Shown here: positions 1-59,166 of the stretch, in pieces
How the letters are laid out: each line of letters begins with the position of its first letter
Position numbering within the stretch: the stretch's first letter is position 1
Virus record (IMG/VR): IMGVR_UViG_3300046516_000810
Coordinates: 1 to 59,166 of that record
Reading direction: 5' to 3' (one strand)
DNA: 59,166 nucleotides
DNA from: a virus
Made by a program: the position numbers and the translations under genes
The notes under the pieces: generated by a model
The model's database searches: none
What the model was told of the DNA's origin: nothing
What the model saw: only the letters and a program-made list of their open reading frames with translations

Positions 1-122
1 CGATCTTCCTGCTGAACCTGTTGCTCGGCTGGACGATCCTCGGTTGGGTTGGTGCGCTTGTTTGGTCGGCCATGCCGGTCCCCACCACCACCACCGCCGA
101 CAAGCCGCTAACCGGCCGATAA
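1..122 (+). CDS. Superinfection immunity (Imm-like) protein, C-terminal part
   Basis: This is the 3' part of the gene seen complete at 58778-59002. It encodes the second membrane helix (LLLGWTILGWVGALVW) and a Thr-rich tail. The 24-base deletion removes the last eight residues (YVTTVYKK) but stays in frame, and a TAA follows directly after ...LTGR at 120-122. The shortened protein would keep its whole membrane domain, so it may still function. The rest of the evidence is given with the full copy. Confidence 0.85.
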   Translation, partial: IFLLNLLLGWTILGWVGALVWSAMPVPTTTTADKPLTGR

Positions 123-287
123 GGAGCAATCAACCAATGCGTTTCCGTCTGATGACTTCACAAACCTCCAACGGGCAGACGCCGATCAAGCAAGGCCGGC
201 GCTATGTCGGCAGCGTGCGGCGTGCCGAGAACGGCATCGACTACGTTGGCCGCATCGGTGTCCATGCCGCCACCGCCCCGCTGCCTG
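1..287. repeat. Left copy of the contig's terminal redundancy
   Basis: Bases 1-287 repeat 58857-59166 in direct orientation, so the contig closes into a circle of about 58,856 bp. The match is not exact. The left copy lacks 24 bases after CCGGCCGAT, has one extra A before the ATG at 137, and differs at one base near 160. Circular assembly is usual for phage genomes that are packaged from concatemers or that circularise. The mismatches point to two co-existing variants or an assembly error at the ends. Confidence 0.95.
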
Positions 288-472
288 AAATGGCATTCCG
301 CGAGGTCGCGGCCCGCGCGATGGGCTTCGCCAATCTCGCCGCGCTGCGCGCCAGCAACAGCGCCACGCGAGCGCGCAACAGGGCGCGGCGCGTGTCCGGT
401 GCGGTGCGGCACATTCTGACGCCGCTGCACGAACCGGTCGGCCCGATTGATGATGAGCCGTTCTCGGGCTGA
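137..472 (+). CDS. Hypothetical protein, 111 aa, Arg-rich
   Basis: The start is ATG 137 after AAGGAGCAATCAACCA, the stereotyped leader used by this cluster; a longer in-frame start at 44 lies inside the upstream gene and has no such leader. The N-terminal half (RRYVGSVRRAENGIDYVGRI) looks like a small beta-rich DNA- or protein-binding fold, and the middle (residues about 50-90) is helical and Arg/Ala-rich. No family is recognised. A second, truncated copy lies at the right end because of the circular overlap. Position in the promoter-driven accessory cluster suggests an early host-interaction role, which is inference only. Confidence 0.75.
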   Translation: MRFRLMTSQTSNGQTPIKQGRRYVGSVRRAENGIDYVGRIGVHAATAPLPEMAFREVAARAMGFANLAALRASNSATRARNRARRVSGAVRHILTPLHEPVGPIDDEPFSG

Positions 473-501
473 TGCGCAGGACGCGGCCACGCCATGCGAA
501 A

Positions 502-552
502 GATAAGCTAGACTTTCCACTAATTCGCTGGCCTACTCTTTTTCGACGGTTC
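502..552 (+). promoter_or_regulatory. Diverged third copy of the phage promoter element
   Basis: GATAAG, then CTTT 11 bases downstream, then TACTCTTTTT and ACGGT follow the same order as in the repeats at 55824 and 57779. The -10-like TACTCT is at 534-539. The distance from GATAAG to the -10 is 32 bases here against 34 in the second copy, so the spacer is two bases shorter. It lies 60 bases upstream of the gene at 600, which has a good ribosome site (GGAAGGGTTAAACAAG). It is probably a weaker member of the set; activity is untested. Confidence 0.45.
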
Positions 553-599
553 AAGGCGGTCACCGGAACAAGCACCGCCAATCGGAAGGGTTAAACAAG

Positions 600-977
600 A
601 TGAGCAAGTTTGTAGCAATCAACATGGTCGAGCCCGGCGTCGTCAGGTTTGATGAAGACCTGGGCCGGGAGGTACGCGACGAGTCCAGCAAGCCGGCGGT
701 CATCAACGCCGACGCAATCCGCGCCTTCTACGCGCGCAAGGACGGCAAGCCGGGCACCCGGATCACGTTCAATGATGGTGGCGGCTTCGCTATCATCGAA
801 ACGCCGGTGCAGCTCGCCGCGCTGGTGGCCGGCGGCGAAATCAATCCGCTCGCGCTCGCGCAACCGGTTTCGACCGACGCGGCCCCGGCCGAACAGCCGG
901 CCGAACAGCCGGCCGAATCGGTGGTCGAGCCGGTGGCCGAACCGCCGGCACGGTCGCGGCGCTCGCGCGCCAACTAA
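600..977 (+). CDS. Hypothetical protein, 125 aa, with Pro/Ala/Glu repeat tail
   Basis: Residues 1-80 form a compact domain (FVAINMVEPGVVRF..., RITFNDGGGFAIIETPVQLAALV) that looks like a small mixed alpha/beta fold with no clear family. From about residue 90 it becomes a low-complexity tail with tandem PAEQPAEQPAE, then PVAEPPA, and a basic end (RSRRSRAN). The tandem repeat is a 12-base DNA repeat around 886-915 and could expand or contract. A GGAAGGG ribosome site precedes the ATG. The basic tail could contact nucleic acid; the function is unknown. Confidence 0.75.
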   Translation: MSKFVAINMVEPGVVRFDEDLGREVRDESSKPAVINADAIRAFYARKDGKPGTRITFNDGGGFAIIETPVQLAALVAGGEINPLALAQPVSTDAAPAEQPAEQPAESVVEPVAEPPARSRRSRAN

Positions 978-999
978 ACAAACCCCACTGATTGCAGCC

Positions 1000-1031
1000 C
1001 ATGTCCCGGCGGGTAAATCCGCAGGGACATG
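1000..1031 (+). terminator. Intergenic hairpin without a T-tract
   Basis: CATGTCCC (1000-1007) pairs perfectly with GGGACATG (1024-1031), and an inner GCGG/CCGC stem closes a six-base loop (GTAAAT). There is no T-run, so it may act as an RNA processing or stability element rather than a true terminator. It separates the gene at 600 from the Cys-rich peptide gene. Confidence 0.45.
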
Positions 1032-1067
1032 ACCGGCAATCCTGCCGAAAACGAGAAGGAAAACTCG

Positions 1068-1199
1068 ATGACTAAGTTGTTTGCTGCGTTGGCCGCGCTA
1101 ACGGTCCTCGCAACGGCAATCCCTGCGCAGGCTAGGACTTGTACCACGACCTGCACCGGGTACGGCAACACCCAAACCTGCACTACGACCTGTTACTAA
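1068..1199 (+). CDS. Small secreted Cys-rich peptide, 43 aa
   Basis: ATG 1068 follows ACGAGAAGGAAAACTCG, a good ribosome site. Residues 1-22 are a clear Sec signal peptide: MTK, a hydrophobic core (LFAALAALTVLATA) and an IPAQA cleavage motif. The mature part is only about 21 residues and carries a near-duplicate block, TCTTTC...TCTTTC, giving four cysteines spaced for two disulphides. It would be exported to the periplasm of the lysogen or infected cell. Similar tiny Cys/Thr peptides exist in bacterial genomes, so host capture is plausible. It is flanked on both sides by hairpins, so it may have its own RNA unit. Confidence 0.7.
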   Translation: MTKLFAALAALTVLATAIPAQARTCTTTCTGYGNTQTCTTTCY

Positions 1200-1208
1200 A
1201 ACACTACT

Positions 1209-1270
1209 CCCGGCAGGGCTGTTCCTGCCGGGGGCCACTCACAGGCCGGCCATTGCGCCGGCCCTTTTTT
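1209..1270 (+). terminator. Two hairpins, the second a rho-independent terminator
   Basis: The first hairpin pairs CCCGGCAGG (1209-1217) with CCTGCCGGG (1224-1232) around a six-base loop. The second pairs GGCCGGC (1244-1250) with GCCGGCC (1257-1263) around CATTGC and runs straight into CTTTTTT. The T-tract abuts CAGGAG, the ribosome site of the next gene (ATG 1285), so termination and initiation signals touch each other. Confidence 0.7.
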
Positions 1271-1284
1271 CAGGAGCGAGCCGA

Positions 1285-1842
1285 ATGATACCCGCGACCA
1301 ACAACAACCTTCCCTCGATGGCTTGCGTTTCGGCCATGCAGAAATGCATCCGCCGCGGCATGGAGCGCGAGGCGATGGAATTCGCCGTTGAGCTGATGCA
1401 CACGTCGAAGCCGCTGCACTCGATGGTGTGCAATCGATTGGAGGTCATCTGCCACGAAGACCTCGACACGCTCGCCGCGCCTTGGGTGGTGCCATTCGTC
1501 AGCACCGCCATCGCGCAATCGAAGGAGCGATACAGCAAATCAATCGGAGAGGCGCGGCTGATGATCGGCAACGCCATTCGGATGATGTGCCGCGCTCCCA
1601 AGTCGCGCGCCGGCTGCCATTTCGGCGCCGCGATCGGCCTGCGCTCGATGCTGGAGGACTACGCGCCAACCATTCCCGATTGGGCGAACGATCAGCACAC
1701 GCTCGCCGGCCGGCGGATGGGCCGCGGTCTACAACATTTCCGCGACGAAGGCGCCGTGCTGGTGCCGGAACCGACAGAGCCGGACCCGTATGTCGAGGAA
1801 GCTTACAGGCTTTGGACAATCAAACAGGAGCAAGGACGATGA
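1285..1842 (+). CDS. MgsA/Rad17 C-terminal-domain-like protein, 185 aa
   Basis: Residues 13-120 (CVSAMQKCIRRGMEREAMEF..., MVCNRLEVICHEDLD..., GEARLMIGNAIRMMCRAPKS) follow the pattern of the C-terminal helical domain of MgsA/RarA/WRNIP1 ATPases: a helical hairpin, an RL..I..ED motif, then EARL......L..APKS. The ATPase domain is absent, so this is a stand-alone clamp-loader-type collar domain. It may bind host replication-fork or SSB proteins. The ribosome site CAGGAG lies directly after a terminator T-tract. Its stop overlaps the next start (ATGA). The family call rests on motif pattern only. Confidence 0.6.
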   Translation: MIPATNNNLPSMACVSAMQKCIRRGMEREAMEFAVELMHTSKPLHSMVCNRLEVICHEDLDTLAAPWVVPFVSTAIAQSKERYSKSIGEARLMIGNAIRMMCRAPKSRAGCHFGAAIGLRSMLEDYAPTIPDWANDQHTLAGRRMGRGLQHFRDEGAVLVPEPTEPDPYVEEAYRLWTIKQEQGR

Positions 1843-2099
1843 GACTGATTGCAATAACTACGGCGCTCGCGCTGCTGATGACGCCTGTTGCGGAGGCGCA
1901 GCAACGCCAATTCTACGATGCCGCCGGGCGCCCTGCTGGTCGCGCCCTGACCGATACCCAAGGCACCACGACGCTGTACGGCCCCGATGGGCGGGTGATC
2001 GGGCGGGAAAGCGGCCCGCGACCGGCCCCGATTCCCCCGATACCGGCCAAGCCGCCGCACCATAGGCGCCACCCGCAGGAGGGCGAGGGGGGGTGCTAA
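1839..2099 (+). CDS. Small secreted protein, 86 aa
   Basis: The ATG overlaps the previous stop by four bases. Residues 1-20 are a signal peptide (MRLIAITTALALLMTPVAEAQ). The mature part has an RHS-like or beta-hairpin repeat, YDAAGRPAGRAL...LYGPDGRVIGR, and a Pro/His/Arg-rich tail ending in a lone Cys. Such short DAxGRxxGR proteins are common in rhizobial genomes. Export to the periplasm is likely; the role is unknown. It ends the rightward cluster, and the DNA directly after it is extremely C-rich. Confidence 0.65.
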   Translation: MRLIAITTALALLMTPVAEAQQRQFYDAAGRPAGRALTDTQGTTTLYGPDGRVIGRESGPRPAPIPPIPAKPPHHRRHPQEGEGGC

Positions 2100-2290
2100 C
2101 CGCCCCCCCCGGCCCCCGGCCCCCAAAGCCGGGGCGCCACCCGGCCCTCTACAGGCGCCCCGCCGGCCTTGGCCAGGAGGGCGCCCGTAAGCCGGCCGGC
2201 CCGGCCCGCTACCCCAACAGCCCCCCCGGCCCAAGACGCACCCACGGCCTCCCCAGGCGGTTTGCGGCCCTTACCGTACCCTGCCACCGC
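2100..2290. repeat. C-rich noncoding region with a diverged element shared with 21543-21618
   Basis: This 190-base gap lies between two convergent transcription units and contains no convincing gene. The + strand has long C runs and several GC-only inverted repeats. GCCAGGAGGGCGCCC (2172-2186) and CACCCACGGCC (2239-2249) recur at 21543-21557 and 21608-21618 in the same order and orientation with nearly the same spacing (67 and 65 bases). It may be a bidirectional terminator or a mobile noncoding element. Confidence 0.5.
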
Positions 2291-2905
2291 TCAATAGCCG
2301 AACCGGTCACAAAGCCGCCGTTCCGCGTCCATGATCCGCTGCCGAACGCCCGCGCTCACCTGCGGTCGCAGCCCTGGTTCATCGGCATTGCGGTGCGGCG
2401 CCGTGTTGGGCCGGCTCCACCGCTCGCCAGCGTCATCGAGAATTTTTGCGAGGTCGTCGGCCAGCGTCTCGGTCTTGCCGATGCGATCGGCCGGCCGGTC
2501 GCTCCACAGGCCGAGCTTTTGGAACATGGTTTGCGTGGCGATGCCGGCGAACCGCTCAAGGTATCGGTCCACAAATTCCTCGAAACGATACGACCAACAA
2601 CACGCCATCCAGACTTGCGCCGCGGTGTCGCGGTGCTGGACATGGATCGGGAAGCCGCTGGCGCATGCGAACGACCACCGCGACACGATCCAATCAACCG
2701 GGTGGCGCACGAAGCCGAACACGATGCGCCCGCTGTCGATGCCGGGATGCCGCGCGCGCAGCTCGGGCAAGCCGAGATGCCGTTCGCCTTGCGCGTCCCC
2801 GCTCTCGTGGCCTGTCGGGGTGCAGCGGTACAGGATTTCGCGCACGCTCATGCCGCCGGTCTTCTGGACGTGGATGAACAATGTTTTCTCAGTGACAAAC
2901 GCCAT
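2291..2905 (-). CDS. Sulfotransferase-family protein, 204 aa
   Basis: The N-terminus LFIHVQKTGGMSVREIL is the 5'-phosphosulfate-binding loop of the carbohydrate sulfotransferase family (HIPKTGGTS type), and FGFVRHPVDWIVSRW at residues about 63-77 is the 3'-phosphate-binding motif (F.(L/V)R.P..R..S). Such enzymes move sulfate from PAPS to sugars or other acceptors. It lies two bases downstream of the glycosyltransferase gene, so it is probably co-translated and may sulfate the product of that enzyme. Possible targets are surface polysaccharide or modified DNA. It ends the leftward early operon. Confidence 0.75.
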   Translation of the reverse strand: MAFVTEKTLFIHVQKTGGMSVREILYRCTPTGHESGDAQGERHLGLPELRARHPGIDSGRIVFGFVRHPVDWIVSRWSFACASGFPIHVQHRDTAAQVWMACCWSYRFEEFVDRYLERFAGIATQTMFQKLGLWSDRPADRIGKTETLADDLAKILDDAGERWSRPNTAPHRNADEPGLRPQVSAGVRQRIMDAERRLCDRFGY

Positions 2906-2908
2906 TTC

Positions 2909-3676
2909 TCATTTGCTCCCTGTTTTGGCCAGTGTGCTTTGCCGCCGCACATGCGGCACGCCTGCCACGGTGTCGCCCTGCTTCATGTAGCCGGGCCGGC
3001 GAAAGCTGATGGCCGTGCCCCACCGCTTCGCCACGATCTCGGTCGAGCGCTTGAAGTCCTCCGGTGTGACCAGCCCCGACTGTCCGCCGCTCCCGCTGAA
3101 CGATCTACCAAAGTCGAAATAATACCGAATGTCCGCCAGCACGATGCGGTCTTCGAGCAATGTCCGCATCGTCCAATCAAGATCGGCGCGGCTGCGCAGC
3201 GTCTCATCGTACTGCCGCGCGCGTGCCTTGTTCATCACACCCCAACAGCCGTACACCTGTTGCGTCGGAACGATCGGCTTTTCCTCCGGTCGCACGACTG
3301 TCGTGTTGGCGGTGCGCGACCAACAGAACGTGGTGAGGCCGAGATCGGCGCAGCACGTCACCGCATTCTCGATGATGGCCATGACCTCGTCGGGATCGGT
3401 GATGAAACGCTTGGAACCGATGTTGCTCCTGATGCCCACCAGATCGTCGTCGCTCTGGATCAGGCACGGCGCCTTCACGTTGTTGATGATCCAGTTGCGC
3501 GCCGCCGGCGCCCCGGTCGATGGCGGGTGCAATAGGAGCTGCTTCTTGGGGACGTGCGGCTTGTAGTCCTCGCGCTCGCGCTCATCGACGCAGATCCATG
3601 CGTCCGGCATCAGCGACAGCATGGTCTTGGCGTTGTGCGGCCGTCCGCGCGATGGGATGACGATCTGATATTTCAT
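2909..3676 (-). CDS. Glycosyltransferase (GT-A fold, TAGT-like), 255 aa
   Basis: The start is ATG 3676, overlapping the upstream stop as ATGA. MKYQIVIPSRGRP is a typical GT-A N-terminal strand, APAARNWI a nucleotide-sugar-side helix, and LIQSDDDLVGI the metal-binding DxD motif. The IVIPSxGRP start and phage context resemble the TET/JBP-associated glycosyltransferases that decorate modified bases in phage DNA, but no base-modifying oxygenase is visible here. A surface-glycan role is equally possible. It sits between a ParB-like protein and a sulfotransferase. Confidence 0.65.
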   Translation of the reverse strand: MKYQIVIPSRGRPHNAKTMLSLMPDAWICVDEREREDYKPHVPKKQLLLHPPSTGAPAARNWIINNVKAPCLIQSDDDLVGIRSNIGSKRFITDPDEVMAIIENAVTCCADLGLTTFCWSRTANTTVVRPEEKPIVPTQQVYGCWGVMNKARARQYDETLRSRADLDWTMRTLLEDRIVLADIRYYFDFGRSFSGSGGQSGLVTPEDFKRSTEIVAKRWGTAISFRRPGYMKQGDTVAGVPHVRRQSTLAKTGSK

Positions 3677-4308
3677 TTTTTCTTGCTCGCCATCAGCTCG
3701 ATCAGCTTGTCGGCGCGGATCGCGTGCGCCGTGCCCATCCGGTTCCTGCGCTTGATCGCCGGGAGGTCGAGCCGATCGCACAGCACATTCCATTCGTGCG
3801 TGGTCGAGGCGAGCACCACCAAATAATCGTAGTGCTCATGCGGCTGCAGGGCCATGCCGGGCACGTCGAGCCGGTCATCCTCCTTGCTGCCTTCACGCTC
3901 CGCATACTTGCGGGTCAGATCGGTGACCATCTTGCGCAGCTCGGCATGCTCGTCCAGCTCGATGCCGGTCAACAACAACTTGAAGGCGTCCACGTCCGGT
4001 ATCGCGAGGGCCGAGAGCGGGTCGAATGTCGCCAGCACCTTGGCTGCCTCGTCGTCGGTGAGGTCTACGATCAAAACCGGCATCTCGCTGTCATCTGCGA
4101 GGTCGGCGCGCAGGTGCCCATCAATCAATTCGACCCCTTCCGGCGTGTCGCGTCCTATTCCGGCGCCCACGAAGCCGACCGTGCCGAGCAATTCGGTGAG
4201 CGCAGAGCGCTGGCCCTCGGGGTGTTGGCGCCAATTCCGCGGATTGCGCCGCAGCTCGGAGGCCCGCACGCGCCGCAATTCTACGATCCGGTTTCGAAAC
4301 TCGGTCAT
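3673..4308 (-). CDS. ParB-like protein, 211 aa
   Basis: The N-terminal domain has the order of ParB/Srx domains: RIVELRRVRASELRRNPRNWR, then LIDGHLRADLA (the GHxR signature) and MPVLIVDLTDDEA. ParB-type domains can be CTPases, nucleases or modification partners. The C-terminal half is unassigned (LDVPGMALQPHEHYDYLVVL). ATG 4308 has GAGG nine bases upstream; an in-frame ATG at 4323 is possible but has no ribosome site. Such proteins accompany base-modification cassettes in phages. It is the first gene after a 400-base leader of odd composition. Confidence 0.65.
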   Translation of the reverse strand: MTEFRNRIVELRRVRASELRRNPRNWRQHPEGQRSALTELLGTVGFVGAGIGRDTPEGVELIDGHLRADLADDSEMPVLIVDLTDDEAAKVLATFDPLSALAIPDVDAFKLLLTGIELDEHAELRKMVTDLTRKYAEREGSKEDDRLDVPGMALQPHEHYDYLVVLASTTHEWNVLCDRLDLPAIKRRNRMGTAHAIRADKLIELMASKKK

Positions 4309-4717
4309 CCGCGGTCGCCTCATCCGGTAAATTTAGGCCGAATGCGAAGGTTGGAAATACGTTTATAAGCCGCGGTCGCGCGGTCCCCGCGCCATCCCGG
4401 AGGGCTCACAGTACCTTTGCCGCCCACCCCCAGCCATCCTGGCCTCACATCTATCGACGCACCACGCACCACGCGCGCGTAGAGCATCAACAACAACTCA
4501 CGTCTTCGTCTGCATGCCTGGCACGTCATATCATCATACTCGCATCAATCAAACAAACCAGCATCACCGCATCACACACAACAACGAACAAGCACACACA
4601 CAATAACACGCACACATTCAATCAATCAATCAAACACACACAACACGCACACATCACCACATCACACATCACACATCACACACAACACACGCAATCAATC
4701 AAACACTAATCAACAAT
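4309..4717 (-). promoter_or_regulatory. Long untranslated leader upstream of the ParB-like gene
   Basis: No convincing gene is seen in these 409 bases on either strand. The part next to ParB (4330-4450) is GC-rich with short inverted repeats (for example GCCGCGGTCGCGCGG). The distal part (4543-4726) is the low-complexity tract described separately. On the minus strand it would be a GU-rich RNA leader if transcription enters from 5308. It could also hold the promoter of the ParB operon, but no clear -35/-10 pair was found. Confidence 0.35.
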
Positions 4718-4726
4718 TCATTTCCT
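4543..4726. repeat. A/C-rich, almost G-free low-complexity tract
   Basis: The + strand has only seven G in 184 bases, in a genome rich in G and C. It is made of short overlapping repeats: ACACAC runs, AATCAATCAATC twice, and CACATCAC repeated around 4651-4680. The minus strand is correspondingly G/T-rich and nearly C-free. Such strand-asymmetric DNA can form R-loops, be easily unwound, or resist pairing as RNA. It is unlike every other part of the window. Confidence 0.75.
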
Positions 4727-5308
4727 ACGCGTCGCCATCGCCTTCTCGATCGCCATTGGAATCGTTCTCTGCAGTTCATCCTGCATGCACTTCGCAAAGT
4801 CTTCGTAGAACGGAACGCGCTTCGGAATCTTAGTCGCTGATTTCAAGATATAGAGCAGCGTTAACTTACCCTTCCGATCGCGCGCGTAGAGCGCATCGCC
4901 CTTTCGCAACGCTGTCGGCATGTTTCGAGGACGCAGGCGAGCAGGCACACCGCGCGAGCTGCGTGGGATATTACTCAGAGGCACAGCAAGGTTCGATCCA
5001 CCGCGCGGCGTTCTGCTGCCGCCTAAAGACTGCATCACCAGATTGCCGCGTTCCAACTTGTCGAAGATTTCGACTGAAAGCGATTGCTTGCTGGCACGCG
5101 AGTCCTTGGTGGTGAGCGAAGCCGCGATGAAGCTCGCGTTACGCTGGACGATATGCTGCGGCCAAGTCGTCTTGATCAGTAGATTTCGGGTGACATCGGC
5201 CGCGCGGTTCATGGCGAGCGATAGCGCATAGGGCAATTGATCTGCGGCCACGCCGAGTGCGACCGCTTCTTTTGCGAAGTCATCGAAGTCGAATTCAAGC
5301 TTGATCAT
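4718..5308 (-). CDS. Putative phage structural (minor tail/morphogenesis-like) protein, 196 aa
   Basis: The protein starts FDFDDFAKEAVALGVAADQLPYALSLAMNRAAD, a helical pattern seen in phage tail-completion and minor tail proteins (lambda gpZ or virion-morphogenesis type). The middle is Arg/Ser/Pro-rich, and it ends VPFYEDFAKCMQDELQRTIP and a basic tail. It is surrounded by early genes, far from the late operon, which is unusual if it is a virion part. It may have been acquired separately or be delivered with the DNA. The family call is weak. Confidence 0.45.
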   Translation of the reverse strand: MIKLEFDFDDFAKEAVALGVAADQLPYALSLAMNRAADVTRNLLIKTTWPQHIVQRNASFIAASLTTKDSRASKQSLSVEIFDKLERGNLVMQSLGGSRTPRGGSNLAVPLSNIPRSSRGVPARLRPRNMPTALRKGDALYARDRKGKLTLLYILKSATKIPKRVPFYEDFAKCMQDELQRTIPMAIEKAMATRRK

Positions 5309-5312
5309 TGTC

Positions 5313-5507
5313 CTACACCACGAATGGTCGCCTGATCTCGACTGTCGGCTTGCCGCGCTGCATGATTTTGATCAGCTCGACCTTGCTGTCGCTGGCCTCA
5401 TCGAAGTAGAGCGCGACCGCTTGCGTGCTGTAGGCCGCGCCTTCTGCGAACTCGACAATAGCGGTCTTGGTTTCGAAATCGTATTCCATCCGCACCGCGT
5501 TTTTCAT
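5313..5507 (-). CDS. Hypothetical protein, 64 aa
   Basis: The start ATG 5507 has AAGGA about ten bases upstream. MEYDFETKTAIVEFAEGAAYSTQAVALYFDEASDSKVELIKIMQRG suggests a small alpha/beta protein. The gene is divergent from the Cro-like repressor gene and shares its promoter region, so it is probably controlled by that repressor. No family is recognised. Confidence 0.6.
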   Translation of the reverse strand: MKNAVRMEYDFETKTAIVEFAEGAAYSTQAVALYFDEASDSKVELIKIMQRGKPTVEIRRPFVV

Positions 5508-5521
5508 GTGAGTAGTCCTTC

Positions 5522-5552
5522 TTGTCATTCGCTATGATAAGGATACATTATC
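5522..5552 (+). promoter_or_regulatory. Promoter and dyad operator before the Cro-like gene
   Basis: TTGTCA (5522-5527) and TACATT (5544-5549) are 16 bases apart and point to the gene at 5578. GATAA (5536-5540) and TTATC (5548-5552) form a perfect five-base dyad separated by seven bases, overlapping the -10. This is where a Cro/CI-type dimer would be expected to bind, giving autoregulation and control of the divergent gene. Confidence 0.45.
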
Positions 5553-5577
5553 GCACGCAAATCAGGAGAACGATTGA

Positions 5578-5775
5578 ATGGACAAGATTGTTGAGCGCAT
5601 CCGCAAAGAACGTGGCCTATCGGTGCGGGTGGCGGAAGCGTGCGGCATCAAGCGGACCGCGGTGTACCAATGGGAGCAGGTTCCGCTTTCGCGTGTGCAT
5701 GTCGTGGCCGAGGTTCTGGGCATCAAACCCGAGCAGGTCCGACCGGACTTTTTCAAGCCGGCCCGGCGGCGATAG
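5578..5775 (+). CDS. Cro/YdaS-like HTH regulator, 65 aa
   Basis: The whole protein is one helix-turn-helix domain: LSVRVAEACGIKRTAVYQWEQ is the turn and recognition helix, followed by HVVAEVLGIKPEQVRPDFF, the typical ending of YdaS/Cro-like proteins. ATG 5578 follows CAGGAGAACGATTGA. It is a lone rightward gene between leftward early genes and next to the candidate origin, so it may control helicase expression or the divergent 64-aa gene. Confidence 0.8.
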   Translation: MDKIVERIRKERGLSVRVAEACGIKRTAVYQWEQVPLSRVHVVAEVLGIKPEQVRPDFFKPARRR

Positions 5776-5809
5776 GTCACCGGTGCTGTCGTGTTCTGTT
5801 CTCCAGTCA

Positions 5810-5864
5810 CCCGACCAAGATGGAGGGGTTCTCTGTAGAACCCCGACCTCTTTCTTGGTCGGGG
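5810..5864. repeat. Nested and mutually exclusive hairpins beside the iterons
   Basis: CCCGACCAAG (5810-5819) pairs with CTTGGTCGGG (5854-5863) and encloses GGGGTTC/GAACCCC (5825-5831 with 5838-5844), a cruciform-like arrangement. Alternatively CCCCGACC (5841-5848) pairs with GGTCGGGG (5857-5864). The alternatives share bases and cannot coexist. It lies 30 bases from the iterons, in the 330-base gap downstream of the helicase gene. Confidence 0.6.
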
Positions 5865-5887
5865 TAGGGAGTCTGAGGGTGCAGCAG

Positions 5888-6044
5888 GGAACGACCACGG
5901 AACGATGTGAGGAACGATGTGAGGAACGGACAAGCTATTGATGTTGAATTCATTTTTCGAAGCTATGCGCTTGGTGCATAGACCATTTCCGCACATGCCA
6001 AAACCAACCTGAGACTCGGAGTGAGGAACGATGTGAGGAACGGA
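5888..6044. repeat. Iteron-like direct repeats; candidate replication origin
   Basis: GGAACGATGTGA occurs at 5899-5910 and 5911-5922, followed by GGAACGGA (5923-5930). The same arrangement recurs at 6025-6036 and 6037-6044. A partial unit (GGGAACGACCAC) starts at 5888. The spacer between the two groups is AT-richer than its surroundings (5935-5990). The gap 5776-6109 holds no convincing gene. Position next to a RepA-type helicase and a Cro-like regulator fits a phage origin; this is inference. Confidence 0.55.
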
Positions 6045-6109
6045 TTTCACCCACCGCGCTACCAGTAAACGACCGTCACAAAGCCTGCCATGCGCGATTT
6101 GCAATACTC

Positions 6110-7525
6110 TCATAGCAAGACTCCACCAGCATAAAGACACGGATGGCGTTTAGATTTCACCACCGCCATCGGGCCTGCGCCCTGGTAAATTCGCTCCTTG
6201 GAAGTGAGGTAATCCATCGCCTCGCGCAGTAGTTTTTTGCGCGCCTTTGGATGGCTGTCGAGGGCCGCGGCTTCGGGTAATTCGGCAAACACCGTGGGTG
6301 CGAAATTGCGTGCGTTCTGGCTTGCGCTCACCGTCATGTCTTGCTTGTTGAAGCGTTGCAGGAGCATGAGGAATATCGTTTGCGCCTCGGCATCGAGCAC
6401 GATCTTTTCGAGTGGCGTCGGGGTTGGTTTGTTCATCAGAAGGCCGTCTTCCCACACGAGCGGGATTGGGTCACCGATCGGGCCGTAATTTGCCTTCATG
6501 GTTTCGAGCACGCGCACATTCTCAATCTCGGCACCAGACTCCTTTTTCGGTGTCTTGAGATAGAGGCGCGAGCGCACCGAGTTATTCCAGCCGGTTGAGC
6601 CTGACATGCCGGTGCCGCTGGCGATGCCTGACAATGACGGATGCGACAACAGCACGATGGTCGTATCGATCTCCAGGCACAGGCCGCGCAGCAAGCTTAT
6701 GCACTGGCGCGCTTCGGTGCGGTTGCGCTCGTCCACCACGAAGATGTCGGCCGCGGTGTCGAGCCCGATCCACTTCGGCTTGATCACGCGTGCGGTGGCG
6801 TTGAGCTGCGCGAACAGCGGCGTCGGCCGCACGATGCCTTTGCCATCGACCGCGGCCATGACGGCGTCCTTGCCGGCGAGACTGAGCAGATGCAGATCGG
6901 CCAGGTCGCGAAAGCTGGTGCCGTAGAGCTTGTGGTAGTGCTCCACGATCTTGGCCATGCGGTAAAACATTTCATCCTCGTCGTCTTCGGCGCTGATGAA
7001 TATGACCGGGCCGGGCTCGGGCGTCTCGCCAATCCAATCCCTACCGATGACAGTGGCGACCGCGAGCTGCATCATCAGAAGGGTCTTGCCGACGCCACCC
7101 TCACCTGAGAACAGCGTGACATTTCTCGCCGGAATGCGGTTGTTCACGATCCATCGGCGCTTCGGTGGATCGACGCCGTCCCAGGCCGTGATGTCGATGA
7201 GCTTGAGCAGCGGCACCGGCGGTGACTTGCCGTTGGGCTTGCCGGGCTCATGTTCATCCGTAGGCCGCTCGATCTTCGCGAACGCTTCCGCGATGCGGGC
7301 CTGGATGTTGTCCTCGCCAAAATGTTGGATCAGCCCGTAGGCCAACGCTATGGCGCGCAGCTCATCGACCGCATGCGCGCGATCGAGCCCTTTGGCGACG
7401 TAGCCGGCAACATCTTTGCACGCGTTGTCGAAGATCGTGCTGCGCGTTTCGATGTCGTCATTCGGTAGGCTGGCGAGCACCATGCGCCAGGACGCAAAGC
7501 CTTCGCTGAAACGATCCGTGCTCAT
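6110..7525 (-). CDS. RepA-like replicative helicase (AAA/RecA-fold ATPase), 471 aa
   Basis: The Walker A motif GEGGVGKTLL is at residues 141-150, followed by PGPVIFISAEDDEDE and a Walker B-like KWIGLDTAADIF, the order of plasmid RepA/DnaB-like RecA-fold helicases (AAA_25). IVLLSHPSLSGIASGTGMSGSTGW is the RecA-core region that senses nucleotide. The C-terminal part looks like a winged-helix region. It probably unwinds the origin and loads host polymerase. ATG 7525 follows AGGAGG and overlaps the upstream stop (ATGA). Iterons follow its 3' end. Confidence 0.8.
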   Translation of the reverse strand: MSTDRFSEGFASWRMVLASLPNDDIETRSTIFDNACKDVAGYVAKGLDRAHAVDELRAIALAYGLIQHFGEDNIQARIAEAFAKIERPTDEHEPGKPNGKSPPVPLLKLIDITAWDGVDPPKRRWIVNNRIPARNVTLFSGEGGVGKTLLMMQLAVATVIGRDWIGETPEPGPVIFISAEDDEDEMFYRMAKIVEHYHKLYGTSFRDLADLHLLSLAGKDAVMAAVDGKGIVRPTPLFAQLNATARVIKPKWIGLDTAADIFVVDERNRTEARQCISLLRGLCLEIDTTIVLLSHPSLSGIASGTGMSGSTGWNNSVRSRLYLKTPKKESGAEIENVRVLETMKANYGPIGDPIPLVWEDGLLMNKPTPTPLEKIVLDAEAQTIFLMLLQRFNKQDMTVSASQNARNFAPTVFAELPEAAALDSHPKARKKLLREAMDYLTSKERIYQGAGPMAVVKSKRHPCLYAGGVLL

Positions 7526-7725
7526 TCAAACCTCCTGAACGGATCGAGGATGATGATCTCGACGGCCTCGCGGCCGAGCATGTCGAGGATGCCGGCGCGC
7601 ACCGCATAGAGGCGCAGCGGCTCGGTCGCCTGTTCGATGTCACTGAATTCGCCAAAGCCATAAAGCATTGCCCGCGCTTCGGCGCGCGCGCGGAGCACAA
7701 GAATAGGATGTGCGGCATCCGACAT
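7522..7725 (-). CDS. Hypothetical protein, 67 aa
   Basis: A small acidic helical protein (HPILVLRARAEARAMLYGFGE, then AVEIIILDPFRRFE). It overlaps the helicase start by ATGA, so it is translationally coupled to it and may be a helicase accessory factor or loader. No family is recognised. Confidence 0.6.
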   Translation of the reverse strand: MSDAAHPILVLRARAEARAMLYGFGEFSDIEQATEPLRLYAVRAGILDMLGREAVEIIILDPFRRFE

Positions 7726-7748
7726 AGATTTTCCAGCACAAAAAAAAT

Positions 7749-7961
7749 TCAGATGCCGTCATCGAGCACAGCATCGATGAGGCTGTGGTTCAGTACGGTG
7801 TGAGCGATTCGCTCGATCAGCTCGCGCGGTTGCGTTCCGCGCTTGTCGGCCGCTCTCAGCAGGCGGTTGAATTGGGCAGCAGTCAGCTTGACGCGCATGT
7901 TGTGAGGGCGCAATGAGCTGCGCAGCCGCGGCGCCGGTGTTGGCACAATCAGCTCGTCCAT
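7749..7961 (-). CDS. Hypothetical protein, 70 aa, possible ribbon-helix-helix type
   Basis: MRVKLTAAQFNRLLRAADKRGTQPRELIERIAHTVL reads like a short strand followed by two helices, as in ribbon-helix-helix DNA-binding proteins. It lies 23 bases upstream of the 67-aa gene in the helicase operon, and is divergent from the small membrane-protein gene at 8033. A repressor of the early block is possible but unproven. Confidence 0.5.
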   Translation of the reverse strand: MDELIVPTPAPRLRSSLRPHNMRVKLTAAQFNRLLRAADKRGTQPRELIERIAHTVLNHSLIDAVLDDGI

Positions 7962-8032
7962 ACGGCTGCCCTCCGCCCCCGGTTGTAAGCCGGGCTTATC
8001 AAGGCTAGGATGGCGGGTCGAAAGGATTCGCT

Positions 8033-8245
8033 ATGACAGAACACCCGGAGATGGACGGCTTGACCGTGCGCGAGCGCTTCGTGCGTATCGATCAGATGCT
8101 TGCCGACATTGATCGTATTTTTGCTGACCGCGACCGCAAGCGGCAGGAGATCAGATTCGCGCCTTGGCTGGCGGTGACGACCGGTATGGGCACCGGCGCC
8201 GCCCTGTTCGCAGCCGCCTTCACACTTTTCAAGCTGTTTGGCTAA
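8033..8245 (+). CDS. Small single-pass membrane protein, 70 aa
   Basis: Residues 10-42 form a charged coiled-coil-like helix (RERFVRIDQMLADIDRIFADRDRKRQEI). Residues 46-68 form one membrane segment (LAVTTGMGTGAALFAAAFTLFKLF). It is a rightward gene set alone among leftward early genes, with its own terminator at 8277. The ribosome site GAAAGGATTCGCT precedes the ATG. Candidates are an exclusion, membrane-anchoring or spanin/holin-like role. Confidence 0.6.
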   Translation: MTEHPEMDGLTVRERFVRIDQMLADIDRIFADRDRKRQEIRFAPWLAVTTGMGTGAALFAAAFTLFKLFG

Positions 8246-8276
8246 GGTCATGCCGATCCTTTGCTCTGTCTAAAGT

Positions 8277-8321
8277 GGCCCGCCAAGGGTTCGATGCCTC
8301 GACAATTTCCCCCGGCGGGCC
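8277..8321. terminator. Hairpin between convergent genes
   Basis: GGCCCGCC (8277-8284) pairs with GGCGGGCC (8314-8321) around a 29-base loop, followed by TTCCTGCTT. It lies between the rightward 70-aa membrane-protein gene and the leftward RuvC-like gene. The rest of the gap 8246-8442 shows nothing convincing. Confidence 0.45.
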
Positions 8322-8442
8322 TTCCTGCTTACTGAGTGTTGTGGACGGATCAGCAGGGCAGGAAACTCATTTTAAGTCCTATTCTTTCTCTCAGACGGTG
8401 TGTCTCTGCTCATCGCCCTCCTTCTCTCCATCCAAACCAAGA

Positions 8443-8979
8443 TCATGCTGCAGCGATCCTCCGCTTGCCGAACAGCGGTGACAGCGTGGTGCCGAAAGTC
8501 GGGTCGATGATCGAGCAGCGCCACGCCCAGATTGCGAGCGCGTCGGCCGCGTTGTCGTCTGCCGGCGCCCAGCCGAGCGCTTCGCATCGCTGCACGGTGC
8601 GGTGCTTGGCGGTGTCACGATCCAGGCTACCGTCGCCCAGGAAAAACTTGCGCACCGTATTCACCGGCGCAAACGCCGGCCTGTAGACGCCGGCATTGAA
8701 CGTCACCGCCTCCGCGATGCCGATCAGTTTTATCAGAAGGGTGTCGGCCGCGATCGAGCTTTTCCAACTCTGACGCTTGCGGACCTCCTGCTCGATGACC
8801 AAGTGATCGACGGGGTTGTCCTTCATGAAAGTGGTCAACATTTCCAGCGCGTGGCCCAAGATCGCGCCGTGCGAGGCACCCTTGGCGGCGAATCGCATCG
8901 TGCCCGAGCGCGGCTCATCGCCGGGTCTGCCGAGCGCCCACCCGGTTTCGGTGGCAAGGTCGAGCGCGAGCACGATCAT
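8443..8979 (-). CDS. RuvC-like Holliday junction resolvase, 178 aa
   Basis: MIVLALDLATETGWAL carries the first catalytic Asp (D7) of the RNase H/RuvC fold, LVIEQEVRK (residues 60-68) the second acidic cluster, and WAPADDNAADALAIWAW near residue 150 the final Asp motif. It resolves branched intermediates before packaging. The start ATG 8979 has AAGGA seven bases upstream and overlaps the preceding stop (ATGA). Confidence 0.8.
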   Translation of the reverse strand: MIVLALDLATETGWALGRPGDEPRSGTMRFAAKGASHGAILGHALEMLTTFMKDNPVDHLVIEQEVRKRQSWKSSIAADTLLIKLIGIAEAVTFNAGVYRPAFAPVNTVRKFFLGDGSLDRDTAKHRTVQRCEALGWAPADDNAADALAIWAWRCSIIDPTFGTTLSPLFGKRRIAAA

Positions 8980-9314
8980 GGCTCGTCCTTCGAATGAGCC
9001 GGCCCGAGCGCCCATATGACCGCTTGCCGCCTTGATTTTGTGGCGCGTCGGCGGCCACTGTCGATGACACGGCCCATCTGCGTCAGCTCCACACGCCGCG
9101 GACGTTGCGTGTTTGCAGGCATGGGAATCCCGCCTTGCATTTCCTCATCGGTTGCGCCCGCGCACCCCGCTAGAAACTCTATGATCTCGACATGCAGCGG
9201 ACCGACGCGCTTTCGGATGCTGTCAGCCGCCGCGCGCGAGGTGTCGCTGTGTCGCTGCGACGGTGGATTACCGTCATAGTGCGGGTATCCGAATAGATCG
9301 CGCTCGCCACTCAT
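8976..9314 (-). CDS. Small winged-helix-type DNA-binding protein, 112 aa
   Basis: Residues 20-55 (HSDTSRAAADSIRKRVGPLHVEIIEFL) and 60-105 (ATDEEMQGGIPMPANTQRPRRVELTQMGRVIDSGRRRATKSRRQAVIW) match the pattern of small phage winged-helix proteins: a helix, a T.RPRR.EL helix and a G.I..SG.RR wing. It lies between the methylase and resolvase genes with ATGA overlaps on both sides. Confidence 0.65.
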   Translation of the reverse strand: MSGERDLFGYPHYDGNPPSQRHSDTSRAAADSIRKRVGPLHVEIIEFLAGCAGATDEEMQGGIPMPANTQRPRRVELTQMGRVIDSGRRRATKSRRQAVIWALGPAHSKDEP

Positions 9315-9931
9315 GCCACCGCCCTCTTGCCGCAGTCCTCGACCTCATTCCCCCATGCGTCCCATCCGGCGTGCCGCTCGCGCGCGAACAGCTCGATGCG
9401 CGGCAGCGTCGGAAATGTCTGCTCGATCAGCTCGCGGAACATCGGCGGCTTGGCACTGTGCTTTGTGCGCTTCGCCTGCATGGCGGACGGGTAATTGTCG
9501 CTTGCCGGTGCCGGCACGCCGCCGCGCGTTCCGAGCAGCAGAATTTCGTGATTGTTCCGGTTCCAATAGCCGGTCCCGGTCTTGTCCTTCATCCAAACAA
9601 AGTGCGTCTTGTACTTGAAGCCCCAGGCGCTCATCACCGCGAGTGCTTGCAGCAGCATTGGCACCGTCGCCCATAAAAACAGGATGCAATCCGGCGCCGC
9701 CGGCACCTGCAGCGCCATGATCGAGTTCAGATCCATCGTCGGATAGTGGTTGTCGGCGGCACGATCCATGCCGGTGTCGCGGCTGTAGGGCTCGAAGCGC
9801 CAGGGCGGATCGGCATAAATCACGCCGTAAAGCTTTGCCGGCATCGCCCTTTGCTTCTTGCCGAGCTGCCGTTCACGCAGCGCGCGGCGCCGTTTCTTGT
9901 CGGCATAACGGCACGCCAGCTTGCTCATCAT
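9311..9931 (-). CDS. MT-A70-family adenine methyltransferase, 206 aa
   Basis: The catalytic motif DPPW (residues 41-44, in VIYADPPWRF) and the downstream LFLWATVPMLLQALAVMSAWGF and GYWNRNNHEILLLGTRG are diagnostic of MT-A70 adenine N6-methyltransferases. The phage enzyme probably methylates its own DNA and may protect it from restriction. An Arg/Lys-rich N-terminal 30 residues may bind nucleic acid. The start is one of two adjacent ATG codons (9931 or 9928), overlapping the previous stop. Confidence 0.85.
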   Translation of the reverse strand: MMSKLACRYADKKRRRALRERQLGKKQRAMPAKLYGVIYADPPWRFEPYSRDTGMDRAADNHYPTMDLNSIMALQVPAAPDCILFLWATVPMLLQALAVMSAWGFKYKTHFVWMKDKTGTGYWNRNNHEILLLGTRGGVPAPASDNYPSAMQAKRTKHSAKPPMFRELIEQTFPTLPRIELFARERHAGWDAWGNEVEDCGKRAVA

Positions 9932-10215
9932 GCGACCTTCTTTCGCTCGCGGGTCAGATAGATGCGCCGCGCCTCTCGATCGAACCGCACTTCGTAGTCT
10001 GTTGAAGCGAGTAGACGGTTGAGCTGGGTGATGTGGGATTTCACCGTGTTCTGTGAGCGCGGCTCGTCCCAGACGGCAGCAATGAACTTGTCGATGCTGA
10101 TGCCGTCTTCACCCGCTTTCTCCAGAACACCGATGATGCGTGACTTGCGCGGCGGCAAGTAGACGCCGCAGCGCTCATCCCTGATCGGCTGATGGCAACG
10201 CGGACAGATCGGCAT
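9928..10215 (-). CDS. Zinc-finger plus winged-helix regulator, 95 aa
   Basis: CPRCHQPIRDERC at the N-terminus is a short zinc knuckle. Residues 25-92 look like an OmpR-type winged helix (RIIGVLEKAGEDGISIDKFIAAVW, NTVKSHITQLNRLL, then a YEVRFDREARRIYL hairpin wing). The same arrangement occurs in small phage regulators. The start ATG 10215 lies three bases after the upstream gene's stop (10218-10220). It may regulate the early leftward block. Confidence 0.65.
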   Translation of the reverse strand: MPICPRCHQPIRDERCGVYLPPRKSRIIGVLEKAGEDGISIDKFIAAVWDEPRSQNTVKSHITQLNRLLASTDYEVRFDREARRIYLTRERKKVA

Positions 10216-10217
10216 TG

Positions 10218-10595
10218 TCACCCCGCAACGCTGTCCTGCGCCTCGCCACCCTTCGACCGCCCGCGCTTGACTGCGGCCTGCCCGAGCGGCGTGTCGGCGT
10301 AGGGACCGAGCGCTTGGCGGATCATCTCGTGCGCCTCCGCATCGTCGGGCTCTAGCGCTTCCACCCGCTTCTGATGCTTGCGATCGTCCAGAAACTTTTT
10401 CAGCTCGACGCGGAATGCGTTGACGTTGATTTCGGACTCGCGCACCGACTTCATCGTGCTCTTGATCTTGCCGCGCGGGCCTTTGCATTTGGCCATGTGG
10501 GCAGCCTTGAGCTTGTCGAGTTCGTCGTGCTGCGTGGCGATCGATTTTAGGAACGCATGTAATTCCTCGCCGTCATAGCCGTTGCCTGCCGTCAT
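10218..10595 (-). CDS. GapR-like (DUF2312-type) coiled-coil protein, 125 aa
   Basis: LHAFLKSIATQHDELDKLKAAHMAKCKG begins a coiled coil and AFRVELKKFLDDRKHQKRVEALEPDDAEAHEMIRQALG resembles the second half of GapR, an alphaproteobacterial protein that binds overtwisted AT-rich DNA ahead of replication forks. The order (helix, G, A.R.....R, acidic helix ending QALG) fits, but the identity is low. ATG 10595 follows GGAGGA; an upstream ATG at 10613 has none. It is the first gene of the leftward early block. Confidence 0.45.
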   Translation of the reverse strand: MTAGNGYDGEELHAFLKSIATQHDELDKLKAAHMAKCKGPRGKIKSTMKSVRESEINVNAFRVELKKFLDDRKHQKRVEALEPDDAEAHEMIRQALGPYADTPLGQAAVKRGRSKGGEAQDSVAG

Positions 10596-10599
10596 GGGA

Positions 10600-10883
10600 T
10601 TCCTCCGGTTCAAATGAGTTTGCGACCCTGCTGCTTATCGCTCGCGCCCGTCAAGAGCACGGCTTGAACCGTTCAAATCGCTTTGAAATAAAAGTCGTGG
10701 TGTAAACTATACCCATTTGAACGCTGCTTGTGTTTGATCCTCCAACATTTCCCTACTCGGGTAGTTTTCGGTTTTTGGGCAATGATTACCCATTTTCGAT
10801 CGTCGTCGGCGCGCTCGTCTTGACGAAATATTTTTGAACGCAAATAGTCCGCGTCGATCGGATAATCAAAAATCGGTGCCGCC
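10600..10883. promoter_or_regulatory. Divergent early control region with TTTGAACG repeats
   Basis: This gap separates the leftward and rightward early operons. TTGAA-CCG-TTCAA (10664-10676) is a perfect dyad. TTCAAAT, ATTTGAACG (10714-10722) and TTTTTGAACG (10831-10840) repeat the half-site. A rightward promoter candidate is TTGACG (10820-10825), a 17-base spacer and AATAGT (10843-10848), with the TTTTTGAACG copy in its spacer. The arrangement suggests a repressor-controlled divergent promoter. Confidence 0.5.
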
Positions 10884-11825
10884 GTGGTCGAGCGAATCGA
10901 GATTACGCAGAACTACGATTGGCTGGCTGCACGCCGCCAATTCATCGGCGCCAGCGAGGTCGCAACGGTGTGCGGTGTCGCCGCCTACGGATCGCTCGCG
11001 GAGCTTTTCGCGGAAAAGAAGGGATTGCGCCCGCCACTCATCGACAACGGCGTGCTGCGCCGCGGCAGATGGGGCGAAAGTGCCGTGTTTCAGGCACTTG
11101 CGGACGAACGGCCCGAATGGCGGGTGGTGCGCGCGCGCGTCCACGTCATCGACCGCGAGCGACGAATCGCCTGCACGCCGGACGGCTATGCCGAGGCGCC
11201 CGACCGTGACGGGTTCGGCCTGGTGCAGGCGAAAGTCGTGAGCCGTTCCATATTTCGGCAGAAGTGGCTGCACGATCCCGACAGCACGATCGACGGGCCG
11301 GCAACGCCGCCGGTGCATTTCCGCTTGCAGACTATCACCGAGCGCATGCTCAACGCTGATCGCTGCAAGTGGGCGGTGCTCGCGGTGCTCATAAACGGCG
11401 AGTTCGACTGGACGTTCCGCTTGTTCGATGTCGAATACAGTCAGGATATTGAGGATACTATCTGTGGCGATGTTCTCGCATTCCATCGCAACTACCTCGA
11501 TCCCGGAATCATGCCTCCGTTCGAGCCGCAGCGCGACACGGCGCTGATCAAACAACTATTCCCAACTGATGACGGCAGCGAGGTCGATCTGCGCGGTGAT
11601 AACCGCGCGCTTGTCGCGGTCGATGAGCTGACGGAGACGAAAGCTGCGATCAAACGGCTGGAGAAAAACGAGACGGCGCTAAAGGCCGAGCTGACCGGCA
11701 AGCTCGGCGCCGCCACCTTCGGCCGGCTGGCCGATGGGCGCCTGCTGTCGTGGAAGCTGCAAAATCGCAAAGGGCATGTGGTCGAGCCGTCGAGCTTCCG
11801 CGTTCTCCGTGTGCTGGAGGCATGA
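10884..11825 (+). CDS. YqaJ-type exonuclease, 313 aa
   Basis: FIGASEVATVCGVAAYGSLAELFAEKKG, RGRWGESAVFQALADE and CTPDGYAE, then FGLVQAKVV (the QxK catalytic motif of the lambda-exonuclease/PD-(D/E)XK fold) identify a YqaJ-family viral recombinase. Such 5'-3' exonucleases work with an annealing protein in recombination and concatemer formation; the candidate partner is at 16090. A coiled coil (VAVDELTETKAAIKRLEKNETALKAEL) follows near the C-terminus. It starts with GTG. Confidence 0.85.
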   Translation: MVERIEITQNYDWLAARRQFIGASEVATVCGVAAYGSLAELFAEKKGLRPPLIDNGVLRRGRWGESAVFQALADERPEWRVVRARVHVIDRERRIACTPDGYAEAPDRDGFGLVQAKVVSRSIFRQKWLHDPDSTIDGPATPPVHFRLQTITERMLNADRCKWAVLAVLINGEFDWTFRLFDVEYSQDIEDTICGDVLAFHRNYLDPGIMPPFEPQRDTALIKQLFPTDDGSEVDLRGDNRALVAVDELTETKAAIKRLEKNETALKAELTGKLGAATFGRLADGRLLSWKLQNRKGHVVEPSSFRVLRVLEA

Positions 11826-12071
11826 ATGAGCATTGTCGATCAGAAGACACAAGATTTGCTTGAGCGCGACGGTTTCATCGTTGTGCAAAAGAAGCCCGAT
11901 CCAGCCGCCGCGAGCGGCCCGGTCACCGCAAAGGAAAGCGATGCGGCGGTGAAGCTTGGATTTAACGAACGTGAAATTGCCGGCGCAAAGGCGATCATCA
12001 GAAAATTCCCCGGCGTTCTGACATGGGTTTACGCCTTACAGCTCGCCAGAGCAGCTATCAATGCGACGTGA
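11826..12071 (+). CDS. Hypothetical protein, 81 aa
   Basis: A small protein starting one base after the YqaJ gene. The C-terminal half (VKLGFNEREIAGAKAIIRKFPGVLTWVYALQLARAAIN) is a helical pair that could be a DNA- or protein-binding module. No family is recognised; co-expression suggests a recombination accessory. Confidence 0.6.
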   Translation: MSIVDQKTQDLLERDGFIVVQKKPDPAAASGPVTAKESDAAVKLGFNEREIAGAKAIIRKFPGVLTWVYALQLARAAINAT

Positions 12072-12160
12072 TGCGCCGACTTGGCGTCTTCGGACGCTTA
12101 GTCGGGGCCTCATGCCCAGAAACCGTACCGGACGGCATCCGGCTGAAAGGAGATAAATAG

Positions 12161-13180
12161 ATGACCGATGATAATAAAATCCTCAAAATGCCAACGGCCG
12201 CGAACCAGCTCGCAGAGTTGCGGAGTGAGATCGCGGCCGCTGCTGCCACTACGAATCCCGACGATGTGAAGACCGTCAGCGAGATTTTGGCAGCGGCAAA
12301 AGAAGGCAAGCGCCGTGTCGTGCAATATGTGTTGACGCCTGCCGTAATGGCAACCCTACATTCCCGGCACAATCCACACAACCGAGATACCAATCCAAGC
12401 TGGGTTCGGGAGCTTGCCCGGCGGATGAAAGCCGGACAATGGCGATGGAACAACGAGTTGCCCGGCTTCTATGATTCAGGCGAGCTGGCCGACGCTGGGC
12501 ATCGCCTTGCCGCCGGGGCAATTGCTGGATTTACTTGGGAAACTGGCATTGTGTTCGGCGTTCAGAAAGACGCGATCACCACCATCGATGACGGCAGAAA
12601 GCGCCACGGCTACGATGCCGCCAAACTCAGTGGCGTACAGCAGGCCGCGCTCAAGGAAACGGTTCTGCGTCAAGCGACAGCGTATCTCATCAAGGCGGGC
12701 GACCAGACCGTCAAGCCGCTGCTGTCGTTGACCGAGATGGCGGACGCCATCGACAAGAACAGCAACACTCTCGACTTGGCGGTCGAAATCGCCAGGGCCA
12801 GCGCCACGAATATTGTAAATCCGGTGCTCAAGGAAACCGTCGCGAGCGTGATCGGCTATCTCATGTTGACCCATCACTGGCCGGAAATGCGCGTGCGTGA
12901 AAAGCTCGCTTTGTTTAATCAAGGCAACTATAGCCAAGTCGGCGAGAATGATCCGTTTTTCGTCGCTGGCGAGACGATCACCAATGCCCGCAAAAAGACG
13001 GATACCAAGGATCGACTCAGTACCAACAAGGAGATCGGTGTTGTGCTCTCAGTCATGCGCATGACCGCCAGTGGGGTAAAGGCCATCAAGCGCAATCAAC
13101 TGCTTGCCGGAATCAAAAAGAGTCTCCCGGACCCGAGTTATCCGGGCGAAGTGTCGGGCGAGCAGCCGGCCGTTGCGTAG
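12161..13180 (+). CDS. ParB-like phage protein, 339 aa
   Basis: Residues 50-150 have the order of phage ParB/sulfiredoxin-like proteins: VVQYVLTPAVMATLHSRHNPHNR, WVRELARRMKAGQWRWN, GELADAGHRLAAGAIAG (the xxGHRL signature) and FGVQKDAITTIDDGRKRHGYD. The C-terminal part is helical with a conserved-looking basic end. Similar proteins are common next to phage replication genes, with unproven function. The ribosome site AAAGGAG precedes ATG 12161. A GC-rich terminator follows it at 13190. Confidence 0.6.
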   Translation: MTDDNKILKMPTAANQLAELRSEIAAAAATTNPDDVKTVSEILAAAKEGKRRVVQYVLTPAVMATLHSRHNPHNRDTNPSWVRELARRMKAGQWRWNNELPGFYDSGELADAGHRLAAGAIAGFTWETGIVFGVQKDAITTIDDGRKRHGYDAAKLSGVQQAALKETVLRQATAYLIKAGDQTVKPLLSLTEMADAIDKNSNTLDLAVEIARASATNIVNPVLKETVASVIGYLMLTHHWPEMRVREKLALFNQGNYSQVGENDPFFVAGETITNARKKTDTKDRLSTNKEIGVVLSVMRMTASGVKAIKRNQLLAGIKKSLPDPSYPGEVSGEQPAVA

Positions 13181-13189
13181 AGTCGATTT

Positions 13190-13218
13190 GCCGGGGCGCG
13201 AATGCCCCGGCCTTTTTT
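13190..13218 (+). terminator. Rho-independent terminator abutting the next ribosome site
   Basis: GCCGGGGC (13190-13197), loop GCGAAT, GCCCCGGC (13204-13211), then CTTTTTT. The next gene's AGGAG begins at 13221, two bases after the T-run. The same touch between terminator and ribosome site occurs at 1244-1285. Confidence 0.75.
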
Positions 13219-13231
13219 CTAGGAGAACCCG

Positions 13232-14482
13232 ATGTTAACCGAAGCAACTGTCAGCAATCTTGACGATGAGCGGCTGATCCGCGATGGCGAGGCCGCCGTA
13301 GACCTCTACAACAAGGATTTGAAAAATGCGCGCGCCCGCATCATGCCGATGGCGCGGGGGCTGTTTGCCGCGCGGCAAAAGTATCCAAGCGATCAGGATT
13401 TCAGTGACTGGCTCCATACATCCTCTTATCGGGAAATCGAATACAATGAACGTGCAGCACTGATCAAGATTGGCAAGCACGACGCATTCGCCACCAAGTT
13501 TGTGCGGACGACGAACCTGATCTCGCCGCGAACGATTTGGGAGGCGATCGAGGACTTGATGTCGGTTTCACATCATGTGAAACCGACAGTTGTTACGGAA
13601 CAAATTCCAGAACAGTCGGCAATTGCCGTTGTTTCATCGGAAAATTCGAAATCGTCAACGCCGCCCGAGGCAACAAAATCAGTCGGAACTCAAAACGAGG
13701 ATGTCGATAGGCGCAATCGCTTGTACGGTGTTCCGCGCGCTGCGGAAGTCTTCGCAATCTTTCTGAACAAGAACACGCGAACGGCCCTGTCAAAACTCAA
13801 ACCCAGGCGCGATTTTGCACAAATCTGGCAATTGATCCTGACAGCACTCGATGCGGGAATAATGATCCCGACCGAGACCGAAATCCGCGATGCCAATCTG
13901 CGAATCCTGTTTCCAACGGCTCGCGGTCGCTATTGCGCGCGGCTCGATCTGACCGACAAAAAGACGCGCGAGCACATCCGCGATCATCTTCTGCCTCTGA
14001 TGATTGAGCATAAGGAAGCCCTGTTCGCCCAGCCGGATCAAATTGAGAAAATACTGGAGGACGCACAACGCAAGCGAACGGCCGATCATAGGGCGGCGAC
14101 TATTGCGCAACGAGCCGTAAAGGCCATGGCATCACTGCCACCCGACGAGAGCGAAGTCATCATGTTTGGCAAGCGGATGTGGCCAATCGTCGAAGGCGAA
14201 ACCATCGGCGCTTACGACTTCGCCACGCTACAAGTTGCGGTGTGGAAGTTCACCGATCTCAATCGTTGGCTCCATCGCGAGTCGCCGCGCAGCCGCGCCA
14301 TCAACATCCGCAACTCGACCAAATGGGATCGGCATCATATCGGCGAGTTGCTGAAAGATAGCGGCGATCTGCGCTTCAAGGTCGATCGTATCTATCAGCT
14401 CGTGCACGCTATCGCGCAGTTGATGGACCAGAACCCCGAGGGCGAATGCAAAGAGCCGCTGACGCCGTTGGTTCTTGGGTGA
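13232..14482 (+). CDS. Hypothetical protein, 416 aa
   Basis: The N-terminal 80 residues (RLIRDGEAAVDLYNKDLKNARARIMPMARGLFAARQKYP..., FSDWLHTSSYREI) follow the pattern of DUF3102-like phage regulators. A Ser/Thr/Glu-rich linker (residues about 115-160) connects to an unassigned C-terminal half (YGVPRAAEVFAIFLNKNTRTALSK...). It sits directly behind the terminator and next to HTH-protein genes, so a DNA-linked role is likely; the exact function is unknown. Confidence 0.6.
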   Translation: MLTEATVSNLDDERLIRDGEAAVDLYNKDLKNARARIMPMARGLFAARQKYPSDQDFSDWLHTSSYREIEYNERAALIKIGKHDAFATKFVRTTNLISPRTIWEAIEDLMSVSHHVKPTVVTEQIPEQSAIAVVSSENSKSSTPPEATKSVGTQNEDVDRRNRLYGVPRAAEVFAIFLNKNTRTALSKLKPRRDFAQIWQLILTALDAGIMIPTETEIRDANLRILFPTARGRYCARLDLTDKKTREHIRDHLLPLMIEHKEALFAQPDQIEKILEDAQRKRTADHRAATIAQRAVKAMASLPPDESEVIMFGKRMWPIVEGETIGAYDFATLQVAVWKFTDLNRWLHRESPRSRAINIRNSTKWDRHHIGELLKDSGDLRFKVDRIYQLVHAIAQLMDQNPEGECKEPLTPLVLG

Positions 14483-14490
14483 CCGTGACA

Positions 14491-15132
14491 ATGGACGACG
14501 AGATCACCACCGCTCGCAAAAACATCGCGGAGGGCGAAGCCATCGTGCATCGCGCCAGCGATCAGATCACGCGGATTGCGCACCGTGCCACCTTCCCGGA
14601 GCCGCGACCGGTGCCAGCCGCCAGCGATGAGCCGCTGTCGATCGCCGGCATGATCGAGCAGATCACCCAGGCCGAGGCGGGTGGCCGCCCGGTGCTTGCC
14701 GCTTTGGGCCTTGCGCGCCTGCGCGAATTCCATGAGACGACCAATCCCGCGGAGCCGTGGGCCGACTTTGCCCGCCGGCATGTCCCGCTGGCACGCGATC
14801 GGGTCGATGAGCTGATCGGCCGGATGGTGCATCGGGGCGCTCTGCTGCGCTGCACGAGCTGCGGCACCACGGCGAAGTGTCCCTGCGGCTGCGGCGTGCC
14901 CTACGTCAGCGATCACCCGTGGGCCAATGCCGATCCACTGACCAAGGCGAGCGCCCTGGAACGCGCCGCCGCGGCGGTCGCGGCTCACCCAGAGAAATCC
15001 AACCGGGCCATCGCCGCCGAAATTAGCGTGTCGGAACCGACAGTTAGGCGTGCGCGCCGGCAGTTGAAGGACGGCGAGCGCCATGACGCACCTGATGACG
15101 CACCCCACCCGGAGGACGCCCATGCCCAATGA
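14491..15132 (+). CDS. Zinc-ribbon and HTH protein, 213 aa
   Basis: CTSCGTTAKCPCGCG (about residues 124-138) is a Cys cluster able to bind zinc. SNRAIAAEISVSEPTVRRARRQL near the C-terminus is a resolvase-type helix-turn-helix. ATG 14491 is nine bases after the upstream stop, with a weak ribosome site (GGGTGA). The C-terminal 30 bases lie over the endolysin ribosome site and start. It is probably a transcription regulator. Confidence 0.65.
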   Translation: MDDEITTARKNIAEGEAIVHRASDQITRIAHRATFPEPRPVPAASDEPLSIAGMIEQITQAEAGGRPVLAALGLARLREFHETTNPAEPWADFARRHVPLARDRVDELIGRMVHRGALLRCTSCGTTAKCPCGCGVPYVSDHPWANADPLTKASALERAAAAVAAHPEKSNRAIAAEISVSEPTVRRARRQLKDGERHDAPDDAPHPEDAHAQ

Positions 15133-16093
15133 CATTCTCCCGCCGCGACCGACCCTGATCATAGGCGAGAGCGGCCCAGCGGTTTCTTATCTTCAAACGC
15201 TGCTGCCGCACGGCTTCGACGGTGACTTCGGGCCGATCACCCAGGAGGAAGTGCGCGAGTTCCAGCGCACGCGTGGGCTTGCCGTCACCGGCATCGTCAA
15301 TCAAACGACCTGGGATGCGCTCGAGTCCGAGGCACCGCCCGTGCTGCCGTCCCTGCCGGCGAGCGATGCCGCCGCGGTCATGTGGATCGCCAGCGCGTCG
15401 GCCATCGCCAGCTATGAGTGGCAGGACCGCGGCACGGCGCCGGCCGGCTACATCATGGGCATGGCGCTCGCCTTCGCGCAAAGCTGCATAAGGCTGGAAG
15501 CCCGGCATCCGGCGGTGATCGGCATGTCGTGCGCCAATACCCACGATGACGAGCTTGATGCGCTGTCGTGGTTCAATTCCGATTTCGCCGCGCTCGACAT
15601 GAGCAATGAGCGGCCCGGCATCGACACGCTGCGCCACCTGTACGTGCTGCTGCTCGGGCTCGGTATGCGCGAGAGCAGCGGGCGGCACTGTGAGGGCCGC
15701 GATCAATCGGCGTCCAACACGTCGAGCGATACATGCGAGGCCGGCTTGTTCCAGACCAGCTACAACGCGCACGTCTGCCATCCGTGCTTCGATCCGCTGA
15801 TGGAGGAATTCGAGCGCGAGGAAACCGTGGCCGGCTTCGGCACGGTGTTTGCCGAAGGCGTGTCGTGCTCCGAGTCTGATTGGGACTGCTACGGCAGCGG
15901 CGCCGGTTTCACATTTCAGGACTTGTCCAAGCGGGCGCCGGCATTCGCGGTCGAGAGCTGCGCCCTGGTGCTGCGCAATCTGCGCCAGCACTACGGGCCG
16001 ATCAATCGCAAGGAGGTCGAGCTGCGCCGTGAGGCCGACAATATGTTCCGCGCGGTGCAAGCCTGCATCGGGCTTACCCAGGAGGATGCATGA
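15122..16093 (+). CDS. Endolysin: peptidoglycan-binding plus lysozyme-like domain, 323 aa
   Basis: Residues 10-70 are a PG_binding_1 domain (LIIGESGPAVSYLQTLLPHGFDGDFGPITQEEVREFQRTRGL...). A Cys-rich lysozyme/transglycosylase-like domain follows: LLLGLGMRESSGRHCEG (the E-S motif) and EAGLFQTSYN (the GLxQ motif). It would degrade the host wall. GGAGG lies six bases before ATG 15122. There is no signal peptide, so it needs a holin. The gene lies in the rightward recombination operon, about 10 kb from the candidate holins. Confidence 0.75.
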   Translation: MPNDILPPRPTLIIGESGPAVSYLQTLLPHGFDGDFGPITQEEVREFQRTRGLAVTGIVNQTTWDALESEAPPVLPSLPASDAAAVMWIASASAIASYEWQDRGTAPAGYIMGMALAFAQSCIRLEARHPAVIGMSCANTHDDELDALSWFNSDFAALDMSNERPGIDTLRHLYVLLLGLGMRESSGRHCEGRDQSASNTSSDTCEAGLFQTSYNAHVCHPCFDPLMEEFEREETVAGFGTVFAEGVSCSESDWDCYGSGAGFTFQDLSKRAPAFAVESCALVLRNLRQHYGPINRKEVELRREADNMFRAVQACIGLTQEDA

Positions 16094-17184
16094 TGAACGA
16101 GATCGAGGATCGCCGCCGCGAGCTGTCCGAGTTCGCCAATGCCGGCGGCCAGCCACAGCAACCGCATGGTCATGCGCTTGTGCGCGCGACCACCGGGCTT
16201 GCCGATCGCATCATCGGCGCGCAGCAGGTGGCCGTGTATCGCGACGAGGGCAAAATCTTCGGCAAGCTCACCGCGCTCGCCGCCAGGGCCGGCACCGATT
16301 GGTTCTATCGCTTCCCGGTCAAGAAGGATGGCGGCGGCACGGATTGGATTGAAGGGCCTTCAATCAAACTCGCAAATGACATTGCGCGCGTGTACGGCAA
16401 CAACGTGAACGAGGTGCGCGAGCTGGACGTAGGCGATGCCTGGATTTTCTATGCCCGGTTCACCGACATCGAAACCGGCTTCTCTATGGAGCGCGCCTAT
16501 CGTCAACGCAAATCGCAAAGCTCGCTGAAAACCAAGGATGCCGACCGGCGCTTGGACATCGCCTATCAAATCGGCCAGAGCAAAGCGATCCGCAACTGCA
16601 TCGTGAACGCGTTGCAAACATTCGCGGACTTTGCATTCGAGGAAGCGCGCAACTCGCTGGTCGATAAGATCGGCAAGGACTTGCCCAAATATCGCCAGGG
16701 CATTCTTGATGGCCTTGGTCGTCTGCCGGTCGATGTCAGGCGCGTCGAGCGCGTCATCGGCCGCGCCAGCAAGGACTGGTTGGCGCACGATGTCGCGCAA
16801 GTCATCGCGATGGCGAAAAGCATCGCGGACGGCATGGCGACGGCTGACGAAACCTTCCCGCCGCTGGAGCCGCCCAAGGCCGATGAGCCCAAAGCGGAGC
16901 CGGCCAAACCTGATGAGCCGAAGGCTACGGAGGGGGAGGCGCAGGGCACTGGCGGTGAGGCGGCGAAAGCTCCTGCCGCTGGTGACCCTGCGCCGGCTGG
17001 GGGTGACGACGCCATTGTGGCCGCCCACAAGCGCGGTGTCGAGTGGCGTGCGCAGAACGGCGCGAAAAAGGCGATGCCGGGAGAATTCCGCGACACCGCC
17101 AGGATGAAGGAACAGATCGCGTGGATGGCCGGCTTCGACGGCAACCCGCTGCCGACATTCCCCACCACGGAGCAACCGAAATGA
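16090..17184 (+). CDS. Candidate single-strand annealing protein, 364 aa
   Basis: RFPVKKDGGGTDWIEGPSIKLANDIARVYGN matches the GPS(I/V).LA motif of phage Rad52/RecT-like annealing proteins, followed by a strand-rich core (AWIFYARFTDIETGFSMERAY) and the AYQIGQSKAIRNCIVNALQ helix. A Pro/Ala/Glu/Lys linker (residues about 250-315) leads to a C-terminal module (WRAQNGAKKAMPGEFRDTARM). With the YqaJ exonuclease upstream it would form a two-component recombinase. The start overlaps the endolysin stop (ATGATGA). Confidence 0.6.
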   Translation: MMNEIEDRRRELSEFANAGGQPQQPHGHALVRATTGLADRIIGAQQVAVYRDEGKIFGKLTALAARAGTDWFYRFPVKKDGGGTDWIEGPSIKLANDIARVYGNNVNEVRELDVGDAWIFYARFTDIETGFSMERAYRQRKSQSSLKTKDADRRLDIAYQIGQSKAIRNCIVNALQTFADFAFEEARNSLVDKIGKDLPKYRQGILDGLGRLPVDVRRVERVIGRASKDWLAHDVAQVIAMAKSIADGMATADETFPPLEPPKADEPKAEPAKPDEPKATEGEAQGTGGEAAKAPAAGDPAPAGGDDAIVAAHKRGVEWRAQNGAKKAMPGEFRDTARMKEQIAWMAGFDGNPLPTFPTTEQPK

Positions 17185-17396
17185 TCGTGAAAGTTCAACG
17201 ACCGGTTGGCACCCAAGGCAAGAACAGTTTGCCGTGGCTGGTCTATGCCGAGGGAAAACGGCACTGGCAACCCCGCGTTACGCCGACGCCACGGCAGCGC
17301 GCGCAATTCGGTGACGCGCTCAAACGATTTTACGAGGCTGATCTGATCAATGGGCAATGGAGGCTGATCAAGCCGGTGGAGGATCAGGCATGGTGA
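17181..17396 (+). CDS. Hypothetical protein, 71 aa
   Basis: ATG 17181 overlaps the annealing-protein stop. VKVQRPVGTQGKNSLPWLVYAEGKRHW looks like a short beta domain. It is a small partner of the recombination operon; no family is recognised. Confidence 0.6.
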   Translation: MIVKVQRPVGTQGKNSLPWLVYAEGKRHWQPRVTPTPRQRAQFGDALKRFYEADLINGQWRLIKPVEDQAW

Positions 17397-17572
17397 CGCC
17401 CGAGCAATTCGGAGAGGAACTGGCCGAGCTTGTGCTGCGCGCCTCGCCGCATCTGCCGGCCAGGGCGATCATGGAAATGCTGCGCGAGGAAGCGATGGCG
17501 CAGGAAGGCGAGATCATCAAACAGCAACTCGACGCCGGCCCCTGGCCGCCCGACAAGCGACCGGAGGATTGA
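17390..17572 (+). CDS. Hypothetical protein, 60 aa
   Basis: A short helical acidic protein (FGEELAELVLRASPHLPARAIMEMLREEAMAQEGEII). Its start overlaps the previous stop by seven bases, and a GGAGG near its end serves the next start. No family is recognised. Confidence 0.55.
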   Translation: MVTPEQFGEELAELVLRASPHLPARAIMEMLREEAMAQEGEIIKQQLDAGPWPPDKRPED

Positions 17573-17818
17573 TTGAGCGATTTCGCGAACACCGAATTCG
17601 TTTGCCTGCTCTGCTTTCGGCGCGGCAGCTTCGACTCGTTGTGCTTTCCGGTCGCGCGTTTGGCCGGGTCAAGCCGGGAGCCCGGTCGCGAGCGACCACC
17701 GGCAACAACTGAGATGGTTAATGTCGTACCTGACTTTGACCGTCCGACAGAAAGGCTCGCCTCCCGCGTGCCCCACCCGGCGTGCGCCAAACACGTATCG
17801 CCGGGTGGGTCACCATGA
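17573..17818 (+). CDS. Hypothetical protein, 81 aa, TTG start
   Basis: TTG 17573 follows CGGAGGATTGA and the previous stop directly. The N-terminus holds a Cys pair (FVCLLCFRRGSF). The later part is Pro/Arg-rich, with codon use less typical of the phage, so only the first half may be real. Confidence is moderate. Confidence 0.4.
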   Translation: MSDFANTEFVCLLCFRRGSFDSLCFPVARLAGSSREPGRERPPATTEMVNVVPDFDRPTERLASRVPHPACAKHVSPGGSP

Positions 17819-18189
17819 AGCTGCTGGCCGTGGCGATCGGCGTGACCGCGGCCTTGCTGCTGGTTTATTTCACCCGGCCGTCGCCGGTGCTGCTGCGGGC
17901 CGCTGTGCCCGAGCTGCAGGCGCCGGCCACCGACGGCAAGGGAGATCGCCTGCCGCCGCTGCACAGGGACGATGAGGATGCTCCGCTACCTGATCGACGG
18001 GGAGCTGATGACCTCCGACCAGTACATGACGCGCCATCGCGTGAGCTACCTGCGCGCGATTCACGAAATCAACAAGCACGTCAATCAAGCAGCGATCCGG
18101 TGTGCGGCGTCAAAGGACGCACTTGGTACAGCAAAGCGAACGGCTGGCGATATTGGCGCTGCAATCGACCCACGGGAGGACGACCATGA
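17815..18189 (+). CDS. Signal/membrane-anchored small protein; frame uncertain in its middle
   Basis: MKLLAVAIGVTAALLLVYF is a membrane anchor or signal, and the end (CGVKGRTWYSKANGWRYWRC) looks real because its stop overlaps the next start as ATGA. The middle (about 17975-18085) reads poorly in this frame, while the next frame reads well there (see 17972). Either two genes overlap or an indel has broken a gene in this stretch. Confidence 0.45.
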   Translation: MKLLAVAIGVTAALLLVYFTRPSPVLLRAAVPELQAPATDGKGDRLPPLHRDDEDAPLPDRRGADDLRPVHDAPSRELPARDSRNQQARQSSSDPVCGVKGRTWYSKANGWRYWRCNRPTGGRP

Positions 18190-18199
18190 ACGGACCTGA
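17972..18199 (+). CDS. Hypothetical protein, 75 aa, alternative frame
   Basis: MLRYLIDGELMTSDQYMTRHRVSYLRAIHEINKHVNQAAI (from the second Met) has strongly phage-like codon use, almost all third bases being G or C. After about 18,090 the signal moves to the other frame, suggesting that the true product is this N-terminus joined to CGVKGRTWYSK... A sequencing or biological -1 shift would do it. No slippery heptamer is seen. Confidence 0.4.
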   Translation: MRMLRYLIDGELMTSDQYMTRHRVSYLRAIHEINKHVNQAAIRCAASKDALGTAKRTAGDIGAAIDPREDDHERT

Positions 18200-18551
18200 C
18201 GAATACGGATTGCCGGCGTCGAAGCGCGTGTTGCCGGTCGAGCTGCTGGACGAGCTGCCGCCTGTCCACGATCCGATCAAGCTCGCGAACATAACGATAA
18301 AAGCTGTTGATCGCATTGGCGGCGCCGCCGCAACCGAGATTGAGGATGCCGCAAGGTGCCTCGAAGAAGCCGCCGCCAAGATCGCTGAGAATCTACGCGA
18401 GCTTGCCGGCGCCGTGCGCGAGCACAGCCGCGTTGCCGGCGAGCATGTCGAGCAGTTTTGCGGCAAGGCTACCTCCGTCATCGAGAGTATTCGCGCGCTG
18501 CAGGAACGGCTGGACAGCAAGCGCGGCAATGGTGAGGATCACGGAGCATGA
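18186..18551 (+). CDS. Hypothetical helical protein, 121 aa
   Basis: ATG 18186 follows GGGAGGACGACC. The protein is nearly all helix (AARCLEEAAAKIAENLRELAGAV, then EHVEQFCGKATSVIESIRALQERLDS), consistent with a coiled-coil oligomer. No family is recognised. Confidence 0.65.
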   Translation: MNGPDEYGLPASKRVLPVELLDELPPVHDPIKLANITIKAVDRIGGAAATEIEDAARCLEEAAAKIAENLRELAGAVREHSRVAGEHVEQFCGKATSVIESIRALQERLDSKRGNGEDHGA

Positions 18552-18554
18552 AAG

Positions 18555-19493
18555 GTGTACCACACTAATCATTTCATTTACCGGAAATCATTTTCGAAGC
18601 ATCTGCACAATCTCGCGGTCAGCGGGTTCTACACACGCGAGCTTGACGCCGACGATTTTGAATTTCTTGAGCAAGTAAAGCGCCGCGGCATTGCCAATGG
18701 CGACCTACCAAACACAAACACCGTACTGGTCGAGGAATTGGAATTCTGGTGCCTGCCCTATGCACTTTCTCCTAACATCGAACGCAGGGTTGGTAGAAGA
18801 CCGCGTGTCGGACCAACAGTGGAGCAGATGGCGGCGCGGCAGGCGGCCACGGAGGCCAGACGGGAATTGCGAGCGGTGCGTGCGCAATACAAGGCAATTG
18901 CTGACGCTGAGTTGGAGCGCGAGCGCATCGAATTTGAGAAGGCTGCACGCACGCGCAAGCTGCGCGAATTGTTAACCGACGCGGAATGGGATGCCGCCGC
19001 TCCGCACAAAAACAAGATTGGCAAGACCGTTAAGCGGCACCATGTCCCGCAATGGAAGCTTGACCATGAGAAGACCGAGAAGGCCGCGGAGCGCAACCGC
19101 AAGACGCTCTTGATCGAGAAGCAGCGAGTACGGGCGGCGCAGCGGCTTCAGCAATACGAGCAGGAGCAGATGGAAAGCCGGATAACGCCGGTGTACGAGC
19201 CGCCAGTGACGAAACCGGAAACGCAGTACACAGGCGCAGAGCTTGCGTCGCTTGACGCACGCAAAGTCGCGGCTGATGCCGTGCTTCGTGCGCAGATGCA
19301 GGCCAGACACATCAGCATTCCCTACACGCGAGAGTATCTGAAGCGATCGATTCTCATGCTGATGAGAGGCAGCGCGCCCTATGTCTGGTCGGTAGATAAC
19401 ATGGCGCGTTCGCTTTATTGCGATGACCGCCCGTTGCTTGATGCGTGCCTCGATGAGTTGGTGGCAGAAGGGGCGATACGGTTGAACCAATGA
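18555..19493 (+). CDS. Hypothetical protein with coiled coil and winged-helix-like end, 312 aa
   Basis: GTG 18555 has GGAG about nine bases upstream. The N-terminal region is unknown. Residues 90-215 are a long charged helix (ARRELRAVRAQYKAIADAEL..., RKTLLIEKQRVRAAQRLQQ). The last 60 residues (LKRSILMLMRGSAPYVWSVDNMARSLYCDDRPLLDACLDELVAEGAIRL) look like a winged helix. A DNA-binding role is possible. Confidence 0.6.
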   Translation: MYHTNHFIYRKSFSKHLHNLAVSGFYTRELDADDFEFLEQVKRRGIANGDLPNTNTVLVEELEFWCLPYALSPNIERRVGRRPRVGPTVEQMAARQAATEARRELRAVRAQYKAIADAELERERIEFEKAARTRKLRELLTDAEWDAAAPHKNKIGKTVKRHHVPQWKLDHEKTEKAAERNRKTLLIEKQRVRAAQRLQQYEQEQMESRITPVYEPPVTKPETQYTGAELASLDARKVAADAVLRAQMQARHISIPYTREYLKRSILMLMRGSAPYVWSVDNMARSLYCDDRPLLDACLDELVAEGAIRLNQ

Positions 19494-19762
19494 AAAGAAT
19501 TCACTCTGAAACCAAGTTGCCAGGAATGGCGCCGAACAATCGTTGCCTTGGGTGTGGCGCAGCCGTCTCCGATCGCGACGATGTACGATGCACTGATTGC
19601 CGCCCGGTACTGAGCGCGCAGGCGGTGGCAACCGGCGCGGAACGGCGGCGCGAGCGCAAGGAGATTGCGGCAGCGGAGCAGCAAATCGAGAGGACAGAAA
19701 TGTTGATTAGGCGGCTTTTTGGGAGGATCAGGAAACATGAAAGTTCCTGCGACGGTTGTTAA
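19490..19762 (+). CDS. Zinc-ribbon protein, 90 aa
   Basis: CLGCGAAVSDRDDVRCTDC (residues 19-37) is a four-Cys zinc ribbon, followed by a basic helix (ERRRERKEIAAAEQQIERTEMLI) and a CDGC end. It overlaps the previous stop (ATGA). Small zinc-ribbon proteins of this kind are common before phage integrases. Confidence 0.65.
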   Translation: MKRIHSETKLPGMAPNNRCLGCGAAVSDRDDVRCTDCRPVLSAQAVATGAERRRERKEIAAAEQQIERTEMLIRRLFGRIRKHESSCDGC

Positions 19763-19985
19763 AGACACGGCGGACATCCGCGCGAAGCTGTTGGACATCT
19801 GGAAACAGATTGATGAAAAGAAAATCTCATCGTCCGAAGCCCGCCTGCACATCAGCGTGGCGCGTGCGATCCTCGACACGCTGAAGGTGGAGATGGCTGC
19901 GCTGCATCTGGCGCAACAAGTCATTCCGTCCGTACCGATCATCACGGTGGGCGGTGTGCCGCTTGGACGCGGCAGAGATCAATAA
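19737..19985 (+). CDS. Hypothetical protein, 82 aa
   Basis: ATG 19737 follows GGGAGGATCAGGAAAC inside the end of the previous gene. It is helical (DIRAKLLDIWKQIDEKKISSSEARLHISVARAILDTLKVEMAAL) with a Val/Gly/Pro tail. This pattern is frequent in rhizobial phages; the function is unknown. Confidence 0.65.
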   Translation: MKVPATVVKDTADIRAKLLDIWKQIDEKKISSSEARLHISVARAILDTLKVEMAALHLAQQVIPSVPIITVGGVPLGRGRDQ

Positions 19986-20039
19986 AGCCTCTGGGGACGC
20001 CAGATAAGCTGGCCTTGTCAAAAGCGGAGCCACAATGTT

Positions 20040-20225
20040 ATGCGTCGAAGCGCGTTCCGGCAAAGCGACCTGACCAAGGCGCTCAAAGCGGCCAAAGCGG
20101 CCGGATCTGAGGTTGCCAGGGTCGAGATCGCCCCGGACGGCAGGATGGTCGTGGTGATGACCAAGGATGCGGCCCAAGACGAGAAGAACGAGCTTTTGGA
20201 TGCCGCTCGCAAAGGAGCAAGATGA
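20040..20225 (+). CDS. Small protein coupled to integrase, 61 aa
   Basis: LTKALKAAKAAGSEVARVEIAPDGRMVVVMTKD reads as a helix followed by a beta hairpin. Its stop overlaps the integrase start (ATGA). The position is that of an excisionase or an integrase co-factor, but no HTH is evident, so only the coupling is firm. Confidence 0.6.
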   Translation: MRRSAFRQSDLTKALKAAKAAGSEVARVEIAPDGRMVVVMTKDAAQDEKNELLDAARKGAR

Positions 20226-21259
20226 GCAAGATCAAGCTGCAATTCGTGCAAGCCTACCGCGACGTGCGCGGCAAGCCCCGGCACTACTATCGCCGTAACG
20301 GCCGGCGTGTGCCCTTGCCCGGCCTCCCCGGCAGCGCGGAATTCATGTCAGCCTATGCGGCGGCGCACGCCGGCAGCGCGCCGGCCGAGATCGGTGCCAG
20401 CCGCAGCGGGCCGGGCACCATCGCCGCCCTGGTGGCCGCCTACTACAACAGCGCCGAGTTCAAGCATGAGATTGCCGACAACACCCGCCGCACGCGCCGC
20501 GCCGTGCTGGAGCGGTTGCGCGAGCAGTATGGCGAGCACCGTGCGGCCCAGATCAACAGCGAGGTCGTCCGCGTGCTGCTTGCGAAGATCGAGAAGCCGC
20601 ACGCCCGCCGGAACTGGCTCAAAGGCATTCGTGCCCTGATGGGATTTGCCGTCGCGATCGGGATGCGTTCCGATGATCCGACCCTCGCCATCAAGGTCAA
20701 GACGCCCAAGAGCGACGGTTTCAAGGAATGGGACGAGGGCCAGATTGCCCGGTTCCGCGCGCATCACGCCAGCGGCACCCGCGCGCGGCTGGCCTTCGAG
20801 CTGCTGCTGAACACCGGGCAGCGGCGCAGCGACGTGGTGCGGATGGGCCGGCAGCATGTGCGCGGCAGCGCCTTGCACGTCAAGCAAGGCAAGACCGGCG
20901 CCGAGGTCGTGATCCCGATTCGCCCCGAGCTGCGGGCGGCGATCGATGCCACGCCGCGCGATCACCTGACGTTCCTGACCACGGGGGAGGGCAAGCCGTT
21001 TTCGGTCGATGGCTTCGGGCACTGGTTCCGAACGGTTTGCAATGAGGCGGGCATTCCCGCGCTCGCCGCGCATGGGCTGCGCAAGGCGACGTGCCGCCGG
21101 CTGGCCGAGGCCGGCTGCACCGAAAAGGAGATCGCCTCGATCAGTGGGCACACGACGCTGCGGGAGGTTGCCCGCTACACCGCGGCCGCGAGCAAGACGC
21201 TGCTGGCGCAAGCCGCCACCCGCAAGCTGGAGAACGAATCGGCATCGGGTGGTGTCTAA
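20222..21259 (+). CDS. int: Tyrosine site-specific integrase, 345 aa
   Basis: The catalytic residues are present: R201 (NTGQRRSD), H284 and R287 (HGLRK), H310 (SGHTT) and Y319 (ARYTAAA). The N-terminal 60 residues have an arm-binding-like basic region, and a core-binding helical domain follows (TIAALVAAYYNSAEF...). It recombines attP with attB in the host chromosome, which marks the phage as temperate. Repeats just downstream fit an attP. Confidence 0.92.
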   Translation: MSKIKLQFVQAYRDVRGKPRHYYRRNGRRVPLPGLPGSAEFMSAYAAAHAGSAPAEIGASRSGPGTIAALVAAYYNSAEFKHEIADNTRRTRRAVLERLREQYGEHRAAQINSEVVRVLLAKIEKPHARRNWLKGIRALMGFAVAIGMRSDDPTLAIKVKTPKSDGFKEWDEGQIARFRAHHASGTRARLAFELLLNTGQRRSDVVRMGRQHVRGSALHVKQGKTGAEVVIPIRPELRAAIDATPRDHLTFLTTGEGKPFSVDGFGHWFRTVCNEAGIPALAAHGLRKATCRRLAEAGCTEKEIASISGHTTLREVARYTAAASKTLLAQAATRKLENESASGGV

Positions 21260-21435
21260 CGTCGAGCGCCCCGACTGTCTAACCTGGGTGTAAGCCATTG
21301 AAATCTATGGAGCCGCTTCCTGCCCTCCGAGCCCGTGCCGAATTCAGAGTTCAGTGCAAAATCAATGGCTTACCTGTCTAACAGGCTCCCGGTGGCCCAT
21401 TGAGGCCGTTGGGGTATTTCCGGGACTGTCTAACG
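21250..21435. other. Candidate attP region
   Basis: TGTCTAAC occurs four times in one orientation (21253, 21276, 21375, 21427). GTAAGCCATTGA (21290-21301) is a perfect inverted repeat of TCAATGGCTTAC (21362-21373). CCTGT-CTA-ACAGG (21373-21385) is a short palindrome holding one of the four copies. Such clusters directly behind an integrase gene typically hold core and arm sites. The exact core cannot be fixed without the host junction. Confidence 0.5.
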
Positions 21436-21439
21436 TCCA

Positions 21440-21488
21440 GGGGTCGAAAGTCCGTCCCAAAATCGGGGGGACTTTCGACCCCCTTTTT
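21440..21488 (+). terminator. Strong rho-independent terminator after integrase
   Basis: GGGGTCGAAAGT (21440-21451) pairs with ACTTTCGACCCC (21471-21482) as a 12-bp stem, followed by CTTTTT. It closes the integrase operon. A related weaker fold recurs near 21645-21690. Confidence 0.8.
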
Positions 21489-21730
21489 GGGTAGGGAGAA
21501 GGAAGGGAGAAGGTAGGGAGAAGGAAGGGCCGGGAATTTGGCGCCAGGAGGGCGCCCAGAGGCTCCCCGGCGTGCCCGGCCACCGGAGGGGCGCCCCGGA
21601 CATCGCCCACCCACGGCCCTTCCCAGGCCCTTTTTCGGGGGGTGGAAAGTCGGGGCCAAAACAGGGGGGGCTTTCGCCCCCTTGGCCCGGCGCCGCCCCC
21701 TGGGATACTATCCATTTGGAGGTGTCCCCG
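21489..21730. repeat. Polypurine tract and GC-rich noncoding element
   Basis: No convincing gene is seen here. GTAGGGAGAAGGAAGGG is tandemly repeated at about 21490-21530, a pure-purine strand able to form triplex-like structures. The element shared with 2172-2249 follows (21543-21618). A second hairpin pairs GGGGCC with GGCCCC-like bases around 21652-21690. The ribosome site of the next gene (GGAGG) lies at the end. Confidence 0.5.
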
Positions 21731-22054
21731 ATGACCGAGATTGGCATGGAAGACGAAATAGCTGCGGCGAACGCGCTGCTCGATCGTATTGCTCCGATAT
21801 TGCAAGGTGGCGATCCTGACGTTGTCGGCATCGTTCTCGCCGTTCTCGTCGCGAGGGGGATTGCCGGCTTTCAGTTGTCGGCGGGCACCCCAACAGACAT
21901 CGTAAGCCTGCAAACTAAAATGCTGCTTCAACATATCGATTCCGTAAACCTGTTCATTCCCATAGAAGCCAAAGCCCTCGATGACGCCCTGGCGCGTGGC
22001 GAGATCACAAGCGACAGAATCAAGACGGCCGATAAGTCGGGGCGATTCAAGTGA
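21731..22054 (+). CDS. Hypothetical protein, 107 aa; paralogue of 23655-23918
   Basis: ATG 21731 follows TTGGAGGTGTCCCCG. ANALLDRIAPILQGGDPDVV, VLAVLVARGIAGFQ and DSVNLFIPIEAK align with AIELVDKIAPLLAGYPPHVQ, VLADLMAMWLAGHQ and DLVPVN of the minus-strand protein at 23655. This small family recurs in rhizobial prophages; the function is unknown. The stop overlaps the next GTG. Confidence 0.65.
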   Translation: MTEIGMEDEIAAANALLDRIAPILQGGDPDVVGIVLAVLVARGIAGFQLSAGTPTDIVSLQTKMLLQHIDSVNLFIPIEAKALDDALARGEITSDRIKTADKSGRFK

Positions 22055-22635
22055 CAGAGCGCACGCTCTACGACGCTGATCGCAAGGGGCCGCGGCGTTG
22101 CGGCGATTGTCAATTGTGCTGCAAGCTGCTGCCGGTGCGTTCGCTGGCAAAGACGGCGAACGAGCGTTGCAAGCATCAGAAAGTCGGCAAGGGCTGCGCG
22201 GTCTATCGACAGTCAGCCTTTCCACGTGAATGCCATTTCTGGTCCTGCCGCTGGCTCCTGCATGAGCCGGGCACCGAGAGCCTGCGGCGTCCCGATCGTG
22301 CCCACTATTGCATCGACATGATGCCGGATTTCGTCACGCTCGTAGACAACGCGACCGGCGCGCGAACCGAGATCGAGGTCGTGCAGATATGGTGCGACCC
22401 TGGATTTCGGGATGCTCATCGTGATCCGGCGCTGCGCGCGTTCCTCGAAGCCAAGCGGATGCCGGGGCTCGTGCGCTTTAGCACCACCGACGCGCTGCAT
22501 CTGATGCCGCCATCCTGTAGCGACGACAGACAATGGCATGAGGTCACCGGCGCCATGCGGGAGACAACGCACACGCCGGCTCAGATAGCGTCCGCGATCG
22601 GAGTGCAAATAGTGGTTTTGGGGGAGCAGCCATGA
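22051..22635 (+). CDS. YkgJ-like Cys-cluster protein, 194 aa
   Basis: RRCGDCQLCCKLLPV, then C.H....GCAVY and PRECHFWSCRWLL give the CxxCxxCC...C...C...C arrangement of the YkgJ family, thought to bind zinc or an Fe-S cluster. It starts with GTG overlapping the previous stop. The biochemical role of the family is unproven. Confidence 0.7.
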   Translation: MTERTLYDADRKGPRRCGDCQLCCKLLPVRSLAKTANERCKHQKVGKGCAVYRQSAFPRECHFWSCRWLLHEPGTESLRRPDRAHYCIDMMPDFVTLVDNATGARTEIEVVQIWCDPGFRDAHRDPALRAFLEAKRMPGLVRFSTTDALHLMPPSCSDDRQWHEVTGAMRETTHTPAQIASAIGVQIVVLGEQP

Positions 22636-22991
22636 AAGGCACCATGCTGGTCATTGCGCCCGGCGCCGACCCGGTGGCTACAGACTTTGCCGGGCCGCCC
22701 GATCTGCCGGCTTTGCAGAAGGCGGTCGGCGGCTACATTGAGGCCGTGCCCTATTTCAACGCGATCAATTATCGCGGCAAGTGGCGACGTTGCGTGGCGT
22801 TCTGCGACGAGGACGGCAAGCGCAAGCAACTGCCCTACAACGCGCTCGCCCATCTGTGCTGGGACGCTGCCTTGCGCCAGCTACCGCAGTTCAAGAAACA
22901 GCCGGCGGGCGACCGCCCGTCCAGCCCGGATTATCTCGTCGGGCCGGTGGTGGTCCTGTTTGGCGACGACGAATGGATGGCCGAGCTATGA
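22632..22991 (+). CDS. DUF3846-like protein, 119 aa
   Basis: LPALQKAVGGYIEAVPYFN, then VAFCDEDGKRKQLPYNALAH, is the conserved order of DUF3846-like phage proteins (L...VGG.IE......DE.GK...LP.N..A). The start and stop overlap both neighbours as ATGA. Confidence 0.65.
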   Translation: MKGTMLVIAPGADPVATDFAGPPDLPALQKAVGGYIEAVPYFNAINYRGKWRRCVAFCDEDGKRKQLPYNALAHLCWDAALRQLPQFKKQPAGDRPSSPDYLVGPVVVLFGDDEWMAEL

Positions 22992-23431
22992 GCGTGCTGA
23001 TCATCGGCGTGAAGGAGCAAGACGCCATCAAGGCCGCGCTGGCGCGTGCGCGCAAGAAGGTGATCCCGTTCGATGTGCTCGCCGCCACCGCGATCGACCA
23101 ATCAACCGGCGTCGTCACGCTGGAGGAACGCCGCAAAGGCCCGCGTGGCGATTTCCATCGGCCGATCTCGGAGCAAGTCCTGTTGCCGATCGGCTACCGG
23201 CTTGCGATCAGCTACGAGGAACAGCCGGCGGGCTTGTGCCTGCACCTGTCGATGTCCGTGGACAATAAACCGGGCGCGGCGCCGCACCCCACCAAATTTG
23301 CTGCCGTGCTGCGTGCCTGCGGCATCAAGGAGCCCGGCCGCACGTGGATCGAGGAATTCACCATCGACGGCAAGCCCGGTGGCTTGGCGGTCAATGCCGT
23401 GTTCTTGGTCGAGCCGCGAGCGATGCAATGA
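22988..23431 (+). CDS. Hypothetical protein, 147 aa
   Basis: MSVLIIGVKEQDAIKAALARARKKVIPFDVL begins an alpha/beta protein with LEERRKGPRGDFHRP, a positively charged stretch. It is coupled to the DUF3846-like gene by ATGA. No family is recognised; it recurs in phages of this group as judged by its operon neighbours. Confidence 0.6.
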   Translation: MSVLIIGVKEQDAIKAALARARKKVIPFDVLAATAIDQSTGVVTLEERRKGPRGDFHRPISEQVLLPIGYRLAISYEEQPAGLCLHLSMSVDNKPGAAPHPTKFAAVLRACGIKEPGRTWIEEFTIDGKPGGLAVNAVFLVEPRAMQ

Positions 23432-23446
23432 ACCGAGGAATGACCA

Positions 23447-23695
23447 ATGGCATTTGGACCGGGCAAATACGATGACATCACTAGCCGCGTGCGGGCCGAA
23501 GTCGGCATCACCGATCAGACCGGCGGCGGCGTGCTGGTGATCGTCCTGGGCGGCGATCGTGGCGACGGCTTCTCCTGTCAGGCCGACGCCGCCACCACGC
23601 TGGCGATCCCCGACATTCTGGAGAACGTCAGCAAGCAAATTCGCCGGGACACCCTTATTGCTTCTGCGCCCGCTCCAGCAACCTCGCGACGTTGA
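23447..23695 (+). CDS. Hypothetical protein, 82 aa
   Basis: MAFGPGKYDDITSRVRAEVGITDQTGGGVLVIVLGGDRGDGFSCQ is a short beta-rich pattern. Its end overlaps the convergent gene at 23655 by about 40 bases. GAGGAATGACCA precedes the ATG. No family is recognised. Confidence 0.6.
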   Translation: MAFGPGKYDDITSRVRAEVGITDQTGGGVLVIVLGGDRGDGFSCQADAATTLAIPDILENVSKQIRRDTLIASAPAPATSRR

Positions 23696-23918
23696 CCGGG
23701 ACGAGATCGAGCACCGTCTTGCACCATAGACCAAACAACTGCTTGCGCAGTTTTTTCACGTCATCGCTTTCGTGATTCGCAAAATCCTGATGGCCGGCGA
23801 GCCACATCGCCATGAGATCGGCCAGCACCGCGCTCTGCACGTGCGGCGGATAGCCGGCCAGCAGCGGCGCGATCTTATCGACCAGCTCGATGGCGGTGTC
23901 CGCTTGCTCGCTGCTCAT
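23655..23918 (-). CDS. Hypothetical protein, 87 aa; paralogue of 21731-22054
   Basis: The short helical protein shares its core with the 107-aa protein on the other strand (IAPLLAG..., VLADLMAMWLAGHQ, PVNVARLLE). It overlaps the LuxR-type regulator stop (ATGA), so both are made from one leftward transcript beside the lysogeny-control region. It may be a small effector of the regulator; this is inference. Confidence 0.65.
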   Translation of the reverse strand: MSSEQADTAIELVDKIAPLLAGYPPHVQSAVLADLMAMWLAGHQDFANHESDDVKKLRKQLFGLWCKTVLDLVPVNVARLLERAQKQ

Positions 23919-24172
23919 CGCAGCAGTCCCTCGCGCATCGCGATGGCGACCGCGTGGGCGCGATCCTTGGCGCCGAGTTTCAGGAGAATCACGCGAACAT
24001 AGCCGCGGACAGTGTTCTTGCTGACCTTCAACCGCAGGCCAATTTCGTCCGTGGCGAGGCCCTGAGCGATCAGGCGCAGGACTTCCAACTGTCGATCCGT
24101 CAATGGCCGGCGGCGCCCTTCTTGCACAAATGGTGGTTTTGCCACGCCGCTTTCTTCTTGCCTTACGTACAT
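23915..24172 (-). CDS. LuxR/FixJ-type HTH regulator, 85 aa
   Basis: LTDRQLEVLRLIAQGLATDEIGLRLKVSKNTVRGYVRVILLKLGAKDRAHAV is a complete LuxR-family DNA-binding domain with no receiver or sensor domain. ATG 24172 has GGAGA seven bases upstream. It is divergent from the XRE repressor gene across a 314-base control region. It probably takes part in the lysis-lysogeny decision. Confidence 0.8.
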   Translation of the reverse strand: MYVRQEESGVAKPPFVQEGRRRPLTDRQLEVLRLIAQGLATDEIGLRLKVSKNTVRGYVRVILLKLGAKDRAHAVAIAMREGLLR

Positions 24173-24486
24173 GAACCGATCTCCCTGTATTCTGTACCCT
24201 CCGAATGGACCGCTGCAATATGTTGCTTTGCGACCATATCCAATTGGAGTACTGCACAATAATGTGATCGGCAGCGGTCTTCCACAAGTGGTCGGGCGTC
24301 CCGAGGCGATCCACCGCTATGGGTTGTGGCCAGGATAATCTGTCGCAGGCACCGCAATACCATGCCCTGAAACTGTGCAATGCAACCCCTGGACGGCCGT
24401 GAATAGCGGGGAAAGTATTTCGACATGGGCAGCCCTTTCCGCGGCGCCCGAGAAATCAACTGAGGCAAAATGGGAGTGGAACAATC
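24173..24486. promoter_or_regulatory. Divergent control region between LuxR and XRE regulators
   Basis: A leftward promoter candidate has TTGGAT (read on the minus strand, 24243-24238), a 17-base spacer and TATTGC (24220-24215). It overlaps CCAATTGG, a short palindrome. The XRE gene has GGGAGTGGAACAATC before its ATG. No clear rightward promoter was picked. No other gene is seen in the gap. Confidence 0.4.
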
Positions 24487-24828
24487 ATGACTGTGACACC
24501 AGAAGACCGTGACATCGGCAGGCGCATCCGACAAATCCGCACGAGCCGTGCCATGTCGCAAGATGAGCTTGGTCAGAAGATCGGTGAGAGCCGGGACATC
24601 ATCAAAAACCTTGAAAGCGGTCGCACGGCACTAAAGGGGCTGCGCGCGAAGCGCATAGCCGAGGTCTTGTTTGTCGCTGTCGATGATCTGTACGCTCCTA
24701 CAACCGCGCCGGTGCCACGGGCAGGAATGCGGAAGAAGTTTCGCGTGGAAGACTACCAACCTCTAGACCTTGTCTTGTTCGAAGCGAAGTGGCGCGCTCA
24801 AGCGGAACCTGATGAGATCGCAGCATGA
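24487..24828 (+). CDS. XRE-family repressor-like HTH protein, 113 aa
   Basis: IGRRIRQIRTSRAMSQDELGQKIGESRDIIKNLESGRTAL is a canonical XRE helix-turn-helix followed by a short C-terminal region (KKFRVEDYQPLDLVLFEAKW). Length and position suggest the CI- or C1-type regulator of this phage. There is no peptidase-like domain, so induction would not use RecA self-cleavage. Confidence 0.8.
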   Translation: MTVTPEDRDIGRRIRQIRTSRAMSQDELGQKIGESRDIIKNLESGRTALKGLRAKRIAEVLFVAVDDLYAPTTAPVPRAGMRKKFRVEDYQPLDLVLFEAKWRAQAEPDEIAA

Positions 24829-25343
24829 AAAGCTACCACGGACACCGGAACAATCCCGGCGGCTGCGTCGTGCGCGTGATCGAGACGGATGGGATCGAGC
24901 TGGTCAAGAGCGGCCTGCTCGATCCGCGGCTCGATCTGTCCAATCATTCGCCCACCGGCTTTGAATGGGGCTATGGCGGCAGCGGCCCGGCGCAGCTCGC
25001 GCTCGCGATCCTGGCCGACGCCTTGGGCGATGCGAGGGCCGCCCTGGCGCTGCACCAGGGCTTCAAGTTCAAGGTGATCGCCGCGCTCGACCGCAACAAA
25101 TCGTGGGAGCTGTACCTGCCGGACGTGCTCAAGGCCGCCGTCGAGGTCGCGGAACCGTGCGCGCTGCTGCGCGATGCCGGCCGGATATTCCGCATCTGCG
25201 GTGACTGCGGGCGCTTCCTGCAAAGCCGCGGCATGGCGAACGCGGACGAAGCCGGCGTGCTCGACATCGCGCCCGGCTACACCGCCGAGCAAGTGGGCGC
25301 CGCCGCCAAGGCGCACCACGGCAAGAAAGAGGGCTTGACATGA
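24825..25343 (+). CDS. DUF6166-like protein, 172 aa
   Basis: LLDPRLDLSNHSPTGFEWGYGGSGPAQLALAIL is the hallmark of DUF6166 (GFEWGYGGSGPAQLALAIL), found in many phages and bacteria. FRICGDCGRFL gives a CxxC pair. The function is unknown. It overlaps the XRE stop (ATGA), so it may be expressed in lysogens. Confidence 0.7.
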   Translation: MKSYHGHRNNPGGCVVRVIETDGIELVKSGLLDPRLDLSNHSPTGFEWGYGGSGPAQLALAILADALGDARAALALHQGFKFKVIAALDRNKSWELYLPDVLKAAVEVAEPCALLRDAGRIFRICGDCGRFLQSRGMANADEAGVLDIAPGYTAEQVGAAAKAHHGKKEGLT

Positions 25344-25576
25344 CTGACACGCCCCCAATCAACATTATCGACCTCAAACGGTTGCGGGCCGAACGCGATG
25401 ACCTGATGAAGGCCAACGCGCTGTTGCACGCGCTTATCGGCAACCGCGAGGTCGAGATCGTGCGGCTGCGAGCGGCGCTCAAGGAAATCCAGGATAATGG
25501 CTATCGCGCCGCTTTATGCCATGCGGTAGCAAAAACCGCCCTGGAGCAAATCCCCATGACCCCTGGCTCTGTTTGA
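25340..25576 (+). CDS. Small coiled-coil protein, 78 aa
   Basis: LKRLRAERDDLMKANALLHALIGNREVEIVRLRAALKEIQD is a single leucine-rich coiled coil. It is the last gene of the rightward block and overlaps the previous stop (ATGA). Confidence 0.6.
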   Translation: MTDTPPINIIDLKRLRAERDDLMKANALLHALIGNREVEIVRLRAALKEIQDNGYRAALCHAVAKTALEQIPMTPGSV

Positions 25577-25643
25577 GCTTGTCAAAAAAGACCCCGCCTT
25601 GCGTTGGCGGTGTGTGAAGGTGGGTTGGGTTTGAACAATCAAC

Positions 25644-25663
25644 GCCGCGGAACCTGCCGCGGC
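25644..25663. terminator. Hairpin between convergent blocks
   Basis: GCCGCGG (25644-25650), loop AACCTG, CCGCGGC (25657-25663), between the end of the rightward block and the end of the late leftward operon. A weaker CCGCC/GGCGG stem lies about 40 bases to its left. No T-run is present. Confidence 0.45.
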
Positions 25664-25671
25664 CGGCAAAG

Positions 25672-25908
25672 TCACCGGTAGTTCAGGTGAAGCTGCGGAA
25701 TACCTGGGCCGAAGCCGAATAGACCGGAGAGCCAGACCAGAACGGCAATGATGCAGATCAAACCGACGATGATCTTGCCCCACTTGTAGACCTCCGGGTC
25801 TATCGTCCAGCCCATGAAGCCACGGATCAGCCACACGATGCAGAACGCGACGAAGATGACGATTGCGATGTAGAGCAACAGATAGGCGAAGCTGATCAGA
25901 ATGCTCAT
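25672..25908 (-). CDS. Two-helix membrane protein, holin candidate, 78 aa
   Basis: Two membrane segments are clear: LISFAYLLLYIAIVIFVAFCIVWLI and KIIVGLICIIAVLVWLSGLFGF, with a charged linker (RGFMGWTIDPEVYKWG). Small two-helix proteins at the end of a late operon are often class II holins. ATG 25908 has GGAGG six bases upstream; the ATG at 25914 lies too close to it. Confidence 0.55.
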   Translation of the reverse strand: MSILISFAYLLLYIAIVIFVAFCIVWLIRGFMGWTIDPEVYKWGKIIVGLICIIAVLVWLSGLFGFGPGIPQLHLNYR

Positions 25909-25918
25909 GTGCATCCTC

Positions 25919-26194
25919 CTACGGGTTGATGTTTAATTTTTTGGTCATCACATCGACAATGCGGTTGAGCGATTCCTTGTTGTCCCTGGTCTGAGCCTCC
26001 AGCACCGTCAGGCGATTGTTGATCTCCTGAAGATGCGGTGAGCCGCGGACCTCCAGCGTCGTGACCCGTGTTTCCAGCCGCACCATGTACGCCGTCATGC
26101 TGAGAACCGCGGCGCCGACAGCGATGCCTTGCGCGATGAGAAAGACGACGAGCGTGTGGTTTTCCGAAAACCACGATTTCACCGATGTCATCAT
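25919..26194 (-). CDS. Membrane protein with coiled coil, 91 aa
   Basis: One membrane segment (LVVFLIAQGIAVGAAVLSMTAYM, residues 12-34) is followed by a coiled coil (RLETRVTTLEVRG..., INNRLTVLEAQTRDNKESLNRIVDVM). This layout fits an inner-membrane spanin or an antiholin partner. The start ATGATG overlaps the upstream stop. Confidence 0.55.
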   Translation of the reverse strand: MMTSVKSWFSENHTLVVFLIAQGIAVGAAVLSMTAYMVRLETRVTTLEVRGSPHLQEINNRLTVLEAQTRDNKESLNRIVDVMTKKLNINP

Positions 26195-26328
26195 GGGTAC
26201 ATCGCCTCCAGCGTATGCACCGCCCAGATCCCGCCCGCGAGGAACAGCACAAAGCCGACGATCAGGATCAAGTCCCAAGCGGCTGCACGACACTGACTGC
26301 CAAAGGCTTTGCGGCTCTCGCGCGTCAT
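26191..26328 (-). CDS. Short single-helix membrane protein, 45 aa
   Basis: This gene fits exactly between two neighbours, with ATGA overlaps on both sides. It encodes a basic N-terminus ([12 protein letters not shown]), a membrane helix ([20 protein letters not shown]) and a short tail (HTLEAMYP). Length and placement resemble small lysis or holin-type proteins. It is short enough to be missed by automatic calling. Confidence 0.65.
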
Positions 26329-26606
26329 GGCGGCGGCTTCGCCATCTTCGTGATGAAGTCCACGAGCGTCAGCGGCGGTGCGCCCTCGATCGCGCGCAGC
26401 CGGTTCTCGTGGTCATAGAGCACGGTGCTTTCCGGCTGCGGCTCTGGCGCCACCGGCTCGGGCGGCACGTAGGGATCTGGAACGCCGCCGTCCGCGAGCC
26501 ATGTTTGGTACTCGATCCAATCACGATTGGCCGGGTCGTTGGGAATGCACGCGCCGTCCGAAGTGCGGATAACAACATCGGTGCTTGTTAGTTGATAGTC
26601 TGCCAT
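26325..26606 (-). CDS. Tail-fibre accessory-like protein, 93 aa
   Basis: [38 protein letters not shown] matches the D.V.R..DGA.IP.DP.N.D...Y..W...G pattern of short proteins found after phage fibre or spike genes. The Pro-rich segment ([15 protein letters not shown]) may link modules. It is probably a chaperone or adaptor of the adjacent spike. Confidence 0.6.
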
Positions 26607-26607
26607 C

Positions 26608-28881
26608 TCAAAGCCTCGCGTCGGCGGCCCAATGCGCCTGCATGTTGAGGTACGAACTAGAACCAGCAGTAGTGGAATGGAACGTGAAAGCGGCCTGCCC
26701 TAAATAAGAAATACTGGCAGCAACGTCTCCTCCTGCCATGCCGTCGTATACTTTGCCCGCCGCACCAGAAACACCAGAGAACATAGTTACCGTTGGGTTG
26801 GCTCGCATCGCAGGAGTCAATTCGATTGTTCGATAGCAATCATGGCTGGCGGCAGACAGACCATCTTGGTAGAACAATCGTATATTTCCGGCTGATGCAG
26901 TGCCGGGATTTGTCCCTGGCTCGAAACTTTTTTGATAATAGCGGCGGCAGAGCGCCAGCGCCTGATCAGGCGTCGGCATGCAAAATGGCGACATAGCTGC
27001 ACTTGGCGCCTCGTTGCCAGCCAAAAAAATCACACCGGTTAGCCGAAACCCATTCCCCGAGGCTGCGAGTAGATTTGTCTGTCCTGGCACACCGAGAAAA
27101 TTTCCGCTATTCCAACTATTCGCTGACGGAGCGACGTAATTCGCCCCGGTGGCAACGCAAAAATCAACGCTTCCCCAAAGAGTATTGTCGCTGCTCCACG
27201 TCCCGGTCGTTGCGCCGGGGATTGTGATCGTTTTGTATTCCAGAGCACTTGCCACGTTCTGCGTGTAGGACGCAACGTAACTTAGATTGAATGAAGGATT
27301 GCGCACAGCAACGGAATACGTTCCGGCCACTGTATGACAAGTCCAGAAGCCTATAGTAAGCGGTCGCGCACCTGCTGTACCCCATGACAATCTGGCGACG
27401 CGATTGCCCTCAAGTCTCTGACTGACGGCCAACCAATCAGTTGCGCTCAGCGTTGGTTGCGCGGTCCCCACCCCAAGCCCAAGCCAATTCGGAAAGCCAG
27501 GAACCAATGGGCTCGACTGTTGTGATGCACTTACAGTACCGCCGCCGCCAAGCGTTAAGCCCAACACCCATCCGTCAACGATGTAGCCGTTGTTGGTAGA
27601 CGTTGCGACTCCCGTTTTCTCTTGATTGATTTCAAACCCACCATTGATCTGCAATCCGGTAGATGCCACCCCGTTTGACGGCGCGGCGAGAGTGTTGTTA
27701 GAAATTGCGACTGTGTAGCTGCCAGCCATGACGGTGCAGCCGCTGAAAATGACCGGCCCGGCCGTTCCGGTAATTTCCACAAGGTACTTCGGCGTCGCAA
27801 CGCCGGAATTTGGCGTCAGGAATTTGCAGCCGAGAAACGCGACATTGGCGCGGCTCGAAGCCAGCACATGAGAGTAGCTGCCGCTTGCCTGTTGCGAGTT
27901 GTCCTGAAACATGCAGCCGAAGAATTGAACGGGATAGTCGCCACTGTTGGCACCACCGGAGATTTTGACGCCTTGCTGCCCGCAACCGTTAAAGACGCAC
28001 TCATGGAAACCCATATAGCCGTAGGTGCCCTGGATGTTGAAAGCAGAGGCTTGTGATGCCGTCCCATTGTGGAAGAAATCACAGCCGAAGAATTTTGCCG
28101 AGAAAACATTGTTGAAGACAACGACATCTTGCGTGTTTGTCAGCGGGCAACCGATTGCGCACTGAACAAAGCTATGGTCGCCGTTGTTCTGAAAGTTCAG
28201 GAGATTGCTGTTGGAGTAGAGTCCATTGACGCGCTGAAAGTAGCCGAAGTTGCGTTGGTTGCCGCAATAGAGTCCGTATTGCGGCGACCCGTCGAGAAAA
28301 ACATCTTCGAGCCACGGTGCGTATCCGTACAGCGATCCGCCAGGGCCATCTGGACAATAAATTGAATGACCTGTCGTTGCGGTGCCGGGCGTGCCATCGA
28401 AGCCAAGCCCGGTGATGCGCGTCTGCGCCGCTCGCGCAGCGGTCGCGCTTTGATCAATGAAGCTGATCGTCAACAGATGACCATTGACGTTTGGAGGTCG
28501 CTTGATGATCGAGCTACGACTGCCATCTCCGATAAGCGATGGGTTGTGCGTGGCCAAGCCTGTTGACGGATTGGTTATCGGCGTGATGACAAGACCAACC
28601 GCAATGTAGACACCGGCGGGGAAATAGACGGCAGCATTTGTTGGTCCAGCCGCGTTGATTGCGGCCTGTATTGCAGCGGTGTCGTTGGTGACGCCGTTAC
28701 CCGTTGCGCCATATGCCTGCACGTTGAACAAACTACCAAGGCCATAAGATGCACCAGACACCGGGCCGCCAACCGTTGTCCACTTCACGCCGTCCCAGGT
28801 GTAGACCGGCGCACCGGAAACGGGCGGCTGCGGATATTTCTGGCCGACAGTCGGTGCGTTGGGGAAATCAAGCATGATCAA
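26608..28881 (-). CDS. Tail spike with pectate-lyase-like beta-helix, 757 aa
   Basis: [27 protein letters not shown] (from about residue 50) is the start of the Pectate_lyase_3/tailspike beta-helix, followed by many beta-strand repeats with N/G turns. The final 300 residues hold a separate domain ([23 protein letters not shown]..., [14 protein letters not shown]) that is shared with the neighbouring fibre protein. It probably binds and cleaves a surface polysaccharide. Confidence 0.75.
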
Positions 28882-30362
28882 AGCCTCGCGTCCAATTGTA
28901 GATCGAAGCTATAGCCTGTGTTCAGCGTCAACGGGGCGCCTGAGAAGATGACCCCACTCAGTCGATCTGGCGTAAGCACGCTGGTTGCGGTCAAAGTTGC
29001 TGCAAGGTAAGCACCGTTGAAATCATTTCTGACCTGATTTTGCACGCCATTACACCATATCGAAAGAGTCGGTTGCGCGCGCATTGGGTCGAACTTCCAC
29101 GAGCCGAAGATGGCGTTAGTCCCCACCGTATAGGTGTTGCCCATAAGCGAGCCACTTCCCCCGCCTTTCGGCACCTGACTGTTCGTGCATTGCCAGTAGC
29201 GACGGCAAAGCAAAAGTTCCTGATCGTAGGGCCGCATGATGAAAGGCGCGCGCGCGGCGGATGGCGCTTCGAGGCCGGGCAGCACCACCACTCCGGTCAA
29301 GCGGAAAACATCCGTTGTCGCCGCAATGGCATTCACTTGTCCTGGCGCGGCAAAATAGTTCCCGGCGGTCCACACGTTCGCCGCTGGTGCCGTAGCTGCT
29401 GTTCCACCCGCCATCGCGAAGTCGAGAAGTATCCCTATATTGTTATCCCACTTCCACGTCCCGGCGGTGTCTCCTGGGATCGTGACAGTCTTGTATTCAT
29501 AGATGTCCGAAGCGTTCTGCGTGTAGGTCGTGCAATAGGAGCGCGTGCCGTTGATATTTCGAACGGAGCAGCTATAGGTTCCGGTCCTGTGATGTGCGGT
29601 CCAAAATCCAATCGTTATCGGCTGCGCATTCGGTGTGCCCCAGGCCAGCCGGGCAACGCGGAAGCCTTCGATGCGATTTTGAAATTCAACGCTGTCCGCG
29701 GAATTTGTTGATGCCGTATTGATGCCAACCCCAAGGCAATTCTGTATTCCGAAGCTGGCACCACCAATGACAGCCGCATTTGGCCCCACCGTGCCACCCG
29801 CGCTCATATACCAGCCGTCGCAAATGTAGCCGGAAGCTAATGTTGCAGCGAAGCCCTTTTCCTGACTGGCATCAAACGAACCGTTCACCTGCATCCCGCT
29901 GTACGCCAGCGCGTCGAACGGCGCGGCGTAGACGTTCTGCCTGACTTGTTGTTGCTGCGGAGCCGTCAGCGCCTGCGCAACACTCGTCAAATAAGTCGAG
30001 GTGTCAGGCTGCGGGCAAGCAATCACCCACTGTGTCGAGTTGCCGTCGTTGTAGCGCAGATAGAGCAAGCCTGCGGTGGTGTCCCACCACATCGTTCCGT
30101 CAGGCACTCCGGTTGGCGCGGTGGCCGAATAGTAGACCGTGGACACGCCCGCGCCGACCGGCCCCTGCGCGCCGGCCGCGCCCTGCGGACCTTGAATGCC
30201 CTGCGGCCCGACCGGACCTTGCGATCCCGGCGGTCCGCCCGGCCCCTGCGATCCGACAAGCCCAGGAGGTCCGACCGGACCTTGCGGCCCCATCGGTCCA
30301 GGCGGCCCCACCGGGCCTGCGGCTCCGGTCTGCGGCACCAACAATTCAACGGTCATTGTCAT
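28878..30362 (-). CDS. Collagen-like tail fibre with receptor domain, 494 aa
   Basis: Residues 13-72 are uninterrupted G-X-Y triplets ([16 protein letters not shown]), a collagen-like trimerising stalk. The next part ([20 protein letters not shown]...) leads to a domain shared with the spike gene ([35 protein letters not shown]). It overlaps both neighbours by ATGA. It is probably the second receptor-binding fibre. Confidence 0.7.
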
Positions 30363-30784
30363 TTCTTGGCTTCCAGTACGGCGATGCGCGCGGTCAATTC
30401 CTCCACCAGTTTCGCAAGCGAAGGCTCGGCAGCCGCCATCGTTGGCGCACTGAACGTGCCCGTGGCCGGCTCATATAGCTTGCCGCCGAAGTCCGCCTGC
30501 GGGTCGCTGCCGGTGTAGTCGGTGATCTCGAAGACGATATGATTGGGGGGGAACAACATGGTCGCGTCAAACACCGCAGGACCAACAATATATCCGCCCA
30601 TGTCCTCTCGCCAGATCGCCATCAGCTTGACGCTGTCAGCTCCAAAATTCTTGCCGCTGTTGACGTAGTCGTACCAATCAGTTTTATCGCTCTCGCGGCG
30701 AGCAAACAAAGTATTCGGCGGCGCGGCCGGCGGCATTTGCGCGGGCTTATATGGAAGCCACTTTTCATGATCGATGATTTTCAT
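30359..30784 (-). CDS. Tail-associated protein, 141 aa
   Basis: The pattern [51 protein letters not shown], then [22 protein letters not shown] is the type of a small beta-protein found with tail fibres. A coiled-coil end ([19 protein letters not shown]) probably trimerises it. It lies between two collagen-like fibre genes and could be a fibre tip or connector. Confidence 0.55.
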
Positions 30785-31890
30785 CCGTAACTCACATTCC
30801 ACCAACCCGTGGTGTAGAGTTGCAGTTGCCGCATGCGCCCGGTGATCACGTTTTGCGCGAACATGGCCAACCCACTTACGACCCCGCCGTTGTACGGTTC
30901 GGCCACCGTCCCGAACTGAAAATTGTAGTCCCCCAGATAGACGTAGCGCGCATTGTTGACGTAAGGCGCGAGATTTGGCGCTGCCGGGATCGAGGCAAAA
31001 TCCTTCGTCGTCCAAATCTTGTACTGAACGCCAGCGCCGAGTGACCAGCCGCCAACGTAGAGATTGCCGTCTTGCGCCAAGCCGAAGTTGCAAGCAAACA
31101 TGCCGGGCCGATGGAACGTCATAAAGGCTTCGTTGCCGCCGCCCGCGCCATAGACCATCAACGCTTGCGAGCCATTGCCGCTGTTGATGCCGGGCGACGA
31201 GCCGACAGTGCTCAACAACCCGGTCAACGAATCGCCGGCCTTGTTGAGCGGCTGGTAGTTGAAATCGTTCGTGCCCCACAGACGACCGTTGGAGGAAGTG
31301 ACCGATCCGCCATTGAAGTTGTAATTGGTGCCGTCGAAAAAGAGATACCGAGAGCCAGAATTACCGAATTGAATCAAACCTGTGCTGGGAGCGCCGAGTC
31401 TCTGAGAACCGAGATCGCCGTTGACGGTCAGCGATCCGTTCATCGTGTCGCCAGACTTGCTGACGGCGTTGATGTTGGCGCGCCCCTGGTCTTGCTGCGG
31501 CGTCGTCAAGCCCTGCGTGATGTCGTAGCGGATCGCACCGGTGATGCCGATCGCCTGCCACATCGTATTGACGCGGCCGTAGATGGCTCCGTCCACCGGC
31601 GCTTCTGGAATGCCGCCGGCCGGTCCAATGGGGCCGGGCGCACCTGTCGGCCCCGGCGGCCCCGGCGTGCTTGGTCCCGCCGGTCCTTGCTGCCCAGGAG
31701 GCCCACCCGGTCCTTGCGAGCCGACCAAGCCGGGAGGCCCGACCGGCCCCATTGGTCCCATCGGTCCCGGCTCGCCCTGCGGCCCGGCGGGACCAACCAG
31801 CGGCACCGTCAGCGAGGTGTCGCTTGGCGTGTACGCTTGCAGCGTGATGCGCGGTGTTCCGCTGCCAAGCTCGAATAGCGGCTCTGCCAT
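30781..31890 (-). CDS. Collagen-like tail fibre, 369 aa
   Basis: The fibre begins with an attachment region ([26 protein letters not shown]), then G-X-Y repeats (residues 33-93, sharing [16 protein letters not shown] with the downstream fibre), then a beta-rich shaft with repeated D-G turns and a tip ([13 protein letters not shown]..., [12 protein letters not shown]). TAATG couples it to the upstream gene. Confidence 0.7.
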
Positions 31891-32267
31891 TAGCGTGTCG
31901 TCCCTTCAACAACGACTGCCACACCTTCCCACATGCGCTCCTGATAACCGTTCGGCATCAGGCGGACCATGTCAGCGAAATACTGCCCGGCTTCGAGGTT
32001 CGATAGCAGGTTACGGACAATCACGATTTGAAACAGCCCGTTCGGCGCGTCCGTGAGCATGATCCCGCCGTCCGGCGAGAACACCGACACCAGGGCTTCG
32101 TGATCGATTTCCTGCCTGCGCAAGGCGAGTTTCAACGTCGATCCGGTCAGGTCAATTGGAGCGATCACCGTGCCGGTGCCGTCAATCATCTGATACAGAA
32201 ATGGAACGACCCAATCCTCGTTCTTGGATACGTTCATTTGACCGGTGTAGTAGGAAGGGCCAGCCAT
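31890..32267 (-). CDS. Small tail protein, 125 aa
   Basis: ATG 32267 lies one base after the previous stop. [21 protein letters not shown]... and [32 protein letters not shown] have the pattern of small beta-sandwich phage tail proteins that precede collagen-like fibres. Probably a baseplate or fibre adaptor. Confidence 0.55.
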
Positions 32268-32268
32268 G

Positions 32269-32838
32269 TCATGCCTTCTTGTATCGCAGCGTCTTCGACC
32301 GCAATCCAGCGAAGCGTGCCTCGACATCATCGTAGGTTAGGATCGTTGGCGTCGCGCCCGTAAGATCGGCAAGGCATTCCGCCTCGACCGTCCGGCATTG
32401 CTGCGCCAGTGCTACCATTTGATTGTTCAAAGTGATGGCGTCCTGCGCCGTCATTTGATAGGCGACACCGTCCTGCGTGAAGGAGATGGTGTCTGTCGGC
32501 GCGAGGGTCGCCGCATACTGCGCGAGATTTGCGATCAGCGTTTGGCTGACGCGGTCCGTATTTGCCGGGATACTTCCGTAGGCTATTCCGGCCGTCACGG
32601 TTTCCCAGCGCACCTGACCGGCATAGCCCATCAACAATTCCGGTGTTTCGACCGGTTGTCCGTATGGCCGGGTGTCCCTCTCTGGAAACACCGGAGCCGT
32701 ACCCACGCGCGGCAATTCCCCCATCGATGGGTCATACGGAATGACGCGCACACCGCTCCCGTACACCGAAGATGGGATGTTCAGCGCGCTGTCGTGAGAG
32801 CCGACAACGACTCCGTTCAAACAATAAATCAGCTTCAT
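32269..32838 (-). CDS. DUF4376-like tail fibre-associated protein, 189 aa
   Basis: The C-terminal half (TDRVSQTLIANLAQYA..., SFTQDGVAYQMTAQDAITLNNQMVALAQQCRTVEAEC) resembles DUF4376-type helical domains attached to phage fibres. The N-terminus is a beta-rich module (MKLIYCLNGVVVGSHDSAL). No chaperone motif is evident. Confidence 0.5.
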   Translation of the reverse strand: MKLIYCLNGVVVGSHDSALNIPSSVYGSGVRVIPYDPSMGELPRVGTAPVFPERDTRPYGQPVETPELLMGYAGQVRWETVTAGIAYGSIPANTDRVSQTLIANLAQYAATLAPTDTISFTQDGVAYQMTAQDAITLNNQMVALAQQCRTVEAECLADLTGATPTILTYDDVEARFAGLRSKTLRYKKA

Positions 32839-32853
32839 TTGAGTCCGCCCTCT

Positions 32854-34245
32854 CTACCAACCGACATTGATCATTGAGTTGTTGTTGCCAGTGGTTCCGA
32901 ATGCCGGGCTGCATGGCGTGGCGTTCGCATAGGAGCCCCAGAGCTGGACGCCGGCATTGTTGGCTGCGTAGATTGCGCCCGCAACATTGGCGTTCGCACC
33001 GGAGCCGAAATCGATGTTCGCTGAGATGTTCGACATCTCTAGCCAGAGCCCGTAGCCTCCGTTGCGGAAACAATGCGACGGGCCGCCCGTGTAAGCACCG
33101 TTTATCATCGGTGCGGCGAGATAGCCGGTCGAGGACAGATAGCACTGGACGCCCTGGCCACCATTTGCGTTGCAGAATATACCGCCGTCCCATTGCGTGC
33201 CGGCGCGTGGCCAGAGGTACATACCGCCGGTGTCATTGCCGAGAGCGATCAGGTTCGAATTTGAAGTGATGAAGCCGCCATTCGTCAAGGCGAGTCCGCT
33301 TTGGTTGTAGATAGCGATCAGCGGTGAATTGAAATTAAAATCACCCGCTTCCCCTTCGATCGCTATGCCGGCACCGACATCGAACTGAAAGCCGCAGCCG
33401 CCCCTCCAGTTGACGGCCGCAAGACCATCATAGGCCCACGGACTCGGCCCCATAATCGATCTCGGCATACAATTCAAATAGCCACTACAGTTGAAAAGAA
33501 AGCCGGTCCCTTGCGATGGGTTGCCGTCGCTGGTCAACAATATCCCGTCGAGATGCATCAACGATAGACCAATAATCTGGAAGCCGGCGGCGGGAAACGA
33601 GGCTGTCGTGAGAGCGCCGCCCGAAAAATGCAATTCAGTAGCAAACTTGCTTCTCAGAACAGCGAGATTTGTCGCCATGTCGGTATTCCGCTGAACGGCC
33701 GACGATCCGTTCCACGCGTAGCCGGCATCCGATCGCGGCACTGGCGCCAGCAATGGCGCACCGAAAATCGAGATGCGATCATTGTTTGGATGCGAAGCAA
33801 TAATTCCCTTGGTGTAGACGTACTGTTGAGCCTGCGCGGACCCGGACGCAGCGCCCGCCAATTGCAGGATGACATGCCCTGTCGGCGTAATCTTGTATTT
33901 CCCGAGATAGGCGAACGCTGCATTCAAGTCGGCAAAATCAGCGCCCGAGCCGTGAACCTTGAACGTCACTTCCGTTGTGATCAAAAACTGCCAATTGGTG
34001 ATGTAGCCTTCGATCGCCTTGCGGAGCTGGGAAAGATCGGTGTTCGCCGGGACCGCGCACGGCACCCCGGCAAAGTCCGAATAGCCGCGCACGTTCGCGC
34101 GTGTGATGACCTCGACCACCTCGCGCTGGTCGTATTCAATCGATGCTGCTGGGACAATCGAACCTTGAATGCCAGCAGCAGGATTGCCGTCGATGTAGGG
34201 CGCATTCGTATTTGCGGGCTGGTCGAGCGGCTGATTGTATAGCAT
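32854..34245 (-). CDS. Putative tail fibre/spike protein, 463 aa
   Basis: ATG 34245 has GGAG upstream. LKAIEGYITNWQFL-like and VTFKVHGSGADFADLNAAFAYLGKYKITPTGHVILQLAGA (about residues 85-135) look like a beta-helix-capping module. The rest is strand-rich with many N/G turns and a repeat-like end (GAIYAANNAGVQLWG). It is a likely baseplate-attached fibre. Confidence 0.6.
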   Translation of the reverse strand: MLYNQPLDQPANTNAPYIDGNPAAGIQGSIVPAASIEYDQREVVEVITRANVRGYSDFAGVPCAVPANTDLSQLRKAIEGYITNWQFLITTEVTFKVHGSGADFADLNAAFAYLGKYKITPTGHVILQLAGAASGSAQAQQYVYTKGIIASHPNNDRISIFGAPLLAPVPRSDAGYAWNGSSAVQRNTDMATNLAVLRSKFATELHFSGGALTTASFPAAGFQIIGLSLMHLDGILLTSDGNPSQGTGFLFNCSGYLNCMPRSIMGPSPWAYDGLAAVNWRGGCGFQFDVGAGIAIEGEAGDFNFNSPLIAIYNQSGLALTNGGFITSNSNLIALGNDTGGMYLWPRAGTQWDGGIFCNANGGQGVQCYLSSTGYLAAPMINGAYTGGPSHCFRNGGYGLWLEMSNISANIDFGSGANANVAGAIYAANNAGVQLWGSYANATPCSPAFGTTGNNNSMINVGW

Positions 34246-34249
34246 GGGA

Positions 34250-34954
34250 TCAAGCTCCGTAGGTGTATGGCGGGACTTCGTCCCATTCGGTCGCGATGCT
34301 GAACGACCATGTTCCTGTCTGCGGTACTGTCGCCTGAATGATGAAGCCCTCCTGCTTCGCCACCCACAGCGGCATCTCGCCTTGCGCCTTCTCAAACAGC
34401 TTCATCATCCCGGTGGTGATTGGCGTGTAGACGTTGCCGCCGACCCCCGCCACCCATCGTTCGGTCGCGCCCGGCCCCGGATCGGCTGTGTACGTTCCGC
34501 CGGTCAGCGCCGCCGTCTGCGCGTAAACGATGTTGGCCTGCGAAGACCCCATCGTGGTCCGTAGTTTCGCGCTGTTTCCGGCAAGGTTCGCCTGCGCGCC
34601 ACCCGACAATTGCGTCACGAAGGCGCGCGCCGTCACCATGTCGAATTCCGCTATGCCCGGCGTGAAACCGACATCCATGCTCCATGCCGATATGCGAATG
34701 CGCCGGATCAAGGCGACTGCCGTAACCGATGGCCACTGGAACGAGTAGATCGGCGCGGCGGCACCGATGTTCGCCACCATCGTCCCGCTCTTGCTGGCGC
34801 GATGAAACGACCCGCCGCCGAGAAAATCGACAGGAGCGGCGGTCGCGAAGATCAGCGAGCGCACAAGCGACCCGTCCGCGGCTGCGGAAATATCCCGCAT
34901 CCTGATCGTGAACAGATCACCCAAGCCGTCTTTGATTTGCTTGTTGTCCGGCAT
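34250..34954 (-). CDS. Hypothetical baseplate-proximal protein, 234 aa
   Basis: It abuts the Mu gp48-like gene (TAGATG). The sequence (LFTIRMRDISAAADGSLVRSLIFATAAP..., AEFDMVTARAFVTQLSGG, WSFSIATEWDEVPPYTY) suggests an all-beta structural protein. It is in the position of the fibre-attachment or baseplate-rim genes in Mu-like phages. Confidence 0.5.
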   Translation of the reverse strand: MPDNKQIKDGLGDLFTIRMRDISAAADGSLVRSLIFATAAPVDFLGGGSFHRASKSGTMVANIGAAAPIYSFQWPSVTAVALIRRIRISAWSMDVGFTPGIAEFDMVTARAFVTQLSGGAQANLAGNSAKLRTTMGSSQANIVYAQTAALTGGTYTADPGPGATERWVAGVGGNVYTPITTGMMKLFEKAQGEMPLWVAKQEGFIIQATVPQTGTWSFSIATEWDEVPPYTYGA

Positions 34955-35680
34955 CTACATCATCCCGAGTGCGAGGTATTGCGAGTTGAACGACTGCGTA
35001 AAGTCCAGCGCTTCAAGCGGCGAGTAATCGAACACGATGTCGGTGTGCGCCGGCTTCAATTCATCCAGGATACATTCCAGATCGTCGGCAAGTCCGATGC
35101 GCAACAGACGGTCGATGCCGCACTGGCTCGAATTGCAATGGAAGTAGGTGAGCTTCGTCGCGCTGACGTGAACCGTCCAGTAGTAGCGCATTTCGGGCGG
35201 ACCAAGCCGCCAGCGATAATCATCCGGCGGTGTCTTGTTGTCCAAGCCGCGCGTGTCGCCCACCAGCGAAACGCCGGTCATGTAGGGCGCGTATTCCGTG
35301 ATCGTTATTTCGTAGCCGTACTGCTTGGCAACGTCGATGAAATACTGGCGGGACTGCCCGCCGATGCTCGTCATCTTCGTCACCAGGGCTTGCCGCCGCT
35401 CGTCCAGGCTGGTCGGCGGGTCTTTCATGCAGGGATCGGGCAGGCCCCAATTGCGTTCCCAATCCGGCAACAATTCCGTTGTGGTGCGCGGATCGCTTTC
35501 GATCTCCAGCAATTGCGAGGCGCGGCCCTCGATGTTGCCCCAGATGCCGGTCAAGCCGCGCACCGTTTTCATCAGCACGCTGTCGTAGTCGCGCGGCCAC
35601 GCCTGCCCGAGCGGAAGCAATTGCTGCATGGCTTCAGCGTAGTCCTCGCCCGAGCGCGTGATGTGCTTATCAGGCGACAT
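34955..35680 (-). CDS. Mu gp48-like baseplate protein (DUF2313), 241 aa
   Basis: YAEAMQQLLPLGQAWPRDYDS at the N-terminus, ELLPDWERNWGLPDPCM and FDYSPLEALDFTQSFNSQYLAL are hallmarks of the Mu gp48/YmfQ family. In Mu-like phages the protein joins baseplate wedge and fibres. It overlaps the baseplate J gene by 11 bases. Confidence 0.75.
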   Translation of the reverse strand: MSPDKHITRSGEDYAEAMQQLLPLGQAWPRDYDSVLMKTVRGLTGIWGNIEGRASQLLEIESDPRTTTELLPDWERNWGLPDPCMKDPPTSLDERRQALVTKMTSIGGQSRQYFIDVAKQYGYEITITEYAPYMTGVSLVGDTRGLDNKTPPDDYRWRLGPPEMRYYWTVHVSATKLTYFHCNSSQCGIDRLLRIGLADDLECILDELKPAHTDIVFDYSPLEALDFTQSFNSQYLALGMM

Positions 35681-36746
35681 AGAGGATCGTTCCCAAAGTC
35701 GGCATGTAGCCTGGTCCCGGCATTACGGCGGTTGTGAACGTCAGCTCGTGATCGATTTCGCCTATTGCTTGACTGATCGCCTCGTCCACCCAGGACCGGT
35801 ACATGGTCTGGCCCGGCTGCGAGCGCACGAACTCCATTTTTGCCAATGACGCCTCGATGTTTCCGCGAACAGTCGGCGTATCCTGAGACAACTTGTTGAT
35901 CGTCACATCGTAGAAATAAAGCAGCGGGGCCATGACGAAACAGTCTTTGACGGTGACCGGCCGCACGCTGTCGATGTAGTCGCTCACGGTCTGCACATCC
36001 GCCGGTGTTGGCAGCCCGTAATTGTCCGGGTACAAATCATCCATGAGGAACCGCAACGTCATAGTTCCGATGCCCATCTCCGACTCTGCCCACGCGCGCG
36101 TGACACCGGGCACGGCTTTCGCCCAGCGCACGTAATCCTGTTGGTTGCCGCCCATCGGAGGCTCTTGAATGCGGAACAGAATGCGCTCGCGAAGCTGCTC
36201 ATCGGTTTCGGTGTCTACACCCCCGCTCATGTCGCTGATCAGGATCGCGCTATCGATGCCATCGACGGCTGGCGAGGGCGTCATTGCATCGCCCTCGGGC
36301 AGGTTCCCGATCACACCGGCCGTCAAGCAAATGGCATCGGATGTCCCTTGCCCCAGCTCATCGATCGTTGCGGAACTGGTCGTCTGGTACGGCACGCCAT
36401 TGCCGCCCGTGATCAGGGTGCCGACCGGGACTGGCGATGCGAACGTGCCGAGAAATTGAACCGTGCCGGAAGCGTAGGTGGCGACCTTGCGTCCCTTCGA
36501 GCCGTCCGAATTTGTCAGCCAGATTATGCCGAACCGGTCCAGCCACTCCCGTTCGGCGGTGTCCGGCATCAACTGCTTTGCCAGCCAATCAAGATACAGA
36601 TAGGCGAGGTTCGCGAGTCCCGACATCGCATCGCTCATAATGCGAAGCACGGAATTTGGAATCATCACCTTCGCGCCCAACTGCGCGAGCACGTAGTCGC
36701 GCGAAAGGCGGCGTATGTCGCGAAGCGTTGGCGTCGTCCAGGGCAT
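35670..36746 (-). CDS. Baseplate J-like protein (Mu gp47), 358 aa
   Basis: LAYLYLDWLAKQLMPDTAEREWLDRFGIIW, then YQTTSSATIDELGQGTSDAICLTAGVIGNLPEGDAM, then GVDTETDEQLRERILFRIQEPPMGGNQQDYVRWA are the classic Baseplate_J signature. It forms the baseplate wedge. Confidence 0.85.
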   Translation of the reverse strand: MPWTTPTLRDIRRLSRDYVLAQLGAKVMIPNSVLRIMSDAMSGLANLAYLYLDWLAKQLMPDTAEREWLDRFGIIWLTNSDGSKGRKVATYASGTVQFLGTFASPVPVGTLITGGNGVPYQTTSSATIDELGQGTSDAICLTAGVIGNLPEGDAMTPSPAVDGIDSAILISDMSGGVDTETDEQLRERILFRIQEPPMGGNQQDYVRWAKAVPGVTRAWAESEMGIGTMTLRFLMDDLYPDNYGLPTPADVQTVSDYIDSVRPVTVKDCFVMAPLLYFYDVTINKLSQDTPTVRGNIEASLAKMEFVRSQPGQTMYRSWVDEAISQAIGEIDHELTFTTAVMPGPGYMPTLGTILYVA

Positions 36747-36750
36747 CTAC

Positions 36751-37260
36751 TTATCTGCCTCGCTTCAAGTCGTCCCAAAGCTCCGAATACAACAACTCCA
36801 CCGGCGGGCTCGGCCCACGATAGATGGTCACCCCGATGTCGATGCGATCCGTGTTTCTCTGTCCCGAGGTCACCTCGATGCGGGATGCCACACGCCGCTG
36901 CACGAAGGGTGCCATTGCGGCGCGCGTCCAGCCGTCCGCCCGCGTCAATGTCGCGCCCTCGCGCGCGCTCGAATCGGTGAGCTTGGCGCGCGACAACAGC
37001 CACAACAGGCACCCGACCGGCCAGCCCTGCCAGATCAAATCGGCGTCCATGTCGCCCCACCATCCGCGCCTGTCGGTGTCGTCGGGGTCGGGCAATTCCG
37101 CTCCGGGCGGCGCCAGCGCATCGGTGCCGAGCGCGACGATGACGGCCGATTGCAGGTCGTAACCGTCAGCGACCAGATTTTGGTCCGTCAGGAGCCAATC
37201 GAGCTGCACGGCATAAGCCGGGAAGTCGAGCTGCTGGAGGAAGCGGACATCGCTGCTCAT
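36751..37260 (-). CDS. Mu gp46-like baseplate protein, 169 aa
   Basis: SDVRFLQQLDFPAYAVQLDWLLTDQNLVADGYDLQSAVIVALGTDALA and RRGWWGDMDADLIWQ match the gp46 family of Mu-like phages (W..LW...GDMD). ATG 37260 overlaps the gp45 stop (ATGA). It connects the tail tip and baseplate wedge. Confidence 0.75.
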   Translation of the reverse strand: MSSDVRFLQQLDFPAYAVQLDWLLTDQNLVADGYDLQSAVIVALGTDALAPPGAELPDPDDTDRRGWWGDMDADLIWQGWPVGCLLWLLSRAKLTDSSAREGATLTRADGWTRAAMAPFVQRRVASRIEVTSGQRNTDRIDIGVTIYRGPSPPVELLYSELWDDLKRGR

Positions 37261-38192
37261 GGCCGCTCGTCCTGCGATGTCGGCGGTCCAGGCTTCGGCG
37301 CGTTGACCAGCACGGCATCGCTGCCGTTCGGATCGGTCGTCATGCCGAGCCCTTGATTGACGCCGTAGACCGGATGCGATGCGCTCTCGGTGCCGAGCTT
37401 CACCTTGCCGATGAAGCACCACGTCTTGCTCTGCTTGTCGTAGTAGCCCACCACGTCATCGCCAGATCGGAACTCGATGCGCTTCTTGGTGACGCGCATT
37501 TCGTTGTTCACCGTCTCGCCTTCGTGTTTGTAGTCCTGCTTGCTCTTGCTTTGCTGGCCGCCAGCCGCCGCCTGTTCAGTGATCTCGATCGTGCGGCTAC
37601 TGCTCCCGCCGCTTCCACCACCGCTTCCACCGCCACCGCTGGCGCCAACCTTGCCGCGCTGCTGCTTCTGCTTTTCGACATGGCGGATCGACACCATGCG
37701 TTCCGTGCTCTGACTGCTGCTGCCGCCGCTCGCGTCCTTGCCGCCGCCGCTCTGCTGGCTCTGGTCGCCATCCAGCGACAGCAAGAACAGCCCGGTTCGC
37801 CGCAACAATGTCATTTGGCCGATGTCGTCATATTGCGCGTTCTCCCCCGGCTTCAGCCCCATTGGACGATGCCTGCGATCATCGACCGCGATGACCACCG
37901 GATGATTGCGCTGGCCTCCGATGAATGCGGCAATCGCCTCGGCGGCAGGCCCCTTTATCTGGTCGCCACCGCTTCCGCCGCCGCCTTGACCTTTCTGCTG
38001 CTCATCTCGCGGCAGCGGCGTCGAGGTAAACCCGAAATGCTGGACGCGCTCCACTATGCTGCGCACGTCCGAGAGCATCCCATCAACGTGCAATTCCTGC
38101 ATCATCGGGTCGTCGTTCGATTTGTTGAGCGTCAGGCGAACGAACTGGTGCATGACCCGACCGGAGATTTCCATCAGGCTGTTTCTATTCAT
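37257..38192 (-). CDS. Mu gp45-like spike/baseplate assembly protein, 311 aa
   Basis: Residues 1-150 (RVQHFGFTSTPLPRDEQQKGQ, AFIGGQRNHPVVIAVDDRRHRPMGLKPGENAQYDDIGQM) are gp45/gpV-like OB-fold. A Gly/Ser/Gln-rich low-complexity part (residues about 145-225) is inserted, then a beta-helical end (VNNEMRVTKKRIEFRSGDDVVGYYDKQSKTWCFIGKV). It forms the membrane-piercing spike. The central linker is unusual for this family. Confidence 0.75.
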   Translation of the reverse strand: MNRNSLMEISGRVMHQFVRLTLNKSNDDPMMQELHVDGMLSDVRSIVERVQHFGFTSTPLPRDEQQKGQGGGGSGGDQIKGPAAEAIAAFIGGQRNHPVVIAVDDRRHRPMGLKPGENAQYDDIGQMTLLRRTGLFLLSLDGDQSQQSGGGKDASGGSSSQSTERMVSIRHVEKQKQQRGKVGASGGGGSGGGSGGSSSRTIEITEQAAAGGQQSKSKQDYKHEGETVNNEMRVTKKRIEFRSGDDVVGYYDKQSKTWCFIGKVKLGTESASHPVYGVNQGLGMTTDPNGSDAVLVNAPKPGPPTSQDERP

Positions 38193-39433
38193 GGCGATTG
38201 ATTTTCCTGTTGTAGGTCCGGCAGATTAGGGACGGTGAAATTCCGATAGTTGAAGCGTCCATTCATGTGGATCGGCTTTACCAGCGTCATCGTCGTTGTG
38301 CTGCCTGCATCGCTCTGCTCATAGACGCAGACCGCGCAGCCAAGAATGTCATCGAGAATCAGGGACGGGGAATAGATGTAGTAGTACTCGCCGGCACGCC
38401 ATATCTCGCTGCTTGTGTTTTCATCCTTGAACCAGCCCTGCACCGTGATCTGGGCTTCGATCTTGCTGCCCTCAGTGAACACCCGCTCCATCTGGGCGCG
38501 GCGTTGCAGACCGTGCATATCCTGCTCCGCGACATCGTTCACCGCCACGATCACGCGGTTGCGGGTCGATGTCCCTTCGAGGAACACCATCTGCTTGTTC
38601 ATCGGGTCGCCATTGTTGTCGTCGCTGCCGTACCCTTGCCCCACAGCAAAAATCTGCTTGTAGACATTCGGGTCGCGAATGACGCAATTGGCTCGCAAGA
38701 TATTGCCGCTCTCGATCAGATCGCCGGTCGAGGTCGCTTGATTTTCCCCAATTGCCAGCAAGGCTCCATAGGGATCAGAACCGATGACGATGTTGCGCGG
38801 GCGGGCGTAACGCTCCAGCACGGTCTGAATCGTCTCCCCCGGAGAAATCCCGATCTTGTCGAACGGCTTGTTGTCTACCTCACCGTACTGCTTGATTTTG
38901 ATACCGAGATGCGCGGTGATCGAGTCCGCGAGCTGCTGCCACGTCTGCCCGTCATGGCCTTCGAGCTTGTCGGGCGGGACCGACGAGTTCGTGAGGTCGA
39001 AGGTCTTGCCGACCCCGATCAGCCGGACGCCGTGTTGCTTGGCGTCGTAGCCGACATGGCGCTCTGTGATGTAGCCGTAGACCGCCGGCACGCCGCCGAC
39101 ATAGACGCGCGCCACATCGCCGGGGACGAATTGCGCCGACTCGATCGACAGCGGGACCGGAACAGCCTCGGAGCATTCAAACTGGAATGTTGGGAACCAC
39201 TCCGTCACCTTCTGTTCGACCCGCACTGTCGTCCAGTTCGTGAACAGCGTTCCGCGCACTTCCAGCGTCACGACCTCCTTGCCGCTCCTGATCCGGGCTG
39301 CCACTTTGTCCTGTTGATACGGATCGGTAACACTCGACGGCAGCTTTGCAACCGGCGGCGCCGTAACCGGCTGATTGCTCGGGGGTGCCGTGCTGGACGG
39401 CGGGTTCGGGGCATCGAGTATTCTTACGACCAT
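38189..39433 (-). CDS. Mu gpP-like baseplate hub protein, 414 aa
   Basis: MVVRILD begins at 39433, one base after the previous stop. WTTVRVEQKVTEWFPTFQFECSEAVPV, ARVYVGGVPAVYGYITERHVGYDAKQHGVRLIGVG and GHDGQTWQQLADSITAHLGIK are the gpD/gpP hub family pattern. It forms the baseplate hub. Confidence 0.8.
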   Translation of the reverse strand: MVVRILDAPNPPSSTAPPSNQPVTAPPVAKLPSSVTDPYQQDKVAARIRSGKEVVTLEVRGTLFTNWTTVRVEQKVTEWFPTFQFECSEAVPVPLSIESAQFVPGDVARVYVGGVPAVYGYITERHVGYDAKQHGVRLIGVGKTFDLTNSSVPPDKLEGHDGQTWQQLADSITAHLGIKIKQYGEVDNKPFDKIGISPGETIQTVLERYARPRNIVIGSDPYGALLAIGENQATSTGDLIESGNILRANCVIRDPNVYKQIFAVGQGYGSDDNNGDPMNKQMVFLEGTSTRNRVIVAVNDVAEQDMHGLQRRAQMERVFTEGSKIEAQITVQGWFKDENTSSEIWRAGEYYYIYSPSLILDDILGCAVCVYEQSDAGSTTTMTLVKPIHMNGRFNYRNFTVPNLPDLQQENQSP

Positions 39434-39434
39434 C

Positions 39435-40106
39435 TCACACCGCCAGCATCTTGCCCGATGCGGGCATGAAAGCGGGATGCACGATACCGTTCTCGGCAAT
39501 CAACTCGGCAAACCGAGTCGGATCGCCATAGGCGCGCTGCGCCATTCGCAGCGCTGGCATCACCGTCGCATAGTCGTAGCTGATGAGGCGCGGCAGCTCG
39601 CGGGCGCGCGTGGCCAAATGCTGAACAACATTTCCATGCAAGCGGATCAGCGCCATATAGGTTGCGCTGTCGAGATCATCTGAGGCCCGTTCCTCGGTTG
39701 CGCTGAACGCCTCATTTATTGCCACCGCCACCGCTTCAACCTGGTCGCGCGATTTGTAGGTTGTCGTTGCTATTATGCGGGCATTCGCGGCCAGCGTTAT
39801 CCGCACGATTGCCTGGACCGTCAAAACCGCTGGCAGGCTGAACGGCGCTTCCGTCAGCGCGGCCTTGCGTACCCGGTCCATCGTCACCAATGTCGCTTGG
39901 CAGAAGCGCGCCAAATCGACGCAAACGGAGAACGCATAGGCAAAGGTTGGCATGTTGATCATGTTCTGATCTGCCACCATCATTCCAACCGCACGACGCA
40001 GCGATGTCCCCACGGTCCCAGACAAGCTGACGGCAGCCGACAGCACTACCGGGCCAATCCGCCGCACGATGCCGAGAACCTCATTTGCTTCGTCGGAGTT
40101 CATCAT
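39435..40106 (-). CDS. gpN-like protein, C-terminal half, 223 aa
   Basis: ATG 40106 overlaps the preceding gene's TGA (ATGATGA). The helical sequence (GIVRRIGPVVLSAAVSLSGTVGTSLRRAVGMMVAD..., SATYMALIRLHGNVVQHLATRARELP) ends with AYGDPTRFAELIAENGIVHPAFMPASG, the C-terminal type found in Mu gpN (DNA circularisation/tail protein). In Mu the two halves are one polypeptide; here they are split. Confidence 0.6.
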   Translation of the reverse strand: MMNSDEANEVLGIVRRIGPVVLSAAVSLSGTVGTSLRRAVGMMVADQNMINMPTFAYAFSVCVDLARFCQATLVTMDRVRKAALTEAPFSLPAVLTVQAIVRITLAANARIIATTTYKSRDQVEAVAVAINEAFSATEERASDDLDSATYMALIRLHGNVVQHLATRARELPRLISYDYATVMPALRMAQRAYGDPTRFAELIAENGIVHPAFMPASGKMLAV

Positions 40107-40669
40107 TCCTCCAAATTCGGGACTACGTCTGATACGCCTGCACTGTTGTAGACGGCAGCATACGGCTGCACTTCGGTTGCCGTTGTCGGTGTCGGCGTGC
40201 CCGCTACCGTGTTCTCGACCGTTGTAGCCGACTCGTTTATTTGAGCCGGTGTCGCGACCGTTGATCTGAAGGTCGGGTCGCCGTACTCGACAAAGGCCAT
40301 TTCGACTGCGCAGTAGCCGCCCTTTTCGCGACTCGTCGTGACGCTGTAGCCCTGCACCATCACCATTACATCTTGCAGATTGTACGGCAGCGGCAAACTC
40401 AGCAAACCAGGGCCATCGTCTTCTAAGCATCCGATCAGAATGTCCATGTCATCGAGATAGTTCGGTCCAATCAAATAACCCTGCACCGTGATCGCAAACG
40501 CGGTGCGGCCCATGTCCTCGGCGTAGGGTAAATTTCTCTTTGGATATTGGTGGAGCGCCACGCGCCGGCCGCCCGCGCGCGCATCGGTATCGACATGGAA
40601 AAACGCACCGCGGAACCACGCCGTTCGGAACGCATTGCGCCACGGGTTCTTGATGTCGGTGATGATCAT
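40103..40669 (-). CDS. gpN-like protein, N-terminal half, 188 aa
   Basis: MIITDIKNPWRNAFRTAWFRGAFFHVDTDARAGGRRVALHQYPKRNLPYAEDMGR is the DNA circularisation protein N-terminal domain (W...L..A.FRG..F.V.......GRR...H.YP.R..P..EDMGR). ATG 40669 overlaps the tape-measure stop. In Mu gpN acts in tail and baseplate assembly. Confidence 0.75.
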   Translation of the reverse strand: MIITDIKNPWRNAFRTAWFRGAFFHVDTDARAGGRRVALHQYPKRNLPYAEDMGRTAFAITVQGYLIGPNYLDDMDILIGCLEDDGPGLLSLPLPYNLQDVMVMVQGYSVTTSREKGGYCAVEMAFVEYGDPTFRSTVATPAQINESATTVENTVAGTPTPTTATEVQPYAAVYNSAGVSDVVPNLEE

Positions 40670-43600
40670 GTCGGCCCGAAACCTATTCCCGGTCTGTCGG
40701 TCAACTGCATCTGCTTGTAGCTTTGGATCGTCGTGTTCTGCCACAGCCTGCCGTGGGAACTGGCATTCGTTTTCGCCGCCGTGCCGTTCGAATTGACGGT
40801 CACGTTCACGCTGCCCTGGACATTCGACGCGCCGGCCGCACCCGTGTTCACCGCGCCGTCAACGCGCGCGGTCGGAGCCTCCTGATCGGGACCAAGCAAC
40901 ATATGCCTGATTTGATATTGCCTTGGTCCGCTCCCTATCGTGATCGGCCGGTTTGAAACAACATCATGGCCATACTGGCCGATGCCGTGCTGCGCGCCCT
41001 TCGGGTTGAACTGATTTGCTCCAATCCCCTGCCAAGCTGTGATGTTTCCTTTGTCGTCGTAGACCGGGACCGCCGCCGTGACGTGCGATCCTGCCTGCCC
41101 CGTTTTCCCGGTGTTTCTTACCGCGATATTCGCCATACCGGGTCCGCCTGCATAACCTCCTTCGCCCCATCCACGCCAGTTAGAAGCCGTTTCAAAACCT
41201 TGCGGCGGCTCGCCGCCATGCCGCTTGACCATCGCCGCCATGAACTGCCCGCACGTCGCCACGCTCATGTTGATGCCGTGCTTGGCCATGTAGTCGTGAA
41301 TGTTCTGCGGAGAGCCACCCGCCAGCGTCATCGCCGTCACATCGGCGGCGAAGCCTCCCATTTCCTCCGGTGTGCCGGGGTTGGTCGCGGTCGTTTTCGC
41401 CGCCTGGAGCGCTGCCTGCATCCTGTGGGTGAAGCCCTTGCCGAAGTCCTTGTGTATCGCGGTACGCTGGTCTGCTGCGTCGTCCTTATCCGGCGCCAGA
41501 GTTTTCCGCCATTCGGCCATGCGCTCTGCGGTCTGCGGCTGCGAGCCGCCGGGCAATCCAACCCAATGCCCGTGCAACATCTGAGAAGCCGCATCGTAGT
41601 CGCCGCGCTTGATTGCTTCGGCGGCTTTCGGGAAAAACTTTTGAATGTAAGCCCAATTTGCAGCCTCTTGCTGGTCGTAGGTTCCGGTTCGCGGATCAGG
41701 CAAGCCAGCGCGCTTGGCCTGCGCGGCATCACGGGCGTTCTGCCGAAAGAACCCCGTGTTGCCGCCTTCGCTTTTTGCCGCCACGTTCGGGTCGTTGCTT
41801 GTTTCGAGGAACGAAAGCCCACGCATGAACTTGTGGGCATCGCCACCGCCAGCAGCACCCGCCGGCACGCTGCTCGGCTTGTCTACCTCGCCGGTCGCCT
41901 TCTGGAGCAAACGTATCTCGAAGCCGCTCAATGATCGGCGGCGCCGGCCGCCCGTGTCATCGACCATCGCCGTGTTGGTCTTCGGGTCGTAGCTGCCCGG
42001 CTCGATCTCCATGACGTGACCGCCGGTCGAGCCGATCTTCACGTTGGTCTTGCTTGCGACGATGCTGCCGAAGCCCCGCCCCGGATCATTGATGTTCGCC
42101 CCTTCGCCATGCTCGCCAATGCTGCGCCAGTTCGAAGCGACCGAGTATCCCTTCGGCACCTGATAACCGGACCCACCGCTAAAAGCGCGCGCGAGGTCAC
42201 CGCACCATGCGCTGTCTACGCGATAGCCGCGCGAGGACATCAGTTGCCGCATGCCTGCGGTGTTGCCGGACGCCGCGAGCTGCTTGAGGCCGGCCACCGT
42301 CTGCGGATCGACAGGCTTGCCGCTGGTGTCGAGAACAGGGCCACCACCGCCGCCGGGCGTTCCACCACCGCCACCGCCGCCACCACCACCGCCGCCGCCA
42401 CCACCACCGCCGCCGCCACCACCGCCGGGTGCTCCGCCGCCGGGACCACCACCACCGCCGCCGAGGAACCCGCTGCCCTGGCGATCGGCATCGATGTAGT
42501 CCTTGAAATCCATCAACGCCTGGAAGGTGCCTTCCTTGACGGTGTGGACCTCGTCGGCCTTGTCGGCGCTGCCACCGCCGAGCTTGTTGAGGGGGATGAC
42601 CGCCTCGGGGCCGCCTTCGCCAACCATCGCCAGCGTTGCGCCGCTGACGATGCCGCCGCGCGCCATGTGCGGAATTTGGCGTGCCCTCGATCCGGGCACT
42701 CCCGGTATCCCCGAGATGTTTGGCTGCGGAACCCGCACCAGCGGTGGAGGTATCGGGTGCGTGGCAGGGTTGGTTGAATATGAACTGTAGTCACCTTCAC
42801 CAAATAAAGCAGTCGCCGCAGCACCTTTGTAGTCGCCCTTTGCCCACTTATCCTTCGCGGCCTGCAACGTCTTATCCATCTCGTTTATTTGCTTGATGTT
42901 CGATTCAATCGCTCCGCTTATCGCATTCATTACCCCTGTGGCCGCCGGAAACAGCGGCTTCGAGCCGACCAGCACGAGCTTGTCCCAGGCCGTGCCCATC
43001 TCGACCAGCGAGTCCTTGTACTTCTGCGCCGCCGCCTGCTGTTCAGGCGTTATGTCCTCCATCTTTGCCCGCGATTTATTGTACTGATCCAGCGACAGCG
43101 CAGCGGCTTCCGCGCCAAGGCCGATCGATTGGAAATACATTCGCGACGTGAAGCCGGACGGATCAGCCTTATCCATCCGGTCTTTTTGTTGGAACGCGAT
43201 CTTGAGCTTTTCGCCCTGCGTCGTTGCGGCCTTTAGGGCGTTGATCAGCGGGCCGCCACCGCGCGAGATGATGTCATCAAACCCCGCGCCCATGTTGTAC
43301 TTAAACTCGTTCATGGTGCGGCTGAAGCTCTTGAGGCTTCCCAGCATCGCCTCGGGGGCTTGTCCCGCCTTCTCGGCTGTCTCCATCCAAGCGCGCAGAT
43401 CGCGCTCGGACATGCCGATTTCCTTGCTCGCGTACTTGAGCTGTACGACCTGATTCGCCACGCGATTGAGCGATAGCACCAGCCCCGCGGCTGCACCGGC
43501 GGCGCCGGCCGCGCCCAGGCCGAACGATCCGAAAGCCGACGATGTCGCGGTGATGGCGCCGCCGACCTGCTGCAGCGACCCGAATAGCGCCTGGAACTCC

Positions 43601-43734
43601 TTGCTCGCCGCCTTTGCGCCGGTGCCAGCCTTCGTCTGCATGAGGCCGATCTCGCGGCCCATGTTGCGGATGTTCGCCAGCGCTTGGTCTGAGACGAAGG
43701 TTGCGCGAAGTCTCAGGACATCTTCATTGGCCAT
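40666..43734 (-). CDS. Tape measure protein with Gly-rich linker and hydrolase-like domains, 1022 aa
   Basis: The N-terminal part (ANIRNMGREIGLMQTKAGTGAK..., ALKSFSRTMNEFKYN) is helical tape-measure sequence with a hydrophobic segment. A poly-Gly/Pro run spans residues about 415-465. A Cys-domain follows (SAWCGDLARAFSGGSG..., SNWRSIGEHGEG, GGHVMEIE), then an SLT-like part (GLSFLETSNDPNVAAKSEG, TGFFRQN), then a second Cys-domain (ATCGQFMAAMVKRHGG, SNWRGWGEGG, AGSHVTAAV). It sets tail length and may cut peptidoglycan during entry. Confidence 0.8.
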   Translation of the reverse strand: MANEDVLRLRATFVSDQALANIRNMGREIGLMQTKAGTGAKAASKEFQALFGSLQQVGGAITATSSAFGSFGLGAAGAAGAAAGLVLSLNRVANQVVQLKYASKEIGMSERDLRAWMETAEKAGQAPEAMLGSLKSFSRTMNEFKYNMGAGFDDIISRGGGPLINALKAATTQGEKLKIAFQQKDRMDKADPSGFTSRMYFQSIGLGAEAAALSLDQYNKSRAKMEDITPEQQAAAQKYKDSLVEMGTAWDKLVLVGSKPLFPAATGVMNAISGAIESNIKQINEMDKTLQAAKDKWAKGDYKGAAATALFGEGDYSSYSTNPATHPIPPPLVRVPQPNISGIPGVPGSRARQIPHMARGGIVSGATLAMVGEGGPEAVIPLNKLGGGSADKADEVHTVKEGTFQALMDFKDYIDADRQGSGFLGGGGGGPGGGAPGGGGGGGGGGGGGGGGGGGGGGTPGGGGGPVLDTSGKPVDPQTVAGLKQLAASGNTAGMRQLMSSRGYRVDSAWCGDLARAFSGGSGYQVPKGYSVASNWRSIGEHGEGANINDPGRGFGSIVASKTNVKIGSTGGHVMEIEPGSYDPKTNTAMVDDTGGRRRRSLSGFEIRLLQKATGEVDKPSSVPAGAAGGGDAHKFMRGLSFLETSNDPNVAAKSEGGNTGFFRQNARDAAQAKRAGLPDPRTGTYDQQEAANWAYIQKFFPKAAEAIKRGDYDAASQMLHGHWVGLPGGSQPQTAERMAEWRKTLAPDKDDAADQRTAIHKDFGKGFTHRMQAALQAAKTTATNPGTPEEMGGFAADVTAMTLAGGSPQNIHDYMAKHGINMSVATCGQFMAAMVKRHGGEPPQGFETASNWRGWGEGGYAGGPGMANIAVRNTGKTGQAGSHVTAAVPVYDDKGNITAWQGIGANQFNPKGAQHGIGQYGHDVVSNRPITIGSGPRQYQIRHMLLGPDQEAPTARVDGAVNTGAAGASNVQGSVNVTVNSNGTAAKTNASSHGRLWQNTTIQSYKQMQLTDRPGIGFGPT

Positions 43735-43746
43735 GTCGTTCCGCCC

Positions 43747-44237
43747 TTAATCCGGTCGTCGCTGCTTTTCTGCGGTCGCCAACAGCATGTCGGTCCAGTG
43801 CATATGCTGATTGACCTCGTCCAGCGTCATCGCCAAGAACTCGCCCGGAGGCCGCGAGTAGAATTTCGCCAAGCGGTAGCAGTTTAAGACTGCGTCCCCT
43901 GGACGCCCGGCGGGAAAAAACGCATCAACGCATAGGCACAGGTTGACCAGTCCTCCGCGTCCATTGACTTGATCGTTGATGGCGGAACCGACGCGAGCAG
44001 GGACATCATGTCGCCCATCACGGGCGGGTTGACGGTGATTTCGCCGCTCTGCCAGTTGATGTTGATCGGGTAGCCCGTGGTCATCGCCATTATGTCGCCG
44101 CCTGTCGGCCGGCGAAACTTCAATTGCTTGATCGTCTCGCCGTGCGCTTGCACCGGCGTTATCAGATCAACAACAACTTCCTTCAACCGCGGTGGCGCCG
44201 CGGCCTCTGGCTCGGTCTTCTTAACCGCCTCTTGCAT
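43747..44237 (-). CDS. Tail assembly chaperone, -1 frameshift product, 163 aa
   Basis: This is the extended form of the 117-aa chaperone gene. At 43920-43914 the minus strand reads T-TTT-TTC, a legal X-XXY-YYZ slippery heptamer in the zero frame. A -1 slip opens 55 further codons (PAGRPGDAVLNCYRLAKFYS..., MTLDEVNQHMHWTDMLLATA) and stops at 43747. Mu gp41/42 and lambda gpG/gpT use the same layout. The two products coat the tape measure. Confidence 0.75.
43884..44237 (-). CDS. Tail assembly chaperone (Mu gp41-like), 117 aa
   Basis: ATG 44237 follows AAAAGGAGCAACC. RLKEVVVDLITPVQAHGETIKQLKFRRPTGGDIMAM and DAEDWSTCAYALMRFFPPG are typical of the Phage_TAC_7 (E/41/14) family. The ribosome makes this short form most of the time and the frameshift form at lower level. 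Confidence 0.8.
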   Translation of the reverse strand: MQEAVKKTEPEAAAPPRLKEVVVDLITPVQAHGETIKQLKFRRPTGGDIMAMTTGYPININWQSGEITVNPPVMGDMMSLLASVPPSTIKSMDAEDWSTCAYALMRFFPPGVQGTQS

Positions 44238-44248
44238 GGTTGCTCCTT

Positions 44249-44617
44249 TTACGGCGCCATCTCGATGCAGCTCACGCCTTCGAACCTGATCCGAAATTGT
44301 CCGTCGTGCGTGTTGATTTCGAGCGGCCCCTTGGTCCACGCCTGACTGAGCACGTAGGTTCTGCCGTTGATCAGCTCGGCGGTCACCGTCGCGTTGGTGA
44401 TGGCTTCGAGGAAGTCCAGCGACACCTCGGGCAGCGTTGACACGTCGCCCTCGATGTAGGGCACACGCGGCAGCTCCTGATAGCCGTGGACGTAGTCCTG
44501 GCCCGCGATGCCGGTGCGCTCGACCGCCGACGCGGACACCGTCAGGTTGCCCTTGAGCGGGTATTGATTGCTATCGACCTTCAGATACGCGGTTCCAGCG
44601 AACGGGCCTTGGGGCAT
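44249..44617 (-). CDS. Tail tube protein (Mu gpM-like), 122 aa
   Basis: MPQGPFAGTAYLKVDSNQYPLKGNLTVSASAVERTGIAGQDYVHGYQELPRVPYIEGDVST is the Phage_tail_tube pattern (GxAy...g...plkGnltvs...v.Re...G.D...Gy.E.p..p.Ieg). CAGGAGAAACACC precedes ATG 44617. It polymerises inside the sheath. Confidence 0.85.
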   Translation of the reverse strand: MPQGPFAGTAYLKVDSNQYPLKGNLTVSASAVERTGIAGQDYVHGYQELPRVPYIEGDVSTLPEVSLDFLEAITNATVTAELINGRTYVLSQAWTKGPLEINTHDGQFRIRFEGVSCIEMAP

Positions 44618-44649
44618 GGTGTTTCTCCTGTTTTTAGGCGGCGTTGAAC

Positions 44650-45279
44650 TCACGCCCCGATGCTGTGGCGAACCATCGCGACGGCATCGGGAAGCGTCAT
44701 TTTCTGAAAGCACCTGATTGTTGACGCGGGGCAGGCGTTCACGACGCTGATGCGGTGCTCGTTGAAGTAGGGCGCATAGACCGCGAAGTGCTCGGCCCAC
44801 TCATCCCACTTCTCACTCTGCTGCTCGCATCCGCCGTTGTAGTCGAAGCCCAGCAGCACGATTGCCCGTGCCTGCTTGTGGATGCAGACCTGCAGCGCCC
44901 CAAAGCCGCTGGTGCCGCCGCCATAGATTTCACTTGGGTCGTCCGACAGGCCGCGACCGTCCATGCGTTTCAGTAGCGTGATGTTCTTCGCGGGCGGTGG
45001 CCCTGCCTGGTCGAGCTGTTCCTCGGGCACGGCCCAATAGACGCGCGTGCGTGTCTCCGCGAGCTTTTCGCGCCATTCCGTGTAGCGCTTCACGTCGAGG
45101 CCGAAGACCGCGTCCGCCCACGGAATGCCGAAGATTTTTCCCTTCACCGCCAGCACATGCGCGCCGCGCAATTGCTCATAGTCGAAACCGATCAGCGACG
45201 GGCCGCCGCCGATGACGACCACCGGCTTGTCGCTCCAGAATGGTTTGTTCACCTTCCCGTACAAAATTCCGTCTCCCAT
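44650..45279 (-). CDS. DUF115/MptE-like protein inserted in the tail operon, 209 aa
   Basis: PVVVIGGGPSLIGFDYEQLRGAHVLAVKG and ADAVFGLDVKRYTEWRE, then YGGGTSGFGALQVCIHKQARAIVLLGFDYNGG, match the DUF115/MptE-like group (GGGPSL, D...F....R....). Related proteins act on pterins or sialic-acid/flagellin-type glycans. It lies between sheath and tube genes, which are normally adjacent. ATG 45279 comes just after the terminator T-run, without a clear ribosome site. Confidence 0.65.
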   Translation of the reverse strand: MGDGILYGKVNKPFWSDKPVVVIGGGPSLIGFDYEQLRGAHVLAVKGKIFGIPWADAVFGLDVKRYTEWREKLAETRTRVYWAVPEEQLDQAGPPPAKNITLLKRMDGRGLSDDPSEIYGGGTSGFGALQVCIHKQARAIVLLGFDYNGGCEQQSEKWDEWAEHFAVYAPYFNEHRISVVNACPASTIRCFQKMTLPDAVAMVRHSIGA

Positions 45280-45283
45280 GATG

Positions 45284-45314
45284 AAAACGGCGCGCACGGC
45301 CTGTATGCGCGCCG
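45284..45314 (-). terminator. Hairpin downstream of the sheath gene
   Basis: On the minus strand CGGCGCGCA (45314-45306) pairs with TGCGCGCCG (45296-45288), a perfect nine-base stem with a nine-base loop, followed by TTTT. It separates the sheath gene from the inserted DUF115-like gene and could reduce transcription of the genes beyond. Confidence 0.6.
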
Positions 45315-45336
45315 TGCCGTTTCAACAACATTTCGA

Positions 45337-46890
45337 TCAGGCGGCGATCGAGGTATCGACGCCCCTGTTGTATTGCAGCCTGAATTGCGCCAGCACGGCG
45401 AATATCCGAAGCTGATTGATGAGGTCGGGCGGATAGAGGACGTTGACCCGGTTCGGGTCGTCAACTGCTCGCTCCACGATGAGGTTCTGCTTGAATGCGG
45501 TCAGGTTCTCGACCCGCCCCAAGAACTCGTCCTGTAGGTACTGCGAGATCAGCTCGGCTTTTATTATCTTCGGCGTCACGATGGCTTGACCGACACCGAA
45601 GCGCGTTCCGTCATCGGCCAGCTTGTGACGCGGATATTTGCTGGTGATCGCATAGCGCTGCGAGCGGAACAGTGCCGCCAGCGTGGCCAGCGTCGGCACC
45701 AGCTCATAGGCATCGTCGCCCTGGCCGTAGAGGTTTTTCTGATAGGTGGTGCTTTCCCGCTTGATCGCCGGCACGCCATCGGCGTTGATCGCCTGCGTGG
45801 CGATGCCGACCCAGGCCAGATCGTTGAGCTGCCGCATGGTGAAGCGCTGATGCTTCGGCGGCGGCAGGCAACCGTCCAGCGAGAGCGTCTGCAACGGACG
45901 CGCCGGATCGTTGACCAGCGCGCGCGCCGCCTTTGCGGTGTAAGCCGCAGCAAAGCACCAGGGCGGGGTGGGCGAGTTCGACTCGATGCCCATGACCGAC
46001 ACGACGCCGCTGTTGTTGTTCGGCCCGTACTGCAACAGATCGGCATAGCCGACAGCATCGCCCGCCGCCGCGACGCCGCGCTTGGCGGCGAAGATGTGTC
46101 CGTAGAGCTGGCGCATCCAGCCCCATCGGCCGTTGTCGCTGAAGCCGTACTCGCCTTCCAGCAACGCGAGCGACGTGCTGTCGGTGTACCCGGTGGCGAC
46201 GTACTCGTAGGGCTCATCGCCCAGGTTCACGAGCGCCTGCGTGATGTCCACATCGCCGGTGCCCGCCGTCAGCTTGTTGGTGGCCGGCAGAGTGATCAGG
46301 AGGCCGATCGGCACCTGCTCGGCCGCGAGCGCGCCGCCATAGGCGAGCCTGACATCGATGTCGTTGCCCTCGACGCCCTTGAACTTGCAGGTGAGATCGA
46401 CCTCGGCAGTAGTTGCAACCGCGGTCACCGGCATCGACGGATCGGCATTGATTGCAGCGGCGATGTTGGTCGCGGTCGTGTCCATCGGCTCGCCCGCAGC
46501 AACAAACACCTGCACCCTGCGGCCGGCGACGTAGACCGGCAGCGTGCCCGCCGCTGTCGCCGCCGCGGTAACCGAGATTTTGCCGGTCGCGGCCACGCCC
46601 GCGGTCGCTTCCTTGATCGGGACCACCCAAAGCTCTTGGGCAAAATTGTTCTGGGTGAACGCCTGCACCATGCCGTCGAGCATCGAGCCGTAACCAAACA
46701 ACTGGCGCGCGTCGGCCTGCGACGGCACCGGCACCGGCACGTCAGGCAACGCGGTGCCGGTCGAAAGCATGGTGCCGATGATCAGTGACGCCAGGCGCGA
46801 GCTTGGATAGCCGGCCATGCTGGGGTCTACTTCCACCCAGTATAGGGGCATGCGCCAGTTGGCTGGGATGCTGTTGAAAGAAACGGGCAT
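45337..46890 (-). CDS. Contractile tail sheath protein (Mu gpL-like), 517 aa
   Basis: VSFNSIPANWRMPLYWVEVDPSMAGY is the diagnostic N-terminus of Mu-type sheath proteins, followed by ATNIAAAINADPSMPVTA and a C-terminal LAQFRLQYNRGVD. CAAGGAGAGCAACA precedes the ATG. It makes the contractile outer tail layer and shows the phage is a myovirus. Confidence 0.9.
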   Translation of the reverse strand: MPVSFNSIPANWRMPLYWVEVDPSMAGYPSSRLASLIIGTMLSTGTALPDVPVPVPSQADARQLFGYGSMLDGMVQAFTQNNFAQELWVVPIKEATAGVAATGKISVTAAATAAGTLPVYVAGRRVQVFVAAGEPMDTTATNIAAAINADPSMPVTAVATTAEVDLTCKFKGVEGNDIDVRLAYGGALAAEQVPIGLLITLPATNKLTAGTGDVDITQALVNLGDEPYEYVATGYTDSTSLALLEGEYGFSDNGRWGWMRQLYGHIFAAKRGVAAAGDAVGYADLLQYGPNNNSGVVSVMGIESNSPTPPWCFAAAYTAKAARALVNDPARPLQTLSLDGCLPPPKHQRFTMRQLNDLAWVGIATQAINADGVPAIKRESTTYQKNLYGQGDDAYELVPTLATLAALFRSQRYAITSKYPRHKLADDGTRFGVGQAIVTPKIIKAELISQYLQDEFLGRVENLTAFKQNLIVERAVDDPNRVNVLYPPDLINQLRIFAVLAQFRLQYNRGVDTSIAA

Positions 46891-46913
46891 TGTTGCTCTC
46901 CTTGTTTGACTGC

Positions 46914-47474
46914 TTACGGTCCTGTCTCGATCTCGTACTCGCGATCGAGCTGCGGAGTGCCGGCATCGGCGTGCGCCTTGTCGGGGAATTGCGTTTGGAT
47001 GCTGATGAGCTTCAGGTCGTCCACAATGGTCGGTGAGAACTGGCTGCGGAACTGGAGGTTCATCTCGACCCTGATTTCATACAAAGTGATCTCGCCCACC
47101 TTCGCGTATTGGCCGACGCGATCCATTTGCGTGCAGCCTTCGGTGAGGTTGAGGAAGCGCGGGTCGCACAGCAGCAGGTCATCGATGCTTGCCATCCATT
47201 CTTCGAGCGCGTGGATTTGGTTCTGCTCGTCGGTCGGGATCTGGACGGCCCCGGAGAATCCCAGCGTCAGATCGTGGATGAACTTCGGCATGGTCTGGTT
47301 GCACTGGCCGTCCGGCAGGCGCTTCTCGCGCAGCAAATGGACCGCGAGCACCGGCAAATGTTCCGGCTGCACCTGCAGCATCGGCGTGATGCGGTAGGTC
47401 TTGAAGGTCGTGCCGAAGCCCGCCTGCAAGAGCGACATCGCCGCGGAGTGGATGGTGTTGGCCCAATGGCTCAT
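46914..47474 (-). CDS. Tail terminator/completion-like protein, 186 aa
   Basis: Position (between head-tail connector and sheath) and pattern (LQAGFGTTFKTYRITPMLQVQPEHLPVLAVHLLREKRLPDG..., TLYEIRVEMNLQFRSQF) suit a tail terminator or neck protein like lambda gpU or gpZ. The start overlaps the previous stop (ATGA). The family call is positional. Confidence 0.5.
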   Translation of the reverse strand: MSHWANTIHSAAMSLLQAGFGTTFKTYRITPMLQVQPEHLPVLAVHLLREKRLPDGQCNQTMPKFIHDLTLGFSGAVQIPTDEQNQIHALEEWMASIDDLLLCDPRFLNLTEGCTQMDRVGQYAKVGEITLYEIRVEMNLQFRSQFSPTIVDDLKLISIQTQFPDKAHADAGTPQLDREYEIETGP

Positions 47475-47875
47475 ACCAAGGGCCTCACGGGCACTGGAGG
47501 TTCATGCGCATACGGGTTGATTTCGTCCTTCGGCTCCTTGAGGCGCAGCAACAACTTGCCGCCGCCCTGGCCGTCGAGATCGAGGTCGCCTATCCAATAC
47601 TGCTTGCCGTAGGCGGGATGCCGCTTGTCGGTGATAGTGACGAAGTCGCCTTCGTCCGGGTACGCGGCAAAGTCGGCCAGCCGGACACAGAGGTCGGTCT
47701 GCTGGTCCGAAAAGATGGTGTCGTCCTGCATGACCACATCGAGCTTGGTCGATGAATAGACGCCATTGACCTTGAACGGGGGCACGCCCGGCTGGCTCGC
47801 TGCTGGCGTGTAAACGACAGCGATCTGGAAAATGTCTCCAGCCGGTTTCAGGACAAGGGCGTCGAAATCGATCAT
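47471..47875 (-). CDS. Head-tail connector-like protein, 134 aa
   Basis: MIDFDALVLKPAGDIFQIAVVYTPAASQPGVPPFKVNGVY and DFAAYPDEGDFVTITDKRHPAYGKQYWIGDLDLDGQGG resemble the FII/stopper-type small beta proteins. It lies just upstream of the terminator-like gene. Confidence 0.55.
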   Translation of the reverse strand: MIDFDALVLKPAGDIFQIAVVYTPAASQPGVPPFKVNGVYSSTKLDVVMQDDTIFSDQQTDLCVRLADFAAYPDEGDFVTITDKRHPAYGKQYWIGDLDLDGQGGGKLLLRLKEPKDEINPYAHEPPVPVRPLV

Positions 47876-47881
47876 GCGGCC

Positions 47882-48235
47882 CTACGGGGTTGATAGTGCG
47901 ATGGCGAGCTTGCAGTCGGTTGTCTGTTTCGTCGGCCTATCGCGGGTTCCAGAGCGCAGCTTGATGAAGCCCACGGTGCGCGCCCACGATCTATCGATGA
48001 TGATTGCTTGATTGGGCCGCGCCACGATCGTTATTTCATGGCCCTCGTCGTCAAACAGGTCGTTGTAGCTGCCGCCGTCCGACGACACCTGAAATGACAT
48101 CACGTTCGGCATGTCGCCGTCGTTGTACTCCTGCGGCACCGTGATGCGGACAATCTGACCCGCGGAGCAATCAACACCGTCCGAAAGGCTTTCGCCCTGC
48201 GTGATCGTCGGCCCGTCTACAACAACAAAGGACAT
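47882..48235 (-). CDS. Hypothetical head-neck protein, 117 aa
   Basis: ATG 48235 follows GGAGG. The protein is beta-rich (VDGPTITQGESLSDGVDCSAGQIVRITVPQEYNDGDMPNV..., NQAIIIDRSW) with no clear family. Its position is that of lambda FI-like genes, between major capsid and connector. Confidence 0.55.
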   Translation of the reverse strand: MSFVVVDGPTITQGESLSDGVDCSAGQIVRITVPQEYNDGDMPNVMSFQVSSDGGSYNDLFDDEGHEITIVARPNQAIIIDRSWARTVGFIKLRSGTRDRPTKQTTDCKLAIALSTP

Positions 48236-48289
48236 CAGTTTATCCTCCAAAAGAACGCGGCATTCACGCCGCGCCAAGGCGTGGGAGTG

Positions 48290-49303
48290 TTAGGTGTGCG
48301 TGGCGCTCTGCAGCGCGAGCGGGCGCGAGCAGAAATTCAGGCCGTTCATCTGGGTGTCGAGGTGGATGCCTTTGTCGTTCGGCATCGGGTACTGCTTGAC
48401 GTAGCGGGGCAGACCCATCGTGTTCACTGTCTCGATGTAGTCGGCCGGCGCGTACACGGTCGGGAACAGATTTGGCACGCCGGTCGGATAGAAATATGCC
48501 TTGTCGGTTTCGACCATCGCGGCGCCCTGCGCATAGCCGCGGTAGTTCGTCCATGAGATGCCGCCGAAAGCGAACGTGCCCCACGACTGGCCGCCGGAGA
48601 TGTACTGTCCGCGCAGCTCGGAGGCGTCCATCATGTTGAGGTAGGTCGCGCGGACTTCCTGCGACATGATCAGCGCGTCGAAGAACGCATCGCCGCAGAT
48701 GGCCTCGACCCCGGTGAAGCCCTGGCCGTCGAGGTTGTTGCCCATCGTTCGGATCAGAGCCGCGCACGCCTGCCGAACGGCTCCGGTCGCGGTCGCGCCG
48801 CTGAGTGGGAAGTTGATCACGCCGGGCGCCGTGATGCCGTACTCGTTGTAGAGATTGAGCGTGGTGCCGTCCGCATAGGTGACGATGCCCTTGATCGCTC
48901 CTACGCGCGCGTGCTCCTGCGTGTACTCCAGCGATTGGCCGGCGATCTGCATGCGCTCGGCCACCTTCGTCATCACCGCTTCGGTGCCCGTCTCCTGCCC
49001 GAAGGGCCGCACGCCCTGCACTTCCTCGGCCATGACGGAGTCGTTGATCTCGAAATGCGGCACGCCCAGCATGCGCAGCGCGCGCCGTGGCTTTGCGATG
49101 GTATGGCCGGGAGCACCGCGCGGGGTCGGCGCAACAAGTGTCAGGATGTTGTTGCGTTCCTCGATTGCCACCGCTGTCTGCGCGATGCTTATCTCGCTGA
49201 ACAAGCCTCTGCCCGAGATGAAGCCGGGGATAAAGATCAGTTTATTGATTGCGAGTGAGAGCGGCACCACACCGAAGCCGTCGCCGCGAAAGATGTCGAG
49301 CAT
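48290..49303 (-). CDS. Major capsid protein (lambda gpE-like), 337 aa
   Basis: The N-terminus (SLAINKLIFIPGFISGRGLFSEISIAQTAVAIEERNNILTLVAP) and GIVTYADGTTLNLYNEYGI, then CGDAFFDALI, follow the lambda gpE (Phage_cap_E) family. It forms the HK97-fold shell. AAAGGAA precedes ATG 49303. Confidence 0.9.
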   Translation of the reverse strand: MLDIFRGDGFGVVPLSLAINKLIFIPGFISGRGLFSEISIAQTAVAIEERNNILTLVAPTPRGAPGHTIAKPRRALRMLGVPHFEINDSVMAEEVQGVRPFGQETGTEAVMTKVAERMQIAGQSLEYTQEHARVGAIKGIVTYADGTTLNLYNEYGITAPGVINFPLSGATATGAVRQACAALIRTMGNNLDGQGFTGVEAICGDAFFDALIMSQEVRATYLNMMDASELRGQYISGGQSWGTFAFGGISWTNYRGYAQGAAMVETDKAYFYPTGVPNLFPTVYAPADYIETVNTMGLPRYVKQYPMPNDKGIHLDTQMNGLNFCSRPLALQSATHT

Positions 49304-49360
49304 TGTCGTGTTCCTTTATCTGCTGCGCCTTTTGCGGCCAGCGCGTTGATGGGTGCTCGC

Positions 49361-50074
49361 TCAGAAGCGGGCGATGATGCCTACGGTCGCGAGGGTGGCC
49401 AGGCCGATTGCCTGCTCGGGCACGGTGATCGCACCCCACTGGATCATGGTGCCGTTGACCTCGGCATTTCTGACCAGCACCGCGATCCGCAGCCCGTTCG
49501 CTGCATTCGATGTTCCGCCGTAGATCGCGATTGCGGTGCAATCGGCGCCCACCGCTGCCGGGACGAACGTGCCCGGCGTGGTCGCGGTCGGCGCCACCGT
49601 CTGCTTCAACGGCTGACCCGGCTTGATCGTGATCGGGTCGGCCAGATACCCATAGGCGCGCGAGATTTGTCCGTTGCCCTCCGAGAGGATGAACTCGGCC
49701 GGGTGCGGGCCTTCGGTCAGCACCGGGAATGATGGATTGCCAGCGAGCAGGTTTATCTGATCGAACTGCTCGGGCGCCAACAGACCTTTGCTCTCGTCAT
49801 CTTCGCGGCGTTGCTCCGGTGACATGGCCGCGCGCTTCTCGTCCTCCTGCAGCCGCTCGGGCGGTGAGAGTGCGGCGCGGCGCTCGTTCTCCTTGCGCTT
49901 GGCCTCCGTGTGCTTCTGCACAAGGTCGCGAAGCCGTTGCTTCTCCTTGTGCTCATCGGCACGGCGCTTTTCCTCAGCACGGAATTGCTCGTCGGCCTGC
50001 TGCTTCGCGTCGTGCTGCGGCTTCGGGTCGTGCCTTGCGGCGGGCTGCCTGTGCTCCTGCCTTTCGTCGCTCAT
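49361..50074 (-). CDS. Head decoration protein (lambda gpD-like) with N-terminal charged arm, 237 aa
   Basis: Residues 120-237 are gpD-like (HPAEFILSEGNGQISRAYGYLADPITIKPGQPL..., GGTSNAANGLRIAVLVRNAEVNGTMIQW). Residues 1-110 are an added Glu/Lys/Arg/Gln-rich helical arm (EQFRAEEKRRADEHKEKQRL, EAKRKENERRAALSPPERL). Normal gpD is about 110 residues long. The arm looks like a scaffold or coiled coil. AAGGAG precedes the ATG. Confidence 0.8.
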   Translation of the reverse strand: MSDERQEHRQPAARHDPKPQHDAKQQADEQFRAEEKRRADEHKEKQRLRDLVQKHTEAKRKENERRAALSPPERLQEDEKRAAMSPEQRREDDESKGLLAPEQFDQINLLAGNPSFPVLTEGPHPAEFILSEGNGQISRAYGYLADPITIKPGQPLKQTVAPTATTPGTFVPAAVGADCTAIAIYGGTSNAANGLRIAVLVRNAEVNGTMIQWGAITVPEQAIGLATLATVGIIARF

Positions 50075-50095
50075 ATTCGAGACTCCTTCCTGGGT

Positions 50096-51109
50096 TCACT
50101 TCTTGAGCCGGGCGTTGATCTTGTCGGTGATCTTCGACCACGACGACGCAGCGGCTTGCGCTGGCGGCACAAGCGGGTGGTGTGGCATCACCACCGGTTC
50201 CTCGGCCCGCTTTGCCAGCAACTCCTTGCGGACCTGATCGAGCGGCGTGTTGGTGCGCACGTAGGCGCCCACGCGTTCCGGCGCGGCGGCGAGCGTGCAG
50301 AGGTCGGTGACGCTGGCCACGTAGGCGCGATGTTCCTCGACCCCTTGCTGCTTGGCGGCGTCCAGCGTGATGACCTTCGCGGAAGGTTGTTGCGGCGGCT
50401 CGACCACCGGCGCCGGCTTTGGCTGCGCGGGATCTGTCGCCGGCTCGGCCGGCTTGTCCTCGGGCTCGTCCTCGGGCTCGTCCTCCGGGTCGCCTGCTGC
50501 AGCTCGAAACCTCTCTGCTGCCGCCGTGGGCAACAGGCGCAGCGGGAATTTCGCCGCCATCTTGACCGGCTCGGTGACCTCATCCGCATAGCCGAGCTTC
50601 AATGCTTCGTCGGCGTCCATCAGCCGATCTTCTTTCATCAGCGTCTTGACCTTGGCGGTCGTGCTTTTCGAGCGCGCCGCGTAGGTCGCGGTGAGCGACT
50701 TGTCGATGCGATCGAGATCGTCGGCTAACGCGCGCACGGTGTCGGAGCTGCCGTAAGCAAATCCCGATGCGCCGTGGATCAGCATGAAGCTGTTCGAGGG
50801 CATCACGATCTTGTCGGCCGCCATCACGATGAAGGACGCCGCCGACGCCGCGATGCCATCGACATGCGCGGTCACCGTGGCCTTGTGGTTCTTGATCGCG
50901 TTGTGGATTGCCACGCCATCGAACACGTCGCCGCCGGGCGAGTTGACGCGCAGCGTGATGTTATCGACCTCGCCCAGCGCATCGAGATCAGCAACAAATT
51001 GCTTGGCGCTTACGGTGTCCTCGCCCCAGAACGATTTGCCGATCTCGTCGTAGATGACGATCTCCGCGGTCTTGTCCTCGGCGGCTTTCATCGTGAACCA
51101 TTGGCGCAT
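50096..51109 (-). CDS. ClpP-type prohead protease, 337 aa
   Basis: RVNSPGGDVFDGVAIHNAIKN, GIAASAASFIVMAADKIVM (Ser89) and FMLIHGASGFAYG (His112) are the Clp-protease catalytic core. The final 120 residues are Pro/Ala/Glu-rich and basic, perhaps scaffold-like (EDEPEDEPEDKPAEP). It is the prohead maturation protease (lambda gpC position). GGGAG precedes ATG 51109. Confidence 0.85.
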   Translation of the reverse strand: MRQWFTMKAAEDKTAEIVIYDEIGKSFWGEDTVSAKQFVADLDALGEVDNITLRVNSPGGDVFDGVAIHNAIKNHKATVTAHVDGIAASAASFIVMAADKIVMPSNSFMLIHGASGFAYGSSDTVRALADDLDRIDKSLTATYAARSKSTTAKVKTLMKEDRLMDADEALKLGYADEVTEPVKMAAKFPLRLLPTAAAERFRAAAGDPEDEPEDEPEDKPAEPATDPAQPKPAPVVEPPQQPSAKVITLDAAKQQGVEEHRAYVASVTDLCTLAAAPERVGAYVRTNTPLDQVRKELLAKRAEEPVVMPHHPLVPPAQAAASSWSKITDKINARLKK

Positions 51110-51121
51110 TGCTGTTGCTCC

Positions 51122-52702
51122 CTACGCTGCTGCGGCTTCGTCGGCGGCGTCCTGCGCCGCTTGGTCGGCGGCGTCCGCGGCATCCTGCTGTGCTTGATCG
51201 GCCGCAGCCTGATCGCTCGGGGACATCGGCTGCGTGGGGGCGCAATAAACAACCGGGAAAATCAGATCGAGGCTTTCCTCGCGCTCCTTGTCGGCTGCAA
51301 TGCGCCGGTCGGTTTCCTCCGGGTCGGTGCCCTCGGCCTCGACCACGTCGCTGCGTGATTTGAAGCCAGCGTCCACCGCAAGCTTTTCAGCCTGACGATC
51401 CTTCAGCGGATCGACCCAATCGTTGCGCTGCGGTATCCATTTGGCACGCTGAAAGGTGACCTGATCCGCCAGATAGGCGCTCGCCTCGATCGGGATTGCC
51501 TGCGCGAGCACGGCTGTATCCAGCCAGCGTTTCCAGATCGGCCGGCACATCTGAAACACGATGATGTTGTGCTGGAACTGTTCCAGCTTGCGCCGAAACT
51601 CCACGATCGAGCCGCGCAGCGATGAGTAGTTCGCCCGCCGCAAGTCTGACGTGACGACCGAATAGGGCATGCCGAGCCCACCAAACAAAGCGAGCTGCTG
51701 CCGGTACTGATATGCCTCGTAGGCGCCGCCGACATCGGCCGGCTCGGAGAACTTGATGTCCTCGCCGGGCAGCAGCGTTTGCATGGTGCCCGGCTCTAGG
51801 CCGCTCAACCCGATATTGTCCTGCTGCGCGCTGTCATCGATGCCGTCGATCGGGACCACGTCCTCGGGGGTCGCGGTGGTGATGAAGCCGGCGAACATCG
51901 CCGCGATGCGTTTGCGCTCCAGCTCGGCGTCGTCGTACTGATCGAGCAGGAACATGCGCACCAGCGCGGGCGTGATCAGGGGAACGCCGCGCATCTGGCC
52001 GGGCCGGGTGCATTTGAAGATGTGCAAGACCTCGGAAGCCGGAACGCGCACCGGCCACAATGTTCCGTGCGGCTCGATCGGCACGTCGCCCGGATGCACC
52101 GGATAGAACCAATAGGCTGCGCGCTTGCCCAGCATATCAAGCTCGACACCGTTCATGATCCAGTTGCCGTTCGGCGCCTGCTGGTTGAACCAGTACGGGC
52201 ACATTTCGCTTTCGAGCAATTGGACCTGCAGCGGCACCGTGTAGCCGTCTTCGACCTTGCGATTGCGGAAGCGCACAAAGCATTCGCCGGCTTCAAACAG
52301 CGCCCGCGCCACAATTGTTTGCATGCCGTAGAAGTCCGCGATCTCGTCGGCGTCCGCCTCGTCCGTCCAATCCATGAAAAGCTGCATGACCTGTTCGCGC
52401 AGGTCCGGCTGATCGGTGAGCAGCGACGAAGGCTTGACGCCGGTGCCGATGAGGTTGGCGACGAAGCTGTCACAGGCCGCGTTGGCGTGCGGGTTGTTGC
52501 GCAGCGCGTCGCGCGCGCGCGAGCGCAGGAGCGCGCCGGTCGCGGACATGATGACGTTGGTGGTGTACTGCGTCGGCATCCACGACTTGAGCCGCCGCCG
52601 CTGGCCGGCGCCGTCGAAATAGTAGTTGCTTGCCGACTTGTTGGTGCGCGAGACGAAGCGCCCCAAGATGCCTTCTGACAGGAGGTCGCGGACCAAGCCC
52701 AT
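51122..52702 (-). CDS. Portal protein (lambda gpB-like), 526 aa
   Basis: SWMPTQYTTNVIMSATGALLRSRARDALRNNPHANAACDSFVANLIGTGVKP and YWFNQQAPNGNWIMNGVELDMLGKRAAYWFYPVHPGD, then EASAYLADQVTFQRAKWIPQRNDWVDPLKD match lambda-family portals. The C-terminus is Ala/Asp/Gln low-complexity (DQAAADQAQQDAADAADQ). It forms the DNA-packaging dodecamer. Confidence 0.9.
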   Translation of the reverse strand: MGLVRDLLSEGILGRFVSRTNKSASNYYFDGAGQRRRLKSWMPTQYTTNVIMSATGALLRSRARDALRNNPHANAACDSFVANLIGTGVKPSSLLTDQPDLREQVMQLFMDWTDEADADEIADFYGMQTIVARALFEAGECFVRFRNRKVEDGYTVPLQVQLLESEMCPYWFNQQAPNGNWIMNGVELDMLGKRAAYWFYPVHPGDVPIEPHGTLWPVRVPASEVLHIFKCTRPGQMRGVPLITPALVRMFLLDQYDDAELERKRIAAMFAGFITTATPEDVVPIDGIDDSAQQDNIGLSGLEPGTMQTLLPGEDIKFSEPADVGGAYEAYQYRQQLALFGGLGMPYSVVTSDLRRANYSSLRGSIVEFRRKLEQFQHNIIVFQMCRPIWKRWLDTAVLAQAIPIEASAYLADQVTFQRAKWIPQRNDWVDPLKDRQAEKLAVDAGFKSRSDVVEAEGTDPEETDRRIAADKEREESLDLIFPVVYCAPTQPMSPSDQAAADQAQQDAADAADQAAQDAADEAAAA

Positions 52703-52703
52703 G

Positions 52704-53117
52704 CTAGAGCCCTTTGTCCGCTTGCATGGTCATCCTGATCTGACGGATGCGCCCGCCGAATCCGAGCGCCGCCGCCAAATCCTGCTTGAGGTCGTCAAGG
52801 ATTTGCCGCAGGTCGGACAGCGACCGGAATTCGGTGCGCTTGTCGCCGTAGCCGGCGCTGTTGACGCCCGACGAGATGAGCTGCGTGATCTGGGCGATCT
52901 GCCCGGCAATGACCACCGGATCGTTCGATGGCATCGGCGGCAATGGCAGCGAGCTTGGTGCCGGCCGGCGCGGCGGCACCTGCATGGTCTTTGCCGGTTG
53001 CTCATCCGGTCGAGCTGCGCCAGCTACCTCTTGCACGAACGGGCTTGACGGCAACGCCGCAAGCTCGGACTGCAACGCGGCGATCCTGGCCTGCAAGTCT
53101 TCGCGATTGGATGGCAT
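52704..53117 (-). CDS. gpW-like head-completion protein, 137 aa
   Basis: Residues 1-25 form a helix (LQARIAALQSELAALP), and a Pro-rich linker is followed by AQITQLISSGVNSAGYGDKRTEFRSLSDLRQILDDLKQDL, which resembles the gpW fold (helix, GVxxvxydgrxvefxs, helix). It sits exactly where lambda gpW is, between gpA and gpB. Confidence 0.6.
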   Translation of the reverse strand: MPSNREDLQARIAALQSELAALPSSPFVQEVAGAARPDEQPAKTMQVPPRRPAPSSLPLPPMPSNDPVVIAGQIAQITQLISSGVNSAGYGDKRTEFRSLSDLRQILDDLKQDLAAALGFGGRIRQIRMTMQADKGL

Positions 53118-53129
53118 TCGGAAGCCACG

Positions 53130-55166
53130 TTAGGCCCCGAGATAGCTCGATCTGATAATGCGCCTGACCCTGCGGGTGCGCGATAATGGCGATGGAATGG
53201 GCGGCGCTTCGGTCGAAGCCACTGTCTCGGTTTGGGTTTCCGGCTGCCTGCCAATTTCCTCCTTAGTCCCATCTTTCTTGTTTTGCAATGGGATGCGCTG
53301 CACGTTCAGCAAATAGCCGGCGGCTGCCTGCATCGCCTCGCAGTCAAAAAAGTGGTTGTCGCGCGATCGCTGGACCCATTCGACGCGCCCGGTTGGCTGT
53401 TTGATGCGCGCCTCGCTGACGAGCTGGTGGCAGTAATCATCGTCCACGCCGCGGAACACATGCCAGCCGCCGAGGTGGGCGTCGGGCCACCTAAGTCTTT
53501 CATGTACCCAGCTTTTCCAGTGATCGGTGTCGAGCCGCACGAGGTCGAGCCCGTACTTGGCCGCGCGCCCGTCTTTGCGGCTGACCTCGATCTTGTTCAG
53601 GATCAGCGGGGTTCGCATCGGGGTGCTCGACCCCTTGGTGGGGCGCACGCGCCGTGGGAAGCGCCGGCAGAACTCGTAAACGCGATTGAGCGGCAGCATG
53701 TCGATCTTGCCGGGCCGGAATCCCGAATCGATGAATGCCAACCTGATCGGCAAGCCGCCGACCGGCTGCACCACCAGATCGGCCAGCGCGAGCCAGATGT
53801 CTTCCTCGGCGGTGTCGCCGCGCAGATACCCGTACTCGATCAGCCATGAGGTCGCGCGCGCGCCCCATCCGCGCAGCACCCACGGAATCGAATGCCGCTG
53901 CACGTCGCACGCCAGCGTCAGATAGAGCACGTCCGCCGGCACTTCGCCGCGCTTGTAGGTGGCCTGTCGGGATTTCTCCTTGATCTCGACCCACTCGGGA
54001 ACCTCGCCGCCGCCGGGTGAATACAGCTCGCCAAAGCCGGCGTTGATGGCCTGCTGCACCATCGCGTCGTCGCCCGACTGCTGCGCCTCGACCAGCACCG
54101 CGACCCGCTCTCCGAACGTGACGAATGGTGATGCCAGCCCCGACACCCAGAACGAGATGGTTTTGCTTTCGGCCGGCGCGCCATGCACCACGCCGCTCTT
54201 GTCGATGTTCTGGCCCGGCGCCGCATAGCGCCCGCGCGCGTTCATGTCGGCCTTGTGCTGGTCCTCGATGACGCCGGCACAGTGCGGGCATTCCAAGAAT
54301 GTTTCGCGTGCGGCTTCGAGCGGCCGGGCCTTGAGCGGATAGCGCAGGAGGTTGAAGCGCGGCACGAAAAATTCGCCGCACCAGGGACATGGCCAGCACC
54401 AGTGATGCCGCGTGCCTTGCTGCCAGAGCTGCCAGATCGGACTCTCGATGTCCTCGGCCACGGCGATGTCCCAGAAGCACAGACCGGAAATTTCATCCTT
54501 GGTCGCGGCCACTCTGCCGCGTTTGGGCGTGGAGGTCACGACACAAACAAAGTCAGCGAAGGTGTCGCCGCGGCGCTCGACCAGGCCAAGCGGCCCGCCC
54601 TGCTGATTCACGTTGTCGCGCATCTCGTCGTATTCATCGACCAACGCGAGGACTGCCGGATCGGATTTGAGTGCGGTGCTAGATCCCGAATGCGCCAAGC
54701 GGAACGGCACGCCGGCCACCACCTTGCGGGTCTTGGTCATGCGCTTGCCGCGCGCCACCTTCGCCATGAGGGTTGGCGCCTCGTCCAGCAGCGCCATCAC
54801 GCGCGGCTCGAATTGCTCGGTGAGGAATTGCTTGTTGGGGCCGACATAGAGGATCGGCCCCGGCCGCTGGTCGAGCCGCTGCCCGGCCACATCGAGCATT
54901 GCTTCGCTCTTGCCGGATTGCGCGCCCATCACCATGACGACGCGCTTGTAGGCGCCGCTGGCGATGGCGCGCTCGGGCTCGACCACGTAGGGCGTTAGGA
55001 GCGGATCACGCGGCCCCGGAACCGCTGCCGTTGCCGGATATGTCCTGTTGGCCGCCGCCCACTGGTCCGGCTCCATCGGCTCCGATGGCATCATCAAGCC
55101 CGCGAACCGTCTCCAAGCGAACGGCCTGTGCCAGTGCGTGCTCTGCGATCCTACGAAGTCTTGCAT
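53130..55166 (-). CDS. terL: Terminase large subunit (lambda gpA family), 678 aa
   Basis: VVMVMGAQSGKSEAML is the Walker A motif, VLALVDEYDEM the Walker B, and CPWCGEFFVPRF and CPHCAG are the Cys pairs seen in gpA-type terminases. The nuclease region (RLAFIDSGFRPGKIDM) carries the acidic site. ATG 55166 has GGGAGG close upstream but overlaps terS by 161 bases; ATG 55094 is an alternative. It packages DNA, usually at cos sites in this family. Confidence 0.9.
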   Translation of the reverse strand: MQDFVGSQSTHWHRPFAWRRFAGLMMPSEPMEPDQWAAANRTYPATAAVPGPRDPLLTPYVVEPERAIASGAYKRVVMVMGAQSGKSEAMLDVAGQRLDQRPGPILYVGPNKQFLTEQFEPRVMALLDEAPTLMAKVARGKRMTKTRKVVAGVPFRLAHSGSSTALKSDPAVLALVDEYDEMRDNVNQQGGPLGLVERRGDTFADFVCVVTSTPKRGRVAATKDEISGLCFWDIAVAEDIESPIWQLWQQGTRHHWCWPCPWCGEFFVPRFNLLRYPLKARPLEAARETFLECPHCAGVIEDQHKADMNARGRYAAPGQNIDKSGVVHGAPAESKTISFWVSGLASPFVTFGERVAVLVEAQQSGDDAMVQQAINAGFGELYSPGGGEVPEWVEIKEKSRQATYKRGEVPADVLYLTLACDVQRHSIPWVLRGWGARATSWLIEYGYLRGDTAEEDIWLALADLVVQPVGGLPIRLAFIDSGFRPGKIDMLPLNRVYEFCRRFPRRVRPTKGSSTPMRTPLILNKIEVSRKDGRAAKYGLDLVRLDTDHWKSWVHERLRWPDAHLGGWHVFRGVDDDYCHQLVSEARIKQPTGRVEWVQRSRDNHFFDCEAMQAAAGYLLNVQRIPLQNKKDGTKEEIGRQPETQTETVASTEAPPIPSPLSRTRRVRRIIRSSYLGA

Positions 55167-55743
55167 TGACCTCCCGCTCGATGATCCGGCGCAGCGTCAG
55201 GTCGCGGGTGGCTGCCGCCGGCAATCCCGCGAACTCGCTTCTTACCACGCCCGCGAAGCTGTCGATCATTTCCTCGTAGATTTCGAGTGGGACCAAACGA
55301 CTGAGCCGCTGCCGGGTGCGAACCTCGATCTCGTGTGCCTTGGCATCGCGCATGCGGCTGTCGCTGGCGGATTTCGATGTCTTGCGGTCCTGATCGCGCA
55401 GCCAGCGGACATAACTCTGATTGGCTTCAAACCAATTGTATTGGCCCTTGCGCCCCGCGGCCTTCAGCCAGCCTTCAGCAACAAATTGCGAGATGCGCGA
55501 GACGGCGAGGCCCCAACAACGTGCGAGCGTGGCGCTATCGGTGAGCTGCGCGGTGTCGCGCGCGGCCTTGGCGAAGCCGCGGATGAGATCGGCCAGCCGC
55601 CAACTGTCCTTGCCGATCGGCTTGATGTAGCCGGCGCGCTGCAATTTTCTCAATTCGTCGGGGTGCTCCATCAATAGGAGCGACATCGCCAAAGCTGTCG
55701 AAACGGTCCCGGCTTCGGTTTTCGAAGGCTCATTTTCGGCCAT
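55006..55743 (-). CDS. Terminase small subunit, Nu1-like, 245 aa
   Basis: WGLAVSRISQFVAEGWLKAAGRKGQYNWFEANQSYVRWLRDQDR is the MerR/Nu1-type winged HTH, and KAHEIEVRTRQRLSRLVPLEIYEEMIDSFAGVVRSEFAGLPA the central helical part. It recognises the packaging site. It is the first gene of the late leftward operon, 70 bases from the TATAAT promoter candidate. Confidence 0.8.
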   Translation of the reverse strand: MAENEPSKTEAGTVSTALAMSLLLMEHPDELRKLQRAGYIKPIGKDSWRLADLIRGFAKAARDTAQLTDSATLARCWGLAVSRISQFVAEGWLKAAGRKGQYNWFEANQSYVRWLRDQDRKTSKSASDSRMRDAKAHEIEVRTRQRLSRLVPLEIYEEMIDSFAGVVRSEFAGLPAAATRDLTLRRIIEREVNARLRRIAEHALAQAVRLETVRGLDDAIGADGAGPVGGGQQDISGNGSGSGAA

Positions 55744-55813
55744 TTTGGCCCCTTTCCCAGGGCTACAGCCCCCGATTGAACGATTTTTCCCAATATGAAC
55801 TAAAGATTGAAAA

Positions 55814-55819
55814 ATTATA
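55814..55819 (-). promoter_or_regulatory. TATAAT -10 box of the late leftward operon
   Basis: The minus strand reads GGGGTATAATTTTTC, with a perfect TATAAT at 55819-55814. No good -35 lies 17-18 bases upstream (GCCAAA), so an activator may be needed. It points at terS (start 55743). The divergent accessory promoter starts only a few bases away. Confidence 0.5.
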
Positions 55820-55823
55820 CCCC

Positions 55824-55895
55824 AAAAAATGATAAGTTTGGCTTTACTGCGTGCAGGCGGTTGCTACTGTTTTCAGGACGGTCGGGCACGGAGCC
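55824..55895 (+). promoter_or_regulatory. Phage promoter element, copy 1
   Basis: The block CAAAAAATGATAAG...GGCACGGAGCC is about 85% identical to 57779-57851. It contains CTTTAC (55842-55847), a 17-base spacer and TACTGT (55865-55870), resembling alphaproteobacterial CTTGAC-N17-type promoters. It drives the amidoligase gene (ATG 55916). The conserved downstream part (ACGGTCGGGCACGGAGCC) would be in the transcript leader. Confidence 0.65.
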
Positions 55896-55915
55896 CCACC
55901 CCCCAGGAGCCTAAA

Positions 55916-56950
55916 ATGCACCCCTCTCTCTCTACTCTTACATTCGGCGCCGAATTCGAAATACTTTCGCCCCTCGATCGCGAGCCAATCGCCCGCCGCG
56001 TTTCCGAAATTTCGGGCCTTCCGGTTTACAGCGGTTTCGGCAATTGCCCTAGCGACTCTTGGAAGATCGTTCGCGACGGCTCGATTCGGGGCAACGGCTA
56101 CGGTTTCGAATTTGTCGCCCCGGTTCTCTCCGGCGATGCCGGCTTAGAGCAAGTCGCCAAAATTGCACAAGCGCTTAACGCGGCGGGTTGCACCGTCAAT
56201 ACCACGACCGGTTTTCACGTTCACGTCGGCGCCCCTACAAATAGCATCGGTTTCTTTCAAGACCTCCTGAAACTATACGGCCGATTCGAAGACTCGCTCG
56301 ACCAAATCATGCCGCCAAGCCGGCGCGGGAACGATGCGACTTATTGCAAGTCGGTCAAACTTACCGATAAGGAGGCAATCGATTCGGCTACTTCTGTGCG
56401 GGCGCTTTCCACCGCTCTTGCGCGCGCATCGGGCGCACATGCCGGCCGGTATCACAAGGTTAATATCGAGGGGCTGCATTCGAAAGACGCTAATCGTTCC
56501 GGCCCGCGGACGGTTGAATTTCGCCAACATGCCGGAACGGTAAACGCGGACAAGGCAATCAATTGGATCACGATTTGCCTGCGCTTAGTTGCGGCGGCCA
56601 AAGCCGGCAAGACCGGCGCCGGCCCGGCCATCGCCCGCGATTTCTCCCGACTCGACGCAAAGGCGCGTGCGGTTGCGGAGGCGGTCGCCAAGCCGGAAGG
56701 CGCGACGGCCGAAGAAATCAGGGCCGCGCATGGGTTCCGCGCGCTTTCAATCAAACGTCAAGCCGCGGTCGCAGGCTTGGAGGTTCGCGTGGTCAAGTCG
56801 CGCGGCAAGGAGCGGTTTTTTCTCGTCGCACAAGTTGCGCCGGGCGCCACGGTGCCGGCCACGCTTGACGGCCTTTTCGAGGTCATCGACGCGACCCCCG
56901 AGGAAGCTGCCTTCCTGCGGTCGCGCGCGCAACGGTCAGCCGCCCTCTAA
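55916..56950 (+). CDS. Amidoligase-family enzyme, 344 aa
   Basis: FGAEFEI (E13, E15), TGFHVHVG (H101, H103) and RTVEFRQHAGT (E201-H205) are the metal- and ATP-binding signatures of the amidoligase (COOH-NH2 ligase, glutamine-synthetase fold) family. Such enzymes make amide bonds between carboxylates and amines in peptides or metabolites. A C-terminal extension (residues about 250-344) holds a winged-helix-like or toroid region. CAGGAGC precedes ATG 55916. It is directly followed by a cyclotransferase gene. Confidence 0.85.
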   Translation: MHPSLSTLTFGAEFEILSPLDREPIARRVSEISGLPVYSGFGNCPSDSWKIVRDGSIRGNGYGFEFVAPVLSGDAGLEQVAKIAQALNAAGCTVNTTTGFHVHVGAPTNSIGFFQDLLKLYGRFEDSLDQIMPPSRRGNDATYCKSVKLTDKEAIDSATSVRALSTALARASGAHAGRYHKVNIEGLHSKDANRSGPRTVEFRQHAGTVNADKAINWITICLRLVAAAKAGKTGAGPAIARDFSRLDAKARAVAEAVAKPEGATAEEIRAAHGFRALSIKRQAAVAGLEVRVVKSRGKERFFLVAQVAPGATVPATLDGLFEVIDATPEEAAFLRSRAQRSAAL

Positions 56951-56967
56951 GGGCGGTTCTCTTTTTT
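56940..56967 (+). terminator. Terminator overlapping the amidoligase stop
   Basis: CCGCCC (56940-56945), loop TCTAA, GGGCGG (56951-56956), then TTCTCTTTTTT. The TAA stop codon lies inside the loop, so ribosomes reaching the stop would cover the stem and could reduce termination. The cyclotransferase gene lies beyond it. Confidence 0.7.
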
Positions 56968-57003
56968 CCCATAACCAACAATCAAAAATCAGGAGCAATC
57001 AAC

Positions 57004-57687
57004 GTGCTGTATTTCGCCTACGGGTCAAACCTTCACAAGGATCAGATGTCGCGGCGTTGCCCGGCCGCGGAACCGCTCGGCCCGCTTATCCTTCGCGACA
57101 CCCGACTCGTTTTTCGCGGCGTTGCCGATGTGATCCACGCGCCCGGCTTCGAATGCCGCGGCGGCATCTGGCGAATCACGCCAGCGTGCGAGGCTGCGCT
57201 CGATCGCTATGAAGGCTACCGACCGGATGGTGGCGGCATGTACGCGAAAGAGTATGTCGAGATTGCTGGCCTGCCGGATGGTGAGACGGAGATCATGCTC
57301 TACACGATGAACTCGACCGGCATCTATCCGCCTTCGGATTACTACTACGCGGTGCTGCAGGAGGGTTATCGGGATTTCGGCTTGAAGCAAGCCGGACTCA
57401 AGGCGGCGCTTGAGCATTCCTACGCGGACAAGCGCCCCTCACATATCGAGCGCAAGCGCACGCGTCGGATGGGGCGCCCCGCGCTGGCGCCTCGTCCAGC
57501 GCTCCAATCAAGCAAGCCGGCGGCAAAGCCGCGCAAGCCACACGGCATGGTGCAGGAGCCGCCGAAAGCGAAGCTGACCTATCACGATCCGTGGGCCGCG
57601 GACGTGCCGGCGGAACAGCGGCGCCGCAAGGTGATGAACCTCACCGATTGGCTGCGCGATCGAGCATCCGGCGGCGATCGATACTGA
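57004..57687 (+). CDS. Gamma-glutamylcyclotransferase-like protein, 227 aa
   Basis: YFAYGSNLHKDQM (Y6-L10) is the substrate-binding loop of the GGCT/AIG2 fold, and ALDRYEGY places the catalytic Glu at E70. The core ends near residue 150. A Lys/Arg/Pro-rich tail with RKVMNLTDWLRDRA follows. It would cleave gamma-glutamyl amides to 5-oxoproline, undoing or tuning bonds made by the amidoligase next door. It starts with GTG after CAGGAGCAATCAAC. Confidence 0.85.
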   Translation: MLYFAYGSNLHKDQMSRRCPAAEPLGPLILRDTRLVFRGVADVIHAPGFECRGGIWRITPACEAALDRYEGYRPDGGGMYAKEYVEIAGLPDGETEIMLYTMNSTGIYPPSDYYYAVLQEGYRDFGLKQAGLKAALEHSYADKRPSHIERKRTRRMGRPALAPRPALQSSKPAAKPRKPHGMVQEPPKAKLTYHDPWAADVPAEQRRRKVMNLTDWLRDRASGGDRY

Positions 57688-57710
57688 ACGGGCAGATGCA
57701 ATCAATACAA

Positions 57711-57740
57711 CCCCGGCGGGGCTGTTTCGCCGGGGAATTT
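57711..57740 (+). terminator. Terminator after the cyclotransferase
   Basis: CCCCGGCG (57711-57718), nine-base loop, CGCCGGGG (57728-57735), then AATTTTATTG. It lies 45 bases upstream of the second promoter element, so the amidoligase/cyclotransferase pair forms a closed unit. Confidence 0.6.
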
Positions 57741-57778
57741 TATTGTTTCGATTGCTAATCATTGAAATTTTCTCCTAC

Positions 57779-57851
57779 CAAAAATGATAAGTTTGGCTTT
57801 ACTGCGTGCAGGGCTTGGCTACTGTTTTTCCAGACGGTCGGGCACGGAGCC
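57779..57851 (+). promoter_or_regulatory. Phage promoter element, copy 2
   Basis: This repeats the element at 55824: CTTTAC (57797-57802), a 17-base spacer and TACTGT (57820-57825), then ACGGTCGGGCACGGAGCC. It drives the 58-aa gene and probably the DUF6011-like and Imm-like genes beyond. Confidence 0.65.
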
Positions 57852-57877
57852 GCGACCAAAGAGCAGGAGCAAGCCAA

Positions 57878-58054
57878 ATGTACTCGGTCAATTTCATCAA
57901 TTTCGGCTATTCGCGCCAATTCGCCACGCTTGGCGAGGCGGTTGAAGCCGCGCGCAAGGCGGGTTTCGAGTCCTCGATCACACTCGCGGGCGCCCTCTAC
58001 GCGACTTTCAGCCCCATCAGCGGGTTGAGCCACAAGCGGCCCGCCGCGGTCTAA
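57878..58054 (+). CDS. Small protein, 58 aa
   Basis: ATG 57878 follows CAGGAGCAAGCCAA. FINFGYSRQFATLGEAVEAARKAGFESSITLAGALYATFSP suggests a small helix-strand protein. It is the first gene behind promoter copy 2, so it is likely to be strongly and early expressed. No family is recognised. Confidence 0.7.
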   Translation: MYSVNFINFGYSRQFATLGEAVEAARKAGFESSITLAGALYATFSPISGLSHKRPAAV

Positions 58055-58082
58055 TTCCAACCAAACAACAGGAACAATCAAA

Positions 58083-58709
58083 ATGTACGCGTACATCAAA
58101 CTAAACGACCAATGGTGCGTCCGCTCGACGGACGCGAATTCCGCCGGCCAGACGGTTTCGGTCACGAAGCGGAATGGTGCATCGAAACAGGTGCAGCTCG
58201 GCGCCAAGGTTGGCGAGGGATTTTCCCAAACCTACTACGCGATTGCGGAGCGGCCGGCGCCAGCCGCGCAAAATGTTGGCGACCTCTCCGCCATCATGCG
58301 GCTTTTCGACAACGTCCGCGCCGCGCAACCGAACCGCCGCAAGCCGCCGGCCATCGTTTTCACCGACTACCGAATCAACGTCGCAGGCGACCGCGCGCGC
58401 GAGCCGGGATGCTTGACCATCACAAGCCCCGACAAAGGTTTCGACGGGCGCCGCAAGTGGCTCGGCCGAATCACACGGGCCGGCCAATTCGAGCCCGCGC
58501 GCGACACCGATCCGGCACTAGGCGACAAGCTTCGAGCATTCGCCGCCGACCCGGCCGGCGTGGCCGGCGCCCACGGCCGGCTCACCCACAATTGCTGCTT
58601 CTGCAACGCGGCGCTGACTGACGAGCGCTCGAAGCTGGTCGGCTACGGCCCGGTGTGCGCCGACAATTTCGGCCTCCCGTGGGGCGAGCGGTCCGCGCAA
58701 GCCGCCTAA
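58083..58709 (+). CDS. DUF6011-like zinc-binding protein, 208 aa
   Basis: CCFCNAALTDERSKLVGYGPVCADNFGLPW at residues about 172-201 is the DUF6011 Cys motif (C.FC...LTD..S...GYGP.CA...GLPW), which probably binds zinc. The first 100 residues (LNDQWCVRSTDANSAGQTVSVTKRNG...) look like an OB or SH3-like beta domain. The function of the family is unknown. Confidence 0.7.
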   Translation: MYAYIKLNDQWCVRSTDANSAGQTVSVTKRNGASKQVQLGAKVGEGFSQTYYAIAERPAPAAQNVGDLSAIMRLFDNVRAAQPNRRKPPAIVFTDYRINVAGDRAREPGCLTITSPDKGFDGRRKWLGRITRAGQFEPARDTDPALGDKLRAFAADPAGVAGAHGRLTHNCCFCNAALTDERSKLVGYGPVCADNFGLPWGERSAQAA

Positions 58710-58723
58710 ATCCAACAACACGC

Positions 58724-58747
58724 CCGCGGCCCACTACCGGGCCGCGG
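58724..58747. terminator. GC-rich hairpin before the Imm-like gene
   Basis: CCGCGGCCC (58724-58732), loop ACTACC, GGGCCGCGG (58739-58747). No T-run follows. It lies between the DUF6011-like and Imm-like genes. Confidence 0.45.
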
Positions 58748-58777
58748 CCCTTCAATCAAACAACAGGAGCAAGCCCA

Positions 58778-59002
58778 ATGTTAACGCTTATGCTGATCAT
58801 CATTTACCTACTGCCTGCTGTGGTCGCGAACTTTCGAGGGCACCAACACCTGATGCCGATCTTCCTGCTGAACCTGTTGCTCGGCTGGACGATCCTCGGT
58901 TGGGTTGGTGCGCTTGTTTGGTCGGCCATGCCGGTCCCCACCACCACCACCGCCGACAAGCCGCTAACCGGCCGATACGTCACAACCGTTTACAAGAAAT
59001 AA
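58778..59002 (+). CDS. Superinfection immunity protein (T4 Imm-like), 74 aa
   Basis: LIIIYLLPAVVANFRGHQHLMPIFLLNLLLGWTILGWVGALVWSAM is the full Imm_superinfect (T4 Imm-like) domain: two membrane helices linked by a basic loop (ANFRGHQHL). T4 Imm blocks DNA injection by later phages. CAGGAGC precedes the ATG. In a temperate phage it may also protect lysogens. The left copy carries an eight-residue C-terminal deletion. Confidence 0.85.
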   Translation: MLTLMLIIIYLLPAVVANFRGHQHLMPIFLLNLLLGWTILGWVGALVWSAMPVPTTTTADKPLTGRYVTTVYKK

Positions 59003-59166
59003 GGAGCAATCAACCATGCGTTTCCGTCTGATGACTTCGCAAACCTCCAACGGGCAGACGCCGATCAAGCAAGGCCGGCGCTATGTCGGCAGCGTGCGGC
59101 GTGCCGAGAACGGCATCGACTACGTTGGCCGCATCGGTGTCCATGCCGCCACCGCCCCGCTGCCTG
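58857..59166. repeat. Right copy of the terminal redundancy
   Basis: This is the longer variant of the repeat at 1-287. It contains ACGTCACAACCGTTTACAAG plus AAAT, which is missing at the left end, and lacks one A before ATG 59016. Confidence 0.95.
59016..59166 (+). CDS. Hypothetical Arg-rich protein, N-terminal part
   Basis: This is the 5' part of the gene seen complete at 137-472, cut by the end of the window. The leader reads AAGGAGCAATCAACC. The encoded N-terminus (MRFRLMTSQTSNGQTPIKQG) is the same as in the left copy. Confidence 0.8.
   Translation, partial: MRFRLMTSQTSNGQTPIKQGRRYVGSVRRAENGIDYVGRIGVHAATAPLP

Follow-up and report, generated by a model that had tools for sequence, protein, structure and literature searches.

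Frameshifting in the genes of phage tail assembly chaperones is long established, going back to lambda and P2. In lambda, where the mechanism has been tested, the tape measure is coated by the short form, while the rare extended form has the additional property of binding the tube protein (PMC5009743). In P2, the E/E+E′ gene undergoes a –1 shift at TTTTTTG (T_TTT_TTG), reported without a downstream RNA structure (PMC3091744), and the extensions of P2 and P2-like phages lack a ribosome binding site of their own and overlap the start of the next gene (PMC3091744, PMC3931495). In the Mu-like Pseudomonas phage PaMx73, of the D3112 group, a T_TTT_TTC site has been predicted for ORFs 35/36 (PMC4378225). 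Mu has been called exceptional among such phages (PMC4378225); its gp41 is extended by a –2 shift (PMC5009743), without such a slippery heptamer. The locus described here represents, as the sequence comparisons indicate, a well-supported additional instance of this known phenomenon. It is not a new kind, because P2 uses TTTTTTG and PaMx73 is predicted to use the same heptamer.

The window, i.e. the whole stretch of 59,166 nucleotides of viral DNA that was analyzed, carries on its minus strand a late operon whose head genes are lambda-like (gpA terminase, portal and capsid E). Its tail genes encode a contractile tail of the Mu type, with sheath, tube, chaperone, tape measure, DNA circularisation protein and a gp44-like hub. 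The features relevant to the frameshift are as follows.

44252–44623, minus strand: tail tube protein, the preceding gene (PF10618 Tail_tube, E 7.9e-34)
43884–44237, minus strand: zero-frame tail assembly chaperone (TAC), 117 aa and stop, with the putative role of lambda gpG / P2 E
43914–43920, minus strand: slippery heptamer T_TTT_TTC, in phase, nine codons upstream of the zero-frame stop
43867–43912, minus strand: downstream RNA structure, a probable frameshift stimulator, with the consensus hairpin 8 nt after the heptamer
43884–43886, minus strand: zero-frame stop TAA, in the hairpin's apical loop
43747–43914, minus strand: –1 frame extension, 55 codons and stop, corresponding to T / E′ in the predicted fusion
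40669–43734, minus strand: tape measure protein, the next gene (phrog_2013 and other tape-measure/lytic tail families)

The zero-frame product belongs to the Pfam family PF10109 Phage_TAC_7 of E, gp41 and gp14 chaperones (E 1.8e-10; 41.1 bits, with a cut-off of 25), and also matches the PHROGs tail protein family phrog_166 (E 2.5e-12). Its gene lies between those of the tube (PF10618) and the tape measure, the position of lambda G/GT-type frameshifted chaperones. An AlphaFold model of the zero-frame part, built on an alignment of the window and contig rows only, shows a beta hairpin and helices (pLDDT 85.9). The top viral match of this model in a Foldseek search of BFVD is a 'Tape measure chaperone' from Burkholderia phage Mica (E 3.5e-5), and the best Z of the N-terminal domain in a PDB fold search is 2.8.

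Re-reading the sequence confirmed the original prediction exactly as to the heptamer, T-TTT-TTC in the correct phase at 43920–43914 of the minus strand. Positions 43925–43906 read ATGCG TTTTTTC CCGCCGGG, with the codon context CGT TTT TTC CCG at the slip, and relative to the ATG at 44237 the heptamer is in phase 2, i.e. X_XXY_YYZ, the phase of tandem slippage. This is the single occurrence of TTTTTTC on the minus strand. Six in-phase slippery heptamers of eight common types are found across the 23 late genes, and the one at 43920–43914 is alone in falling within the final 20 codons of a gene. Shine-Dalgarno stimulators of frameshifting are spaced at 10–14 nt; since the GGAGGA of this gene is ~30 nt 5′ of the heptamer, and thus too distant, we do not claim such a stimulator.

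Conservation of the heptamer in relatives was one of the checks proposed with the original prediction, and it turned out in its favor. A total of 38 loci came from scanning viral contigs and bacterial genomes, and 25 non-redundant sequences, including the window, were retained; L018 was excluded because its –1 tail ends abruptly, probably through a contig error. The slip-site finder, whose patterns were T6[C/T/G] or CCCTTTC only, found a site in 34/34 scanned sequences. All 25 non-redundant sequences carry an in-phase slippery heptamer (TTTTTTC in 21, TTTTTTT in three and CCCTTTC in one), counts that are not independent because the relatives share common ancestry. The 24 further sequences have the same two-frame layout as the window. 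The zero-frame stop follows the slip at a distance of three to nine codons and the residues around the heptamer vary, while the bases of the heptamer are kept, including in distant members with different flanks (L041, L043, L047 and L049). Six amino acids (G, R, V, A, H and P) are represented at the codon preceding the heptamer, yet this codon ends in T in 24 of 25 sequences; in these genes GGT is used for only 22 of the 236 glycines and CGT for 19 of the 194 arginines. The P-site codon is TTT throughout the core set (19/19).

Several of these loci also bear on the provenance of the phage. One (L050) sits in a prophage of Bradyrhizobium sp. BRP22 and therefore indicates Bradyrhizobium-like hosts; the window is probably from a soil phage of such bacteria. 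Four IMG/VR contigs from other samples (L002–L005) encode a chaperone identical to that of the window, and the same phage population thus seems to recur. A chaperone relative in Paraburkholderia phage IPK (L053, an UNVERIFIED record, 1501–2012) has TTC TTC and no heptamer, and its –1 ORF opens just three codons before the stop; possibly, this phage has another way of expressing the extension, or the record contains an error.

A –1 slip would replace the nine-codon end of the 117-aa protein with the 55 codons PAGRPGDAVLNCYRLAKFYSRPPGEFLAMTLDEVNQHMHWTDMLLATAEKQRRPD, whose stop ends at 43747, just before the tape measure ATG at 43734, in agreement with the original prediction. The predicted fusion protein is 163 aa long. 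The –1 frame remains open for 46 codons past the zero-frame stop, which is not rare, having a chance of ~24% at this base composition. We therefore rejected its length as evidence, and the case rests on conservation. Past the zero-frame stop, the variability at the three codon positions of the –1 frame is 0.25/0.20/0.46, and the dN/dS of the extension is ~0.18–0.25 (median pairwise value past the zero-frame stop 0.18; zero-frame body 0.21). These substitution patterns indicate that the extension is under purifying selection. Conservation runs across the junction, and the protein is conserved directly from the slip site, with the motif PAGRxGDAxLNCYRLAKFY, while the +1/–2 frame shows no conservation and its extension in the relatives is erratic, at 0 to 88 codons. 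AlphaFold predicts the –1 extension to be a compact three-helix domain (pLDDT 90). A PDB fold search with this C-terminal domain gave low Z only (3.8 or less), its fold search of BFVD gave no match below E 0.001, and no credible relative among solved structures emerged from a profile search; weak or absent fold and structure matches were given no evidential weight. The suggestion that the 55 codons form a plausible protein is nevertheless borne out by their conservation in relatives, a dN/dS of ~0.2 and the three-helix prediction.

A conserved RNA structure follows the slip site. In close relatives a hairpin is located 8 nt 3′ of the heptamer and holds the zero-frame stop in its apical loop. 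The copy in the window is a branched variant, with a mismatch at 24:47 relative to the consensus, and has a z of –2.92 with dinucleotide shuffles; with mononucleotide shuffles of a 48-nt stretch, z is below –2 in 19 of 25 sequences and –1.82 in the window. Across 20 sequences, 85.9% of the cells of the hairpin are paired, compared with 22–43% when one side is slid by 1–3 bases. Two pairs covary, 31:39 (G-C 8, A-U 7) and 19:51 (G-C 5, A-U 4, C-G 3), both where variation need not break the proteins. In a tree-controlled simulation of independent evolution, the observed Watson–Crick pairing was reached in 0 of 2000 runs at 19:51 and in 25 of 2000 at 31:39. Because both pairs were picked after inspection of the alignment, this covariation lends moderate support to the hairpin. 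On the close set, RNAalifold recovered only part of the hairpin, with a small covariation term (–0.15); folding the sequences singly and counting pairs directly gave the fuller hairpin. Although their sequences differ, the distant L041 and L047 also show a stable stem at the same place.

A clearly stable downstream structure was absent in four of the five described phages tested, and the hairpin is therefore not needed in general. Judging from the alignments, the conserved hairpin is the new element here, and it may be a local refinement of a known kind. It is a concrete candidate stimulator. A stronger proposal, which we regard as speculative and rather unlikely, is that, in this alphaproteobacterial group of phages, frameshifting requires the hairpin and may be tuned by it, the unfolding of the hairpin being coupled to termination at the stop codon. 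If true, this hairpin-coupled shift would be an unusual stimulator for tail chaperones, P2 having been reported without a downstream structure.

Two frames in one gene could have other origins. A sequencing or assembly indel that split one real gene would be expected to give a similar layout in a single genome, but the four identical contigs from other samples and the 24 non-redundant relatives with the same two-frame layout refute it, leaving a negligible probability. It is extremely unlikely that the –1 ORF constitutes a small gene with a separate start, for instance one where ribosomes that have terminated at the zero-frame stop re-initiate at TTG 43872 or ATG 43830. In the window, the –1 frame contains no ATG, GTG or TTG between the previous –1 stop (it is open from 44166) and the slip, and such codons are likewise absent upstream of the slip in ten other sequences. 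Start codons do occur downstream (TTG 43872, TTG 43836, ATG 43830, 43803 and 43788), and L041 has an ATG four codons past the slip; however, those of the window fall inside or after the conserved motif, and the conserved protein begins at the slip site, upstream of any usable start. In the 22 sequences in which the CYRLA motif stands at codon 11, the first downstream start is at codon 14 or later in 19, and its place is not conserved. A separate gene would also give no reason for the conservation of the heptamer. The earlier statement that no independent start exists in this frame thus holds for the region upstream of the slip and for conserved starts, but has to be qualified for the TTG and ATG codons downstream. 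As in lambda G/GT-type frameshifted chaperones, the extension is conserved as a protein but has no start of its own.

Slippage of the RNA polymerase on the run of six to seven T, producing mRNAs with an extra U that are read normally, would predict the same proteins without ribosomal slipping. Such slippage is possible on T-runs and can be stimulated by nascent hairpins (PMC5009743), and four relatives (L020, L032, L043 and L047) have runs of seven T. However, the run in the window has six T, and the runs in the productive cases cited are longer (Thermus dnaX, 9 T; tssM, 11 A; PMC5009743, PMC4256274). In the T5C5 case a single base is lost, which would give the wrong frame here, and a hairpin is required on the 5′ side (PMC5009743), whereas the hairpin observed is 3′ of the site. 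Moreover, L048 has C_CCT_TTC, which is slippery for tRNAs and is not a homopolymer. We consider transcriptional slippage very unlikely.

Programmed ribosomal slippage is accordingly the reading that we favor: PF10109 membership, gene position, the in-phase heptamer, the selected extension and the lack of a conserved independent start together support it. From these sequence data and the analogy with lambda, we are highly confident that a programmed –1 slip on T_TTT_TTC would yield both the 117-aa chaperone and a rare 163-aa fusion from one gene. The original prediction of such a frameshift survived both attempts at refutation, by a separate start and by an unconserved heptamer. The majority of ribosomes would stay in the zero frame and produce the 117-aa chaperone. 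A minority, which we infer to be a few per cent, would slip by –1 on U_UUU_UUC with tRNA-Phe in the P and A sites, aided by the hairpin ~8 nt downstream, and produce the fusion. Frameshifting of 6–7% has been measured for two TAC-cluster genes elsewhere (PMC3711429). On the lambda model, coating of the tape measure protein would fall to the N-terminal part shared by the two forms, and recruitment of tail-tube subunits to the three-helix domain at the C-terminus of the rare one; both forms would depart before the tail is completed. Ordinary gene callers would annotate the 117-aa protein alone, missing the 55-residue domain thought to pass tube subunits to the tape measure; the –1 extension corrects the gene model.

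The comparison with described systems refines the parallels first drawn, which were the layouts of Mu gp41/42 and lambda gpG/gpT. The lambda model of a short form and a rare –1 extended form (PMC5009743) is retained as the working model, although lambda is a flexible-tailed phage and the likeness is one of arrangement. Mu shares with the window the gene order of sheath, tube, chaperone, extension, tape measure, DNA circularisation and baseplate hub. However, Mu gp42 (Mup42) is the tape measure and not the extension, and Mu is the wrong model for the direction because it shifts by –2; the locus is not of the Mu gp41 type, its conserved extension being in the –1 frame. Closer analogues are P2 E/E+E′ and the predicted site of PaMx73. 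P2, the P2-like phages KS5, KS14 and KL3, and Smp131 (T7G) shift by –1 on a T6 run in the chaperone of a contractile tail, as is predicted for the window. The window differs from P2 in having TTTTTTC and a conserved hairpin, instead of TTTTTTG with no reported downstream structure. PaMx73 has a siphophage tail and a site known by prediction only, and its likeness lies in the heptamer.

The phages SfV and EPP-1 (both of the SfV group), DVM-2008 and BgVeeders33 encode a zero-frame protein 28–38% identical to that of the window (tblastn), with T_TTT_TTC in phase in the same gene; PG1 has TTTTTTG. The –1 extensions of these five phages are homologous to that of the window (hhalign probability 96.8). 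The records of the former four annotate the short protein alone, and mostly no clear downstream structure is present. From the heptamer and the homologous extensions in such distant described phages, we conclude that the T_TTT_TTC feature is, on this comparative evidence, old and widespread in Mu-tailed phages. It would span them from enterobacteria to Bradyrhizobium, with Mu itself as the exception.

The tail module has further features of note. A 215-aa ORF between sheath and tube (44653–45297, minus strand) matches phrog_4603, named alpha-2,3-sialyltransferase (E 8e-17); an enzyme-like gene within a tail module is unusual, and it occupies the same place in many relatives but is absent there from SfV. 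The tape measure gene (40669–43734) encodes a long poly-Gly tract and two repeats resembling NlpC/CHAP-type Cys-Gly motifs, and the PHROGs names for it include lytic tail protein and hub/tail lysozyme. Finally, the Mu N-like DNA circularisation / baseplate hub gene (39438–40744, minus strand) consists of two ORFs meeting at GGAGG-AATGATGA near 40106; both match phrog_184 in different parts, as either two coupled genes or one broken gene would.

Follow-up and report, generated by a model that had tools for sequence, protein, structure and literature searches.

A linked amidoligase and gamma-glutamyl cyclotransferase gene pair, with a predicted winged-helix domain on the ligase, beside the terminase genes of a phage

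The DNA analyzed here (the window) is a virus record of 59,166 bp, in which a gene for an amidoligase and a gene for a gamma-glutamyl cyclotransferase lie adjacent and co-oriented, separated by a gap of 53 nt. We tentatively favor the explanation that these genes constitute a two-gene accessory conflict module acting on some host target, in which it would remodel an amide of the gamma-glutamyl type, and, within that same tentative explanation, that the carrier would be a temperate phage of a presumably Bradyrhizobium-like soil bacterium. The two genes and the domain fused to the ligase are as follows:

55916-56950, plus strand: amidoligase gene, 344 aa, with an Amidoligase_2 domain (residues 7-225) and a predicted C-terminal winged-helix domain
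56606-56947, plus strand: amidoligase C-terminal domain (residues 231-344), from the AF2 model and DUF3489 matches of homologous domains
57004-57687, plus strand: gamma-glutamyl cyclotransferase gene (GGCT-type), 227 aa, from PF06094, a human GGCT match and the model

Two contigs (L003 and L006) bridge the end of the window to its start with an imperfect overlap of about 290 nt; because they join end to start, the window is circularly permuted, and it is probably nearly a whole genome. The window encodes a tyrosine integrase, a portal of lambda type and a terminase of gpA type. The terminase genes point leftward, and immediately to their right the gene pair opens a series of rightward genes. 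Positions 40001-59166 had no near DNA match in the annotated phage collection. Elsewhere in the window, a TAGT glycosyltransferase gene (TET-associated, E 2.2e-12) adjoins a sulfotransferase-like gene at 2291-3793 on the minus strand, and an MT-A70 methyltransferase gene (E 2.4e-23) is found at 9314-9931, also on the minus strand.

The amidoligase gene starts at the ATG at 55916, which is preceded by CAGGAGCC, and its product matches PF12224 (Amidoligase_2) with 98.7 bits (E 6.6e-28; curated cut-off 22) over profile positions 2-245 of 245; the reading frame, coordinates, start codon and family given for this gene in a preliminary description of the DNA all hold. The protein was assigned to phrog_2443, and the cyclotransferase to phrog_2520. 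All 48 aligned amidoligases share E13, E15, H101, H103 and E201, together with D54, E65 and R203, and we take these eight residues to be the presumed counterparts of the metal and ATP ligands of glutamine synthetase. This alignment (A4) holds 48 of the 63 dereplicated rows, the 15 left out being mostly the most divergent ones (the incomplete L054, L052 and 13 divergent rows). The catalytic residues named earlier are thus retained with the exception of H205, a position at which H occurs in 30 of the 48 sequences, F in 15 and another residue in 3. For the AF2 model of the amidoligase (pLDDT 91.4), structural alignment gave a Z of up to 13.0 against glutamine synthetases (212 residues, rmsd 3.6), of 12.3 against GmaS (218 residues, rmsd 4.1) and of 11.9 against YbdK (227 residues, rmsd 4.8), and the matches returned by Foldseek were of the glutamine synthetase fold (best E 4.6e-5). 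The model supports a predicted glutamine-synthetase/GCS fold for the catalytic domain, which it would share with the YbdK/GCS2 carboxylate-amine ligases, GmaS and glutamine synthetase; identity to YbdK, GmaS and glutamine synthetase in the structural alignments is 7-18%. No sequence relative of the amidoligase was found in the PDB at E<=1, and NCBIfam supplied no name at E<=0.1.

Beyond the catalytic part, the model contains helices at residues 248-257, 265-272 and 279-285, strands at 289-295 and 298-304, and then two further helices, with a pLDDT of 92-97 for residues 251-300, 72 for residues 301-310 and 92-96 beyond. Of 21 homologous C-terminal domains, 20 gave a DUF3489 (PF11994) match at E<=0.1 (best 1e-7); the domain of the window itself scored 16.7 bits (E 0.008), below the curated cut-off of 29.5, and is not counted as a member of the family. 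From the model and these matches, the amidoligase C-terminus reads as a DUF3489-like winged helix-turn-helix, for which DNA binding is predicted. The winged-helix domain is present in 21 of the 26 amidoligases that are at least 36% identical to that of the window (the window included). No function is given for DUF3489 in the portions of open-access literature found. Both proteins had previously been described as ending in basic tails; this is correct for the cyclotransferase, where the tail has a net charge of +12 over 82 aa, and is ruled out for the amidoligase by the folded domain in the model and by the last 34 aa, which are acidic (net charge +5 over the C-terminal 114 aa). A second, separate winged-helix (DUF3489-like) profile match was observed downstream of the cassette in one relative (L033:8553-8762).

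The cyclotransferase gene starts at a GTG at 57004, preceded by AGGAGC, and its product matches PF06094 with 34.8 bits (E 2.8e-8; curated cut-off 22.8), in agreement with the frame, coordinates, GTG start and family first given for it. The protein consists of a catalytic part (approximately residues 1-145) and the basic tail (residues 146-227), with a predicted helix at 213-222 near the end of the tail. The YGSN loop and the catalytic E70 that had been proposed are unvarying in 26 of 26 aligned cyclotransferases (alignment A5, from which L052 and the incomplete L007 were left out), and E70 aligns to E98 of human GGCT. The nearest PDB sequence is human GGCT (2pn7, E 7.2e-9), and human GGCT (3cry, E 1.3e-10) is also the best Foldseek match of the model, which has a pLDDT of 87.7, with 54-72 in the outer tail; the predicted cyclotransferase fold is supported by these matches. 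Fold, YGSN loop and catalytic Glu are common to human GGCT (C7orf24, 3CRY) and the phage protein, which differs from the human enzyme in its basic tail; in 11 of 27 phage members this tail has an [LI]xxWL motif.

Linkage of the two genes was examined for 63 amidoligases, dereplicated and drawn from viral as well as genome contigs; 26 of them, including that of the window, form the set at 36% identity or more (25 on viral contigs and one, L012, in the genome of Bradyrhizobium sp. BRP22). In 25 of these 26, the amidoligase gene is closely followed by a co-oriented cyclotransferase gene at a distance of 13-737 nt, and the sole unlinked relative is L042, for which 5.9 kb downstream are covered. 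The preliminary description had named homologues in which the genes are never linked as evidence that would count against it, and the reverse was found at this level of identity. Among the amidoligases below 36% identity, a downstream cyclotransferase was found in 3 of 37 in the stretch examined, some of these stretches having little room, and a whole-record search of 49 records, mostly from this more distant set and also taking in L042, L046, L049 and L050, found PF06094 anywhere in 15. Among 397 genomes sampled from the bacterial order to which BRP22 belongs, 21 have Amidoligase_2; PF06094 occurs at some position in 18 of these, and the domains are adjacent only in BRP22 (1 of 21), 0.65 kb apart. 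In one phage contig, an ORF resembling, by a motif seen by eye, what is presumably an HNH-type endonuclease lies between the amidoligase and cyclotransferase genes (L010:4983-5453), and both genes stay open.

Presence of the pair was also scored beside terL, using profiles built for this analysis and the best 80 of 122 terminase relatives. Upstream sequence of 2.5 kb or more is present in 54 of these contigs, several of which represent the same phage; of the 54, 23 hold both genes, 31 hold neither and none holds a single one; all 23 pair-bearing contigs also hold the winged helix, and the 31 without the pair hold none. The other 26 of the 80 loci have less than 2.5 kb upstream and were left out of this count: L114, L116 and L141 hold both genes, L120 and L140 hold an amidoligase at the contig end, and 21 hold neither. 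In 10 of the 80 relatives, the site of the pair is occupied by an AAA_5 ATPase gene, followed in 8 of the 10 by genes for an uncharacterized protein and for a DUF2201 metallopeptidase/VWA protein; in the remaining 2 the contig ends first. The complete AAA_5/unknown/DUF2201-VWA cassette lies upstream of terL in L126, L128, L129, L131, L136, L143, L150 and L164, and in the stretches examined the AAA gene was absent from all 47 loci that bear an amidoligase, both sets containing near-copies. The presence of an AAA/VWA alternative at the same site therefore marks it as an accessory slot. A MoxR-VWA pair with such a peptidase in jumbo phages is proposed, in a published account available in part, to be a virion-assembly chaperone. 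A terL tree of 36 chosen rows, obtained by a quick search with near-copies and all loci below 60% identity left out, requires at least 6 changes among amidoligase, AAA and neither; for the amidoligase label alone it requires 5 changes, 2 of which are forced by well-supported branches.

The amidoligase itself differs sharply between the window and a near-identical relative, L007. Across the terminase genes, most 100-nt bins are 98-100% identical, with one bin at 95% and a 60-nt gap near the end of terL, and the 273 nt of the cyclotransferase gene that could be compared are identical; the amidoligase genes, by comparison, are about 70% identical in the catalytic part and 76-89% in the C-terminal part, with gaps. 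Both alleles appear to be under purifying selection, because dN is 0.174 and dS is 0.741 over the gene. The simplest reading of these sequence comparisons is that an allelic replacement would account for the difference; L007 is a 5-kb metagenomic contig and may be a mosaic assembly, although it agrees with the window on either side of the divergent part. A resembling case is that of L032 and L141, where terL is 94% identical, the amidoligase 49% and the cyclotransferase 65%. More broadly, the ligase is less identical than the cyclotransferase in 218 of 230 pairs, and amidoligase and cyclotransferase distances correlate after terL is accounted for (partial r 0.46, n 21, permutation p 0.0001) and after terS is accounted for (partial r 0.35, n 22, permutation p 0.0001). 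In comparisons of the window and L007 with L010, L011, L012 and L023, the catalytic domain diverges faster than the winged helix; as a general rule this was rejected, the winged helix being more alike in only 34 of 135 pairs.

The intergenic and flanking features of the region are as follows:

55800-55895, plus strand: first copy of the promoter-like element, ahead of the amidoligase gene, containing AATGATAAGTTTGGCTTTACTGCGTGCAGG and repeated at 57755-57851
56938-56958, plus strand: terminator-like hairpin 1, on the amidoligase stop codon and between the genes, followed by CTCTTTTTT
57711-57735, plus strand: terminator-like hairpin 2, after the cyclotransferase gene (z -2.4; 3 of 200 shuffles as low)
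57755-57851, plus strand: second copy of the promoter-like element, in front of the rightward genes that follow the pair, repeating copy 1
57879 (ATG), plus strand: small ORF, the first of the next rightward genes after element copy 2
58083-58709, plus strand: gene for a DUF6011 protein, in the next rightward operon

The pair had been described as a closed cassette with one dedicated promoter and one terminator, and this description does not survive: a terminator-like hairpin lies inside it, and the element taken as its promoter recurs before the next operon, beginning 67 nt past the cyclotransferase stop. The 46-nt stretch of hairpin 1 folds at -16.1 kcal/mol (z -4.2), an energy reached by none of 200 shuffles, and the region as a whole has 5 terminator-like sites against a shuffle mean of 5.9, which is no excess. 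Hairpins between the genes recur in several relatives; since a T-run follows (by eye) only in the window, L007 and L018, conservation of intergenic termination is unsupported. The two element copies share an identical 30-nt core (0 matches in 100 shuffles), and the strict core pattern occurs 2 times in the window against 0.35 expected; no sigma-70-type site in the region scored above the tool threshold.

Similar elements lie upstream of several homologous amidoligases. Paired elements flank the cassette in 12 of 25 tested winged-helix phages, the window included, with p <= 0.007 in every case, whereas none of 7 phages that lack the domain has such a pair; this test compared the 116 nt before the amidoligase ribosome site with up to 1.5 kb after the cyclotransferase gene (300 shuffles each), with L007 and other incomplete loci left out and downstream stretches of 409-1500 nt. 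The copies are alike within one phage and differ between phages. Gene conversion would be a sufficient cause of this likeness, because the upstream copy of L007 equals the downstream copy of the window at 56 of 56 nt. Palindromes such as GGCGCATATATGCGTC were observed near the expected -10 box upstream of the amidoligase gene in L144, L154, L156, L033, L027 and L039, and their placement, judged by eye, suggests an operator over a promoter. A ribosome-site leader is also repeated before four genes (56979-57007, 57853-57881, 58058-58086 and 58753-58781), the reference being CAACCAAACAACAGGAACAATCAAAATGT and the other copies 76-83% identical to it.

The roles suggested for such pairs reportedly originate in a comparative analysis by Iyer et al. 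in 2009, as cited by later papers. Pairs of phage amidoligase and cyclotransferase genes have themselves already been published for several phage groups on the basis of genome annotation, as the accessible parts of five papers indicate (PMC5513430, PMC11318856, PMC11253131, PMC10945688, PMC5498523), and a suggestion made there for similar pairs is a change of the cell wall or surface against superinfection. The window pair resembles PHROG 2443 and 2520 phage pairs in that the same two families are phage-borne and adjacent or a few genes apart; examples in the accessible text are Arthrobacter cluster AL genes 97/98, the Terrisporobacter prophage TPDSL_ph1, the Clostridium LM41 prophages and the Christensenellales phage PV036419. 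The best phage matches are 36% identical over 62% of the query for the amidoligase and 39.5% over 71% for the cyclotransferase, and four phage records are common to the two match lists. In Arthrobacter cluster AL, the cyclotransferase gene (gene 97, called cyclotransferase in the portion of the paper available and hypothetical in the record) precedes the amidoligase gene, and a glutamine amidotransferase gene is next. The RIO-1/phiEco32-like podoviral cassette (PMC5498523, accessible in part) also contains an amidoligase and a gamma-glutamyl cyclotransferase, with a proposed surface change; however, it comprises seven genes including ATP-grasp and amidotransferase genes, whereas the window has two, and no ATP-grasp or glutamine amidotransferase gene was found beside the pair among 23 scanned of about 70 predicted genes. 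Unlike the published phage pairs, that of the window has the winged-helix fusion and the flanking pair of elements. New here are this fusion, the paired elements, the allele at about 70% identity (catalytic part) and the alternative AAA/VWA cassette; no report of any of the first three was found in the open-access literature, outside which most subscription journals lie, and the same open-access literature yielded no proven substrate for phage pairs.

In the explanation that we tentatively favor, the first protein would be an ATP- and metal-dependent ligase that joins an amine to a carboxylate, the acceptor most likely being the gamma-carboxyl of a glutamate-type residue, and the second a GGCT-type cyclotransferase that would split gamma-glutamyl amides and free 5-oxoproline; such an enzyme could therefore take off or shorten what the ligase would attach through a bond of this kind. 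The pair would then rewrite a gamma-glutamyl-type amide, most likely in a peptide part of the envelope or on a small metabolite, in a setting of host takeover or of action against competing phages. The enzyme classes and tight linkage of the preliminary description are borne out by the profiles, the conserved residues and the 25 linked relatives of 26, and the make-and-break gamma-glutamyl cycle that it implied can fairly be read from the pair. We infer the chemistry of the two enzymes, a shared substrate and a conflict role; the envelope as target would follow by analogy. A conflict role is favored because of the accessory position, the gain and loss of the pair and the divergent allele. Evidence against this explanation is that no peptidoglycan amidotransferase or ATP-grasp gene was found among 23 scanned of about 70 predicted genes, and that 34 of the 37 amidoligases below 36% identity are without a downstream cyclotransferase in the stretch examined, some having little room. 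PADLOC yielded no family at E<=0.1 for either protein, such that neither was recognized as part of a known defence system, a result that is neutral for the conflict role.

Gamma-glutamyl amino acids are substrates of GGCT, and this counts toward a purely metabolic use of the pair, in which it would make and recycle gamma-glutamyl compounds in auxiliary nitrogen and amino-acid metabolism, with no conflict role. The infected cell would in that case be fed glutamate, amino acids or 5-oxoproline. Such a role is argued, in the accessible part of an eLife 2024 paper, for a phage of planctomycetes whose genes include those for an amidoligase and a gamma-glutamylcyclotransferase. However, a divergent ligase allele between near-identical phages is unusual for plain metabolism, as is a ligase that is less identical than the cyclotransferase in 218 of 230 pairs, and the ligase bears the predicted winged helix; we regard the metabolic reading as unlikely.

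The predicted winged helix-turn-helix fused to an enzyme raises another explanation, which we consider more doubtful still: the amidoligase would be a trigger enzyme that binds the flanking elements, with the state of its substrate setting transcription of its own and the next operon. The occurrence of paired elements in 12 of 25 domain-bearing phages and in 0 of 7 without the domain is consistent with this; however, 13 of the 25 have no element pair at that threshold, the association of element and domain follows phylogeny, the downstream stretches vary in length, and gene conversion could make the copies track each other, as between L007 and the window. A composite of these ideas, in which the amidoligase would be both ligase and DNA-binding regulator, reading the elements and coupling a gamma-glutamyl substrate to transcription while its catalytic domain is exchanged as a specificity module, ranks lower again and appears improbable. 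The TAGT glycosyltransferase and sulfotransferase-like genes at 2291-3793 would accord with DNA modification, in which the ligase, guided by the winged helix and in concert with the TAGT glycosyltransferase, would couple an amine or an amino acid to a base that is already modified. These genes, however, are on the opposite strand and, measured through the circular join, about 3.5 kb away from the cassette; a scan of 23 of about 70 predicted window genes showed neither TET/JBP nor a base hydroxymethylase, and no link was found from the cyclotransferase to DNA, which together leave this reading very improbable.

For the phage lineage to which the window belongs, the tentatively favored conflict module comes with handles in the form of different ligase alleles in near-identical phages, relatives without the pair and a pair-bearing Bradyrhizobium genome, and a further one is the putative DNA-binding domain fused to the ligase, together with the matching elements that flank the pair. 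The lineage handles therefore make the substrate question and the regulatory hypothesis directly testable.
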